Shown here in pieces: positions 1 to 64,000 of a stretch of DNA of 64,000 nucleotides. The position numbers and the translations under genes were made by a program. Position 1 is the stretch's first letter. Each line of letters begins with the position of its first letter. Source of the DNA: Tridacna crocea (taxonomy: Eukaryota > Mollusca > Bivalvia > Cardiida > Cardiidae); NCBI GenBank assembly GCA_943736015.1, contig OX031059.1, positions 59,469,159 through 59,533,158 on the forward strand, written 5' to 3'. The notes below the pieces were generated by a model. The model was not told the DNA's origin, searched no databases, and saw only the letters and a list, made by a program, of their open reading frames with translations.

Positions 1-310
1 TATCAAATTGAAACTACATACACTGATAGAGCACATTATGGAGAAGTGCAGTACACATAAAACATAACTCTGTCACTTTTCGTTTTTGAGTTATTGCCCT
101 TTGTTAATTTTCAGTTTGAATTTTTGTCCAGGCCATAACTTCCAAACTAAAAAAGCTAATAACTTGCAACTTCATACACTGATAGAACACATTATGGAGA
201 AGTACAGTGTACATGAACCATAACTCTACCACAGTTATTTTTTGAGTTACAGCCCTTTGTTAATTTTCAGTTTGAATTTTTGTCCAGGCCATAACTTCCA
301 AACTTTAAAA
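1..310. repeat. 156-bp tandem repeat, about two units
   Basis: The phrase 'cattatggagaagt' occurs at 34 and 190, and the flanking text (tttgttaattttcagtttg, aggccataacttccaaac) repeats with the same spacing. This gives a period of 156 bp. The array runs off the left edge, so its true copy number is unknown. No coding potential is seen. Confidence 0.8.
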
Positions 311-792
311 CCTATCATCTTGAAACTTCAAAGACTAATAGAACATTAAGCTTCTTTTTTCCTATGCATAGCGTTTCAACTGAAGAATTTTTTAATTTAA
401 AAAGAAAGCATTGCATGATCAAGTTCTAATTTTGTTGTCAATTGGGAATATGACTGATTAAACCCAAGCGCAAAATCTGACTGGAGAACGCAGCATGATT
501 GTAATAATTAAAGAAAAAGGGCCTGTAATTGTCAAAGCATCGCTTCAATACTGTGGGTATTAATAATATGTCAAAATGGCGTGTGTATATCTTTTTGACA
601 CTTTTGGAAAACCATCCCGAATTAAGACGCATATTTTCATATGTCTGAAAATCATCAGATATAAACTGATTCTAGACTGATACTTGCACAGTTATTTGCA
701 CATGTTCTGAACCAGTCAAAAATCGCTCTATGTAGTCTGTATCGATAGTTATGAAACCAGTCCACAATTTAACAAGTTTACATTGTGTAATA

Positions 793-997
793 CACAGTCG
801 AGCCACGTCTGGTTTATCTGAAAAGTTTTGTAGTGGTTCTGAGCCCTTTGTTCCCAATTTTTTCATTCCGATTCTGGAACGTGGATTTCCAGAATTAAAA
901 AGTAAAATTTGCACAGAAAATATATTTGTTCCCGAACATTTTCTTCTGGATCTTGAGATTTCCAGAAATATGGAGCCCAGATAATGTGGTTCGACTG
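793..997. mobile_element. Tc1/mariner-type MITE, 205 bp
   Basis: The ends are inverted: CACAGTCGAGCCAC on the left and GTGGTTCGACTG on the right. Each is bordered by TA (791-792 and 998-999), the duplication expected for Tc1/mariner. It is too short for a transposase, and the ORFs inside carry no recognisable domain. It lies in the intron or flank downstream of the last visible exon of the minus-strand SET gene. Confidence 0.6.
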
Positions 998-1009
998 TAT
1001 GAGTATACA

Positions 1010-1036
1010 CCCCCCCCCCCCCCACAAAAAAAAAAA
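1010..1036. repeat. poly-C / poly-A low-complexity tract
   Basis: A run of about 14 C is followed by a short A-rich run. Similar C-runs that pass into CA repeats occur at 5079, 11047 and 49693. Confidence 0.8.
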
Positions 1037-1110
1037 TGGTTTATCAATCATTTTATGCGAGCCTTTTTCTCCCAACAATTTTTACTATTGAGAAGACAAA
1101 TATCGCTTAC

Positions 1111-2482
1111 CTTTTAGCTAGTTGGCATTCCACCTTGTCTAATGAATTAAAAATTTCTTCGTTGCATTGTCTCCAGTCTGCTCTTGTTTGGTACTTTTCT
1201 ATAAGCATTTTAGAACATTCATTACCTCTTCTGAAGTTGAACAGCTGAACTTTACAGAGAGTTATATTGGCAAGTTTTCTCCAATTTTGAATATTGGTTG
1301 AATCCTGTAGTAAATTTGACTGTTTAATTATCATTTTGTCACAGTATCTTCTTAATTTAACCAAATCTTCCGTCAAAGGAAGCATATCCTTCTTGTTGTA
1401 TCTTCTTTCTTTAGTGGTTTGACAAGCTATACTGCCAATCACATCTTTCCATTCAGTTGAATAGAGTGTTAAGAAATCGATTGCGTCTTGTCTGTCACCA
1501 CTGTTTCTCTCTTTGATTGCCTGCCCCTGTTTAAATTCTGCCAACCGTTTAACCAACTGGCCCATTTTTTTTGCGGTCTCCGGCTTATCAAACATAATAA
1601 CACCATTCAAACTTGTTTCATCACTCACTCTTACTACTTGTTTCACAGCATCAATAATATCATTGAATCTTTCTGGTTTTATATAAGTTACCAGCTGGTT
1701 TTGTCTCCGATGAAGCGAATCAGGTACTAACCTACATTTTAGTCTGCCTAAAAGTCTTATTCTATAACGAACTTCTGCAGCTCTATTCCTTCCAAGTCTT
1801 CCATACATAACTTGCCCAACCTTCATGATGCTATAATCATTTTTGACACTTTTTCCTATGTCATCATTTTTCATGGTTTCCATTACATTTTGGTAAAATT
1901 CTGTACTTTCACCCTGATTAAAAACTCCAGCACCATACAGTAAAGCTCTTGAAGCTTTAACTTCACTTGCTTCATGGATACCTTTTGTAATTGGTGCAAA
2001 TTTACAGTTTTTCGAGTGCCTCCACAATTCTTTTTTAATCATAAATTTTAGACAGTACTGACAGGGCAGATAATCCATGGCTGAGTGCTTTCCATCTTCT
2101 GGTCTTCTTGCAATAATAAGAGGACCTTTTCCAGATTGGAGCTGATTTACATTATAAATGAAGTCTCCCTGGTTTCTAAGCATATCTAAGGCTCTCTCCC
2201 TCTCTTTAAATACATCAGATTGCTTATCTTTGGTAGGTGGTGGCAGCGATCTTATCTGATTTTCACCTTTATGCCATGTACATAAATGTCTTGTGATTTT
2301 AAAGTCCAGTTTTCCACAAAAAAAACAAGCATGCTGTTTAGAATAATCATGCAATCCCTGTCTGATGTCCGAAACTGTTTGAACTTTATGACCTGAAGTA
2401 TAGATAATCATTTGCGACCCATCACAAGAAAAATGGACAATCTGGGAATTCCATAAACGAAATATTTGAAAGAGATCAGATT
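1111..2482 (-). CDS. Last visible exon: zinc fingers and recombinase-like region
   Basis: The exon begins after acceptor tgtgcag at 2484-2483 and ends at donor AG/GTAAGC (GT at 1110-1109). It encodes about 457 residues starting ESDLFQIFRLW. Visible motifs are CFFCGK...TRHLCTWH (CxxC then H-x5-H), the conserved-looking IIARRPE, LPCQYCLKFMIKKELWRH followed by SKNC (CxxC-x11-H-x4-C), and near the end VQLFNFRRGNECSKML. The first 2 bases complete the codon left by the 4180-4123 exon, and it ends in phase 2. The reading frame stays open upstream into repeat DNA as far as 2651, but that part matches a dispersed repeat from about 2523 onward, so the acceptor at 2483 is the better start. The next exon lies off the window. 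Assignment to Crypton-like recombinase-derived proteins is inference. Confidence 0.85.
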
Positions 2483-5400
2483 CTGCACAGGTCAGTTCAT
2501 GTTTGTATTTCAAACTAAAATGGTTGTCTAAGGACAACTGGTGTCGAGCCCGCAAACACTTGAACTTCAAGTGTGACCTTGACCTTTGACCTACATGAAC
2601 AACAAATGTTTCAAATGGCACATCTACTCGTAATGGGGAACAATTGTGCATCTACTCGTAATGGGGAACAATTGTGCAAATTTATCTTGAAATCTATCCA
2701 AAATGTACGAGTTATATTCTGGACAAAACTTTGACCTTCTGCTATGACTGACCTTGAACCTACCAAAACAAATGTTTCAAATGGCACATCTGCTTATAAT
2801 GGAGTACAAGTGTGCCACGTTATTTTGAAATCCATCCCTAAATGTTAGAGTTATGGTCCGAACAAATTTGGAGGCACGATCACACTAACTAATGTACTAC
2901 ACGGAACTGCGTTTGTCACAACTATGTCATGCTCACCGTAAATGGGCTTGACGAAAATAATATTTAGTACAGTAGAATGAGAATTCTACATTTAGAAAAT
3001 CTGCACAAAGCAAAAAGTTTGACCCCGGTCAGTATGGGCAGTCAGGGCAGTCAAATAACTTATTTGAATAGTTTTGCAGCCTTTTATGCAATTCAGACAT
3101 CATGGAAAAGTGATTTCATTGCATTCTTTCTTTTTTATGATAACAATTATCAATCAATTTATGTGGAAGTAATATTCCAGACATGCGCAATTTCATCTTT
3201 GGACACTGCAGATTAACATTGACATCAAATATGTATACCAAGTCAAATTTTTGACAAGACACTTACACTAGTTCTAAAGGAGGACAAGCATTCTGATAGT
3301 ATTGCATAGCAATACAAAGTTCCCTATCTACTATATATATCCTTTGTAACAATGCACAAGTAAAAAGTTGCTCACTTATCGATTAACCCTTTACCCCATA
3401 AGGCATTCCAATGGCAGCTTCAATTGGCCCTAAATAACCGCAAGGATGAAGCCTTTTCTTATGTTTAAATGACACCTTTTGATAGGATAAAAAACATTGT
3501 GACAAAAGGTGAAATTGCTCATCACGAGCAATTTCACCTTTTGACACAATGTTTTCCAAGGGCTCCTACAAGCAATGTGTAGAAATGTGTATCTATGGAT
3601 TAAAGGGTTAAAGGCATAGTTTGCAGCTGGAAGAAAAAATATCTAAAAAGAAAAGCTATTCTAAAAAAACTAAGTATCATATTTCAAGTACCAATCATTC
3701 ATTTTTCCTCCAAAAAATTAAAATGTTTGATCTAAATTCTTTTGTGGTTTAAGACTGAACTCTTCATTAGGTGTTGGAAAGTAAAAACTAAGTTTAGAGT
3801 AAATCAAAACATGACCTACACAGCAGTGGTTGAAAAACAGAGGGCCAAGATGGCCCTAGATCACTCACCCGAGTTCTAAATTTAAAAAAAAAATTATATG
3901 ATTGTCTTAGTCAAAGGACACAATGCAAATTTACACAAAAGGTCACCTGATAGACATAAAGCTTATAATAGGCAAAGCCCTGTAGGAGAGCCAAAAATAG
4001 TTAAACTACAAAGCAAGTGAAGTAAACAAGTCATTCCAAATAGATCTGCAAGAATATCATGAATTACTTTGGGATTCATTTTAGTCAGTAGAAATAAACT
4101 GTTTCAAAGTTAGATTATTTACCTTCAGAATCAGACATACATGCAGAATCTGCTTCACTGACAGCTGCTGGTTTTGTATCCTGTTGAAAAAAATATAAAA
4201 ATGAAACTATGCATGACATTCCCAACAATTTAACCCATTACCACACGAGAAAAATTTAGACTGGTTCAAATTGAAAGTATTTGCAGACGACAAAATAAAG
4301 GTGACTGAAAAATAGAAATTTGTTTTGGAAAGGGTAGAAAACACTGTGGGAAAAGGAGAAAATGCTGGTTACCTACAGTGTTTTCAAAAGGCTTCTTTCT
4401 CAGGGGCGTCAAAAGTAGGGATTGAGTGGTAATGGGTTAACATGTGTGTAAAGCAAAGACACTGAGGAGCCTTGATGTCCACATAGTGCATTTAGAATAT
4501 CCGCTGGTCGTATATAGAAACTTCCAGTCAGTACCTATCTACAGAGCGCAAGGACAATACTTGAGTCAGACTGCAAAGACATCTGAGTCTTTACTTGGTG
4601 CATGTATGTTATTGTTTGAAATGTCATGCACAAGCTCATTAATTTATCAAAGTGGGCAAATATGTCCCTATATTGCTCACCTGAATCACAATGAAATAAG
4701 GTGCTAAGCTACCATTTCAATGATGAAACTTGAATTTTTTTTTAACATATTTCTTCAAACTCATTTTTGAATCTCTGTTAGAAAGAAAGATATATGAACA
4801 AGAATGGTCGTCCAAGGACAACTGGTGTTGAGCCCGTAAACATCTGACCTTCAGGTATGACGTTGACCTTGAACCTACCTTATCTTATCCACTTACTTTA
4901 ACTTATCCCTTCCCTCTACAGCATCCATACTTGTCAACATATTAAATTATCATGGATAAACTTTTGGAACAATCATTTTTCTGTGAAATGGTTCAAATAA
5001 TTCAAATGGCCCATGGTTTCATAGGAGAACATTTTCTTTGATTTTAGCAATTGCTTTTCTTGGATCAAGCTGGCCTAACCCCCCCCCCCCCCCACACAAA
5101 ACATACACTAACATAAAGTAAGAATACATGTACATGAAACACTTATGCCCTTTTGATAGCAAACCCCTCTTCAGCATGACTTTGAAAGCTGATATTGACT
5201 TACAAGAATGACATGGAACAGTCATTAGCAGATGAGTATCAACAATAATTACCTGAAAACATTGAAGCTCGAATTGAATTTCAATACACTTGAAGTAACT
5301 TGGAATTACTGAATTCCCTAGTTGAGTTTTCAAGTTAATTCTTTGGGATAAATATTAAATTTTAACATTGACATTTGACATATTTTACCTAAATTAGATC

Positions 5401-8400
5401 AATATTGATTAATGCTACCTGCAAATCAACTCTGATAAAAAATTAAAAGAATACGTTTAGTTCATAATCAAGTTTTGAACAGCCAGCCAGACTGGTTATC
5501 ATACAATGCAGTGGCACAAAATTGATGAATATCTACTTTATAATGTTAAAAACCAACTAGATCTGTCGCAAGCTGATATATACCTCCACAAGCACCTTGT
5601 CAGTGGCTCAGTATTATAACTCGGACTTTCCCTCAGACTTTCCCTAAATACTCAAGTTGATTGCTTCTATACATTAAATGATAAGCAGTAGACACTTAAA
5701 ACTTACACCAAACAGTCCTTAGTTTGAAAGATATGCCCTAAATAAAATTTAAACAAGCAATTTTGTAGAAATGATATCCCCCGCTTAAAAAGACTTTTTT
5801 TGATACAAACTTATTAGAGGTGTTGTGTTTTGTATGTACACATGGCCTTTTTGTTATTGGTCCATGATGAAATTATAAATTAAGCTCCCTTTTTCCACAG
5901 CACAGCATTTCATTACATAAAAAATATATATAGGAGGTCCATAACAGGACAATATTTTAGTATCCTTTTCCAGAAACTGGCATTTCATGAAATGAAAGCA
6001 AATAAAGAAAACATTCATAAAGCCCCCTTTTTCAATGACGCATCATAAAGAGAAAAATTATATCAACGGAATATCCAATGGAAGACATGCATGAAGTTTC
6101 ATCAATTTTTGTGAAGGACTTGATAAGATATGCCTCTAACAATATACAAGGCAACATTGCTGCCATTTCAAGCAGCTAGCTGTAGACTGACGTGTTGGAA
6201 TTTCTAGCACCTACCTGGGTAGCTCAATGGATATATTGTGTTACTTGTGATCTAAAAGGGTTAAGAATAGACTGATGGATGTACAGATGGGTGGACAGAC
6301 GGATGCACTGGTCAATCAACCAATAAAAATATGAAGTTTCATTAAACTATGTGCCCAAGTTGAAGATAGATTGATAAAAAATTAAATTTGACATGAAGCC
6401 CCCTTTTTCTATGATACAGTAATAAATTGCAAAACCCTGACAGCACACGCTAAGGTCACATGATCTGTGAAAATCTCATCAAAATCCGTTAACATTAAAG
6501 AGTAGGAATGTCAATCACAATTTAAATGAGGCAAACATTGTGACCAAGTTTCATGAGTATCAGATTGAAAATCTGGCCTCTAGAGCATACACAAGGTTTT
6601 TTCTTTTAAGGTTTGACCAGGTGACCTAGTTTTTGACCTGGCATGACCCATTTTCAAACTTATCTAAGATTTCATTAAGACAAACATTCTGACTAAGTTT
6701 CATGAGTATCAGACTGAAAATAAGGCCCCTAGGCACACATAAGGTTTTTCTAAGATTTGACCTAGTGAACTAGTTTCTGATCCAATATGACCCAGATTCA
6801 AACTCACTGACATTTCATTAAGGAAAACATTCTGACCAAGTTTCATGAGTACTGGACTGAAAATGTGGCCTCTAGTGCATACAAAAAGTTTTTCTAAGAC
6901 TTGACATAGTCTTTGACCCAACATGACCCATTTTCAAACTCTTCTGAAATTTCATCAAAGCAAACATTCTGACCAAGTTTCATGTGCATTGGACTGAAAA
7001 TGTGGCCTCTACAGCATACACAAGGTTTTTCTTAGATTTGATCTAGTGACCTACTGTTTGACCCGACATGACCCATTTCCAAAGTCATCTGAGATTTCAT
7101 TAACCCTTTACCCCATAAGGCATTTCTATGGTATCTGTAACTGACCCTAAATAACAGCAAGGATGAAGCCGTTTCTTATGTCATGTGTATATGACACCTT
7201 TCGATAGTGTAGAAAACATTGTGGCAAAAGGTGAAATTGCTTGTCACGAGCAATTTCACCTTTTGCCACAATGTTTTCCAAAGGCTTCTCCATGGAGTGT
7301 GTAGAAATGAGTATCTATGGAGTCAAGGGTTAAAGCAAAAACATTCTGACCAAGTTTCATGAGTATCAGACTGAAAATCAGGCTTCTAGTGCATAAACAA
7401 GGTAAAAAGTTGACAACAAACTGACAACAAACACAGCACGATCACAAAAAATGCACTTAAATAAAATATCTTTTGCAACTTCTTTCAATTTGGACAAATC
7501 TAAAATGTTGTCATCTGATAACGAGTTAACATGTGTCAGTGTAAAACACCCAGCATTTTAAAGAACCAGGCAGAGCTATCATCAGCAGTTTTGTCATGCC
7601 TCCTTGCACTAACCCCTGTACAACTAGGGTGTTGCTCATATAGGCAACCAAAAGCGAGATAAATCAGGCACATACGAAGCAATTCAAGATGAGGGATGGG
7701 GGAGGGGCCCCAACCATGAGATACAGAGACTTACCACAGTTTGATAGCTTGTAATTTAGGAGTTTGTTTGCATTTCAATTAAATGAATCAAAACTTAATA
7801 TGCTATCTGTACTCCATCACTGCATGATCAAAAGTATAATATCAATTTGTAGGCCTTAAATTTTATATCACTGAATTAAATATTTGAAGTTTCCATCTGG
7901 CTCAGATTGCCCCAGGAAATAGATCCTTTTTTGCGTAGGAATATTTAATTAAAATTTGTAACTTGCTAACTATTATTGCAAAAATTCATTATTACCTGTG
8001 TATTCTGAAGTCTAAATCTAACTATTGCTTTTAAACTATAATTTTCGTGTAATTCGTATAATACTGAACTGCATTCCCTTGGCAACTAAAGCCCATTAGA
8101 GGATGTTTTGAAATGAGGACCTGATTATATATATTTTAAACTTTGGGGAAAGTTTTGACATAAAAAAAAAAACACCGCATATACTTACTAGATACGGATA
8201 TGTAATTGAATTACTGTCACTTTCGTCATCTGATGGAGGGATTTCTTCAACAATACTAGTTTTTGGCTCGTTGACGATTGGTACTTGACTGTCTGAATGT
8301 TTGGTTAAATTACTGTCATTTTCTATAGCGGCTGAAGGGATTTCTACATCAAAACTAGCTGTTAGCTTGTTGACTGTGGACAAATTACTGTTGCAATGTT

Positions 8401-11400
8401 TGGTTGAATCAGATTGAAGGATACCGGTATCTATGTCAAGACTAGTTGTTTGCTGGTCGACTTTTGACAGTTGACAATTGGAACATAGGGCTAGATTACT
8501 GGTTCTGTCTATATCTAGACTAGTTGATGCCTGGTTGACTGCTGATAGTTGGCTGTTGCAGTGTTCGGTTGAATTGCAGTCACTGCCTATATTGAATGGA
8601 AAGACTTCTACATCAAGACTCGTTGTTTGCTGGTTAACTGTTGACAGTGGACTGTTACAATATTTGGACGGATTACCATCACTATCTCTAGCCAATGGAG
8701 GGATTTCTATGTCAAAACAAGTTGTTAGCTGGTTGACTGTTGATATTTCACTGTCGGAATGTTTGGTTGGAATACTGTCACTCTCTTTATCGGATGCTTG
8801 GATTTTGATTTCAAGACTAGTTCTTGGCTGGTTGGCTGTGTGTTCAGAACTTTCTGAAACTGCTGGTGACATCATTTTTTCAAGTGGTGGCAGAACATCT
8901 TGGGCCTCTGGAATAAGTCAGGAGTTTTTTTTATTAACAATATTCTAGATGCATGCTAAATATCTTCCAAATTTGGTTTGAAAGCTTTACTTATTACTTG
9001 GTCAGGGTTCATTCTAGAAATGAAATTTGGAGGACCATTTGGCCCGTTCAGTGAGCTCTTTGTAAAATCTGTCATCCCACAACATAGGGCTAATTTTGAT
9101 CTTAGAGTGATAACCTCAATGAAATATTTTGGCAATGCTACATCCGTAATTTGAACACTCTAGGCCTAATGGTTTGAGAAGAGAAAATTTTTAAAGATTT
9201 CTTTCTTTACCTACCAATGCAGGATTCCACATAAAGCTAATTTTCAATGCAGAGTAATTATTTTACATTGAAGAGTAATTATTTTAAGCATTTTGATAAC
9301 GGACCATAAGTATATATGCTATATTGCAATATAGGTCTATGATTTTTAAAAGATTTCCTTTTTTATCTCCACGTAAAATATGGGATCCCACAACATTTGG
9401 CTAAATTTCATTGTAGAGTCATTATACTAGATATTTTGGTAGAGGACCATAAGGCAATGAATGCTACATGCCATATACCCCTGCCTACGGCAAGGGAAGA
9501 CAAGAGCTGTCATTGACGGATAATGTTCCCCAAACCAGTACTTGTCACAAAGTGTATGACATAATTTGACATCCTCAGCTGTTTTCCTACACAGGATCTG
9601 TTTGTGCACAGAAAATTAATTGAAAAGTCAAATGCAAGATAAAACGTAAATATGTCATTAAGCCCCCTTTTCCTATAACACTGTTTTTCATAAATGAAAT
9701 AATAAAGAGTATAATGGTCAGGAGTTTTTGATAAATAACTGAAAAGTGAAATTTCACTAAAATTTGGCTAAAAATTTAGAAGATATTTGAGAAAGACAAA
9801 TTTCAACATGGAGCCCCTTTTTCCCACAACAAATCCTCAAATTGAGAAACAAGGGTAAACTACACTTTCTCTCAATGCAATCTAAATTTCAAGTAAATAC
9901 TTTTATCTCTTCCAGAGATATCTTATAAGATTGAATTCTTAAAAAAATCAAAGGGGAAAAGTTTCTCCTAAAAATGTTTATGGAGTTATGGTTCTTGTTG
10001 AATAGACCTCATATTAGTGTGAACTATGTGTGTATTAAATTTGAGACTAATGGCTGTAATACTTTTGAAGTAATTGCCATCACAAACTTTTATTACCCCC
10101 AAAAAAGAAACATAGAGCTATAATACATTAAGTCACCTATTCCCGTAACAAAGTTTTGTGTAAATGAAGTACAAATAGCATATGGTCTGGGCTTTGTTTA
10201 GAAATTTGAATATGAAATTTCATAAAATTATGACAAGTAATTAACTCTTTACCAAACAACAAAATTTTAGACTTGTCCAAATTCAAAGCATTTGCAGACA
10301 ACAAAATTAATGTGACTCAAAAATTGAAACTTTACTTTAGAAGAGTAGAAAACATTGTGGGAAAAGGAGGAAATGCTGGTTAACAACATTTTCTCCTTTT
10401 CCCACAATGTTTTCAAAAGGCTTCTTTTCCAGGGCCGTTAAATGTCGAGATTGTGTGGTAACGAGTTAAGAAGATAGTAGAGAAAAACTAATTTTTACAT
10501 TAAGTCCCCTTTTTCTATAATGCAGCCTCAAATTCAGAAACAGGGAAAAGGATATCTGGGAAATGTTTTAACCCATTACCACTCAATCCCTACTTTTGAC
10601 GCCCCTGAGAAAGAAGCCTTTTGTGGGAAAAGGAGAAAATGCTGGTAACCAGCATTTTCTCCTTTTCCCACAGTGTTTTCTACCCTTCCCAGAACAAATT
10701 TCAATTTTTCATTCACGTATATTTTGTCGTCTGCAAATGCTTTCAATTTGGACCAGTCTAAAATTTTCTTGTGTGGTAAAGAGTTAAGAAGTTCATATAT
10801 GAAGTTACATCCAATTTGGTCCAGGGGTTGTGCAGAAATGGCTTCTGGATGTTTCAGGGGTTGTGCAGAAATGGATGGATGGACAGACATACAAGTATAT
10901 GATTCCCAGAAATTTTTTTGTTGAAGAACATTGTGAGAAACTGTTTACTAGCAATTTCTCTATATCACATGTTTTCCTAAACATCATATTCAAACAGCAT
11001 CAAAAAGGCTACTCTTTTCTCTATAAATAAAGCACACTAATACATACCCCCCCCCCACACACACACACACTTAGAAAGTGCTATCAGAGAAAGGAACAAC
11101 TTCTAAAACAAAGTTCATTTATGACCTTGACTGGTGCAAGTTTGATGTATATGACCCAAAAACAATAGGGCACTGCTTTGGGTCACAGGCCTCGGCCGAG
11201 TGGGCAACATGGGCGAAGAAGTCGCCCGATTTTACAAAACTTTGCTCAATTTGCCAAGAAAAGCGAAGTCCTGAAAAAATTGGGAAGTTGCCTAGCACAT
11301 AATATTGGCCCAGCGTCCAGTGTCTAGTCTACCAAATTAGCGTGTGCCATACCAGTTAGTGTCCAATCAGCAAGTTTAATTAGTTTACAACATACCAAGA

Positions 11401-14400
11401 GCCTGATTTGACAGGGGTAGGACTTTCACTTTCGTATAGATACTAAATTTAGCAAACCGCGTTTCAAAAATAGAGGTCCGACAAACACTGATAGACGGCG
11501 CTGATATTTGTGAATAATATAGGGGATTGTCCCATGGTGTCATAAAGTTAATTAACAATGACCAGATATCGGTCCTTCTTTGTCAACTTTATTTCCATGT
11601 TTTAAATGAAATATTCCAGTTTTGAAAATGATGCTATCAGTACTTACTTGCTTATCATCATTTACCCCACACTTTGAAATTTGTTGTTATTTGGAGTTTT
11701 CCAAAACTAACAGATTTGATGACATCCTTTAGTCTTAGACCATCTCCTAGATCATGTGACTTTAATTTGGTGCAATATAGTATCACGTTACAAAGCTTTC
11801 GACGAATTTTAGCAAAGTCACATGATTCAACTTCAAAATGGTAGCTTGTCAACGCTTCAGCATTTGGATGAAATTGAATATATTCTATATGCTAACTAAA
11901 AGATAAAATTTAAAAAAAAAAGTTATTGTCTTTGATTCTAGATAGATCTATGACTTCTGTTGATTATATAATATTTCCTTGATAGGACTGTAACTACCAC
12001 GAACCGCCGATCAACAACGCTTTAAAAGTAAATAAGGTATTAGTTGTTAAACAGTGGTTTTATTTACGATTTATCAAATATTCATCAAAGACAAATGGTA
12101 TTCAGACATATATTTTGGATGTCTCTCGTACTCTAAAACTGGGTCTAACTTGCTAGTAGAAAGTTGAAAACATTGTGGCAATAGGAAAAAAAGTGGAAGT
12201 AAGCTTTTCTATGTTTGACAGATGACTATTTTTTTTTTATTTTATATATCTTTAAACACTAGTTACAGCCATTGAGCAGTTATCTATTTGTCTGCTGCAA
12301 ATGCTGTCAATTTGATAGTTATATTTAAATCTGGTAATGAGAATGATTTTTAGCAAAAAACTATGTTCAGGATTTGGAAACAAATAGATCTAGTGCTTGG
12401 AATATTTTGAAAAGAAAAATGTGCCAGGACAAACTATTTCTCAAACAAGTAATACTTTCTCTTTCCATTGTAATTTTTTTCCACAATGTTTCAGTCCTAA
12501 AGGTAGTACATGTACATGAATTTAGCAAGACAAACAATGAATAAATATGTTTTGAGTAGTTTCTAAAAGGAATAAGTAGACTATACTGATCATGTAAAAG
12601 ATAAAAAGCATAAAATAATTTTATTCCTTTTAGATTTACATGATTTTCAATTTTATTAATTTGTTATGTTGTTAGGTGTTGTTAATTCCCTCTATATTTT
12701 GGCCCACATCTATTTTTTTTATGTCCTTCTGAAATTCTCCCCAAAGTCTGACCACTTCTCCCCATTAGGACTAGGGAGAAGTCACTTTTCCCCAATTTCT
12801 GAGAGTTGGCAGAGGCCTGTGGTCATAGGCAAAATTAAGTTCAATGGTCATAGGTCAAATGGCTTTTGAGTTAGAGCCCGGAAATAGTTTTCAAGCAAAG
12901 TTCACCTGTTACCATGACCAATAACACCTTAATTTAAAGGGCACTTCATAGATAACAATTTTCATAAAGTTTCATGATCCTAGGTCAAATTGATTTTGAG
13001 TTAGAGCATGGAAAGGACAAGTCTACAGAAGGACGGATGAACAGACAAACAGACATGGGGAAATCAGTATACCCCCTCCACTTTGTATTTGGGTTGTGTA
13101 ACAACTATCGACTTATAGGATGAATAGTGTCAATATTGAAATACTTGCCCTTTTTGCGCCACCAAAGATTGTTGTAGTCTCCGTAATCAAATGAAATTTC
13201 TTCTCCTGTTTCTATGTTTCGGGATGCAATCAGGATAAGCCTTGGTTTGTTTTTGAAAGGAAAAAGCTTCATTCTAGCATTACATGAAGCCCCTCCTTCT
13301 TTTGCATCATTCACATACTGTCCCAGCCGCCCTTTTGAATGTGTGGCATCAATGCTGAAAAATAAGAAGTTAAGAAAGAATTATGTCTTATAATCAATGA
13401 AGCATTTTGTTAGTCCTGTTGAAAAAAGAAAAGCACTTGGCTACAGAATATGCTTCCTGAACAAGTGCTTGTCAAATAAAGTTTAACAAAAGTCCACTGA
13501 GGTACTATGGTGAGTGGATTAAAAGTTCGTTTTTTTCATTCAAACATGATCTCTCTCTGAGTACAGTTTCATGTCAATTTTTTTTGTGTGCTATACATGT
13601 TCAAAGTGCTTTCAAATTGATGAATTGAATGCTTTAGAAGATAAGGCTTTGAAAACAATTATCATAACCAAGAGCTGTCAGAGAGAGATTATGCTACCCA
13701 AACAAGTGTTTGTCACATAAAATATGACATACATTGACCGAGATACAGATAACCATTCCACAATGTTGTACTCCATGTGTGACTTTGACCTTTGACCCGC
13801 CAAACAAATGTTTCAAATGGCAATCTACTTATGATGGAGAACAATAATTATTGTGTAAATTTCTTATGAAATCTATCCATAAATAGGAGTTATGGTCCCT
13901 ACGAAACTTTAACCTTTAGCTGTGACCTTGGCCTTGAACCTATGGAACAAATGGTTTTAATGGCACATTTACTTATGGTGGAGATCAATTGTACCTAGTT
14001 TTTTTGAAATCCATCCATAAATGTAGGAGATACGATCAGGACAAATTGCAATAAACAGGCACACACACTAACTAACGCACATACACTGGACTGTCATTGT
14101 GTCAACTATGTCTTGCTCAATGCAAGTGAGCTCTACAAAAACCGGGAAAAAGTAATCTGCACAATATCATAAAGAGTTAATATGTGAAGTTTCATCCAAT
14201 TCGGTCAAAGGGTTGTGGAGAAATTCCTTCGGACGGGCAGATGGAGGGACGGAAGGAAGGATGGACTGACAGACAAAACATTAACTATATGCTTGTCCTT
14301 CGAAGAGCATAATAACAGATACCAAGTGTAATAGTACTATAAACAGATGTAGATGAAATACTATTTATTGAATATAACAACCACAATCGCCACCCTAAGC

Positions 14401-16041
14401 ACTTTTTGCCAAGAAGAACCAAAACATTTTAAAGATTTGTCTACCTACCAGACTTTCTTTCCGTTATATTTGAAATAAAACATGTAAAATCTGGGAACGT
14501 GTCCTCTTTTCGCCAGTCTTTTGGATGAAATTTCATGTTGCAGTTGTCTTTTTGATATAACGTTTTTGTTCTCAAGAAGTTCCCCAGTATATTCTAACAG
14601 AAAGTCTCCTTTGTCATGATTTCTTTTACAGAATACCCCATACCCTGCAATATAAATCAAATATCAATTGTTTTGCTTATATATGCAAAGCAATCAATCT
14701 CTACTATTTTCAAAATCAGATAATTCAGATATATGAATATATATGTCTAATTATGCTAGAAATTGTACTCAAAAAAGATCTTGAAGTTATGAACATTTCA
14801 TTTAAATATAATTTAAAACAAGAGAACTGCATGTGGATGCCTAATCCTTGGTTGTGGGTTACTTTAAAGTGAACAAAAACTCTAATTTGAAAGAGGGGCA
14901 TTATTCTTACAAAACTGCATTTAGCTATTCCCCTTCATATTAGAGATTACTCTTTTGAGAATCAACCTATATTCCGAGTTTCAGGTCAATTTCTACAGTG
15001 ATAGCAGAGATATAATAAAATGTAGAAGTTATTGCATGCAGACAACATCAATAATGACAACAATGATGACACCAAGGTTATAGCAAGAAATGAAGTAACT
15101 AGACTATAAGCAGTCAGTTATTTTGAAGGGGAGATAATTTGTGGCACACTGGTCTGAACACCTCAAAATCCTACTCATCCATGATCAATTAATTTGTTTG
15201 TATTGGGTTTTAACAGTTATACTGTGGCGGCTGGTGCACCTAACCATGATTTTCTTTCATTTCTCACACCAGTACAACCACAATATTCAATCCAGCTGGT
15301 CATCCCACTTAGGCATGCCCATTGGTGAGAGACAAAATTAATGATGCATGTCGGATTGACTTTTGTCAAATGTCGGAAAGAATGTTGGCTGAGCCAGGGT
15401 TCGAACTTACGACCCTAGGATTGACAGCACTGTACTTTACCAACTGAACAAACTTGGCTTGGCTCATCAATGATCAAGTTATGAATATTGTGATAAAATT
15501 TTAAGACTGGCTTAGTGCCATTCGTTATTCCATGCAATTTTGGAGAAAATTGAGCCCACAATTTTGGAGAAAGTTGAGCCCAAGCAGTGACTCCTAAAGT
15601 GTAAAAAGAAATGTAGGAGTTATGGTCCTGACAAAACTTTGACCTTCAGCTATGAATTTGACCCTACCTAAGCATGTTTCAGATGGCACATCTACTCATG
15701 TTGGCGAACAATTGTGCCAACAACTTGCCAAGTTATTTTGAAATCCTGTAGAAGTTATGGTGTGCACAAATTCGGACGCACGCACACACTAACTTACAAG
15801 GCTTATACACTGAACTATTATTGTTATAATTATGTCTCACTCACCACAAGTGGGCTCCATAAAAAAAAGCAAAAACTTTTCACTAAATCTTATTTCACAA
15901 TATACCTGAATGTTGCTACAAATTTCACTTTTACTAAGTATGATTAATGTGTATACCTTTTAATTTGGAAATGAATTTCTTTTCAAAACCATCCTGGTCT
16001 ACACCAGCTTCAATCCAGAACTCTGGCGAGGATTTCTGTCT
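1111..16041 (-). CDS. SET-domain / zinc-finger / recombinase-like chimeric protein (gene model, 3' partial)
   Basis: Six exons on the minus strand join in frame: 16041-15957, 14644-14449, 13354-13149, 8907-8189, 4180-4123 and 2482-1111 (2636 nt, about 878 codons). Their phases at the five introns are 1, 2, 1, 0 and 1, and all are compatible. Order of parts: KMT5A/SETD8-like SET domain (roughly residues 25-160), a Ser/Thr/Asp-rich linker of about seven imperfect repeats (about 170-400), a finger CFFC...H...H (about 475), a finger CQYC...H...C (about 563), then a helical region with LFNFRRGNECSKML near the end. SET proteins act on lysines, usually of histones. The C-terminal part resembles, from memory, a multicopy family in fish and invertebrates related to Crypton-like tyrosine recombinases. 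The catalytic recombinase residues would lie beyond the left edge. Four introns use GT-AG; one is predicted GC-AG. The introns hold many MITEs. The gene may extend to a first exon at 28072-28046. Whether it is a host gene or a mobile passenger is not settled. Confidence 0.82.
2523..2960. repeat. Degenerate mollusc-type repeat with 'gaccttgacc' motif
   Basis: It starts ggacaactggtgtcgagccc and contains two units with tgtttcaaatggcacatct (2605 and 2774). It ends in 'cacactaactaatg...actatgtcatgctcaccg...gggct'. Related copies are at 4800-4885, 13670-14150 and 15540-15875. It sits in an intron only about 40 bp upstream of the exon at 2482. Confidence 0.65.
3383..3611. mobile_element. TTAA MITE, family 2 (229 bp)
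   Basis: Both ends carry TTAA next to CCCTTTACC or its complement. The core is a near-perfect hairpin centred on ATCACGAGC-type sequence, with arms AAAGGTGAAATTGCTC and GAGCAATTTCACCTTTT, enclosed by ACATTGTG and CACAATGTTTTCC. TTAA targets and CCC starts suggest a piggyBac-type mobiliser (inference). It is intronic. Other copies are at 7100-7333 and 40419-40679. Confidence 0.75.
3838..3890. repeat. Head fragment of the 145-bp-core pearl-like element
   Basis: The hairpin GGCCaagatGGCC followed by 'actcacccgag' matches the start of the element at 35388. The tandem core is absent here. Confidence 0.45.
4123..4180 (-). CDS. 58-bp exon of the SET chimera
   Basis: A pyrimidine-rich acceptor ending tttcaacag (AG 4182-4181) and donor GAAG/GTAAAT (GT 4122-4121) bound a 58-bp exon. 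It encodes 19 residues, DTKPAAVSEADSACMSDSE, plus one base. It starts in phase 0 as required by the 8189 donor, and its spare G completes GAA with the next exon. The acidic/serine composition continues the linker. The exon is small, but both splice sites and both phases agree. Confidence 0.75.
4230..4440 (+). mobile_element. TTAA MITE, family 1 (core half-deleted)
   Basis: Ends TTAACCCATTACC and GGTAATGGGTTAA. The internal text (TTTAGACTGGTTCAAATTG, TTTGCAGACGACAAAATAA, CTTCTTTCTCAGGGGCG) matches the family. The central palindrome has lost most of its second arm. It is intronic, about 50 bp from the 4180 exon. Confidence 0.85.
4800..4885. repeat. Fragment of the 'gaccttgacc' repeat
   Basis: 'caaggacaactggtgttgag' matches the start of the copy at 2523. 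It is truncated after 'cgttgaccttgaacctacc'. Confidence 0.6.
5079..5098. repeat. Poly-C tract
   Basis: About 15 C, then 'acaca'. Low complexity only. The ORF read through it on the minus strand is not convincing. Confidence 0.8.
5870..6440. repeat. Diverged repeat with recurring 'aagccccctttttc' phrase
   Basis: The phrase recurs at about 5882, 6017 and 6390, each time followed by an A/T-rich stretch and 'gatacag/caatgacgc'-like text. The same phrase recurs at 9656, 9815, 10125 and 10500. I read it as an old tandem-cored repeat. No gene is seen. Confidence 0.5.
6500..7440. repeat. 145-bp-core pearl-like array, interrupted by a MITE
   Basis: Several diverged units contain 'gacctagt', 'catgacccattttcaaact', 'gaccaagtttcatgagtat' and 'gaaaatgtggcctct'. 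A TTAA MITE (7100-7333) splits one unit. The tail 'gacaacaaacacagcacgatcac' matches the tail of the full element at 36770. It lies in an intron of the SET chimera. Confidence 0.7.
7100..7333. mobile_element. TTAA MITE, family 2 (234 bp)
   Basis: TTAACCCTTTACCCC at the start and AAGGGTTAA at the end. The hairpin core has arms GGTGAAATTGCTTGTCACG and GAGCAATTTCACCTTTTGCC. It is inserted inside a 145-bp-unit array, so it is younger than that array. Confidence 0.85.
7441..8095. other. Intronic stretch, no feature seen
   Basis: AT-rich unique-looking sequence between the pearl-like array and the linker exon. No exon, RNA gene or clear inverted-repeat element was recognised. Confidence 0.4.
8189..8907 (-). 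CDS. Linker exon with about seven imperfect repeats
   Basis: Acceptor cttattccag (AG 8909-8908) opens the exon with AG, which completes GAG with the spare G of the SET exon. The donor is CTA/GTAAGT (GT 8188-8187). The exon has 719 nt and encodes about 239 residues: first EAQDVLPPLEKMM, then about seven 26-34 residue repeats with the pattern S-T-V-N-x-x-T-T-S-L-D-[IV]-E-I followed by D-S-x-x-x-T-K-H-C-N-S. Composition is Ser/Thr/Asp/Asn-rich with no hydrophobic core, so it is probably disordered. Repeat number may vary between alleles. The ATG at 8875 is an internal Met in this model, although the exon alone could be mistaken for a gene start. Confidence 0.78.
8996..9480. repeat. hAT-like end plus about 153-bp tandem units
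   Basis: It starts CAGGGTTCATTCTAGA, the same 16 bp as both ends of the element at 18390-19904. Inside are three diverged units with 'tcccacaacat..ggctaa' (about 9073, 9225, 9380) and 'ggaccataag'. No matching right end was found. It is intronic in the SET chimera model. Confidence 0.5.
9650..10240. repeat. Diverged 'aagccccctttttc' repeat
   Basis: Units begin near 9656, 9815 and 10125, and the series continues at 10500 after the inserted MITE at 10241-10469. It belongs to the same family as 5870-6440. Confidence 0.5.
10241..10469 (+). mobile_element. TTAA MITE, family 1
   Basis: TTAACTCTTTACC at the start and GGTAACGAGTTAA at the end, with central hairpin GTGGGAAAAGGAGG...CTCCTTTTCCCAC. 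It is inserted into the 'aagccccctttttc' repeat. Confidence 0.85.
10568..10787 (-). mobile_element. TTAA MITE, family 1 (reverse orientation)
   Basis: TTAACCCATTACC and GGTAAAGAGTTAA ends. The core GAGAAAATGCTGGTAACC / AGCATTTTCTCC is nearly perfect. It lies about 100 bp from the copy at 10241 in opposite orientation. The overlapping short ORFs on both strands are MITE sequence, not genes. Confidence 0.85.
11047..11070. repeat. Poly-C / (CA)n microsatellite
   Basis: About ten C followed by about seven CA units. Confidence 0.85.
11085..12125. other. Intronic stretch, no feature seen
   Basis: Mostly unique-looking sequence. A GC-richer patch at 11185-11300 has an open plus frame but no recognisable domain or splice signals. 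I see no RNA gene. Confidence 0.4.
12130..12350 (-). mobile_element. Degenerate family 1 MITE
   Basis: 'gttgaaaacattgtggcaat', 'tgtctgctgcaaatgctgtc' and 'aatctggtaatgagaatg' match the family consensus in order. The core palindrome is eroded and the ends no longer carry TTAA. Confidence 0.5.
12800..13085. repeat. Mollusc-type dispersed repeat ('cataggtcaaat..gagttagagc')
   Basis: Two diverged units with 'aggtcaaat..nttttgagttagagc' (12850 and 12985) are followed by a 'gacggatgaacagacaaac' tail and 'cagtataccccctcc'. This is a typical repeat tail rather than coding sequence. It directly follows the 3' side of the SET exon. Confidence 0.5.
13105..13148 (-). other. Alternative 3' extension of the SET exon ending in a stop
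   Basis: If the predicted GC donor at 13148-13147 is not used, the frame continues through KYFNIDTIHPISR to a TAG at 13107-13105. This would give a SET-only protein without linker and fingers. No clear poly(A) signal was identified nearby. Confidence 0.45.
13149..13354 (-). CDS. SET domain, C-terminal exon
   Basis: Acceptor ttttcag (AG 13356-13355). The exon reads C-IDATHSKGRLGQYVNDAK...GGASCNAR, then PRLILIASRNIETGEEI and SFDYGD. These match the C-terminal SET motifs: the usual NHSxxPNC is NDAKEGGASC here, and the tyrosine of [YF]DYG is kept. Loss of the His of NHS is notable, but I recall a multicopy fish family with ND at this place. The exon ends WWRKK-G before GG/GCAAGT, a GC donor with an otherwise good consensus. 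Using it puts the reading frame exactly in phase with the 8907 exon. Confidence 0.82.
13670..14150. repeat. 'gaccttgacc' repeat, fuller copy
   Basis: It starts 'aagagctgtcagagagag', has two units with 'tgtttcaaatggca'-type text, and ends 'gcacacacactaactaacg...actatgtcttgctcaatgcaag'. It is intronic. Confidence 0.6.
14160..14315. repeat. 'gacagac'-tailed repeat end
   Basis: 'gtgaagtttcatccaattcg' and a 'gggacggaaggaaggatgg' tail resemble the repeat end at 10795-10895. No gene is seen. Confidence 0.45.
14449..14644 (-). CDS. SET domain, N-terminal exon
   Basis: Acceptor atattgcag (AG 14646-14645) and donor CTG/GTAGGT (GT 14448-14447). It encodes G-YGVFCKRNHDKGDFLLEYTGE, then LLENKNVISKRQLQHEISSK and RGHVPRFYMFYFKYNGKKV. 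GxGVF, KGDF and EYxGE are the classic SET-N motifs, as in KMT5A/SETD8. If translation continued past the donor a stop would follow at once, which supports the splice. The first two bases complete a Gly codon with the upstream exon. Confidence 0.88.
15215..15470 (-). mobile_element. tRNA-derived SINE
   Basis: On the minus strand the head reads TTTGTTCAGTTGGTAAAGTA (A-box-like) and, about 35 bp on, GTTCGAACCCTGGC (B-box-like). A non-tRNA body then runs to about 15215. The spacing and boxes fit a tRNA-type pol III promoter. It is not a functional tRNA, because the acceptor stem does not close. It is intronic. Confidence 0.6.
15540..15875. repeat. 'gaccttgacc'-family repeat copy
   Basis: 'ggacgcacgcacacactaac' and 'aattatgtctcactcaccac' match the ends of the copies at 2523 and 13670. 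The short plus ORF here is repeat sequence. Confidence 0.55.
15957..16041 (-). CDS. Pre-SET exon
   Basis: Acceptor gatttttgcag (AG 16043-16042) and donor AAAG/GTATAC (GT 15956-15955). It encodes RQKSSPEFWIEAGVDQDGFE and KKFISKLK plus one base. Trp-x-Glu followed by GF..K is the segment that normally leads into the SET GxG motif. It starts in phase 0, so the upstream exon must end in phase 0. The candidate at 28046 does. Confidence 0.78.
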
Positions 16042-16255
16042 CTGCAAAAATCAATGAAGAAATGATCATAGACAGTAAAAGATTGAGACTTATTGTGTTA
16101 CGTCATACATGACACATATTGTGCTACATTTTTTTTTCCTTTTCAGGCCATGACATCATACAGGAGGCATTGTGATACAGTATTGTAAACTTGATTTTCT
16201 ACCATGATTTGTGCATAAGGTATACTTTTCGAGCTGTATGATTAGATGTATACAG

Positions 16256-16390
16256 GGTTCTCCTTTGACCCGGGACTCCGGGTTCTGACATTTGGAAATC
16301 CAAAATGACCCGTTTCTGCACTCAAAATGATCTGCCTAAGTGTCATTTCTGATGCATGAGATTTCCAATCAAAGGGTCCTATAAATTATG
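16256..16390. repeat. hAT-type terminal fragment
   Basis: 'cagggttctcctttgacccg' is a hAT-style start, and 'aatcaaagggtcct' about 120 bp on is a weak inverted partner. No duplication was seen, so this may be a short non-autonomous copy or one end only. Confidence 0.3.
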
Positions 16391-16639
16391 TCGCATTCAG
16401 GCAGGAATGTAGACTATAATAAACATGATCAGTAACAGTGTAAAGATGCAGTTCTGTTTATCACATGTAATCAAGCTGTCGAGTGGCAACTTATTTACAT
16501 AATGAAAACATGATAAAGGTGTTAATCAAATTATCTAGTTTAAAATGACAGGTTTTCAAGTTAACTGCTAATCTAATGAACGAGTTAATGTCAAAACATT
16601 CACTAATACTTCTAAAAGAATAATAGATTTGAAAAAAAA

Positions 16640-16765
16640 AAGATCACTAGAAAAAACATGAAAAGCCATGACACAACAGAAATCAGTTTGACATTGTCCG
16701 ATCAGAGGCACTTCAGACTATCTTTTCATCCTAAGTCACAAATCACAATGTTCAAGAGGAGATCA
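16640..16765. repeat. Fragment of the repeat shared by 25.8 and 37.5 kb
   Basis: 'gaaaagccatgacacaac' and 'gatcagaggcacttcagact' correspond to 'gaaaatccatgacactac' and 'gatcagagggacttcaaact' at about 37490. The copy is diverged. Confidence 0.45.
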
Positions 16766-17810
16766 TTCTTATATAACAATTAGTCAGTAACTAAGCAGTA
16801 AATACATGGATCCATGGTGATAAGATAAACCGACTACCTTAGTTACTGTTGCCAAGGTCTCACAAACAAACGTAGTCAATACATATACAGTATAGCAGAG
16901 AAGCTACTTAAATCATGCTGTCATGACTGTTTCTCTCAATAAAATTCTGGAAAAAGTAGTTTAATCATATATTTCTATCAATGATAAATTCTCAGTAAGC
17001 AATTTATGTGATAAACGGATAAACCATACGGTTAAACAGCTAAGCCAAGAGAAAAATTTCCAATTTCCACCAGATCAAAGTTAGACTTTTTTAAAATTGA
17101 AATATACTCCTAGTGAGGAAGAACTACACGTCAAAGTGCATATTGTAGTCAGCAGGTACTTTAAATCCAAGACTAATCATCATGTAATCTGCAATCTGAT
17201 CTATATCTACACATCAGAGATTGTATATACAATCCCAGTACACATTCAGCATATTCTTCATGCACCATGAGTTAAGATTAATGTCAATTTGAAACATTGG
17301 TGACAAGTTACGTGGCCACTTTTTGGATTAGCATAGGTTATTGAACAAGGTTAGATATTCAAGTAAAAGTATTTTCTTTTATCAATACTTCATATAGGTC
17401 AATTTTACCTTTGTTTTCCAGTTTTCTCTTTCAGAGGGGGAAAATTATAGAATACTTTAAATTAATCCGTTATCAAGCGCTTATCAGCTCTTTGCATAAG
17501 TACAAATTTTCAGCAATCATCACAATTTAAACTTGTTTATAGCCTCTGTGTGATCTCACGTCATCGGTACACGTTTGCAAAGCACCTTTTTAAATTTTTT
17601 TTTTTTAAATTCAAACGTTAAAAGCACAACATAAATAAAGAGAATTGCATTCTTCCAACGATAACATTCGGTTATTTGTGAGCCGAAATAGCAGAAACCA
17701 AAGCAGGACATTGGGTAGAATAAATGTGATGTCCTGATCGGTCGAATATCGATTTCCACGGATCCATGTATTGGATTTTCAAGGGCAGGTGATTCTGGAT
17801 TCCCATGAAC
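16766..17810. other. No gene seen
   Basis: AT-rich sequence. In the gene model with a first exon at 28 kb this is part of a 12-kb first intron. A potential donor near 17408 (minus) gives only a short frame without ATG. No RNA gene was recognised. Confidence 0.4.
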
Positions 17811-17881
17811 GGTCCAGTACGGCTTAAGTCTATAGAGATAACTCGCTTGATGGGGGATTTCCCTATTCACAAGAGTCAAAT

Positions 17882-18345
17882 ATCTTTCCTTTTAAAAAGA
17901 ATATAGATCTAGTCTAATAGTTCTGTTAGTTACTTCTATAAAAAATTTTAAGTGTCATGTGATATCCATAAATATATTTCAAAAATGAAAAAAATTATAG
18001 TAATTTTACTTAATGCGAAAACATGCTTCCAGGGAATACCGTGACAATGGATCGAAATTGTCAAAATAATTGTAAAAGATGACAGATATCTGCGGTTAAA
18101 AGGTGTCTACTGAGGTATGTTGCAGGTACATTTTTGTGTTGTCTATCGCTAGGCTAAAGTAAAGTATGATCAATGTTTGTTTCGTGGGTTCTTTTGGGTG
18201 GTACAGGTTATCGAGATGCTGCATTTCTTGTGTTTATATTATAAAGGGGAGATTTTTCTTTCCAAAATTTTATCATTTATTTTGGATATAGAATGTCAAT
18301 TTCCTGTGGAGATACCAACCAAGAGACTGACAGACAAAGTGACTC
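17882..18345 (+). repeat. Dispersed repeat S, copy 1
   Basis: It contains 'ggttaaaaggtgtctactga', 'gcaggtacatttttgtgttg', 'tctatcgctaggctaaag' and 'atttattttggatatagaat'. The same series occurs in inverted form at 24820-25135, forward at 25311-25505, and as a fragment at 26878-27000. Confidence 0.7.
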
Positions 18346-18389
18346 TATGTATGCTCCAAACATGTTTTGGGGAGTACAAGAATTACTGT

Positions 18390-19904
18390 CAGGGTTCATT
18401 CTAGAGCGTGCCCTTGCACCATTAGCTCATACTTTTCAGAAATGGCACATAAGATGACCTTCGACAGGGCCGACCAGGTGCACAATTTTTCCAGAAAAAG
18501 TTTTGCTCCTGGGCTTGATAATCAAATTGCCCACATTTTTCCAAATTCCACCAAAAATATGAATTCTGTGTCTTATCCCACCAAAAGAAATATTATAAAT
18601 GATAACTTTGAAAATATTTTGATAGATGATAAAGAGATGCCCCCTCAAAATAATGCTTTTCAATAGCTTACAGATGTTCTGTAGCTAATTGAAAATAACC
18701 AAGATGGTGAACCTAATGTTCAATAGCTTACAGATGTTCCGAAGCTAATTGAAAATAACCAAGATGGTGAACCTAATGTTTTCTGTCTTCAAAACAGACT
18801 GAAAAGCTGATGATTCTATAATATTAATAATCTAAAATGATGTAAGAAAGATGACATGTATTTTTCAGAGAATCCTTTGTTGTTAGTGATTATTTGCTCT
18901 TGTATATCATTTTGTTTGATGAAATCTCCAATCATTCTATTCTAAAATTCCTGGAATCCCCTATAAATAGCTAATCAAAGCACCGCGGTCTCCTTTTCCT
19001 CTGTGGCCTACTTTTATCAGAGGATTAATAATTAAGTTCTATGTTGTACTGAAAACAAATTATTAAACCATTTTTTTTTAGTCAATATAAATTTTATGGA
19101 GAGGTACTATAAACGGGAATATTCCAATATGACCCAAAATTGAGAGTTGAATCACTTGAAAAATGAGCAAGGGTAATAAAAAGCAGCACAGTGCTAACTG
19201 CTGTAATCAAATATATATAATGACTCATAATACAGAATTTTACCTATTTAATCTTTCCCTCCCTCTTTTTAAAAGATGTAATATTAGTAAAAATTCAATT
19301 GACTTGTGTTGGTTCTAAGGTTTATTCTAAGTACTGTATTTTTATTAAATGAAGTATTTGACCCCAAATTTCTGAAATACTTTTTCACTGTAGATGGATG
19401 CATAATTTGCAGATTCCAAATAATATGACGGGGGAATAAGGGTATTAGCTAATTCATCCATTGTGTAACGGGTACTGGGCGAGTGATAAAGAATGACGCA
19501 TTTCGATTGGTTGTAAGTTTCCCAGGTAGCCACACCTATATCTGCGACTACTAAACTTTAGAGATTACCTAAATGTGTGAAAATTTCCCGCCTCGCTAAC
19601 CATCTTGTAAACAATCAATTGATAAACTAATCAAGCCCAGGATCGTAAATCTGTCTGAAACAATCCGAATCACCAGATGTTTGAATTAATTTTCCAGGAA
19701 TTGATAATATGGAAGTAAACTCGCAATGAATTTCGCTGATAAAAACAACTTAATTGGGTATTGATATGCTTTACATTTGTTTTCTTTTGGTGATTGATAT
19801 TTTGTTAGATACAGAAACGTTTGATCGGATATATCTAGAGATATGATATATATACTGGTACAGAGCCCTATGGCCAACACTTTTCATTTCTAGAATGAAC
19901 CCTG
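18390..19904. mobile_element. hAT-like TIR element, 1.5 kb
   Basis: The ends are CAGGGTTCATTCTAGA and its complement TCTAGAATGAACCCTG, a 16-bp perfect inverted repeat. No convincing 8-bp duplication flanks it. No transposase was recognised, so it is non-autonomous or only looks complete by chance pairing. It contains a 60-bp direct duplication at 18661-18780. The same end occurs alone at 8996. Confidence 0.6.
18661..18780. repeat. Two 60-bp direct copies
   Basis: 'caatagcttacagatgttc' starts two near-identical 60-bp blocks. The few differences suggest a recent duplication. Confidence 0.9.
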
Positions 19905-19929
19905 CTTGCTATAATATGTAGGCTGTGTC

Positions 19930-20425
19930 TTCACAATACAGAAAAGAGAGTTACAGTTACATGTACTACGAGGACAAAAAAAATGTAAGTCCTCACAACT
20001 TTATGGCAGAACTGTATTTGCTTTAAATATACACTGCGTCCTCACAAAAAAAAGAAGAGTAATAAGCGCATGCACAACATGGACAATTTCCTCACAAAAC
20101 AGAATATAGAGATAAATGTATTTACTATGTGGACTCTGTCCTCACAAAACAAAAATGAGAGTTACAGTTGCTTGCACTCTATGGACAATGTCCTCACAAA
20201 ACAGAAGAGAGAGATAAAGGTATTTGCTATCTAGACTGTGTCCTCACAAAACAAAAATGAGAGTTACAGTTGCTTGCACTCTATGGACAATGTCCTCACA
20301 AAACAGAAGAGAGAGATAAAGGTATTTGCTATCTAGACTGTGTCCTCACAAAACAAAAATGAGAGTTACAGTTGCTTGCACTCTATGGACAATGTCCTCA
20401 CAAAACAGAAGAGAGAGATAAGGGT
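19930..20425. repeat. 102-bp minisatellite with GTCCTCACAAAACA motif
   Basis: Near-identical units start at 20138, 20240 and 20342 (period 102). Each contains two GTCCTCAC motifs about 51 bp apart, and older diverged units lie to the left. A second array of the same unit is at 30050-30280. No coding meaning is seen. Confidence 0.88.
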
Positions 20426-20526
20426 AATTTTCAAAAAAATGAAGTTTTTTTTCTTATTCAAACTCAGCTGAATAGCTTTATACTTTTTAAGTTTAGTTTT
20501 AGCCTAAATTATGTGTTATATTGGTT

Positions 20527-20655
20527 TACAGTCAAAACGTCCCACCGTCAAAACGTCCCACAGTCAAAACGTCCCACTTTTGGTTAAAACGTCCCCCCAA
20601 TTTGGTTAAAACGTCCCACTTTTCCAAAAAATTGGTTAAAACGTCCCACTTCGAA
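20527..20655. repeat. Short-phrase array 'aaaacgtcccac'
   Basis: The phrase AAAACGTCCCAC occurs about six times at irregular 16-40 bp spacing, joined by GTC or TTGGTT. It looks like a set of subterminal binding motifs of a DNA transposon. No opposing inverted set was found nearby. Confidence 0.7.
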
Positions 20656-20760
20656 TTATTTAGTTTTTATTTTTTGGATCAGCAAGTCGGGGCAAAGCGA
20701 GTTGAAGCAATCCTTTACCTGCAGTGATGCATGGGCTTCCAACAGGTGGCCAAAACTGAT

Positions 20761-22249
20761 GTCCCAAGTGCAACACAGTTTTCCATGTTTAATCAGTGCA
20801 CTATAATTGTCTAACAATACACTTTAACTCCAATGTTATAATTTGTCATTTTTGTTAAAGCATACATCTAAACAATTAATGCCTTTTTAATACTGTGATT
20901 AGCCATTTTTGCATAAATATTTTGAAAATATATGTTTTTTTTTGCTAATTGAAATGTTCAGAAGAGCTTTTTACAGAATGTGAACTTTTTAGTTTAAACA
21001 TATTTAATTGTAATAATAATTACAAAAGGATTGTGACGAAAGCTAACGAAAGCTTATAAAGTCCCTTTTTAAGGCAATAATGTTTTCCTGCATTTATTAC
21101 TTATTGAAAGCAAATGCTGACACTTTCAAAATTTGAACTTAAACTGTCTACTTGTAAACATAAACAGTCATTTTCCAACCAACCTTAAAATGTTGCACTT
21201 GGGACACAACAATTGAAAAATGAATAGTGTAAATGCAAGAGCTATTTTTTTCAGAAACTGAATTTTATATAAAACAAAATAATATGGTTAGACTCGTAAA
21301 ACTACCATTAAAGGGAAGTCTTGGCCACCTACTGTGGAAAAGGCATCATCTAGGACAAGTTCTGCAGCAGCTTTTACCGATAGATAAAGATAGCATAAAA
21401 ATAAAAAACCGAGGTATTGATCAGAACCTTTAGATTGTACAATCTGTTCTATTCTGTTGTTGGCACATCACGAAATCAGGTTTTGTCTTGGCATAGATCA
21501 TTGTCATATTATTTTTCTGGTGCTAAAATTCCACTAGTAAAATTGTTGCACTTGGGACATCATAATTTTTCATGTGTGCAATATGCACAACTTCACTTTT
21601 AATAAACTTGGAGAATTCAGATTTGAATTGAACATTATTTTGTCTTAGAAAGCAATAAAAAACAAGAAGAAACAATGATCTTTACATGAATTTGTTTTTT
21701 TGAAACCTAATGGAGAAAAAAAAATCTTTTTTTTTTTTATGGTGCTAAAACCTATACTACATTCATTTTGTTTTGAATTTACATTTATCAACTTAAATTT
21801 TTATGTTTAACATCACTGATTGTGGTTTTAAATTATCTCACAATGTGAAATTGGTATAAATTCTTTCGTGGTAGAGAAGAAAGCATGGGGCTGATTTTGT
21901 CCCAAGTGCAACATTTTGCATACATATGTACATCTGATAAAAACTTCATTGAAAACCACCTTACCTTAGTTCAAAATGGTTAAAACTTTTTGCTCTCAAT
22001 TTATTTTGTGGAAAAACACTAGCTTACTGTAAGTATGATGTCCTATAGCATCAATACTCTAATCATTACAGAAAATGCTTAATGTTCGTTAAAAGAAATT
22101 TGTTATTTTTGTAATTTTTTTTGTTCAAAAGTCTTTATGTTTCTTAGTTCTGTGGAATAAAAATGGCACAACAAGTGCTAAAATAAGCAATATCTTGACA
22201 CATTATTAAAAATCCACAAAAGAAGACTGTTTTTGTCCCAAGTGCAACA
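20761..22249. repeat. Five dispersed copies of a 15-bp motif
   Basis: GTCCCAAGTGCAACA or its complement occurs at 20761-20775 (+), 21191-21205 (-), 21544-21558 (-), 21899-21913 (+) and 22235-22249 (+). Spacings are about 430, 353, 355 and 336 bp, and I see no similarity between the intervening segments. No gene is recognised in the interval. Confidence 0.8.
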
Positions 22250-22639
22250 ACATTTTTGAAAAACAGACCAATTTTTATCGGCCTACTTCTACATGAAATA
22301 ATGTTTCGATTGAAAAGAAATTTACAGGATGTTTCAAGAATGCCTTGAAGTTGATCAGAAAAAACTTACTAATAAATTGTTGAATAATTCAGGTGACTAG
22401 AAGAACTTTTATAGGTAGAGAAAGCATTTTCAGTGACAAATTTACCAAAAAAAGGCAAAAAAATTTTTTTTTCACAGGAACTATTCAAACCAGTGGCATA
22501 GAGTCATGTCTTATTATACATCTTGTCAAACAATACCAATATATTAATTTAGAAATGTCTGAAATAAGTGTAATACTACTTAGGCTGAAAGTAAAATTTT
22601 GTTTGTTTGTCCTCGACCGCCCGACCCACAATTTACCCC

Positions 22640-22955
22640 CCGACTCAAAAAATTATATTGCATTCTCGTGAGGACAAAATATTTTTATCGTTCGCGGCCG
22701 AAACATCCGGTTATTTGGAAGGAATCCGGTTTTATCAAACAAACTCGGTAGTTCGATGCCAGACATAGACGTTCGTTCCTCTTGATCTGTCCGAAGCTTT
22801 GTTGTCACATCAATATGCATAATCAAGCGGTCTTGCGCTCAAGACAGATGGTAGACTGTGCTATGAGAATTTTCAGACAGAAAGATTACAATTTCCATTA
22901 AATAACACGAAAACCCGTCTATAATAGGGTTCACTCGTCAAAACGGAAGTCATGA
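22640..22955. other. GC-richer stretch, no gene assigned
   Basis: CpG-bearing text such as 'gttcgcggccgaaacatccg' stands out from its AT-rich surroundings, and GTGAGGAC occurs at about 22668. It could be a transposon end or a promoter. No ORF or splice evidence supports a gene. Confidence 0.3.
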
Positions 22956-22959
22956 TTCG

Positions 22960-23300
22960 GACCCAAGAAGATTCGGCTCAAGGCCTTCAAGCGATTTTTG
23001 AGAAGATTTGGCCCAGCAGGTGAGAAGATTCGGCCCCTAGGGTGAGAAGATTTGGCACAGGTTGTATAGATTGATTTTATCAGTAAAATTACCTGATTGG
23101 ACGATTTATTCTGAAGCGTTACAGTAATCTTAATGATTAATCGTACATGTGAATACCGAACATGTGGTTTTGCAGAACGTTACGATCATTACCGTGTTTT
23201 GCTAATGCCATTATTAGTAGATTTTAGTGGTGTACTTCTCAGGACCGTACTTCTCATCCCTTTTTTGGAGAAGATTCGGCCCAATCGTTGAGAAATAGAG
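22960..23300. mobile_element. MITE-like island with 'tgagaag' subterminal motifs
   Basis: 'gagaagattcggccc'-type phrases occur at about 22965, 23010, 23028, 23043 and 23267. On the right side the complement 'cttctca' occurs twice (about 23235 and 23250). This layout suggests inverted subterminal repeats around a short core. Confidence 0.5.
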
Positions 23301-23775
23301 GGAACTCGGTCCAGTTTTCATATTTTGTTTTTGTATTATTGGGTGTATGTTTTGTTTGCTTTAATAATTTAGGAGTGTAATTTCCTCTTTGTTCTTGAAG
23401 GCTTTTACTGAGACATCGAAAAAAATCAGTTTTGAACTTTATTTGGCCATGGCAAAAGTATTCTTGTTGTGAAATTCCTGTAATTGAATAATACATGCAC
23501 TGATTTCACCTATTACTTCTTTAAACAACAAATGTAGACAGGAGAAAGATGTGGACTTGTCAATTTCAAAACGTTTCGGGTCGACAATTTAATATGGCTG
23601 AAGAGTTAACTATTATTGTGGGATATGAAAAAAATGAATTTAAGGATAAAAGAAACATAATGGCCACGAGCAAATTCTCTCCATTCATAATGTTATGCAC
23701 ATCAAGCCATCGGACATTAACTTTAGATCCACTTGTATGCAATTCAGTCTACATATTTTGTAATGTTAAAGGTTA

Positions 23776-23987
23776 TTAACCCTTTACCAAACGATTCCTG
23801 GTTTTCTTGACTAAAGAAATGTAGGCTTTTGAAAAAGTGGGGAGAGGAGAAAATGCTGGTAACAAGTAATTTTCTCTTTTTCCCACCAGATTTTCTACTT
23901 TTGTAAGAGAATTAATATTAACATTTTAAGCACATCTAACCTTTCAATTTGGACCAGACTAATACTATGTCATATGGTAAAGAGATA
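23776..23987 (-). mobile_element. TTAA MITE, family 1 (diverged)
   Basis: TTAACCCTTTACCAAACG start, hairpin remnant GAGAAAATGCTGGTAAC / TTTTCTCTTTTTCCCACC, and GGTAAAGAGATAA end. Confidence 0.75.
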
Positions 23988-24207
23988 AGGATGTGCAAAT
24001 TTATAGAAAAATTGTGATATTATATGCCAAGCACTTCAATTTGAAATGTAAAGCTGTTCCTGAAATCCAGATTCTCTTCTTTGTTAGTTGACTCCTGCTG
24101 TTGTAACTGGTTAAAAGAGTTGCGTCTCTGTATATGGATAAAATCGCCATAGCAGTTTCTTCACTGTGTATGCACACAAGACTTCTCAAGTTCTAGTCAG
24201 TTTATTC

Positions 24208-24460
24208 ACACTGGAGAGACATTACGAAATTGTTCCTGGTCAACGTTACTGTCCCTGTCAATTTTACGTACCCGTTCGAGTAAAAAACATGGCTGCGCCC
24301 ACAAGATTACACAAGGTAAGCACAAAAACATTCTTCTATAACAACCAGATGAGTAGATGTGCTGTAGATGGTTGTCGCACGGAATTTCTGGGATGTTAGT
24401 GCATATTTCTGTATTGTTCCTTTGGTGGTTTGTTATTTGTTAAAGACGTTTAATCCAACA
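24208..24460 (+). repeat. Inverted duplication, arm A
   Basis: It starts CACTGGAGAGACATTACGAA and includes 'aacgttactgtccctgtcaa', an ATG open frame MAAPTRLHK and donor AAG/GTAAGC. The reverse-complement copy is at 27901-28153, about 3.4 kb away, and similarity ends sharply at CACTGGAGAG on both. No matching target duplication was seen. Confidence 0.8.
24289..24315 (+). pseudogene. Duplicate of the MAAPTRLHK first-exon sequence
   Basis: ATG to donor AAG/GTAAGC on the plus strand, an inverted copy of 28072-28046. No plus-strand exon that continues it was found, so it is probably a non-functional copy. It could still carry promoter activity toward the right. Confidence 0.4.
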
Positions 24461-24795
24461 AACCAACAACGTCCGCGACAACGATTTCTGAATAATCAAC
24501 ACCCGGAAGTCAGCAAAAAGCTTTTTTAAACATACAAACACAATAATCTGAAGTTTGTGTTGTGTCAAGTAAATCACATATGCTTTATTCACCACAGTTG
24601 AAAACAAAAAACTATACGACATCCATTAAAAAGCACTTTTCTCTCAATTTTTATAGGCAACACACCACGCTCCAGAACACAATAAAACGATCCAGTTCCT
24701 GAATTGAAACAGAGAACGATATCATAATGTGATTGTGTACGAGTTTAATGATTTTTTTCCCTTTTTTTAATCAATATGCATAACTGTCTACTATT

Positions 24796-25505
24796 CTATC
24801 TTTCAGGTTTTCTTTCCGTCAGGTTTATTATCCTTTTGATGCCTTTGAAATGAAATGCCATGATATAGACAAGGGAATTTGACATTCTATAACCAAAATA
24901 AATGATAAAATATGGAAAAAAATCTCCCCTATATAATACAAACACAAGGAATGCAACGTCTCGATTGCAAGCGACAGCACAAGACAGCCTTTCCCACCCA
25001 AAATCACCCACGAAACAAACATTGATCATAATTTCCTTTAGCCTAGCAATAGACAACACAAAAATGTACCTGCGACATTCGGCGATTCCTCAGTAGACAC
25101 CTTTTAACCGGAGACAATTTCTATTCATCGAGGAGGCCATTCGCTGACGTTACGGGAAGAGCCAGGAAACGTATTTTCGGATTACGTATTACTTTTTTTT
25201 TTTTTTTTTTCGTTTTTAAGATATATTTATGGACATCACATGATACTTAATACAAGTAACTAACAAAAGTATTTGACCGTATTATCTTTTAAAGAAAAGA
25301 TATTTGACTCTAATACATAATCCGAAAATACACTTCCTGGCCCTTCCTGGGAATCCTGTGACGTCAGCGAATGGCCTTCTCGATGGATAGAAATTGTAAA
25401 AAAAAAAAATGTAATACATGACGGGTATTTCCGGTTAAAAGGTGTCTACTGAGGAATCGCCGAATGTCGCAGGTACATTTTTGTGTTTTCTATCGCTAGG
25501 CTAAC
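24796..25505. repeat. Repeat S copies in inverted arrangement
   Basis: Left arm 25041-25190 and right arm 25311-25502 are near reverse complements. Shared text includes 'taggctaa/ttagcct', 'gcaggtacatttttgtg', 'ggttaaaaggtgtctactg' and 'gaatggccttctcga'. A spacer of about 120 bp separates them. Repeat S continues leftward to about 24796. The ORFs here are repeat-borne. Confidence 0.8.
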
Positions 25506-25779
25506 AGTGATCGGTAAAGAATTTATTTCAATGAGACAATGGCTCCTGTCTTTGAAAACCAATGGGACATTTTCAAAAGTAATGAGACATTTAAATCTTC
25601 AGATGAGACGTTATAAAGATTTCAAGTAAAGCACTTTATTCTGTTTTATTGTTTTAGCACATGAATAATCCATACTGTTCATTTTTCCATATACAAAAAA
25701 ACAAACAGACATATTTAAAGCATTTGCAGACAACGACTTCAACCACCCCCCCAAACCTGTCTGCTATAGATCTATATTT

Positions 25780-26230
25780 TCATTTCATAAAACAACATTT
25801 TTTTCACTCATGAACGGAATTTAGCTTTCAATTATTGCTTTATTCAGAGATTTGTATAAATCAACTGTATAAATCCATTATTATTGATGAGAAGATAGTT
25901 TGAGAGTATCCCTGATCGGACGAGGCCAAGCTGCTCATTGTATTGTCATGGGTTTTCACGCTTTTTTGGCGATTTATTTTTTCATGACAATGAATTTTTG
26001 GAGAGGTATTGCTACATTATTTGACATCATCCAGTCAGTTTAAATAGCAAGTAAATAAAAAAATCTGTCACTTTACACTAGATAAGAGGAATAACACCTT
26101 TGTTACTCTGTCATAAATGACTCGACAGCTTCATTATCATCCGCGTGTCCTTTGCATTTTATACTGATCATGTTTAGCCCAATTTTCTGCCGGATGTACG
26201 CAGGCTAGATTTTATAAAGCTCTGGACGAT
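25780..26230 (-). repeat. Repeat R, inverted relative to 37250-37730
   Basis: 'ctgtcataaatgactcg', 'tttatactgatcatgttta' and 'gataagaggaataacacc' are the complements, with minor changes, of segments at 37250-37440. 'gagaagatagtttgag' matches the complement of 37540. Confidence 0.75.
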
Positions 26231-26870
26231 AATTTCATACATCAGATATTTTCCACTGTCAAAGACAGATCATTTCAAATTTCCAAGTCTCAAAACCCGG
26301 ACTAAGGGATCTAATGAGAAGCGTGCCGAGTTGTCAAGTTTTGTCAAATAATGCATGGACAAAAATTTCTTTCTCATTTTTCCGGCCAATTTTGATGTTT
26401 GTTATCTACTGTTCAATCGAAGATTGTGATTAATGATAGTCACAAAACCAAGAATTCAAGTTTAGGCACCAAGCGAGTTCAAGAATCGACTACAATCGAT
26501 TCCGGGTTTTCTCAATCGATTATCGGAATCGGAAGCCAAAACCAAATGACTTTTGACTATAGTCGATCATCTGCCCACCGCTAAGTGATAGATACAAGGA
26601 CTTCCTGCAATGAGCAGTTTAATTTATGGCTCTGTCCCGATGATTCAATCACAATATCTCGGATATAAAGTCGCATATTATCAATGTATTATCGAGTAGC
26701 ATTCCCGAATACCGATGTTAAAATTAGATTCTAATGCATACAATCAATAATAATATTCACAAAATACGAGAATACCTAACTTTACTTTTCTTTTGTTTTA
26801 GTTTTAGAAAGATTTGCAAAAAAATATAGGCTCAACTTCCGTATTCCTATGAGACAGTTGGGCGCATTTC
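26231..26870. other. No gene seen
   Basis: AT-rich, with scattered short ORFs lacking domain or splice evidence. Confidence 0.4.
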
Positions 26871-26877
26871 TAGGATT

Positions 26878-27000
26878 TTGAATGAGACAATCGAGGCGTT
26901 GCAGTCCTTCTGTTTACATTATATAGGGGAGATATTTTTTTCATATTTGATCATTTATTTTGGTTATAGAATGTCAAATTCCTGTGATATAGATGAAGAG
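26878..27000 (+). repeat. Repeat S fragment
   Basis: 'tatataggggagatattttt' and 'atttattttggttatagaat' match the repeat S segment at 24870-24940 in the opposite orientation. Confidence 0.65.
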
Positions 27001-27239
27001 CTTGATGACAGACAGTATCATGCAAAGGATATCTATCATAACTATCTTGCAGAAGATCCATAACTATTATAAATACCATCTTCGATATTGTCATCAAGAG
27101 ACTCGTTTTTGTGAATATGATTTAATAATAATGATCATCAACGACCAACCATTCGTATGCCTTGTAAGCGGCACACCTAAAAGTAACTATTAAGATCTGA
27201 ATATCTAAATATATATTAATATTTAATATTTAAATATTG

Positions 27240-27420
27240 ATCATCGATACTCTGTGGAAAGGGGGCTTAATGCATAGATCTGCGGAAAGAATCTGCCCAG
27301 GTCAGCTTGTGCATTCCGTGCAGGCGGAAGTGGACCAAGACTTTTCGCTTTAGGTCAATTTTCTGTATGTTCAAGGATCAGTCTACCTAACGATACCCCC
27401 CCCCTCTCTCTCTTCACGAT
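27240..27420. repeat. Dispersed repeat with 'gcccaggtcagcttgtgc'
   Basis: The phrase and the imperfect inverted text 'gtgcattccgtgcaggc' resemble a short element common in bivalve genomes (recollection). It is followed by a C/CT-rich tract at 27400. Confidence 0.4.
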
Positions 27421-27900
27421 GGGTGTCTGATTCTGCCAGCTTAATAAAATTGGGGATAGAAACAGAGAACCCGAGATCGCCTGAACATGCCTAGTAACAT
27501 TAGGTCTATTGATAGAAAGAAGAATTCAATGTGTTGTAGAATTGTACTTCAATTCAAGTATTTATTTAACTACACTACGACTGTGACTACGATGATTAAT
27601 ATAGAATCTTGACCAACTTAACAAAATTGTTCACTGTAACACAAACCCATACGCTTACTGTATTTTCAGCTCAGAAGCTGAATCGTTGTATTGACCGTAG
27701 GAGCATCTTACGTTGTAATTTAAAAATGGCAAAATATCCCTGAATAACTGCAATTTGATTTTTTATCGGTTTATAGTGCTGAGGATAATCACTGTATTGG
27801 TCATCTGACACGGCACACACTTCAGAATATTGAGTGTATATGTTTTACAAGGGTTTTTGGAGACTCCAAGTAGTGTTTTTTTAGAAATCGTAGAAACTTT

Positions 27901-28153
27901 GTTGGATTAAACGTCTTCAACAAACGATTAACCACCAAAAGAACTAGAGATTAACGTGCACTGACATCCCAGACATTCCGTGCGACAACCTGCAACTGCA
28001 TATCTATTCAATAACATGTTAAAAAAATTATGTTTTTGTGCTTACCTTGTGTAATCTTGTGGGCGCAGCCATGTTTTTTACTCGAACGGGTACGTAAAAT
28101 TGACAGGGACAGTAACGTTGACCAGGAACAAGTTCGTAATGTCTCTCCAGTGT
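27901..28153 (-). repeat. Inverted duplication, arm B
   Basis: Reverse complement of arm A (24208-24460), starting CACTGGAGAG at the 28153 side. It carries the MAAPTRLHK frame plus donor in the orientation of the SET chimera gene. Confidence 0.8.
28046..28072 (-). CDS. Possible first coding exon of the SET chimera (MAAPTRLHK)
   Basis: On the minus strand, ATG at 28072 opens nine codons that end exactly at donor AAG/GTAAGC (GT 28045-28044), phase 0. The pre-SET exon at 16041 needs phase 0, so the join would read MAAPTRLHK-RQKSSPEFW. The upstream text is CpG-bearing ('cccgttcgag', 'aacgttactg'), which is suitable for a 5' UTR. Against this, the implied intron is 12 kb, the exon is tiny, and an inverted copy exists on the other strand at 24289. 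No other start exon was found between 16 and 28 kb. Confidence 0.42.
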
Positions 28154-28159
28154 GTTATT

Positions 28160-30040
28160 GGTACATTTTAGATTTTATCCAAAGTTTTATGGCAGAATTG
28201 ATTTTTTTTGTTGGTTGTATCAAAAAGAAAATCTATTGAAATGTTCTTGTTGCTGACAATCCTTAGAGATTTAATTCATTTAAATAGCTGTGAATTCATT
28301 CTTCTTTTCTAACCAAATGTTTTGGTGATTTCAGGCCCCTTCTTTAGATCAAAGAATATCTGACAGATCAAACTGATAGAAAAACAAGTTGTTTCTTTAA
28401 AAAAAAAAAAGAAGCCAGGAGAGGTCGACATCAATTTTTTTCAAATAGTTTTTATGCTTTGAAAATAAATATATCTCGGTACATGTAATGAAATAAGCAA
28501 GGCAATAAACGGGTCTTTGAAATCTGTTCAGTTCTAAATACATATTCATCTGTCCTTGTAATTTTTGTGAGTCACATGACCTTCCCACGTTTTAACGTCA
28601 CATGATTTTTTTGCTATGTTCCTTTTTATTTTAAGATTTTCTTTGTTCTTTTTTTCCTTTTTGTTTAGACTTAACTGTTTGATACAAACCTGAAAAAAAA
28701 ATGTCATATGCTTTCAAAATTTACAATTTTGTTGAAATTCACCATATAAAAACAAACCACGTCTATTTCCTATTTCATTTTTTTGACTTCGATTTTTTGA
28801 TAAAATCATGACAAAACAGACTGTGTATCAGAACAATTCCCCTACAAAGATTACAAAGACAGCAATTTCTGAGGCACTCTGCCTTTTAAACTCAACACTG
28901 TTGGAGAGGTCTGATAACCTCTCCTGAATGATCATTTGATCCCTCCCCACCACCAAATAGAGTGAAAAGTGAGTTCACAGACTTTTATAATACTCTTGTT
29001 TCCTGACACCCTCCCACTTTCTAGAGACTTTGGACCCTCACAATACAACAGAAATCACAAGCAAGGCAAAACAGCTACTATGCTTAGATTGGCCTCTGAG
29101 AATTTTTTTTCCTGATTATTTGTAGATAATAATAAAGACAAATGTTTTCTTGTCAGTATTTATTTGAAGTTGCGGCGCAAAGCATTATGAAAACATCATA
29201 AATAAAAAGATGACACAAAAATTACATTCCCAGAAACCAAATATAAGCCAAATTTAAGAAGTACCATAATGATTAAAAATTTGGAACATACTCAGCATAT
29301 GCTACAATAAGATCAAATATTTTTTAACATCCTAATCAAGCATTTGTAAGGTTCAAATGTCATTGCTGTATTAAACGTCATGTCTAGGTCTAGACTATTT
29401 GCTCATGTTTGCATTTGATCTAATATTTATGATCTTGCGGTTCACCTACAAGCTGTTGGTAAAGCATAAAGGTTTACATCTATTCTACTGAGGTGTGGTT
29501 AGGTCAGAGATACACATGCTACAGATATTTGGTTAGTTATACTAGTGCTCATCAGGAAAGTGCTAAACTACAACCTTTAGCTTAATATGTATTTACAGGG
29601 CAAAGAAAGCAAGGTTAAAAATGATTTAAAAAACCCATTCAATGAAAAACAGATGCAGGATAAAAGGCTATGCAAGTTCTGTGGCTAAAATCTTTTATTT
29701 ATGTTATTTGTCTGCTTCCTACAGAACACAAAATATAATATAATAATTTCCCTACCTACCTACCCAAGACTGAAATACTGGGTAGGTAAAGGACAAACAA
29801 ACAATTTTTTAATTTAGGCCTTATAATTATGGTCTATACCCTGTTTTGAAAATAAAGAACAAATATTTCCTGAAATATACAAATTATAGATTTTTGGATG
29901 TTTTCATATGGTGTTTAATGTTAATTCCTGACACTTTGACATCTTACGAAGAAACTGACGTGAAAATTGTTCAGCTCAATTGCCATTTAAATTTTGACCT
30001 CTATGTCACACTTTGACTTCATTTTTTTGAAAATCACCCA
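28160..30040. other. No gene seen
   Basis: AT-rich sequence with long T and A runs. Short palindromic text at 29748-29790 (CCTACCTACC...GGGTAGG) may be a small MITE remnant. Nothing else was recognised. Confidence 0.4.
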
Positions 30041-30049
30041 TAAATGTAT

Positions 30050-30280
30050 TTACTATCTAGACTGTGTCCTCACAAAACAAAAATGAGAGTTACAGTTGCT
30101 TGCACTCTATGGACAATGTCCTCACAAACCGAAGAGAGAGATAAATGTATTTACTATCTAGACTGTGTCTTCAAGAGTTACAGTTGCATGCACTCTATGG
30201 ACAAAGTCCTCACAAAACAGGATAGAGAGAAAATGACAATTTCAATGTAGACTGTGTCCTCACAAGGCAGAAAAGTGAGT
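30050..30280. repeat. Second array of the 102-bp GTCCTCAC minisatellite
   Basis: The unit text ('ttactatctagactgtgtcc', 'gttgcttgcactctatgg') equals that at 20138-20425. The two arrays are 10 kb apart in the same orientation. Confidence 0.85.
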
Positions 30281-30282
30281 TA

Positions 30283-30413
30283 CAATTTTCTCTTTTTCCC
30301 ATAATGTTTTCTTACCTTCACAAAACAAATTGCAAATTTTTAGTATCTTTTATTGTCTGCAAATGCTTTCGATTTGGACAACCCTAAAATTTTGTCGTTT
30401 GGTAATGAGTTAA
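30283..30413 (-). mobile_element. Family 1 MITE, half copy
   Basis: It begins within the core (TTTTCTCTTTTTCCCATAA) and ends GGTAATGAGTTAA. It adjoins the minisatellite directly. Confidence 0.7.
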
Positions 30414-31447
30414 GAAGACTGGAATGAATAAGGATTATTCTTACCCGAGGCAGGGTTTTCAAACTTGCCATAACCTGAAACCAAGCAAAAAACAGTATGT
30501 ATATAAAATTTATAAGGCTATTCAACAAATATGGCTGCGGTTGCAGCCTTATCATGCTTTTCCGATATTATTCAGCTTATATATGCACAATTCTAATATG
30601 AGCCATGTACTCTTCTTTGGGCACAAATACATTGTACATTTTTGCCATGTGTTGCCATTTTTTTCTATTGGTATCTTGTTACAAATGGTTTGATTGGTTA
30701 CAATGCATTTTGCTCGCATCTAATGAAATTGTGTACTGAGATTTTTCATTTTTAAAGTCCCTTAAAAAGAATGAGGAGTTAATATCCTTTATATCCTATC
30801 AAAGATGGTAGAAAAGAACTCAGAAGTTTACGAAATCCCAAAGGAAAAAAGACACAGGAGGCACATCCGACCTATCATCATAAAAAATTGGGTTTGAGAA
30901 CTAAGCAGATCACAAATTAATCTATTTGCAGACACATGCAAACCCAGCCTATTCTGACACGATTTGAGCTTTTTCGATGCCAGATGTTCATAAGACAGAG
31001 TTCCCACTCATGAAATTTTTGTGTGGTGCATGCACTCTCTAGGAATTTTGGAGTGCTCAAGAAAAATTCGGACTGCACTAAAATACAATATCTACTATTG
31101 TTGAATCTTTTAAATCATTAAAATGAAATAAATACACAAACAAGCAAGTTTTGTTTCTTTTTTTTACTTTTGTTGGAATTGGAAAGGACAAGTAAAACAA
31201 GTGTTTGTAAGTTTGCTTTGTAAGGCTTCATTTATTAGGATTACATCAAACAGCTTCTTACTATTCCAACCTCGAAACCATTCTACTGCACTACAGATCA
31301 TTTCCATTCACCTCTATAGTTGGCTCAGAAAGTAGACCACCATTACATGTTATTTTCATCACATGACCATCACTGATTTTTGTTTAAAATTGGCATAAGA
31401 TTCTGATCAGTAAAGAAGCTTGAAAAAAAATAGTTCCATTGTATACA

Positions 31448-33747
31448 CAGGGTTTTCCCTCGACCACAAAAATAGGTGGTCATTGTGACCTCCAAGTAAA
31501 AAATAATGGGAGTCATTTTGGAATTTGTAGGGGGTCACAACAAAATGTAATTTGCTACATCGCTTATAGAAAAACTACTATTTGTGAAAGTATGGGTTTT
31601 TTTTGTTTGTTTTCTATTCACTGTAAATCTCCGTTTACCTTATACATGAATTGTTTCATGGTGATAGATACATAACACCAGAGATTCTCTATATAGAGGG
31701 CGCTTACTGCCTAAAAGACTGGAGTTTGCTTTATTAAGCTTATTCTTAACAAGCAAATATGCTCTAAATGCAGACAAGCTGTCATATCTTTAAGTAATTT
31801 TATTGTTCCAAGGGTATCGTCATGATGGTACCATTGGATGAAGCACAAGTAGCCTCTCTCTATGGTTAAGGGTCATTTTGTTGTTATAAGAGGAATCGAC
31901 CAGTTTATTGGTGAAGAAAGCTTGATGTCAGCCAGAGTGGGAAGTCTGTTATTTTTCTTGATAAAGATTATCCACTTCGGCCGAAAATAAACTATTTTCA
32001 CCAATTATACGACAAATTCTTGTGTTTCATAAGATTCATGGGTCGTGTTCATACCGCTATTTTCAGCGAGTAACAAAGTGTATCTCTAGCTAATATACAG
32101 TAAACCCTCAAGATCTTGAAATGTTATTCTGGGTACTCCACTGTATTGTCTGATCTTTTTCTATAGGCCCTTCTTCCTTGCAGACAGCAAGAATGAAGTT
32201 GATTTGACAGAGCCGTAATGTTTTTATTTAAGATCGACTGGTTTTGTTTAGTCCCCTTTAAAAACAAGACAGTTTTTAGCTCTACTGGCTTTTAGCCAGC
32301 AGAGCTTATGTCATGGCGTGGTTTCCGTCGTTTGTCCGTCCGTTAGTCTTTTTCTTGTTTACGCGATAAAGTCTTCATTTTTGGTCAGATTTTCGTAAAA
32401 CTTACACAGATTGTTTATCTCATCAATAGCTTTAATCCTATTGATTTTGAAAAAAATCCAACAAACAGTATGGGAAAAGTAACCATTTCAGTTTTAAAAT
32501 TTCCATTTCTTGTTTACGCAATAAAGTCTGTATTTGTGGTCATATTTCCATGAAACTTGCAGAGTTTGTTTATCTTATCAATAGCTTCAACCCTATTGAT
32601 TTTGAAAAAAATCCAACAAACAGTATGGGGAAAGTAGCCATTTCAAGTTTAAAACCTTCATTTCTTGTTTACGCGATAAAGTCTACATTTTTGGTTAGAT
32701 TTTCATGAAACTTACACAGTTTGTTTATCTCATCAATAGCTTTAACCCTATTGATTTTGAAAGAAATCCAACAAACAGTATGGGAAAAGTAGCCATTTAA
32801 GTTTGAAAATTTTCATTTTTTGTTTACTGGATAAAGTCTGTATTTGTGGTCAGATTTCCATGAAACTTGCAGGATTTATCCATCTTATCAATAGCTTCAA
32901 CACGATGGATTTTGAAAATAATCCAACAAACAGTATGGGAAAAGCAGCCATTTCAAGTTTAAAACCTTCATTTCTTGTTTACGCGATAAAGTCTTCATTT
33001 TTGGTCAGATTTTCGTGAAACTTGCAGAGTCTGTCTATCTTATCAATAGCTTCAACCCTATAGATTTTGAAAAAAACCCAACAAACAGTATGGGAAAAGT
33101 AGCCATTTGAAGTTGAAAACTTTCATTTCTTGTTTATGCGATAAAGTCTGCATTTGAGTTCCGATTTTCATGAAATTTGCATAGCTTGTTTATATCATCA
33201 ATAGCTTAAACCCTATTGATTTTGAAAAACATCCAACAAACAGTATGGGAAAAGTAGTTATTTCAAGTTGAACAATTTCATTGCTTGTTTACATGGTGAA
33301 GTATTTATTTGTGATCAGATTTTTGTGAATTTTTCAGCTTATTTATCCCATCAATAGCTTTTTAACCCTATTGAGTTTGAAAAAAATCAACAAACAGTAA
33401 TGAAAAGGTGCCATTTTGAGTTGAAAATGTCTATTTTTTGTCTCTTTGCATAATGAATTCCTAATGTATGCTTTATTTAAAAGCAAAATCTCTGCCAGTA
33501 GAGCATATTCGGGCCCTTCAGGGCCTTCTAGTTTAGTAAAATCAATACACAGTCCACTGTTTCATCCCATATTCCCTTCGTACTCCAGATTTTTCATCTG
33601 CTCACGGGGTAACAGTGTCGGAAGTATATACGATCATTATTACCTCTTTTTGTGCGTCCACCATGACGCACTACAGAAAAAAATTGTGGGTCATTTTCCC
33701 TAAAAGTGCATCAAAACGCACAAAATTGTGCTTCAAGGAAAACCCTG
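31448..33747. mobile_element. hAT-like element, 2.3 kb, with nested array
   Basis: Inverted ends CAGGGTTTTCC and GGAAAACCCTG are bordered by TATACA on both sides (31442-31447 and 33748-33753). The text just inside is also partly shared. No transposase was recognised. Most of the interior is the pearl-like array at 32278-33535. Confidence 0.6.
32278..33535 (+). repeat. Pearl-like element with seven 156-bp units
   Basis: One end is the hairpin CTACTGGCTTTTAGCCAG, the other GGCCCTTCAGGGCC followed by TTCTAG. Between them are about seven units anchored by 'gtttacgcgataaagtc' at about 32356, 32513, 32668, 32822, 32978, 33134 and 33288. Terminal hairpins, a CTAG end and tandem cores resemble pearl/Helentron-type non-autonomous elements of bivalves. 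An inverted partner is at 40763-42188. Confidence 0.75.
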
Positions 33748-33759
33748 TATACAGGTCAA

Positions 33760-34680
33760 TTTAACTGTTTGAATGGATTTCTAATATATCCAAAGTCATG
33801 TTTACTTTGTCCACTTTATTATACCCTCATCCCACTAGGCCACAATCTACATCGCTTTGTGCGCTCATACAGAGTGCCGTAGATCGCCTCAGATCTCTGC
33901 CCGATGAGTGATTCTGAGGACCCTCCTATTCAGATAACAACCAGATGATGCTCCGCTGGCTATCAGGTAACAACCATTGTGATTTGATAGCGATTGCACT
34001 GTACATGATCACATCATAGCCTTGCTAGGAGTTGCAACCTTATACAACCTGTTTTTGCTCTGTTAGCAACCAACCATACTGTAGTTAAAACTTTTGACAA
34101 AAGAATTAAGTCTACCTACACCTAGTGCCTCTGTCCTCGAGGCATACACATGGTATGGATTGTTAGAGAGAAAGGATCAGATACAAGGAAATCCTGGTAC
34201 AAGCCCCAAGCTCTTCTTCGTTCCTTAACCTGTCCGGTGTAAAGCACTGATGCACGCTAGGCTACCTCACTTGATGGGGGATTTCTCTATTCACAAGTCA
34301 AATACTTTTTCTTTTTGGGTTCCAAAAAAGTTCACCTCTAGTTGGATGAGAAACACAATGTGTCTCAGAAAGGTCTTAGTTCAACCAGGTATCAAACCTT
34401 GGGCCCCATGGGAAAAATATAAGCACTCGCCCATGGCAAATAGAAAATTGGCTGAGCGAGCCAAAAATGCCCGTCAGGGGCCCAGGTGGCAATCCCAAAA
34501 ACTAGGACATTTTTCCAATTTATTAAATTTTTGGACAGAATAGTTACTAAAGCCAAGTTTATGACCAAAATTCAAAGAAAATCACATATTTCGGAACCAA
34601 ATATGTATCATTTGTGATGGTATTTCTTTTTTTCTGGATGGTTACTCATTATTTGGTTGGTTCTCAATTGCTGCACCGAA
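33760..34680. other. No gene seen; fragments of dispersed repeats
   Basis: 'cttgatgggggatttctcta' at 34270 matches 17845, so part of this stretch is a repeat. The rest has no recognised gene. Confidence 0.4.
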
Positions 34681-34685
34681 AGTTA

Positions 34686-34922
34686 CAGGCAACTCGTCCA
34701 AAGACAACTCGCCCAACAGTTAGACAACTCGGCCCTGAACTAAACACAACTCGCCCCGAACTTAACAAAACTCACTTAAATTAACAGTAAAATCAGACTT
34801 GCCCATAGATTGGGAAAGTATCTCGCCCATAATTCTAATGACAACTCGCCCAAGTCCAAAAGTCATTGAAATTCTTGCCCAAAACATGTTCTGGCGAATT
34901 GTCTTTGGGGCGAGTTGTCCTG
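34686..34922. mobile_element. MITE with 'acaactcgccc' motifs, about 237 bp
   Basis: Left end CAGGCAACTCG...AAAGACAACTCGCCC, right end GGCGAATTGTCTTTGGGG then CGAGTTGTCCTG. These are inverted over about 30 bp. Extra internal copies of 'caactcgccc' suggest repeated transposase sites. More copies of the motif extend to about 35000. Confidence 0.65.
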
Positions 34923-35387
34923 CAATCCTTGCCGATACCATGAAGCTGGGAACTATTAAAAATAAAATCGAACACTCCAATAGATTGGGAAAACATCTCG
35001 CCCATTTTATCTTCCCCTATCGCTAATCCATTCTGGCTTCAGTAAACTGGGCCCCTGGATTTTGGGCTGGGCCCCTAGATTTTTACACCTTCATAAATAC
35101 CAGATCCATTTTCATGTAAAAACAGTTTTTGATATTGGACCGATGTAGGGCCAATATAGAAATTAGAAAAAACTTTACTACTACTACTGCGATTCCGCCC
35201 TATTATCGAGTTAAAATCAGAGAAATCCCATGAAAAATGTAAAAGCACGAGAAAAAATCGCATTCGCATTCAAATAAAAAAAAAAAAAATGATGACAGGG
35301 ATTTGCCAACGCCGTGATTCCGTTTAACTCAAAGAAATCCCATGAAAATTGTAAAAGCGCGAGAAAAAAATCACATTCAAATTAAAA

Positions 35388-36837
35388 ACAAGAGGACCAC
35401 AATGGCCCTGAAATTGGTCACCCGAGTTTATTGACCAAACATGAACCATCTAGTTTTCCAGTGACCTAGTTTTTTATCAGACATTTCCCATCATCAGACA
35501 CTTTTGAGATATTAATAAGACAAACATTCTGACCAAGTTTCATGAGTATTGGACTGAAACTGTGGCCTCTACAGCGTACAAAACGTTTTTCTAAGATTTC
35601 ACCAAGTGACCTAGTTTTGGACCCGACAATTACCCATTATCAAACTCTTTTGAGACATCACCAAAACAAACATTCTGACTACGTCTGAAGAGTATCAGGC
35701 GGAAAATGTAGCCTATAGAGTGTACACAATGTTTTTCTAATATTTGACCCATTGACCTAGTTTTTGACTCCACATGACACATTTTCAAACTCATTCAAGG
35801 TATCACCAGGACAAATATTATGAACACGTTTCAGGAGTATCAGACTGAAAATGTGTCCTGCAGAGCATACAAAAGGTGTTTATAACATTGGATCTATTGA
35901 CCCAGTTTTTGACCCAACATAACACATTTTCAAACTCATCCAAGATATTATAATAGCAAACATTCTGACTAATTTTAAAGAGTGTTGGACTGAAAATATG
36001 GCATCCAGGGCATATAGAAGGTTTTTCTAAGATTTGACCTGGTGACCTAGTTTTTAACCCAACATTACCCATTTTCAATCTTGTCTGAGATATAATCCAG
36101 GCTAACATCCTGCCCAATTTTCATGAGTATCCAACTGCAAATGTGGCCTTTAAAGCTTACACAAGGTTTTTCTAAGATTGACCTAGTTTTTGGCCTGGCA
36201 TGGCCCATTTTCAAACTCGTCCTAGATTTCATCGAGGCAAACATCCTGGCCAACTTTCTTGAGTACCCGATTGAAAATGTGGCATCCAGACCATATACAA
36301 GGTTTTTCTAAGATTTGACCTAGTGACCTAGTTTTTGACCCAACATGACCCATTTTCAAACTCGTCCAAGATATTAGCTAGAAAAACATCCTGACCAACT
36401 TTCATGAGTATCCGACTGAAAATGTGGCCTCTAGAGCGTACACAAGGTTTTTCTAAAATTTGACCTAGTGACCTAGTTTTTGACCCGACATGCCCCATTT
36501 TCAAACTCGTACAAGATATCATCCAGGCAAAAATTCTGACCAATTTTCATGAGTATCCAACTGAAAATGTGGCCTCAAGAGCGTACACAAGGTTTTTCTA
36601 AGATTTGACCTAGTGACCTAGTTTTTGACCTGACATGACCCATTTTTGAACTCGTCTGAGATTTCATCGAGGCAAACATCCTGACTAACTTTCATGAGTT
36701 TCAAACTGAAAATGTGGCCTCTAGAGCGTACACAAGGTAAAAAGTTGATGACGGATGACAGACGAAGCTCGATGGACGACGGACACAGCACGATCACAAT
36801 AGATCACCATGAGCACTTCGTGCTCAGGTGAGCTAAA
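35388..36837 (+). repeat. Pearl-like element with about nine 145-bp units
   Basis: The head is GGACCACAATGGCCCTG and the tail GAGCACTTCGTGCTC followed by AGGTGAGCTAA. Units are marked by 'gaaaatgtggc' near 35555, 35702, 35846, 35990, 36135, 36272, 36419, 36564 and 36709. A 'gacggatgacagacg' segment precedes the tail hairpin. ORFs that read through it, repeating RSLGQILEKP-like text, are translation of the repeat and not proteins. Confidence 0.8.
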
Positions 36838-37014
36838 AAGAAACATGATAATCACCACATACAATTTACTTTCGTTTTCAGCAGCCGAGTAAGGGACGTA
36901 ATTCATGCGCTTGTTTATGAATTGATATATTTAGAAGCTTGTGTCAATCTGAAGCATTAAATTATGATCTAAAACTTATATATGTGAGTTGGAACACTTT
37001 TATCTATATCTATT

Positions 37015-37230
37015 TTTGTTTCGATCCACTTGTTTTTAGCTTTATATTAGGACTCAGCTTCTCCCCGATCAGATTTCATTTTGAAGTGATGCAAGCTTGG
37101 CATTTTCCCCACTAGTATGCTCCATAAACATCATGGGAACTCATTTTTGATTGTAGTCAAAATGATACTATGGTATTCCAAGAAAAAGAGCAAGACATAG
37201 GAAATTCTTTCTTAAAAATCAAATACTCTG
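37015..37230 (+). repeat. Repeat R, part shared with 44930-45135
   Basis: 'gactcagcttctccccgatc', 'ttggcattttccccactagt' and 'gatactatggtattccaag' are nearly identical in both places, suggesting recent copies. Confidence 0.8.
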
Positions 37231-37249
37231 AGAAATAACCTAGCTTGCG

Positions 37250-37730
37250 TGCATCCAGCAGAAAAATGGGTTAAACACGATCAGTATAAAATGCGAAGGA
37301 CAACCGGCTGATAATGAAGCTTGCGAGTCATTTATGACAGAGTAACAAAGGTGTTATTCGTCTTTTCTAGGGTAAAGTGACAGATTTTTATGTTACTTGC
37401 TATTTAAACTGACTAATGTTAAATCATGTAGTGATACTTCTTCAGAAACTAATTGTCAAGAAAAAACAGAGTGCCAAAAAAGTGTGAAAATCCATGACAC
37501 TACAATGAGCAGCGTGGCATCGTATGATCAGAGGGACTTCAAACTATCTACTTATCTTCAATAATGAATTTTAAAAGTGAATTTACACAAAATTTCTGAG
37601 TAAAACAATAGGTGGAAGCTAAAATTCTGTTCATGAGTGGAAAAAGTGTTGTTTTATGAAAAGAAAACAGAGATGGGGGGAGTGGGCTAGAGAGGGCTCG
37701 TCTGCAAATGCTTGAACTATTAGGTATATG
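37250..37730 (+). repeat. Repeat R, part inverted at 25780-26230
   Basis: 'aacacgatcagtataaaatg' and 'tcatttatgacagagtaaca' are complements of segments near 26105-26175. Confidence 0.75.
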
Positions 37731-37824
37731 CCTGATTTTTAACTCCTTTGGAAAATAATATTAAGAGACAAAATGAATGATATTGATTAAAGCAGAAAAC
37801 TTAATTGTAATGTATTTCATCTGA

Positions 37825-38056
37825 TAAACTCATTACCAAACAACAATAGTTTAGGCTTGTCCAATCGAAAGCAATAATTTTTGCATACGACAAAATAAAA
37901 GTGACGGAAAATTTGAAATTTGTTTCATGAAGGGTAGAAAATATTGTGGGAAAAGGAAAAAATGCTGGTTACCAGCATTTTCTCCTTTTCCCACAATGTT
38001 TTCTAAAGGCTTCTTTCTCAGGGGCGTCAAAAGTAAGGATTGTGTGGTAATGGGTT
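37825..38056 (+). mobile_element. TTAA MITE, family 1
   Basis: The start has mutated to ATAAACTCATTACC; the end is GGTAATGGGTTAA. The core palindrome GGTTACCAGCATTTTCTCC is intact. Confidence 0.85.
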
Positions 38057-38141
38057 AAAGTGCAGAATACAACATCTTTATAAACTTAATACATGGTGTA
38101 GACTATCATGTTTACTAAATTCTCACAAAAGACAATCTTAA

Positions 38142-38335
38142 TTAACCCTTTACCACACAAAACACCTTAACAACCCTGATTAAGGAGGCATATGAAAACA
38201 ATGTGGTAAAAGGAGAAAATGCTGGTAATCAGTGATTTCTCCTTTTTCCACAATGTTTTCTATCCTTTTACAAAAAGTTTTAGTCTTTGAGTCATATTTA
38301 TTCTCTTGTCTGCAAATATTTCAAGCAGCTGAGAT
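38142..38335 (-). mobile_element. TTAA MITE, family 1 (diverged)
   Basis: TTAACCCTTTACCACAC start, core GAGAAAATGCTGGTAATC / GATTTCTCC. The right end is eroded. Confidence 0.7.
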
Positions 38336-38600
38336 AGCTTTTTTTCATTTTAATAAAGTGTCTTCAGCACTGACGACAGATATCTCATATTTTTTTAAAA
38401 AATTCTCATTGAAAAAATCCATATGAGATTTTTCTCCCATAGTATAGCTTTTGGCTGCCAGGCAAGTCCCTGGGGTATCATTGTTGTTCTTTAAAAACAT
38501 GTTTTGTGACACAATTTTGACATTTTAATGGCATTTGTATTTAGTCTTGGTTTGTTTTTAAATAACAAAGACATGGATAAAATAAAAACTCATTTGTTAA

Positions 38601-38846
38601 TTAACCCTTTACCAAACGACAAAATTCTGGACTGGTTCAAATTGAAAGCATTTGTAGATGACAAAATAAAGGTGACTGAACAACTGAAATTTGTTCTGGG
38701 AAGGGTAGAAAACGCTGGGGAAAAGGAGATGCTGGTAACAACCAGCATTTTCTGGTTACCAGAATTTTCTCCTTGTTCCACAATGTTTTCTAAAGGCTTC
38801 TTTCTCAGGGGTCATCAAAAGTAGGGATTGTCTGGTAATGGGTTAA
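38601..38846 (+). mobile_element. TTAA MITE, family 1
   Basis: TTAACCCTTTACC and GGTAATGGGTTAA ends. The core shows an extra rearranged ACCAGCATTTTCTGGTTACC segment. It is the third family 1 copy within 1 kb. Confidence 0.88.
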
Positions 38847-39278
38847 TGAACTCACTTACATGCCTATTGGATACATTTTCATGTTTGAGATAAAATCTTT
38901 CATGCACTGATATAAAAAAGGTTGAACACTTACAAATGACTTTCCCCTTGACATCATTACCAAGCTTCAATAGTTCTGATGCTGAAATAGATATAAACAG
39001 ACACTACAAATAAAGCCAAACAACTACCTGTCTTTCTCTCTCTCTTTATATACTACTCAACTTTTGCTGGGGATCAAAACAAAAAATGAATATTTTTTTC
39101 CAAATCAAATTTATTCAACAAAAACAAGTTCATTTCATCTATGATCATAGTAAAGGAAATCAATATCAAATAGACAGAATAAAATTCTTTCAAACACTGT
39201 GGAAGGTGAAAAAAACGGATTTGCCCATTTGAAAAGATAAACGACATTTTCGTTTTGATCCCAAGCAAAAGTTGAATA

Positions 39279-40333
39279 CCGTAATTACCCCAAGTATTCG
39301 GACGGGAAAAAATAATTATTTTTTTTGTTGTCCGAAAACTTATTAAATTATTTTTGTGACTGTCCGAAAATTTCGGGAAATCTCTTACAACAACAACAAA
39401 TCTTTTAACAGACATCGTACAGTATGAATAACATACAGTAAGGCATACGGTATATTTCCCGAAAAGAACTGATATGAGATCGACCTTTATGGATTAATAA
39501 AACTTACTTGTGAAAAGAGTTCACACAATTTCGTATTCGAACGCAAAAAGCCACTTTGATAAACAATCCTAAATCATGGTCGTGATAAGGGTTACTCTTG
39601 ACCTGACTAAACCTGGTTACGTCATCCATACACGTGCTCGTCTCCATACCAACATGTCTGTGTACAGGTCGTTACAACTAGCCATCCCGTTATGCATTAA
39701 AAGTGTATCTTAAAGCGCTTGTCGATAAGATTTACATCTTTAATGCGTCACGGGTATTGGCCCAAATATATACAACCTGTGCAACACAAATTAGCACCTG
39801 CATTCAGTCTACCGCGATCAATCAGATACCAAACAAAGGATTTAAGCTTAAAACATAGATCGATTTACTCTTCTCAGGTACTTGCTAATTAACTCTTTAC
39901 CACACAATCACGACTTTAAACGATCCTGGGGTAAAACTTTTTGAAAACATTGTTGGAAAAGGAGAAAACGCCGGAATTAATTATTTTCTCCTCTTACCCC
40001 TCTGTTTTCTTCGTTATCAAATCAAAAATCATTTTAGGAAAATGCAATTGTCGTCTGCGAAAGAGTATTGCAGACCTTCGTCGATCTTCTAAACCATTTT
40101 AATTTGTTGTTTGGGAAAGAGAGTATCGGGTCTTCGTCAACTTTTAAATCATTTTAATTTGTTGTTTGGTAGAGTACTGCGGGTCTTCTATACCGTCATA
40201 ATTTCGTGTCAGAAAATTTAGGGACAATTATTTTACTACGTGTCCGAACTTAGGGACAAAAAATAAATTATTTCGGAAAAAAATTAATGGTGTCCGAAAA
40301 TTTAGGGTGTCCGAATACTTAGGGGAATTACGG
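39279..40333. mobile_element. TA-flanked element with CCGTAATTACCCC ends, 1.05 kb
   Basis: Left end CCGTAATTACCCCAAGTATT, right end AATACTTAGGGGAATTACGG, flanked by TA at 39277-39278 and 40334-40335. Inside both ends, 'gtccgaaa' phrases recur. A family 1 MITE (39889-40175) is nested within. No transposase was recognised. Confidence 0.75.
39889..40175 (-). mobile_element. Family 1 MITE, diverged, nested
   Basis: TTAACTCTTTACCACACAAT start, core GGAAAAGGAGAAAACGCC. Its right part appears duplicated ('aatttgttgtttgg' occurs twice, near 40108 and 40168). Confidence 0.65.
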
Positions 40334-40418
40334 TAGTATATATATTATATGTAAAAATTGAGTATTCTTGGGTCAAGGTAAGATACAGAAAACAGTGAAA
40401 TTGGTCACACAGATACAA

Positions 40419-40679
40419 TTTACCCTATAAGGCATTTCTATGGTATCTCTAAATGACCCTAAATAACAGCAAGGAAAAAGCTGTTTCTTATGTGTATATG
40501 ACACTTTTTGATAGTGTAGAAAACATTGAGACAAAAAGTTACCTTTTGATAGCACAGAAAACATTGAGACAAAAAGTTAAATTGCTCATCACGAGCAGTT
40601 TCACCTTTTGCCACAATGTTTTCCAAAGGCTCCTACAAGCAATGCGTAGAAATGAGTATCTGCGAAGTAAAGGGTTCAA
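40419..40679. mobile_element. Family 2 MITE with internal duplication
   Basis: 'taccctataaggcatttcta' to 'agtaaagggttcaa'. The segment 'gaaaacattgagacaaaaag' occurs twice, lengthening the left arm. The core is TTGCTCATCACGAGC. Confidence 0.75.
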
Positions 40680-40762
40680 TCATTTTAAATCTTATTGCCA
40701 ACCTGTTTCTCTTAGCTCATCAGGGCAATTGATACAATATATATGCATGTATATAACAAACT

Positions 40763-42188
40763 AGAAGGCCCTGAAGGGCCTGAATATGCTCTACTGGCAG
40801 AGAGTTTGCTTTCAAATAAAGCATACATAGGAATTCATTACCCAAAAAAACAAAATAAATTGACATTTTCAACTCAAAATGGCTACTTCTCCATTACTGT
40901 TGGTTGAATTTTTTCAAACTCAACAGGGTTAAAAAGCTATAGATGGGATAAACAAGCTGAAAAATTCATAAAATCTGATCACAAATAAATACTTTATCAT
41001 GTAAACAGGCAATGAAATTGTTCTATTTGAAAAGACTACTTTTCCCATACTGTTTGTCAGATTTTTTTCAAAACTGATAGGATTAAAGCTTTTGATGAGA
41101 TTAACAAACTCTGCAAGTTTCACGGAAGTCTGACCAAAAATGAAGACTTAATCGCGTAAACAAGAAATGAAAGTTTTCAACTTGAAATGGCTACTTTTCC
41201 CATACTCTTTGCTTAAATTTTTTTCAAAATCAATAGGGTAGAAGCTATTGATAAGATAAACAACCTCTGCAAGTTTCATGGAATCTGACCTAAAATGAAG
41301 ACTTTATTGAGTAAACAAGAAATGTAAATTTCAAACTTGAAATGGCTACTTTTCCGATACTGTTTGTCAGATTTTTTTCAAAATCAATAGGGTTAAAGCT
41401 ATTGATGAGATAAATAAACCGTGCAATTTCACGAAAATCTGACAACAAATGAAGACTTTATCGCGTAAACAAGAATTGGAAATTTTCAACTTGAAATGGC
41501 TACTTTTCCCATACTGTTTGTCGGATTTTTCTCAAAATCAATAGGGTTGAAGCTATTGATGAGATAAACAAACTGTGCAAGTTTCACGAAAATCTGACAA
41601 AAAATGAAGACTTTATCGCGTAAACAAAAATTGGAAATTTTCAACTTGAAATGGCTACTTTTCCAACATTGTTTGATGGATTTTTCTCAAAATCAATAGG
41701 GTTCAAGCTATTGATGAGATTAACAAACTCTGCGAGGTTCATGAAAATCTGACGACAAATGAAGACTTTATCGCGTAAACAAGAATTGGAAATTTTCAAC
41801 TTGAAATGGCTACTTTTCCCATACTGTTTGTCGGATTTTTCTCAAAATCAATAGGGTTGAAGCTATTGATGAGATGAACAAACTGTGCAAGTTTCACGAA
41901 AGTCTGACGACAAATGAAGACTTTATTGCGTAAACAAGAATTGGAAATTTTCAACTTGAAATGGCTACTTCTCCAATATTGTTTGTTGGATTTTTCTCAA
42001 AATCAATAGGGTTGAAGCTATTGATGAGATAAACAAACTGTGCAAGTTTCACGAAAATCTGACAACAAATGCAGACTTTATCGCGTAAACAAGAAAAAGA
42101 CTAAGGGACGGACAGACGGACTGACAGACGGACAACGGAAACCCCGCCATGACATAAGCTCTGCTGGCTGAAAGCCAGTAGAGCTAAA
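40763..42188 (-). repeat. Pearl-like element, inverted partner of 32278-33535
   Basis: It begins ctagaAGGCCCTGAAGGGCC and ends CTGGCTGAAAGCCAGTAGAG then CTAA. It has about eight units with 'atcgcgtaaacaagaa', period about 155 bp. It is the reverse complement of the element at 32278, with 7.2 kb between them. Confidence 0.8.
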
Positions 42189-42328
42189 AAAACAAATATA
42201 TGCCAAAACAAGAATTATATGAATAAAGTCAAACGAAACTATTATTGTTTGATGGCTGCACCTATTTTGTGAAACCAGTCGAATGTTCAATAACCACATT
42301 TCAAGCATCATTTCTTTGTTTTTATATA

Positions 42329-43965
42329 CCGTATTTATTCTAATAATCGCCCTTATTCTAATAAACGCCCAGTCCCCAAAAAAGCGCATAAAATCGGCCG
42401 TAAAGTGGTAGATTTTACTGAAAAGTTGGTGATTCTATTAAACGCCCACCACCGAGTCAAAAAATTTCGACTTACGGTCTATGCAGTAATTTTCAGTATT
42501 TCCTTCTTTAAAAATAATCGCACTTCAGCTTTCCTCTCACCAGATCTGTACAGTTTGCATGAACATGGCACTTCTATGCCGCCACCCTTCACAAAGATTC
42601 CATTCGAGGACGGCCGAGGAGGTCCCGTTATTTCAGCCGAAATGTTGACGACAAGGCCATCATTGAAAAGTTTTGTAAATAATTGACAAAGTCCTTCGGG
42701 CACGTGCCCAATAACTATTTCACCTTTTTTCACGATAATTGCTGATTCACTGTATTCGTTTTCTGGTTCTTGTAAGCATTCTAAAATTGTCCCTTTAGAA
42801 AATTCGTTTCTGTATACATGATATCCTTTAACAGCAGATTTCACAGACACTAACATACAAGTTGCCATTATTGTTACAACCATATCTAAAATTACGGGGT
42901 TAACACATTGATTCTCACGACAGTGAGTCACAAGTGACACAATCGAAATATATATTACGTCAGCTTTTCGCGGGAGTGATACATGTAAATCGACATTCGG
43001 AACACCTCGGCCAATCTTTCGATCCAGCCTCGGATGTATGCCGACGGAATAATATGTTAAAAAACTTGACATGCATTGCCGGAAGCGGTTATTCGACAGA
43101 TACTCCCTACTACATAGTTCTCGGGATGTTCCAAATGATGTCAACTAGTAACCATTTCGAATGGCAACAAATCCTGTAGAATGACGGTAAGTCTAGCTGT
43201 AGCAGCATAAATGGCTTAATTTAGGATTTGCATTGATTACGCACTTGAAAAAATGGGCTAGATCGAAAGATTGGCCGAAATTTTCCAAACTTTTGCGCGA
43301 TAATGACATTGTATTTCTTGTTATGGGGGTGTTGTTGTTCCTTCTGGAAGTAGTCTGTCGGCATACATCCGAGGCTTGATTCGTAGAATTGAACAAGGTG
43401 TTCCCAATGGTAAATCGAGCGCGTATCTTGTAAGGGGTGTTTATGGGGTGTTTATGGCCCCAGTCTTGGCGCCATTTGCTGGCAATTCCAAGAATTTAAG
43501 ATCGGACATTACTAACCCGATGGAAGAATCTTCAGAAGGAAAGATTTGTTCGCTTGGAGTAATTTATCTTTTTCAAATAAGGATTTGGCCAACTAGGCCC
43601 AGGGACGACCAAGCCCATGGACGAACTGGCGTTGTGACGAACAAGCACGGACGACAGGACAGTCTATTTTTGCACTTCTTCCGTATTTCCGATGTAAACA
43701 ATGATTGTACGCAGTTATAGAGTGAAAAATGGCTATATGAATGACGATATTACGTAGATGCTGATTAAAACATGGTATTTACGTCTTTTTGAGGGTTGAA
43801 TTGGTCACTTTAGATCTATTCCCTGCGATGCAAAGTCAATTAACTTGTAATAACCGCCCACCCCAAACTTCGTCATTGATCATGATTCTAATAATCGCTC
43901 ATCCCCAACGTCATCATTGATCATCATTCTAATAAACGCCCGGGCCTTTATTGGAATAAATACGG
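42329..43965. mobile_element. TA-flanked element with CCGTATTTATTC ends, 1.64 kb
   Basis: Left end CCGTATTTATTCTAATAATC, right end GGAATAAATACGG, with TA on both sides (42327-42328 and 43966-43967). 'ctaataaacgccc' phrases repeat inside both ends. It carries the HIRAN-like ORF on its minus strand. An internal inverted pair ('cctcggatgtatgccgac' near 43028, complement near 43360) is also present. Confidence 0.75.
42479..42868 (-). CDS. HIRAN-like domain protein carried by a TIR element
   Basis: The minus-strand frame is open from 43144, but recognisable sequence starts at the Met at 42868: MATCMLVSVKSAVKGYHVY. It continues with FSKGTILECLQEPENEYSES, then IIVKKGEIVIGHVPEGL, then ISAEITGPPRPSSNG and GGIEVPC. 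G-Y-H-V-Y, E-x-x-N-x-x-x-x-x-A-I-x-V and G-H-V-P are the pattern of HIRAN-like domains (first described in HIP116/Rad5-type DNA repair proteins), which many invertebrates and fish carry in small multicopy ORFs. About 129 residues fit the domain alone. The 92-residue upstream extension has no visible domain and overlaps the internal inverted pair. It may be a passenger or accessory gene of the element, or a captured host fragment. Confidence 0.6.
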   Translation of the reverse strand: MATCMLVSVKSAVKGYHVYRNEFSKGTILECLQEPENEYSESAIIVKKGEIVIGHVPEGLCQLFTKLFNDGLVVNISAEITGPPRPSSNGIFVKGGGIEVPCSCKLYRSGERKAEVRLFLKKEILKITA

Positions 43966-43979
43966 TATCTAAAGTGGTT

Positions 43980-44208
43980 TTAACCCATTACCACATGAGA
44001 AAATTTTAGACTGGTTCAAATTGAAAGCATTTGCAGACGGCAAGATAAAGGTGACTGAAAAATTGAAATCTGTTCTGGGAAGGGTAGAAAACACTGTGGG
44101 AAAAGGAGAAAATGCTGGTTACCAGCATTTTCTCCTTTTCCTACAGTGTTTTCAAAAGGCTTCTTTCTCAGGGGCGTCAAAAGTAGGGATTGTGTGGTAA
44201 TGGGTTAA
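43980..44208 (+). mobile_element. TTAA MITE, family 1
   Basis: TTAACCCATTACCACATG and GGTAATGGGTTAA ends, near-perfect core. It starts only about 14 bp from the end of the element at 42329-43965. Confidence 0.9.
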
Positions 44209-44424
44209 AGAAGAAATCTTTGAACAAAGGCATTTCCTGACTACATACTCTAAATAACACCTATCCATAATAAAGGCCATATTTATGTTTGATCAAATTT
44301 TCTCAGAAACTAACTTCAAACTTGTAATTGAAAGCTCTCGTAAAAGAGACTACATATATACTTTTTCCAAGACAACAATAGTTTTTGACGGAGTTTAGAT
44401 TTTTTTTTTATTTTCATTATACAG

Positions 44425-44525
44425 GGTTCGACATTAACATTTTTTTTTTCAACTAGACCAGTGGACCAGTAATTTGAAATTTTTACTAGACCACTTCAGA
44501 TTTCTACGAGACCATTTTTGCAAAG
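44425..44525. repeat. hAT-type end fragment CAGGGTTCGACATTAAC
   Basis: The start resembles widespread hAT termini and is followed by 'actagacca' phrases (three times). No right end was found. Fragmentary. Confidence 0.35.
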
Positions 44526-44929
44526 TGAAGGAAAGTATGAAATAAATCTAATTCTATTTTGTTTTTCTAAGTTGATATACCACAATTGTGAAAAAGGACA
44601 ATGTCATGTTAAGTAATGATCGATGAATGTATCAATTAAGATATCCGTCAAAATTTAACGTTTAAAGTCATAAAAAAATGAAAAGACAGCCTGAGGTGAC
44701 TCTGATAGGACAATGTCAAAAAGCTGAAAAGATAGCCTGAAGTGACTCTGATAGGAAAATATTAAAAGGAACATTGTGTTACGTCACGGGTTTCTGTGCT
44801 TTGTGCATCGAGCCTTTTTGGAAGTCTGTTAATTTATGGACAGTTTTTCCCACATGGTTTGAGGTCTCGTGTGTAACCAAAATTTAAGATACATGATTTA
44901 CGCAACAATATGTGCGAGTTGGAACACTT

Positions 44930-45135
44930 TAATATAGATCTATTTTTGTTTCGATCCACTTATTTCTAGGTTTATATTAGGACTCTGCTTCTCCCCGATC
45001 AGATTTCATTTTGCAAGTTTGGCATTTTCCCCACTAGTATGTTCCGTAAACATCATGGCAACTCATTTTTGATTGTAGTCAAAATGATACTATGGTATTC
45101 CAAGAAAAAGAGACATAGGAAATTCTTGCTTAAAA
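44930..45135 (+). repeat. Repeat R, copy of 37015-37230
   Basis: Nearly identical to 37015-37230, with one short deletion near 45015. Preceded by two 'gcctgaggtgactctgat'-type units (44690-44755). Confidence 0.8.
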
Positions 45136-45401
45136 ATCAAATACTTTGACAAAATCATGATAAAAATCATGTTAAATTTATGACATATCTTTGACAAAAA
45201 AATAGCCTGTAGACTCCGGTCTACTAAATCTATTTTCGGTTTGAGTTGGTTTTTCCACTGAAAATATTGACTACGGCCCATGCACAATGGGCTTCCTGTA
45301 GAAATTGTCACTAAATTGTCGCTTGTTGGACAAAAACACAAATTATGGTGACAATCTTTTTTGAGAAATAGCATGTTTAAATAGGTCAATTTTCAACACT
45401 T

Positions 45402-45468
45402 ATTACCCTATGTTGTCGGTAGTCATTAGAATTGTCTCGATGAGACGATTCTAATGAGTGCCCACAAC
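45402..45468. repeat. Palindrome, arms about 32 bp
   Basis: ACCCTATGTTGT...GTCATTAGAATTGTCTCG meets GAGACGATTCTAATGAG...ACAACATAGGGT. It forms a strong hairpin. It may be a very small MITE. Confidence 0.75.
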
Positions 45469-45543
45469 ATAGGGTTTTAGTAGAGAATAATCAATATTTT
45501 CAATTTTGAAGTCAATATCACTCCCTCTATCTGGAGCCCTGGC

Positions 45544-45772
45544 TTAACCCTTTACCAAACAACAGAATTTTGGACTAGTCCAAATTGAATGCATTTGCAG
45601 ACGACAAAATAAATGGTAATAAAAAATTGAATTTTGAATTGGAAAAGGTAGAAAACATTGTGGGAAAAGGAGAAAATGCTGGTTACCAGCATTTTCTCCT
45701 TTTCCCACAATGTTTTCAAAAGTTTTCTTTCTCAGGGTCGTTAATAGTCGGGATTGTGTGGTAAAGAGTTAA
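45544..45772 (+). mobile_element. TTAA MITE, family 1
   Basis: TTAACCCTTTACC and GGTAAAGAGTTAA ends. The core palindrome is perfect over about 60 bp around GGTTACC. Confidence 0.9.
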
Positions 45773-45779
45773 GAAGCCA

Positions 45780-46840
45780 AATCATCTGCATAGATCTATT
45801 TTTTTTCTACAATTTGTTTAGAAAAATCTAGGATAGATAGAAACTATTTTGAGGCACAAGAAAATCAGTGAAAATACTCAACTTCATACAAAATAAGTTA
45901 AACGTTTCAAGAAAGTGCCTCCAACGTCAATAATTTTTACAGGAGCAAAAAGAAATACATGTTTACTATGCAAATGAGTTCGATTTGTTTCATGAAAAAG
46001 CCTCTCATAGCAGATATAAGATCAAACAAAAAAAGCATCAAAGTAGGTGTGCTAAAAAAACATTGGTTTGATGATACAGGGGCTTGCCAAATATTTAGAT
46101 GTGTTATAATGTTATTGCAACTGGGTATCACCCCAATTCAAGAGAAAAACTTAAAAAAAAAAACAACAACAAATTGACAGGGTTACTGCAAACAGTCTTT
46201 TTTTCTTCTATTTTCAAATAGTGTTCCAAAACCAAAAATATAGTGGCCAATTAATTTCTGCAGTATTACTACCGATCTACTGGAATTAGGTCAAGTCATT
46301 TTTACTCAAGAAGTCCGACGGCATGTTCGGTTTTAAGCGTCTGACTGTTGAAATTAATATCAAAATTATATATTTTTACATGGAAACGATCAGAAACGAT
46401 TATTTTATGCAGACAAGTACTTCATTTTCACTATTCCTCTCTGAACTGTTAGTTTTATCTTGCAATATCATCGCGGAATTCGGTCATCATGAGAGCATCG
46501 ATCGAATTTTAGAGTGGCGCCACGAGCCAAGAAACTTTCCTTAAAATTTTCCATTCATACTGAATTTATCTGGCTTGTAGTTGTCAAAACTGGCACAAAC
46601 TCGATAATAAATCAACAATACTAGTCTTAAATCAATATTTTATACAAATATAAAAGCAAATCATGGAAATAATTACCTTGATTTAGGTTCGATTTCCTCC
46701 CGCCATCAAAGCATATGCACATCCGGTTCCGTCTGGGGTACCCATCTTTTAATCCACGGAGTGACTGGTATCCGATCAATATTTCTCAACATTAGAATTG
46801 AAAATTCAACTTACGGTAAAGAGAGTGAGAGAAATGACTA
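45780..46840. other. No gene seen
   Basis: AT-rich. Several short ORFs (for example 46323-46544) have no recognisable domain. At 46680-46740 minus there is a GC-richer patch before donor-like CAAG/GTAATT, too weak to call an exon. Confidence 0.4.
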
Positions 46841-46844
46841 TGAG

Positions 46845-46995
46845 GACTTGTGTCCTCACAGCAAAAAAAAGTTTTTAAAATCCGTTTTGAACTATGCAGA
46901 ATGTAAATCGACATAGTAATAGTGAGGACAAAAATGGTGTCCTCACTTTCCCACAGTGTCCTCACGACGAGGGTCTGAGAGCGTTGATTTGTCCT
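46845..46995. repeat. Cluster of GTGTCCTCAC / GTGAGGAC motifs
   Basis: GTCCTCAC occurs three or four times and its complement GTGAGGAC once within 150 bp, in both orientations. This is the same motif as in the minisatellites at 20 and 30 kb and near 22668. It may be the end of the parent transposon. Confidence 0.55.
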
Positions 46996-47170
46996 GACAA
47001 CGCGGTAAGTGTCGGCCCTCTCTCTCTCTCTCGTATATTTTCCTGCCCTTTCCTATTTGTACATTTTCCATCACCCAATACGAGATTCATGTCCAGCCGT
47101 CGATCGTGAAGTCACCAGTTCGATCCCATAAAGTGTGTTTTATTGAATCACATCTCTGGTTACTGTATAT

Positions 47171-47295
47171 TGAAACCCTTTTCCACAAAAGCATTTCCTC
47201 CTTTTCCCACAATATTTTCTAGCATTTGAAAGACGAATGTTACTTTTTTATTAACATTTGATTTGTCTTCTGCAACTGCTTTCAACTTTTGGTTT
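47171..47295 (-). mobile_element. Family 1 MITE remnant
   Basis: 'cctccttttcccacaatatt' and 'tgtcttctgcaactgctttc' in the right order. Both ends are lost. Confidence 0.55.
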
Positions 47296-47299
47296 AGGG

Positions 47300-48575
47300 A
47301 GATTTAAAAGAAAAAAACACACTTATTTACAGAGATTCAAAGGACTTAGATTTCAGAGACCTGTATGTTTAGTATGTGATGAGAGAGAATTGTACCCTAT
47401 CACAATACCTATATTTCCTCAATAGGAAATTGACAGAGCTTGTGGACTCTTAAAGTGTACTTCGCTTCCAACTGAACTATATTCCACTGATAAAACCATC
47501 ATTTTAGCAACACTTCAGTTGTCTGCAAAAATACTTTCAATGTTGATAATTCTGAAAATCTGGGGATTGGAGGCATACTGACTAGTGCAAGCTACAAATA
47601 TCTTTCAAACAGCCTATTTTCTCTCTCTCTCAAAATTACGTTATACCTGCCAGGCTGATTTAAAAAGGGTGTTGTCCACAGAGCATCCTGATTTTGAGAC
47701 AAAACCACAATGTATTTCAAGGCTCTTTCGGCTAACACTATGTTAAATTTTGCTTCTGATGAAGCGCCTTAATTTATCATCTGTAAAAGTTGCTTATAAA
47801 TCTCAGTTTTTAATTGTATTTATATGTTGGTCCTACAATCTCTCATGAAGTGATTACTAATTTCATGTGGGTCATCAATGAGAATTAAATAGAGGTAGTT
47901 GATTTGGCAATTAAAATAGTGATAAAACATTTTTAATACATGTATACAATCTGCTGTGCAACGTAATTGACAATAAAGAAACTAATCATTTGATTAGGAT
48001 AAATTTTGGGGAAAAATATGCTACTGTTAATAGACGATTCATAAATGTGAAAAATAACGTCATTCAGGACTTCACATGTTTTCAAAAAATTTAGATAACC
48101 AAAGTTGGTATTGCACTGATTGAATAGTTCAATTTTGACTTGAGATTGTTTACAAGCACGACATGTTACTAAGTATTCTAAGCCATTATCAAGCACCCCA
48201 TTACTGTGAGCACATGCCTAGCTCTGGCTTAATTAGTTTCTGGCATGTGCTTTCTTGTATCAGTTCGGAATTTCCTGTTAAAACCAAGAATTCCAGGGGC
48301 TTAGTGGAATCCGCTTGTATCCCTGTCCGTCTACCTGTTTGTATTAATTAAAATTGACCTCTTGTATTGTTTCGTATCCTCAATTTCCTGGCCTTCAGTA
48401 CTATCAGTACTTTGATTTTAGTCAGTCACATATCAAACAATTACGACATTTCAACAACCCATTTATAAAAGAAATCTATAGTTTAAAATTCTTTCAGAGA
48501 CCCGGATCGATACTCGGACAACTAGGTATACAACTGCACATAGGCGATCGTTAGTTCCTTAGAATTTTATTGCTT
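47300..48575. other. No confident gene
   Basis: Mostly unique AT-rich sequence. A minus frame at 48196-47933 (LEYLVTCRACKQSQVKIELF) faintly resembles the C-terminal end of LINE reverse transcriptases, but not enough to call. Confidence 0.35.
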
Positions 48576-48579
48576 CTGC

Positions 48580-48808
48580 TTAACTCATTACCAAACGATA
48601 AAATTTTAGACTGCTCCAAATCAAAAGTATATGCAGACGACAAAATAAAAGTGACTGAAAATTTGAAATTTGTTTTGTAAAGGGTAGAAAACATTGTGGA
48701 AAAAGAAGAAAATGCTGGTTACCATCATTTTCTCCTTTTCCCACAATGTTTTCTAACGACCTCTTTCTCAGGGTCGCCAAAAGTAGGGATTGTGTGGTAA
48801 TGGGTTAA
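48580..48808 (+). mobile_element. TTAA MITE, family 1
   Basis: TTAACTCATTACC and GGTAATGGGTTAA ends, core GCTGGTTACCATCATTTTC with small mismatches. Confidence 0.88.
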
Positions 48809-48938
48809 GCTGTTCTAAAAATGAAATTGAAAAGCAATATAGATCCATGTATATGTTGACAACTGCGATATTTACAAGTCACTGATATCTCGTTTTATAA
48901 TTCCAATATCACCATTCACACATGCTTTAATCCGAGTT

Positions 48939-49223
48939 TTAGTTGTCACAGTCATCAAGTACACTCACTTTGTTTTTGTTCAAGAAGATGATCTTGTCCA
49001 CTAAATGACACGAAAGTCTATTACGAAGTTTATTCACAAGCAGACCTGCAGCAGAGAAAATGCGCTCAGACGGCACGGTGGTGGCGAGCACAGCTAGTAC
49101 CTGTTTTGCAATCACAGCAATTCTTGGAAAGTTCTTCTCATTGTCTTTCCACCAGTCGAGAGGCTTTGAATCGCATTTACTGGCGAGATAGCGAAATAAA
49201 TATGAAACAAAAGATAAAATGAG
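48939..49223 (-). pseudogene. hAT transposase C-terminal (dimerisation) region
   Basis: An open minus frame of about 95 codons ends in a stop at 48941-48939. It reads LFRYLASKCDSKPLDWWKDN, then FPRIAVIAKQVLAV, then TVPSERIFSAAGLLVNKLRN and RLSCHLVDKIIFLNKN. PLxWWKxNExxFPxxAxxA, [ST]xPSERxFSxAG and NRLS are the hallmark of the hAT C-terminal dimerisation domain (ZBED-type proteins). There is no ATG and no N-terminal BED finger or catalytic core nearby, so this is either a truncated transposon relic or the last exon of a spliced gene on this strand. The frame upstream of 49223 is closed by a stop. The lack of internal damage suggests it is fairly young. Confidence 0.78.
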
Positions 49224-49692
49224 TCAATTTAATGTGACACGTGTGTGCATATCTGTAAGAAGCAAGTACATTACAGCTGTTCTAAACATCACCCACTCTG
49301 CAGTGCGATACCGAGATCAAAGGAACACCGATTTAACCCATCACCCATGTTTTTTTGTAAGACTTCATTAGATACATATTTTTTATACTCAAAATGAAGA
49401 TCAAAAGAAATTATGGAAGGTCTAAATTTTGATCTGAAGCCACGTTTCTTTTGTTCATGATCGATAACATAAGTTATTCGTCAATAGGTAAATGCCTGAA
49501 AGTGCAACAAGGATGTTTGATAATAGTACTTTAAAATCACTAAATGGACTGTCCCTGTCTTTCTGAAGAAATTAAACAGCTAATCAACCTTTTACCAAAG
49601 TATTTCGAATATTTCGTATTTTGTAAAAAGGGGGCAGACGTGCTGATTTGTCCCACTGTCTGTTATTTGTCTCACTTTCTCAACCTTAACAA

Positions 49693-49712
49693 CACCCCCC
49701 CCCACACACACA
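49693..49712. repeat. Poly-C / (CA)n tract
   Basis: About ten C, then CA repeats. Same form as 11047. Confidence 0.8.
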
Positions 49713-49989
49713 CTTTCAAAAAACCGAAAACTGAAAGTAATCAATATGTAGTTCATAAACATTTGTGAAAAAAACGAATTTTTAAAGTGTGAGCAAAAAT
49801 ATTTGAGGAAAAAAGGAAGGGCTTGCAACATGCATTTTCTCCTGTTTCAACAATAGTTTTTTTTTTTTTACTTTTTAAAAGACAATTACAACTATTTGAC
49901 CCACGTTTATTCAATCGTCTCCATATGGTAAGTATCTGGACGAGTCCAAAGTGTTGTCTTCGGGTGAAAACATTCGTAGTAACTATTTA

Positions 49990-50206
49990 AAACCCTATGC
50001 CACATAATCCAAGTTTTTTACGACCCTTAGAAATATAGTTTTTTAAAAAATGTTGTTGAAAAGGGTTAAAATTCTAGTAACCAACCTTTTCTCCTTTTCC
50101 CTTGCTATCCTTCCTACAGAAAATTTCGTTTTTAAGCCACATTCAAATTGTTATCTGCAAAGACTTCCAATTTGAGCAAGTCTCAAATTTTTGTTTCGTA
50201 AAGAGT
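49990..50206 (-). mobile_element. Degenerate family 1 MITE
   Basis: 'ccctatgccacataatccaa', 'ttttctccttttccc' and 'gttatctgcaaagacttcc' are in order, ending 'gtaaagagttt'. The core is asymmetric. Confidence 0.6.
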
Positions 50207-50209
50207 TTG

Positions 50210-51135
50210 TGAAAGATTCAGTGTTATAAAAAATGGGGTGTGGGGGGATAACATCAATATACCTGCAACAGACCTTTCCTAATTTTATGTCTGATATATT
50301 ATTCAACCAATGTTTACGTAATTCTGTAGCTAAGTTTGTAACGTACAGGCTCGAAGTCCAGGAATCTGTGGTTTGATTTATTTAAACTATCAATGTGATA
50401 ATTTTTCCAAAAAATCGTTCCAGTATCTGCTAACAAAAAAACTGGGACATCAAACATTTTGAATTTATATCAAAAATCTTAACTTTGAAATAACATTTTT
50501 AAAAATCTGTGTAGTTGCATGTTTGCCATGTTCCTGTTTGAACTACCTTATTTAAGTTGACTATCGTAATAACAAAGTTTAATTCAAATTTCAAACCTTC
50601 CATTCCCTCTAGAAGAAAAAGATGTTACAGATTCATTTTCAGTAAGCGAATACGTGCTATACTTATTTTCATTGAAAAGCTAGTCAAGGGTTAGCTGGGT
50701 GTACGTTTGATCTCGGTGTTTCACCGTCAAAGTGGATGATCTATTTGAAAAGCTGTTGTGTTCTTTTTAGGCAACGACTAGTTAACACACACGTGTCATA
50801 ATTAAGTGTTTATCCCGTTTAGTCTTACGTTGATCACTTGTAAAGGTTTGGAATTGTTAAAAGCTGTGACGAAGGGTAAGTCTGTTCTAATTACTGGTGC
50901 CAAAGATGCATTTTTCTGCCTGAACATCTTTTTTTTTCAAATGCATTATGTAACCTGGGTTAACAGGTCCCACTTTATTTGCACTAATTTCTTTAGGAAT
51001 GGAGGGGGGGTATTTGTTTAATTTAAGTTAAATCTTATCTTACTAAATATATTAAATGCCACTTTTAAAGCCGATAGTAAAACCTCAAAAGTTATTTCAA
51101 AGGAATATCTCGAGGAAAAATATCTCCGTATCGGA
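50210..51135. other. No gene seen
   Basis: AT-rich. An open plus frame at 50806-51021 lacks domain evidence. Confidence 0.4.
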
Positions 51136-51138
51136 TAG

Positions 51139-51236
51139 TGTAGATCTAGGATCAGACTGCACGTTCTTCCTGGTGTGATCTGAATCTATATTGTCTGCAA
51201 AAGGTCACTGAGTCGCACTTGGTAGCCAAAGGGTTA
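51139..51236 (-). mobile_element. Family 3 MITE, partial
   Basis: 'gtgtagatctaggatcagac' and 'gactcagtg'-type text (as cactgagtcgcac), ending AAAGGGTTAA. It matches the left half of the copy at 62609 in reverse. Confidence 0.55.
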
Positions 51237-51239
51237 ATG

Positions 51240-52460
51240 CAGTCTGCATACAAAAAGCTCTATCAACACGCTCGGCAGGAGACAGCGCTTATAAATGATA
51301 CCGCTTTACTCTCTGAAGTCTACCGAAAAATTGATAAAACAACAGTACTTTTTTGTGTTTGTCTTCGAATAAGATAATTGATGAAACTAACGGCACGGCC
51401 GTTTTAGGTTGTTAATCTATCGCGTTTAGTGTGTAATCCATTTAAAAAATATTACACTTTCACTATTAGGGTATATACAGGATTGGGAAAAATTGTCGGG
51501 TGGAAAGGGAAGTAACTCGTGGTGACGCGTCAGTAACGGTATTTGGCAAATGGTCTATTACCTCGATCTATAAATATTCATGAGCAATCAAATGGAGTAG
51601 TGTGCAATCATAGGACCAACAAGCCATGGAACGAATTGGTTTTGGAACAAAAAAGCCCAAGGTCAGTTGGCAAATTTGTATCATTTCGCAAGAAGCTAGT
51701 TTCAATCAAAAATAAGTACCTCAACGATCGATAGCCTCGCCCAATGTATTTTAATATGCCATTTTAAATTATATATTTGAGTGACACCGTAAAAGTCATT
51801 TGCCTGAGAAAAAATGAGTTTAGCTGGGTTTATTTCCTTCGGTTTTGCACAAAATGGTTGAACTAAAACTCTACAAAGTTTGGGTACGCTGTCTCGGTAT
51901 AGACTCGGTACAGACTCTAAAGAGTTTGGGTACGCTATGACAAAATGGATACGCTGGCATATGTAGAAATATGTATCATATAGAAGATCTGCAAATCAAT
52001 ATTTAAATTGAAATATCGTCCTAGATAGCTGCAAATTATGAAGAAAATGGCAATATTCACGTATTTAAATTGACTTACTTTATGCGAAGTTTTATATTCT
52101 TGCGCTAAAGCCCGGGACCTTTCAGAGGTTGATTAATTTATCATTGTCATTGACGACCGACTTTTTTTTAAAAAGGGCTGAGTTATTACACTTGAAATTA
52201 CGTTTTTCAACCCGTCTGGCATTTTTTTTTTGCGATAAAAGAGCATATAATCATTGCTATGTCTGTGTGTATGTGGTTAGGACAGAGAACGTAGTAATGA
52301 TATTCCAAAGCGTTTGAAGCAATTTCAAACTACAAATATCCGGGATATTCCGGTAAAATTTAAGCGGGAACTACTTTAACTCAATCTCTTTCTACTGCTG
52401 TGTACCTAAACTCGATGGAGTATTAGATTCACCGTACAAAATAAGATACATGGTTATCAA
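51240..52460. other. No gene seen
   Basis: Contains a short phrase repeat 'gtttgggtacgct' (51878 and 51926) with 'agactcgg' twice, perhaps a transposon end. No exon was recognised. Confidence 0.4.
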
Positions 52461-52464
52461 AATT

Positions 52465-52870
52465 CAATCTTGAACTCATTGTGGTATTGTCTTCGACAAA
52501 TACCACAAAAACAATTCTGACTGTCACAACAACTCGCTTTACCACCCCTAAACCACTGTGTGAACACTGTATCATGGACCCTTTATTTCTGTTGATTCAG
52601 TCTCTACCAATTCCACACTTATAGCCACATCAACTGCCTGTCTGAAAGTCAACTCTTCTTCTAACAGTAACGTTCTCTGAATAATGTTCAATGTTCTGTA
52701 ACACGCTGACAAAAAATCCCACTCAATATATCTAAAATTGTCCCAAACTCACATGATTCACTCAGCAACATTGATTCTACCAACTTCTTGTTTACAGTTT
52801 CATTTTCACTTCGCATCTCACAATGAAAGGTAAATCGTTCTGCCATGATGAGAGTTTCGGTTTGCAGGTT
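52465..52870 (-). mobile_element. Ty3/Gypsy-like LTR retrotransposon relic (gag part)
   Basis: The minus-strand translation shows gag-like patterns: an ERFTFH-type start, a C-x-FG stretch, an EELTFRQAVDVA-type stretch, and a weak zinc-knuckle-like Cys-rich end. It is broken, with several breaks. No LTRs or pol were seen around it. It looks old and decayed. Confidence 0.45.
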
Positions 52871-53239
52871 ATTTTAGATATTAATGGGTCGAAAGTCTTA
52901 TCATTAAGCTTTTGAGGTGTAACAAAATTACGGAGCAGGCTTAGGTCTTAGATCCACATGGAGAAAATAAAAGAATCAGCTGTCATCATCATCGATGCTA
53001 TTCGCTACATAAAACCACAGAGCTTAGATTAGCGTATTCCTCGGTGCAACTGTCAATGTACAGTCGAAATTGCTGTATTTTACCCAGCGTTTCATATTTC
53101 AGGTTATATATACTGTATACGGAGGGGTTGAAATATCCTTGTCGCTAGTGTTTTTTAGGGTCCGAATAAAGCAGTAATCAGCAATTCAACTTAATAGTGA
53201 TCATAATCGTTATCTGCTTTCGGTTTCTATCCCAGACAC

Positions 53240-53360
53240 GTAGGCCATATGGATGTCAGACACTTAGACCCCTGACCTTCTAGACCCCTTAAAATTTGGG
53301 TGACAATTAGACCCCTGAGACACATAGACCCCTATTTTAGTGAGACACTTAGACCCCTAT
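53240..53360. repeat. Short-phrase array 'agacccct'
   Basis: 'tagacccct' occurs five or six times, alternating with 'gagacac/cagacac', at 16-30 bp spacing. It resembles the other phrase islands in the window. No inverted partner was found. Confidence 0.7.
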
Positions 53361-53689
53361 TTTCAAAAAGAAAATTCACATATTAATTGACTATGTTTAT
53401 GGATTGTATTACTTGTAACAATTTTTTTTTAAATTCAGAGCGAGGTCTACGAGATTTAACTCTGAAATTCATTGTTTGCGTGAATGGCATACACTGGTTT
53501 TTAATCCGTATATTATTTGTACATATCAAATAACAGAGAGGCGTCTGTTCATTGATCTTTGTGGACCTATTCTTTTCGAAACTGGGGTGTAATGCGTGCT
53601 CGTGTGGAAAACCCCTGTCGGATGGCATAAGAAGGTGATGCTGAGTCATCACCTTCTAACAAGACCCAGTCTGAACGGTCCCAAGACAA

Positions 53690-53830
53690 TAAGCTAAGTG
53701 GGTAAAGGAAAAATGTTAACAACATTTTCCCACAAAGTATCCCAACCTTTTTAAGACAACTTCTCTCACTTCTCTCATTTCAGCAAAAATGCCTTTAATA
53801 TGGATGAGTTTAATATTTTGTCATCTGTTG
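53690..53830 (-). mobile_element. Family 1 MITE fragment with deleted core
   Basis: 'ggtaaaggaaaaatgttaac' / 'aacattttcccac' is a shortened hairpin. 'gtttaatattttgtcatctg' matches the right side. Confidence 0.5.
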
Positions 53831-53951
53831 AATGGATAAAGGTCGAGTTTACCCATCTTCCAACTTTAGAACAAGATGAGCCAAATATGTTGAATGGATA
53901 AAGGTCGAGTTTACCCATCTTCCAACTTTAGAACAAGATGAGCCAAATATG
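53828..53951. repeat. Two 62-bp direct copies
   Basis: 'ttgaatggataaaggtcgag' starts at 53828 and 53890. The copies are identical as far as I can see, so the duplication is recent. Confidence 0.9.
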
Positions 53952-54031
53952 GGGATTGATAATCTTTATTTTGCAAAATGCACGCGTCTTTTGTTAATTA
54001 AACCCTTGTATCCCTTTACACTTTTGAAAGT

Positions 54032-54261
54032 TTAACCCTTTACCAAACAATCGCTGGTTTTTACGGCCCTGAGAGAGAAACCTTTTGAAAACATCGTGAA
54101 AAAAGGAGAAAATACTGGTAACCAGCATTTCCTCCTTTTCCCACAATATTTTCTTCCCTGCTGGAAACAAATTTTTGCTTTTTGAGTAACATAAATTTTG
54201 TCGTGTGCAAGTGCTTTCAATTTGGACCAGTCTAAAATTTTGTCGTTTGGGAAAGGGTTAA
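54032..54261 (-). mobile_element. TTAA MITE, family 1
   Basis: TTAACCCTTTACC and GGGAAAGGGTTAA ends, core GGTAACCAGCATTTCCTCC. Confidence 0.9.
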
Positions 54262-54619
54262 CACGCTAAGATTTAGTTTACAAATCGAACCCTTTTCCCG
54301 CTGATCTGCAGGTCCTCTCCCATGCATGATATTTAAGAACGTGATATCCAATCTTGAATCTGCCGAGCAAGTTAGCTAGTAATGCAGGCTTATGACGCGG
54401 GATCCAAGATCAGCAAAACTGGTTTCGAGGATTGATATTGGTGATTACAAAAAGGTTCATTCTTCTCTGACAACTGAGCATTTTGCTACGATTTGCGTTT
54501 AGAGCAGCAATTTGCTAGTGATCGTTATCGCTGGTAGAAAAAAAAAATAAGCTCAAGAGTCAAGACCTAATAGGCCTAAGAGCCGCTCGTGAACTATTTC
54601 TCCTTGACGGTACATTCCT

Positions 54620-54794
54620 GTGTAATGCAGAAAAATGACCCCATTACAAAACGATCCCCGGGTCATTTCTCCACGTAGAGGAATGACCCATGGGTCATTT
54701 TTCGACGTAGAAAAATGACCCATGTGTCATTATTCTACGTCGAGATATGACCGTAGGTCATTTTGTAATGGGGGGTCATTTCTCTGCATTACAC
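54620..54794. mobile_element. Fully palindromic MITE, 175 bp
   Basis: GTGTAATGCAGA at the left and TCTGCATTACAC at the right. The interior is built of 'aatgacccatgggtcatt'-type nested palindromes with 'tctacgtcg/cgacgtaga'. Nearly the whole element can fold into one hairpin. Confidence 0.75.
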
Positions 54795-54814
54795 CGGCGC
54801 TGTCATTATGGCTC

Positions 54815-54955
54815 AAACCAGCATTTTCTTCCTTTTTCCGTAATGGTCTCACCTAATAAAAACACGTTTTATATTTTGAGTTAGATTCAAAATTTCCCCT
54901 GCAAATGTTTTATTCAATTTGGACAAATTTTGTCGTTTGGTAAAGAGTTCAGGAA
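54815..54955 (-). mobile_element. Family 1 MITE, half copy
   Basis: 'accagcattttcttcctttt' to 'tttgtcgtttggtaaagagt'. It begins in the core next to the palindromic MITE. Confidence 0.65.
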
Positions 54956-55336
54956 ATATGAACATCACTCGTAATATATATTGTCGAAGAGTGTTTGACA
55001 AGGTAGATTAACATTGCATATGAGAAAATACTGGTTGCCGCCCTATACTTTTTTTCCTACAATGTTTTCGCAACCCTTGTTCTGCAAGGCAGTTTAAACT
55101 CGTGATGTGTGGTTGAAGGTTTATGTGTTTCGATTCTATAACCTATTAAATTAGTGCCCGTTGAATAATTTGCTTGGCAATGATGACTGCTTATCATCTT
55201 TTTTCTTTCTGATATAAAAAATTCTCGTGTAGATACATACGTATAATATGACTTTGTAAAACAGTAAAATGGTGCGTAACTTCATTCATTCTTTATTCAT
55301 TTGCTACACTGAAAAGAAACTTACCTGTCTGATCAC

Positions 55337-55500
55337 GGCGGAGTCATCGCGTCGTTTTAATTGCGTAACCAGACCGCCGCGGTCCGCCAGGGATCGCCGC
55401 GTTTAAACAGCGCTCCGGGTTAGTCCGCGTTCACGTGTGTTGTAAAATCGCCGCGTTGGGTCCGCGCTAGATACATCGCGGACAGCGAAAATAGCAAAAA
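55337..55500 (-). promoter_or_regulatory. CpG-rich segment ending in a strong splice donor
   Basis: GC- and CpG-rich text (gatcgccgcg, gtccgcgttcacg, ggtccgcgctag) stands out sharply from its surroundings. On the minus strand it ends CAGACAG/GTAAGTTT (GT 55325-55324). Short ATG frames inside close quickly, so it would be a non-coding first exon with a CpG promoter. The repeated 'tccgcg/cgcgga' phrase also fits a transposon end. Confidence 0.4.
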
Positions 55501-55674
55501 ACGCGAGGAGTGTACTCTACTTCACTTTTCAAAGGTGGCTAGTTTAAAACCCTAGATTGATATTCCTTTCAAATACTAGTAGTCAGACAAGCTATAAAGC
55601 TTATCCTTTCTGCACAAGACAAAGGCCTGTACAGAAGATAGATGCATGGACTGCTGAGTTGTTGAATTAAATGA

Positions 55675-55873
55675 TTGACCCTTTACTACGCAACAAAAAT
55701 TTTAGACCAGTCCGAATTGAAAGCATTTGCAGATGACAGTTTCAATGTGGCTCACACTAAATGGTTTTCCTTTGATAGGGTAGAAAACATTGTGGGAAAA
55801 GGAGAAAATGCTGTTATAGAAAGCTTTTTCTTTCATGGGTGTTAAAAGTAGTCATTGTGTGGTAAAGGGTTAA
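55675..55873 (+). mobile_element. TTAA MITE, family 1 (core shortened)
   Basis: TTGACCCTTTACTACGC and GGTAAAGGGTTAA ends. The second palindrome arm is mostly deleted. Confidence 0.85.
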
Positions 55874-56047
55874 ATATCGGTTGGGCGTATTTCAATGCCT
55901 GTTTTCTATAGTAGATGTGCCCAGTGTGGAGTCTTATGATAGTCAACCTAATGAAAACGGCTAATCTGACGACCCTTGTCAACATATAGGGTACCGGCTG
56001 ATAGTTTCAAAATAATTAAGAAATAAAATAATTATCTTTTATTTCAG

Positions 56048-56170
56048 AGTCTCATTCGGGAGCAAAGGTTCTATGGTAGAAACATTGATCATAGAGGATA
56101 TACCGCATGAATTTGACGTCATAGATGATGTCATAGGATCATATGAGCAGAACAAGGGCTTCGTAAAAAG
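56048..56170 (+). CDS. Possible internal exon, unknown protein
   Basis: An acceptor with a good pyrimidine tract (cttttatttcag, AG 56046-56047) and donor AAAAAG/GTAGGA (GT 56171-56172) enclose 123 bp. Only one frame is open: VSFGSKGSMVETLIIEDIPH, then EFDVIDDVIGSYEQNKGFVK. The Asp/Ile/Glu-rich composition and open frame favour an exon. No domain is recognised and no partner exon was confirmed. The next acceptor-like site, before 59092 (ttaccacag), would give a short end in this phase. Confidence 0.4.
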
Positions 56171-56174
56171 GTAG

Positions 56175-57315
56175 GATAAAATGATGGATATTAGATCTAG
56201 TCTCATTGTCTTGTTTATTGACCTTCTGTCGTTGTGTTTTTCAAGGACGTTTTCGTTCTTTTTTTTTTACCGGAAATGGAGAAATTAAACATGTAGTTAC
56301 CAGCCGGAAGTACTGAGTACATTACCGTCAACAACATGCCTACTACAGTGAAAAGTAGATCTTTAGTAAATTAGTTTAAGTTTTTAAGAATGTTACTGGC
56401 GTGCACTCGTAACCACTCAATGGTAGATTAGTAAAATTATGTTTTTTTCAAGAATACAGATATATATGAATTAAATGATATCATCTTGAATAAGTTGAAA
56501 CTGCAATAAAAACTGTAAAAAAATGACGAAGGTATTTCCCTGAATTCATGCACATTTTCCAACATTTGTTCCCCTAAATGGTCGCCAAACATTACGCAAC
56601 ACGGTATTTTGTTTTCTTTCAGATATTGTTTTGTTTGTGTCAGTTAGTATGTAGAGTAAGTTTCCAAGTCATCTGCCATTTGACTGACCGTACAACGAAT
56701 TTATTATACTGCAAAGTTTCTAACGCTTGTTAAGCAAATTTTACCTGTTTTTTTGGTTTTAAAAAATGGTTACGCTGACGAAGTAGAATTTCCATTCTGA
56801 GTGCCCCAATTCAATGAAAACTGACGTCACTGGGAACTGACGTCACTGAAACCCTGGTAATACGTGCTAAAACGTGCCGCTTGGCGAATAATCTTGATGT
56901 TAATCTTGATCGACGCCGCGATTTTAGATGTTGTGTTGATATTGTAATCATTTATACGGGGCTTCCGAAAGGGAAACTGCTTTTATGTTGGTTTTACCAG
57001 TGTACATGATATACATGTTCGGGGCATATTATCCATTCTGATCATGAGAAATTTCTTCGCATAATAATAATATTCCTTATTTGTTTTTGTAACTTTACTG
57101 CGTTCTTTCTTCGTCATGCAAGTTCGTAGTGCATCAGGCCGATCATATTAAGTACATTAGCGTTGCCGAAACTCGCAATATTTTGAACAGTTAGGCTAAT
57201 CGTTATCAGCTACAACCTTCATTTCAAAGAATTTTCTCCCGCCCTATTTAATGGAACTGATTTGTCTTCAAACAAGTCATATCACAAGAGAAGGTATTGC
57301 ATAACAATTCGTGAA
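56175..57315. other. No gene seen
   Basis: AT-rich sequence with several T-runs. No element or exon was recognised. Confidence 0.4.
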
Positions 57316-57320
57316 CTCCG

Positions 57321-57512
57321 TTAACCCTAAAAGCGCCTTTTCACCACTATAAATGCCTCAGCAAGTAGTGTAGATCAAGATCATCTACACTGTGAGCTCT
57401 GCTGAAACATTTTTGACTAAAGCAACCGTCATGGACTTTTGCAAATTATTTGGATAGTATTTATACAGTGATTGTTTCTATTGGTCTTATGGAGCGCTCG
57501 AGGCGCTTTTAA
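57321..57512. mobile_element. TTAA MITE, family 4
   Basis: Left TTAACCCTAAAAGCGCCTT, right GAGGCGCTTTTAA. The interior has 'gtgtagatcaagatcatcta' palindromic text related to family 3. The right terminus is fused to a truncated family 1 copy. Confidence 0.65.
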
Positions 57513-58202
57513 CGACCATGGGAAACAAACCTTTTGAAAACATTGTTTTATAACCTTCCCAAATTAAATTTCGATTTTTCAGTCACATTCATTTTGTCGT
57601 CTGCAAATGCTTTCAATATGGACTAGTCTATTAAAGGTGGGTATTTAGAAATTTTACATCTCACCAAATTAAAAAACATATCTATCACTAAAATTTATAT
57701 GAAAGAATAATACAAATCATCAATAAGTAAGACTCATAAATTTACAAAAAAAATTTTTTTTGATGGTGTTCCCTTAAAAGGCTACGTAGCCACTTAAGGT
57801 ATTTTTAGATTTCCCGCCAAAAATAAACAAAGCATTTTGGGAATGTCAAGTCACTGGCACGTGACTTATAACGCTTAAATTCCAATACATAGCAAACATG
57901 TAATTATTATTTTCCATAATGTCTTCTTCGGACCCTATATATGAAACTTTGTCTCTGTATTCCTGTATATAAATGAGCGAATTGATCATCTAAAAATAGA
58001 ACGTGCCTCCCGTTGGTGTCAACCTGGGCCGTAGTAAATCTCTAATTTCTCGTGCTGTCGGATGGTTTTCAACTACTGGGGTTTTATGAAGGCAAATTAA
58101 AAGGCTTGGGGAGTAAAAGGATGATTTTTTTTGGCATTTTTTAAAATTTTCGTCCTAAGATCTGAAGGGCCACCTTTAATATGTCGTTTGGTAAAGAGTT
58201 AA
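57513..58202 (-). mobile_element. Family 1 MITE, 5'-truncated and interrupted
   Basis: 'ccttttgaaaacattg' and 'tttgtcgtctgcaaatgctt' run to 57630. The matching end 'atgtcgtttggtaaagagtt' resumes at 58180. The interval is the inserted element at 57631-58179. Confidence 0.8.
57631..58179. mobile_element. Nested TTAA element with AGGTGG ends, about 541 bp
   Basis: TTAA-AGGTGGGTATTTAG at the left and AAGGGCCACCT-TTAA at the right. It sits inside a family 1 MITE, so the target and the TTAA duplication are clear. No ORF of note. Confidence 0.8.
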
Positions 58203-58305
58203 ACTAATTACTAACGAAACTTACAGAGACATCAAACTATTGGGCAAATATTCGAGGGTGAACGTTTCATGGCAATGAAAAAGAAATCATGCCAGAACCA
58301 TCTGG

Positions 58306-58534
58306 TTAACCCTTTCCCAATCAATCCCTGGTTTTTACGGGTCAGGGATAGAAGCCTTTTGAAAACATTGTGGGAAAAGAAGAAAATGCTGGTAACCAGC
58401 ATTTTCTCCTTTTCCCACAATGTTTTCTACCCTATCATATAGAAAAATCATCTTTTTAGCAACTGTTAAGTTGTCATCTGCAGAATGTTTTCAGTTTGGC
58501 GTGGTCCAAAATTTGCCGTTTGGGAAAGGGTTAA
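58306..58534 (-). mobile_element. TTAA MITE, family 1
   Basis: TTAACCCTTTCCC and GGGAAAGGGTTAA ends, perfect inverted core around GGTAACC. Confidence 0.9.
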
Positions 58535-58697
58535 CAGAGTCGTAGAAGTAGTCAGCTATTGCTCATTTCCCAGTGCTATTTTTAGAAAATATTGTGGGCA
58601 AGGGCTTTCAAAATCGTATTTCTAGAATTATAGCTAAACTTTTTATCAGGCAACATTTTTAGAGCATCTCAATTTTAAGCCATTTAAAGATGTTGTA

Positions 58698-58884
58698 TTA
58701 ATTCCTTTGCCATACGGCAAAATTTAGACTTGTCATTTTCGAAGCGTTTACAGAAGACAAGATCAAAAGATCAGATTTGTTTCGGATGAGTTATAAAAAC
58801 AACGTGAGAAAAGAAGAAAATGCTGGTAACCTGAGTTTCTTCTTTTGGTTCGTTAAAACACATAGTTATTTGGCAAAGGATGAA
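58698..58884 (+). mobile_element. Degenerate family 1 MITE
   Basis: 'tttgccatacggcaaaattt', 'gaagaaaatgctggtaacc' and 'ttggcaaagga' in order. Confidence 0.65.
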
Positions 58885-59855
58885 AGGAGAGAAATGTATA
58901 GAAAAATTTAGTTTACGAGTTGTTTTCGATTATCATTGAGAGTTTTCAACAATCGATTACTTCAGAACATATGTTACATATCAGGCTCTTAAGAAAACAA
59001 AACAAAACAAAACAAAAAACACACACACACAAAAAGGTTAACTAAGCTTTTTTTTCAAAAAAAGAAACATTTTCTAATTCAATTACCACAGGCAGCTAGA
59101 AGCAAGAACAATTTAGATGAGAGAAGATCTGCACTGGCACGAACTTCTAAACGGCCACTTTTGTTTCTCCTATAAATTGGAGCAAGTAAAAGAAATATTA
59201 ATAAAAAGAAATCGTGACATATATCTGGACGTTAACCATAGTATTATGATGAAAAGATTTTCGCGTGGTGACTACCAGCTAAAGCATTTTGATAAAGAGA
59301 TGCATAAAATACTGAACTTTTGTAAGCAAGAAGAAAAAACATGAAAATTATTTTCTGTGAAAAAATGTAATCCGAAAAAAATCAGCATGAAGTTTTCATA
59401 AACATGATTTTTCAATTTTCAATGTTGATTGAATGAACGACAAAAAATTTCTTCCGCGTCAAAAATTGAATCAATTCTCTTCAGAATTTGGCTCGGTATG
59501 TTTTGAGACCGGTCAAATATTCTGCAAAAAAAGAAATCAAATAATCTGTCCCTTTCATAGGCTGCGGACGCGAGAAAAGCTCTATGGGAAATTACAGCTT
59601 AAAAATGGCCGTTTAGAAGTTCGTTTCAGTGTATATGCATTGATTATGATGGTATATCAAAAGTTCGAGCATGCGATTGTTCGAATTTTTTGTTAACATT
59701 ATGTAGAGAAACATGCTCACTCGAGTAACCCGAAATTCAGCTGACCTGATTTATGTTATCACATTTGTATGAGAACTAGAATGACTAGAGTGACCTGACA
59801 AGCACACAGAAATATTCTTCATAGATAGATCGGTCTCGAGTGACGTTTCGATCAG
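58885..59855. other. No confident gene; A/CA-rich microsatellite at 58990-59035
   Basis: Contains (AAAAC)n and CA repeats. Two open plus frames (59117-59344 and 59433-59696) are A-rich and lack recognisable domains. An acceptor-like 'aattaccacag' precedes 59092. Confidence 0.4.
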
Positions 59856-59865
59856 TGTTACATAC

Positions 59866-59960
59866 TTGTCTGATCTTGACTCTACACTGTCCGACAAGGA
59901 GATATCATTGCCCACAATATAACTTTGAAATAGCGACATTTAGGTTTTTACTATTGAACT
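59866..59960 (+). mobile_element. Family 3 MITE, right half
   Basis: 'gtctgatcttgactctacac', 'ctgtccgacaaggagatatc' and 'ataactttgaaatagcgac' match the right half of 62609-62820. Confidence 0.7.
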
Positions 59961-60054
59961 GCAAATTTCAGTTTAGTCTCAGGAAGTAAGAGAAAAATGG
60001 AAGAAAATAAATCGCACAGTTATAGAAACAGAATGTTGGTTAACAAACCTATAG

Positions 60055-60250
60055 GCTGCTATGCGCTACTCACTGACCTTTTGCAGAGTGTAGATCAAGA
60101 TGAGAATGCACAGAAGGTGCAGTCTGATCTTTGATCTACACTGTCCACAAAAAGAATATTTTCTCCTAAAACGTTCCTATGAAAAAGACAAAAAAATGTT
60201 TTACTGTCGCTTTAAAACTTTTATTTCCCTTATTCAGTAGGAAAATGATA
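60055..60250 (+). mobile_element. Family 3 MITE, diverged copy
   Basis: The core GTGTAGATCAAGATGAGA...GGTGCAGTCTGATC is palindromic and bordered by 'actcactgacc' and 'attcagtagg'. It directly precedes a family 1 copy. Confidence 0.65.
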
Positions 60251-60255
60251 AATGT

Positions 60256-60670
60256 TTAACCCTTTATCTCACAATCCTTGTTTTCACGTCCCTGCGATAG
60301 ATGCTTTTTGAAAACATTGTGGGAAAAGGTGAAAAATGCTGGTCACCAGCTTTTTCTCCATTTCCCACAATGTTTTCTACCCTTCCCGAAACAAGTTCAG
60401 TTTTTGAGTCACATTTGTTTTGTCATCTGCAAATGTTTTCAATTTGGAAGAGTCTCTGAAAATAACCAAACGACAAAATTTTAAGCTTGTCGAAATTGAA
60501 AGCATCTGCAGACGACAAAATAAAAGTGACTGTGTTTTGTGAAGGGTAGAAAACATTGTGGGAAAAGGAGAAAATGCTGGTTACCAGCATTTTCTCCTTT
60601 TCCAACAATGTTTTCTAAAGGCTTCTTTCTCAGGGTCGTCAAAAGTAGGGATTGTGTGGTAATGGGTCAA
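60256..60670. mobile_element. Two family 1 MITEs fused in opposite orientation
   Basis: 60256-60463 is a reverse copy (TTAACCCTTTATC start) lacking its last bases. 60464-60670 is a forward copy lacking its first TTAA (starts ACCAAACGACAAAA). They meet at their AAACGACAAAATTTTA ends. Both cores are intact, so two strong hairpins lie about 200 bp apart. Confidence 0.85.
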
Positions 60671-60674
60671 AGTG

Positions 60675-61490
60675 TATCGATTCTCTCAGTACCCTATCTA
60701 TGTGATATCTGGAACAGAATAATTACGTGAAGATCAACAAAATTGTTACGGTACTTACAGCCACTCTGGTTTGTGTTGCCTTTTTCTTGGGGGTTTCTAG
60801 GTTTATAGCACAAATATTAAAACAAGATATAAACCATTTTTTATCTTGCTCTAGATTATATTTTAATCAGATCACTTCACTCTAGACATTATTAAAATGG
60901 GGTTTTAGGACTAATCGCATTCTGGGTTTTGATTATTCATAGAAAAAAAGAATGTTATTATGCGGAATACTAGGTCAAGTTTCAATCGTACGGTATTTTT
61001 ACAACATACCTGGCTAACCATTATCCTGCTAAAAAACTAAAATGAAATTTTCAGTTCGATATTAAAAACCCAAAATATCGCTATTTCAACATTACATTGT
61101 GGGCAATGAGATCTACGTAGTTTTTGTTGAACTATGTTTCACAGACAAATACGGAGTTATCTCCCCTTTGGGTGTAGATATTTTAAAGATTTTACTGATT
61201 TCAATCAGAACTTCTACGAAACAGAGTTCTTCTAGGGATTTATTTATTATTTAGGAATGGGTAGTATTTATATGCAGGATGTACTTATGGAAATTTATGA
61301 CAAGGCTTTTGAGAATTATTTTGCATTTAGATTTATAGTGGGGAAGGAATTAAACGTTGAATTACAGCTTTCTTACATACCGACGAATGCTGAAAAGATC
61401 CCGTTGAAAGTAATCTCGCAACCAGTTTTCTTACGGATTTAATTATTGCACATTGCGGCCCCCCTCGACTACCCTATATAGAAACATCTC
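60675..61490. other. No gene seen
   Basis: AT-rich. An open plus frame at 61257-61442 (starting MGSIYMQDVLMEIYDK) looks compositionally protein-like but has no recognised family or clear splice sites. Confidence 0.35.
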
Positions 61491-61495
61491 CAGTC

Positions 61496-61725
61496 TTAAC
61501 CCTTATCTGACAATCCCGACTTATAACGACCCTTGGGACGCAGCCTTTTGAAAACATCTTGGGAAAAGGAGAAAATGTTGGTTACCAGCATTTTCTCCTT
61601 TTCCCCACAATGTTTTCTCTTCTATGAAAGATACATTTTCTCTTTTGAGTTACATTTAAATTGCTGTCTGCAAATGCTATGAGTTTGGATGAGTCTTCCT
61701 TTTTCGTCACGTGGTAAAGAGTTAA
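61496..61725 (-). mobile_element. TTAA MITE, family 1
   Basis: TTAACCCTTATCTGACAATC and GGTAAAGAGTTAA ends, core GTTGGTTACCAGCATTTTC. Confidence 0.88.
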
Positions 61726-62014
61726 GCCGGAATGTTCAAAGCCTGCAATTTTGACTTCCCTATGCAAAAATATCCCCTATTGTAAGCCAGACTGTACACA
61801 GCCTGCAATTGTTGTCAGGTCTAACCGGAGGTTAAAAACGCGCTACCTTAAACAAAATGTGTTTTTGCGATAAAGCTAAAATCCCTTAGATTAGATTGTG
61901 AAATTATAACTATTTTATAGCAAGTTGCTCTCATTAAAATGTCAGCTGAGTTCTGTAAAAAGGGGATTTTACATCTACAAAAAAGCATCGAGCCATGTCA
62001 TCCTATGCTGAATG

Positions 62015-62280
62015 GGTAATTGACCGGATATGACCCATTTTCGAACTCGTTTAAGATGATATCAGGACAAACCGACATCACCCATTATCGAACTCGTCCG
62101 AGATATTCTAATGAATCACGTTCTGAACAAGTTTCACAAGTATCGGACTGAAAATGTGGCTTCTAGAGCGTACACAAGGTAAAAGTTGACGACGGACGAA
62201 GAATGTCGCACGACGGACTCTGGACACAGCACGATCACAAAAGCTCAACTTGAGCTCTTCGTGCTCAGGAGAGCTAAAAA
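62015..62280 (+). repeat. 3' part of a 145-bp-core pearl-like element
   Basis: About one and a half core units ('catgacccattttcgaactc'-like, 'gaaaatgtggcttctagagc'), a 'gacgacggacgaagaatg' segment, then the tail hairpin GAGCTCTTCGTGCTC and AGGAGAGCTAA. Confidence 0.75.
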
Positions 62281-62379
62281 CTAGTGTTTTAGTTGTTCTC
62301 TTCCGGCTGGAAATTTCCGCCCACCCTCCCCCCAAAAAAATGCTCTCCTCTTTCTTCTTACTGTGGCGCCTCTTCTAGG

Positions 62380-62530
62380 CCATGTCGTACCTAGGTCATT
62401 TCGTACAATTTTGGTCATTTCGTACCTACCTATTCTCTTTTTTTTTGTTCATTTCGAACCCACTTCGATGATTTCGTACCCACCTTGGTCAATTCATATC
62501 CAGTTTTTGATATCAATTTGGTAATTTTGA
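62380..62530. repeat. Short-phrase array 'catttcgtacc'
   Basis: 'ggtcatttcgtacc' and variants occur about six times in 150 bp. No inverted partner was seen. Confidence 0.65.
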
Positions 62531-62608
62531 ACCTAGTTTTAATACTATTTTCTTGTGTTGTTTCTCGAATGACAACAGCTTTTGTACGTAGCTCCAATTG
62601 AAATTATG

Positions 62609-62820
62609 TTGACCCTTTTGTTGCTTAGCGCGACTCACAGATCCTTTGCGGACGGTGTAGATCAAGATCAGACTGCACAGAACGTGCAGTCTGATCTTGA
62701 ATCTACACTGTCCGATACGGAGATATAATTCTCCAAAACATAACTTTGAAATGGCAATATTTTGGTGTTTACTATAGTATTGAACATTTTATGTTAGTTA
62801 TTTAGCAGGATAAGGGTTAA
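62609..62820 (+). mobile_element. TTAA-type MITE, family 3 (212 bp)
   Basis: TTGACCCTTTTGTTGC start and AAGGGTTAA end. The core palindrome of about 60 bp reads GGTGTAGATCAAGATCAGAC ... GTCTGATCTTGAATCTACAC around CACAGAACGTG. It has the same plan as families 1 and 2 but an unrelated core. Confidence 0.8.
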
Positions 62821-63249
62821 ATTTCGCCAAAGAAAGACTATGATGTTTCTTACCATTATTGGTGTGTGTTTTTTTTAAGTTTTAAGTTGCAGCCTAAGGA
62901 TTGATTAGGAATTCTCAGTTCATTTCTCGCCAAGTTTTGCAAAAAATTTACTTTGGTCTATTTGAAATGCTGTAATGTGCCTTTTTTTATTTAGAAACAG
63001 CTGATTTGCGGTGCCATTGATGTTATGCATCAATATTTTCTTGTAAGTACTATATTACCACATAAAGGTTGTTGCTTATTCCTAGATCGATATGTCTGGG
63101 ACTTTTCCGGTCAACAGTTTTCATTATTGGTATTACTTGTTGAAGGCCTAATTTATCAGCGTGTCTATGTGTCTATCAAATAGGCTGGGACCTTGGGCTT
63201 CAACTCATAACGTGTACAATAAGTCAAACTTTGTACATTTCTGAAAACA

Positions 63250-63430
63250 AGACCTGGGTCCGTATTCACCAACCATTCTTAAGAACGTTCTTTGTCTTAT
63301 TCTCCAGAATTTTCTACGTTTGTAAGTAACACAACTTCTGATTGGCTAAACCATTCGGTTTAGCCAATCAGAAGTTGTGTTACTTACAAATTTAGAAAAT
63401 CTTGGAGAATAAGACTGAAAATAGTCTGTA
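63250..63430. mobile_element. Palindromic MITE with 122-bp hairpin
   Basis: 63294-63415 is almost a perfect inverted repeat: GTCTTATTCTCC at one end, GGAGAATAAGAC at the other, with GATTGGCTAAACC / GGTTTAGCCAATC at the centre. The flank 'gtccgtattcaccaaccatt' is typical of a widespread foldback MITE type. Confidence 0.85.
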
Positions 63431-63434
63431 ACCG

Positions 63435-64000
63435 GCTAGGTTCTTTTTGGATACAACGAACAAGAGGCAGTTTGTAATTTAATTGAGTTTTTAATGTTTC
63501 AGAATGCAAATGATTGTCATAATTAAATGAAATAGGGTTGACAAAATGTAGAGAAGATAGAGAGACGGTAGAGAAAAGGGAAGAGTGCCAGTGTAGTGCA
63601 AGTGAAGGTAAACGCTACCTCTAGACCTTATCTACAACTAGAAAGAACAGAGCTGACTACAGGCCTTTTATAGCATTGGTCAGCCTGAGTGGACACTGTG
63701 CACGTGCGGCACATGAAATGTACATGTAAAGAGAGTAAAGTATAGTAACCTGCTTATAACTTGACATATTATACACAGAGTTTAGAAGACAAGTATAGGA
63801 AACTACAACATAGTACAATGATTATTAACTTTAGTATAGATGACAATAGAGTTACAGAATACAAAATACAGAAGATTAAATGGAAATTAATGAAGAATGA
63901 TGCCAGTAAGGAAATGCATGTATGTCGTCTGCAATGAAACCTGTCAAGATAACATTTGGTTATTATACAAGAAGAATGTGATATCAAAGCACTGACAAGG
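63435..64000. other. No gene seen
   Basis: AT-rich with 'agagagacggtagagaaa' purine-rich text. No element or exon was recognised up to the window edge. Confidence 0.4.

Follow-up and report, generated by a model that had tools for sequence, protein, structure and literature searches.

A predicted KMT5A-type SET chimera with finger motifs and a putative recombinase-derived region on one stretch of Tridacna crocea DNA

Results

Gene model

The DNA analysed in this study, called the window here, is a stretch of 64,000 nucleotides. Its minus strand carries a model of six exons. Judging by the size of the introns and by the SET family found, the DNA is probably from the nuclear genome of an animal.

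15957-16041, minus: exon 1, N-terminal edge of the SET domain (KMT5A alignment from query residue 10; splice sites and phase)
14449-14644, minus: exon 2, first half of the SET domain (Pfam SET 0.0002 for the exon 2 piece alone, 22.2 bits against a cut-off of 22.4)
13149-13354, minus: exon 3, second half of the SET domain (Pfam SET 3.8e-07), with a GC donor at its end
8189-8907, minus: exon 4, linker made up of some seven degenerate units, each 26 to 33 residues long
4123-4180, minus: exon 5, a short 58-base part of the linker (splice sites and phase)
1111-2482, minus: exon 6, finger motifs and putative recombinase-like region, 457 open codons, with a GT donor on the left

Joining of these exons gave 878 codons with zero stops in the joined-frame translation, and all five junctions are in phase, which agrees with the description in the earlier note of six exons keeping an exact frame over five introns; since the junctions were picked in that note, the agreement in phase is not an independent test. 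GT donors are found at four of the five junctions and match the consensus at 6, 7, 7 and 8 of 9 positions. The GC content at codon positions 1, 2 and 3 is 45, 37 and 31 percent, compared with 35 percent across the first 16.1 kb. If bases were drawn independently at the mean composition of the window, the 457 open codons of exon 6 would be expected about 2.5e-15 times per start. The frame of this exon also stays open upstream of its acceptor (2513-2651, minus) into an interspersed repeat (2513-2594) which recurs at 4797-4878, so the 514-codon open reading frame overstates the exon.

Both ends of the gene model are open. Exon 6 leaves through the GT donor at 1111, and exon 1 starts in phase 0 at an AG acceptor, so that a further exon is expected upstream. 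A crude scan of 16060-22500 has suggested a candidate first exon at 17711-17586, which is without further support, and a Pfam scan of 15 kb upstream in two of the three minus frames gave no match to E 0.01.

Some other features were also recorded in the window. Left of the last exon, a 156-base unit is present in two tandem copies which are 86 percent alike (5-316). Repeats common to 4223-4457 in intron 4 and 10234-10787 in intron 3 also form inverted pairs, with arms 82 to 100 percent complementary, resembling non-autonomous DNA elements. On the minus strand at 42485-43144, a 220-codon open frame contains a HIRAN-like domain, whose score of 24.2 bits (E 3e-05) falls slightly short of the cut-off of 24.7.

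SET domain

Judged by sequence, the presence of a SET domain in the first three exons is beyond doubt; over the 162 joined residues, the match to Pfam SET reaches 2.2e-16. Among 74 distinct PDB matches the best 14 are all KMT5A/SETD8 chains (2e-21 to 5.8e-20), and the 15th-best, at 7.2e-14, is named only as a SET-domain protein. The KMT5A-like SET domain claimed earlier is thus confirmed. An NCBIfam match of the SET part to AnkI/LegAS4 (20.5 bits, where the cut-off is 550) was rejected, as it reflects the common SET domain only.

For the residue-level comparison, human KMT5A numbering was fixed through the isoform 2 chain 7d1z, of which residues 210-340 were aligned. The SET domain is covered nearly end to end, and 54 of the 131 aligned residues are identical.

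14591-14589, minus: equivalent of Y245 (residue mapping, exon 2)
14486-14484, minus: equivalent of Y271 (residue mapping, exon 2)
13311-13309, minus: equivalent of N298 (residue mapping, exon 3)
13308-13306, minus: Asp at the H299 position (residue mapping, exon 3)
13191-13189, minus: F149 at the Y334 position (residue mapping, exon 3)
13185-13183, minus: equivalent of Y336 (residue mapping, exon 3)

In KMT5A, the active site comprises the tyrosines Y245, Y271 and Y336 and the N298-H299 motif. The alignment has shown that the three tyrosines and N298 are kept along with Y274, D335 and D338, whereas H299 is replaced by Asp. Other differences from KMT5A are Phe for C270, Gln for R295 and Tyr for R228, insertions of 8 and 4 residues, a different C-terminal end behind the SET domain and, in the joined model, a long additional C-terminal part. 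Moreover, the tyrosine at position 334, which in KMT5A is linked to monomethylation, is absent, and F149 aligns in its place. As far as the alignment tells, the SET protein is a diverged relative of KMT5A and not a plain orthologue, and its predicted product type differs from that of KMT5A. According to a passage in PMC6214909, the Y334F change could turn SET8 from a mono- into a dimethyltransferase, and Y334F structures appear in a table of PMC3529403. From the natural Phe at this position, addition of two methyl groups is predicted if the enzyme is active; the activity is uncertain because of the Asp at H299 and the non-KMT5A end behind the SET domain. Among other invertebrates, three copies of KMT5A are mentioned for the annelid Capitella teleta in part of PMC12153100, and a Kmt5a transcript is named for an oyster in part of PMC6740020.

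Joint between the SET and linker exons

13105-13148, minus: read-through of exon 3, with 14 extra residues and a stop at 13107-13105, if the GC donor is unused (open reading frame list)

The donor of exon 3 is a GC site (AGG/GCAAGT) which agrees with the consensus at 7 of 9 positions, and the acceptor at 8907 has the phase that matches this donor at 13149. Both strands of the window together hold 14 GC sites of at least 7/9, including the one at 13149; GC sites below 7/9 were left off the donor list. Once the SET domain has ended, the sole same-phase GT donor ahead of the stop at 13105 has 4 of 9 positions, and in those 81 bases a GC site of at least 7/9 in the right phase is expected about 0.003 times (product of site counts). 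Such a coincidence of position and phase, if the site were unused, counts for its use as a splice donor. On the other hand, the GC donor and the early stop on read-through make two separate genes possible. A KMT5A paralogue would then end at 13105, a separate gene for the finger and recombinase-like part would start at a pair of Met codons soon after the exon 4 acceptor or upstream of it, and the fusion would be an artefact of the model. At distances of about 450 and 480 bases past the stop there are two AATAAA motifs, at 12657 and 12625, which would suit such an ending, but poly(A) motifs are common locally, with nine (7 AATAAA and 2 ATTAAA) in the 4.2 kb from 13105 to 8908. It also agrees with two genes that one predicted fusion of a histone modifier was judged a likely false annotation in the annelid study, as stated in part of that paper (PMC12153100). 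These points are opposed by an uncommonly strong GC donor, which immediately follows the SET domain and has the right phase, and by its phase-matched acceptor. Moreover, a GT donor at 13145 (6/9, phase 2) could reach the linker through the acceptors at 8849, 8822 or 8816, which gives the chimera another possible route beside the GC site. We consider two adjacent genes unlikely; the SET and linker exons probably belong to one transcript.

Repetitive linker

Exon 4 holds about seven degenerate units, and the repetitive linker of the earlier description is borne out by a repeat family visible in the DNA itself. As the unit lengths of 26 to 33 residues come from units cut at codons, the frame was tested by the spacings at DNA level, which are 264, 99 and 99 bases; all are multiples of three, which fits coding. 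No sign of purifying selection is visible on the repeats: pooled pN is 0.28 and pS 0.34 over four full units (six pairs), the pN/pS ratio falls below this value in each of the other two frames, and the repeats were rejected as evidence of selection. Antisense to this exon, a 157-codon open frame lies on the plus strand at 8475-8945, perhaps as a by-product of the repeats.

Fingers and C-terminal region of exon 6

2271-2327, minus: C2H2-like motif C-x2-C-x9-H-x4-H (motif in exon 6)
2004-2063, minus: C2HC-like motif C-x2-C-x11-H-x3-C (motif in exon 6)
1218-1241, minus: FNFRRGNE, candidate first catalytic Arg box (likeness by eye; alignment test negative)

The CxxC..H / CxxC..H..C region read earlier in exon 6 is present as one C2H2-like and one C2HC-like motif. 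No Pfam zinc finger was matched at cut-off in exon 6, the best being zf-MYST (E 0.12; 12.5 against 28.8 bits). Other weak matches of this exon, namely DUF7647 (E 0.17 and 0.078), Ku_PK_bind (0.052), a further zf-MYST match (0.23) and a PHROG lipoprotein (E 0.088), are all far under their cut-offs and were rejected.

A likeness to tyrosine recombinases was seen by eye from LTEDLVK to FNFRRGNE, whose R-x-x-E we take to resemble the first catalytic Arg box of enzymes such as Cre. A multicopy family of fish and invertebrates presumably shares this box and has comparable fingers, with H, R and Y residues in a tail further on. This by-eye likeness and the multicopy family make a recombinase-like tail a reasonable but unproven guess, in which the candidate first Arg box alone lies inside the window and the remaining R...H-x-x-R...H...Y residues would lie to its left.

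The searches did not bear out the recombinase-family-like tail that had been claimed. No recombinase match was found for exon 6 in Pfam (to E 10 and to E 1), PHROGs, NCBIfam or PDB, these being weak tests made with a single sequence whose supposed domain would have its second half outside the window, and no DUF3504 or phage-integrase profile matched in six overlapping stretches of the exon. Hence the profile search of the joined protein suggested earlier succeeded for its SET part and failed for its tyrosine-recombinase part. The 156 C-terminal residues encoded by exon 6 were also aligned with bacterial and phage recombinases, and among 300 shuffles the real score was reached by 97 for XerC, 56 for XerD, 229 for FimB, 158 for FimE, 276 for lambda Int and 242 for Cre. 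In a profile comparison of the whole of P0001 with recombinases, the probability was 0.1 percent. These shuffle and profile comparisons count against the recombinase reading or are at best silent on it. Two structure models were unusable (pLDDT 31.8 and 37.9).

Relatives were looked for in viral, phage and prokaryote collections, where no homologue with the same architecture was found; these hold no animal genomes, so the result says little. With back-translated peptides of exon 6, viral contigs gave 3 matching stretches and prokaryote genomes gave 12; tblastn upheld none of them, and tblastn against phages to E 0.1 gave no match to the exon. Viral contigs were also scanned twice for degenerate motifs, which returned 2 and 5 stretches; none has a tblastn match to P0001 better than E 0.45, and all were taken as chance. 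The finger motif has zero matches in viral or prokaryote contigs, and the recombinase-tail motif zero in viral contigs.

Discussion

The locus is best explained, with a probability of roughly one half, as a spliced host gene for one chimeric protein, in which a KMT5A-derived SET lysine methyltransferase would be followed by a repetitive linker, C2H2-like and C2HC-like fingers and a region putatively derived from a tyrosine-recombinase transposase and continuing beyond the window. Our odds for this explanation and its rivals overlap partly and were judged, not computed. The chimera is favoured because all five junctions are in phase, the SET domain is of KMT5A type, the GC donor is well placed, and SETMAR and the Crypton-derived genes provide precedents. 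It is weakened because exon 6 showed no recombinase similarity in any search, both structure models were unusable, the donor of exon 3 is a GC site, H299 is replaced by Asp, the linker shows no sign of purifying selection, and no homologue with the architecture was found in the viral, phage and prokaryote collections.

Every step of the possible mechanism past the SET domain is drawn by analogy with SETMAR and with Crypton-derived genes. Binding to DNA would be the likeliest role of the fingers and the putative recombinase-derived part, and the DNA bound may be the ends of related mobile elements. This DNA-binding part may then bring the methyltransferase to chosen DNA, as SETMAR does with its mariner transposase. 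The SET enzyme, if active, should add two methyl groups instead of one, owing to the Phe at the Y334 position.

Instead of a host gene, the same DNA may be viewed as one copy of a transposon with a tyrosine recombinase, a mobile element that captured a KMT5A SET domain and carries it. SET-bearing transposons are known, for example the Phytophthora proto-Helentron (as described in part of PMC4067079). The ends of such an element are not searchable by terminal repeats, since animal Cryptons are reported to be without them in part of PMC3212892. However, the locus extends over 15 kb, its large introns contain other repeats, and the window has no further copy of any model exon except for a single match of 31 bases (E 0.01), so that a mobile-element copy appears improbable. 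Similar proteins are presumably multicopy in fish and invertebrates, which would suit the mobile element.

A host chimera is also conceivable in which the C-terminal zinc-finger protein is of other origin, with no recombinase descent. No search ties exon 6 to recombinases, which agrees with such an origin; the R-x-x-E likeness and the presumed related proteins speak against it, and the negative tests used one sequence, in which the later half of the presumed recombinase domain was missing. We regard this version as quite unlikely. Doubtful to the same extent is the boldest proposal, an animal family of tyrosine-recombinase elements with its own fused, KMT5A-derived dimethylating enzyme which would mark its own copies or target sites.

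If the preferred reading of a host chimera holds and the parts form one protein, it would be a further union of a SET enzyme with a transposase-derived part, from families other than those joined in SETMAR, and would offer a natural case in which to ask whether the role of such unions is to direct histone marks to mobile DNA. The switch residue between Phe and Tyr offers a sharp biochemical prediction.

The SET domain of SETMAR belongs to another SET family. In SETMAR (Metnase), as outlined in part of PMC8327481, a SET methyltransferase is fused in frame to a transposase part that targets transposon ends. The present model would be similar in having a SET enzyme and a putative transposase-derived part in one joined frame, here read from in-phase genomic joins; it differs in that the latter part, if the reading holds, comes from a tyrosine recombinase, whereas that of SETMAR comes from a mariner transposase. 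Crypton-derived host genes, which include WOC, ZMYM2-4, QRICH1, KCTD1 and KIAA1958, carry a recombinase-derived domain, often together with other DNA-binding domains, and the sections of PMC3212892 concerned name no SET domain for them. Animal transcription regulators that contain recombinase-derived domains are described by Kojima and Jurka in the same sections, where these domains are proposed to bind DNA or protein. Unlike the Crypton / DUF3504 members, exon 6 does not match the DUF3504 profile. Under the mobile-element reading, the proto-Helentron, a rolling-circle element, would be comparable in having a SET domain on mobile DNA, whereas its SET domain, according to the part of PMC4067079 cited, is Clr4-like and lies in its own frame. 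No account of a KMT5A-recombinase union was found among the open-licence papers searched, and the main text of PMC12062965, where 10 million eukaryotic proteins were screened for transposon-domain fusions, is without SET domain, KMT5A, Crypton or tyrosine recombinase. SET-transposase unions are already known from SETMAR and SET domains are known on transposons, and the union of a KMT5A-type enzyme with a recombinase would be the new element here, if the parts belong to one protein.
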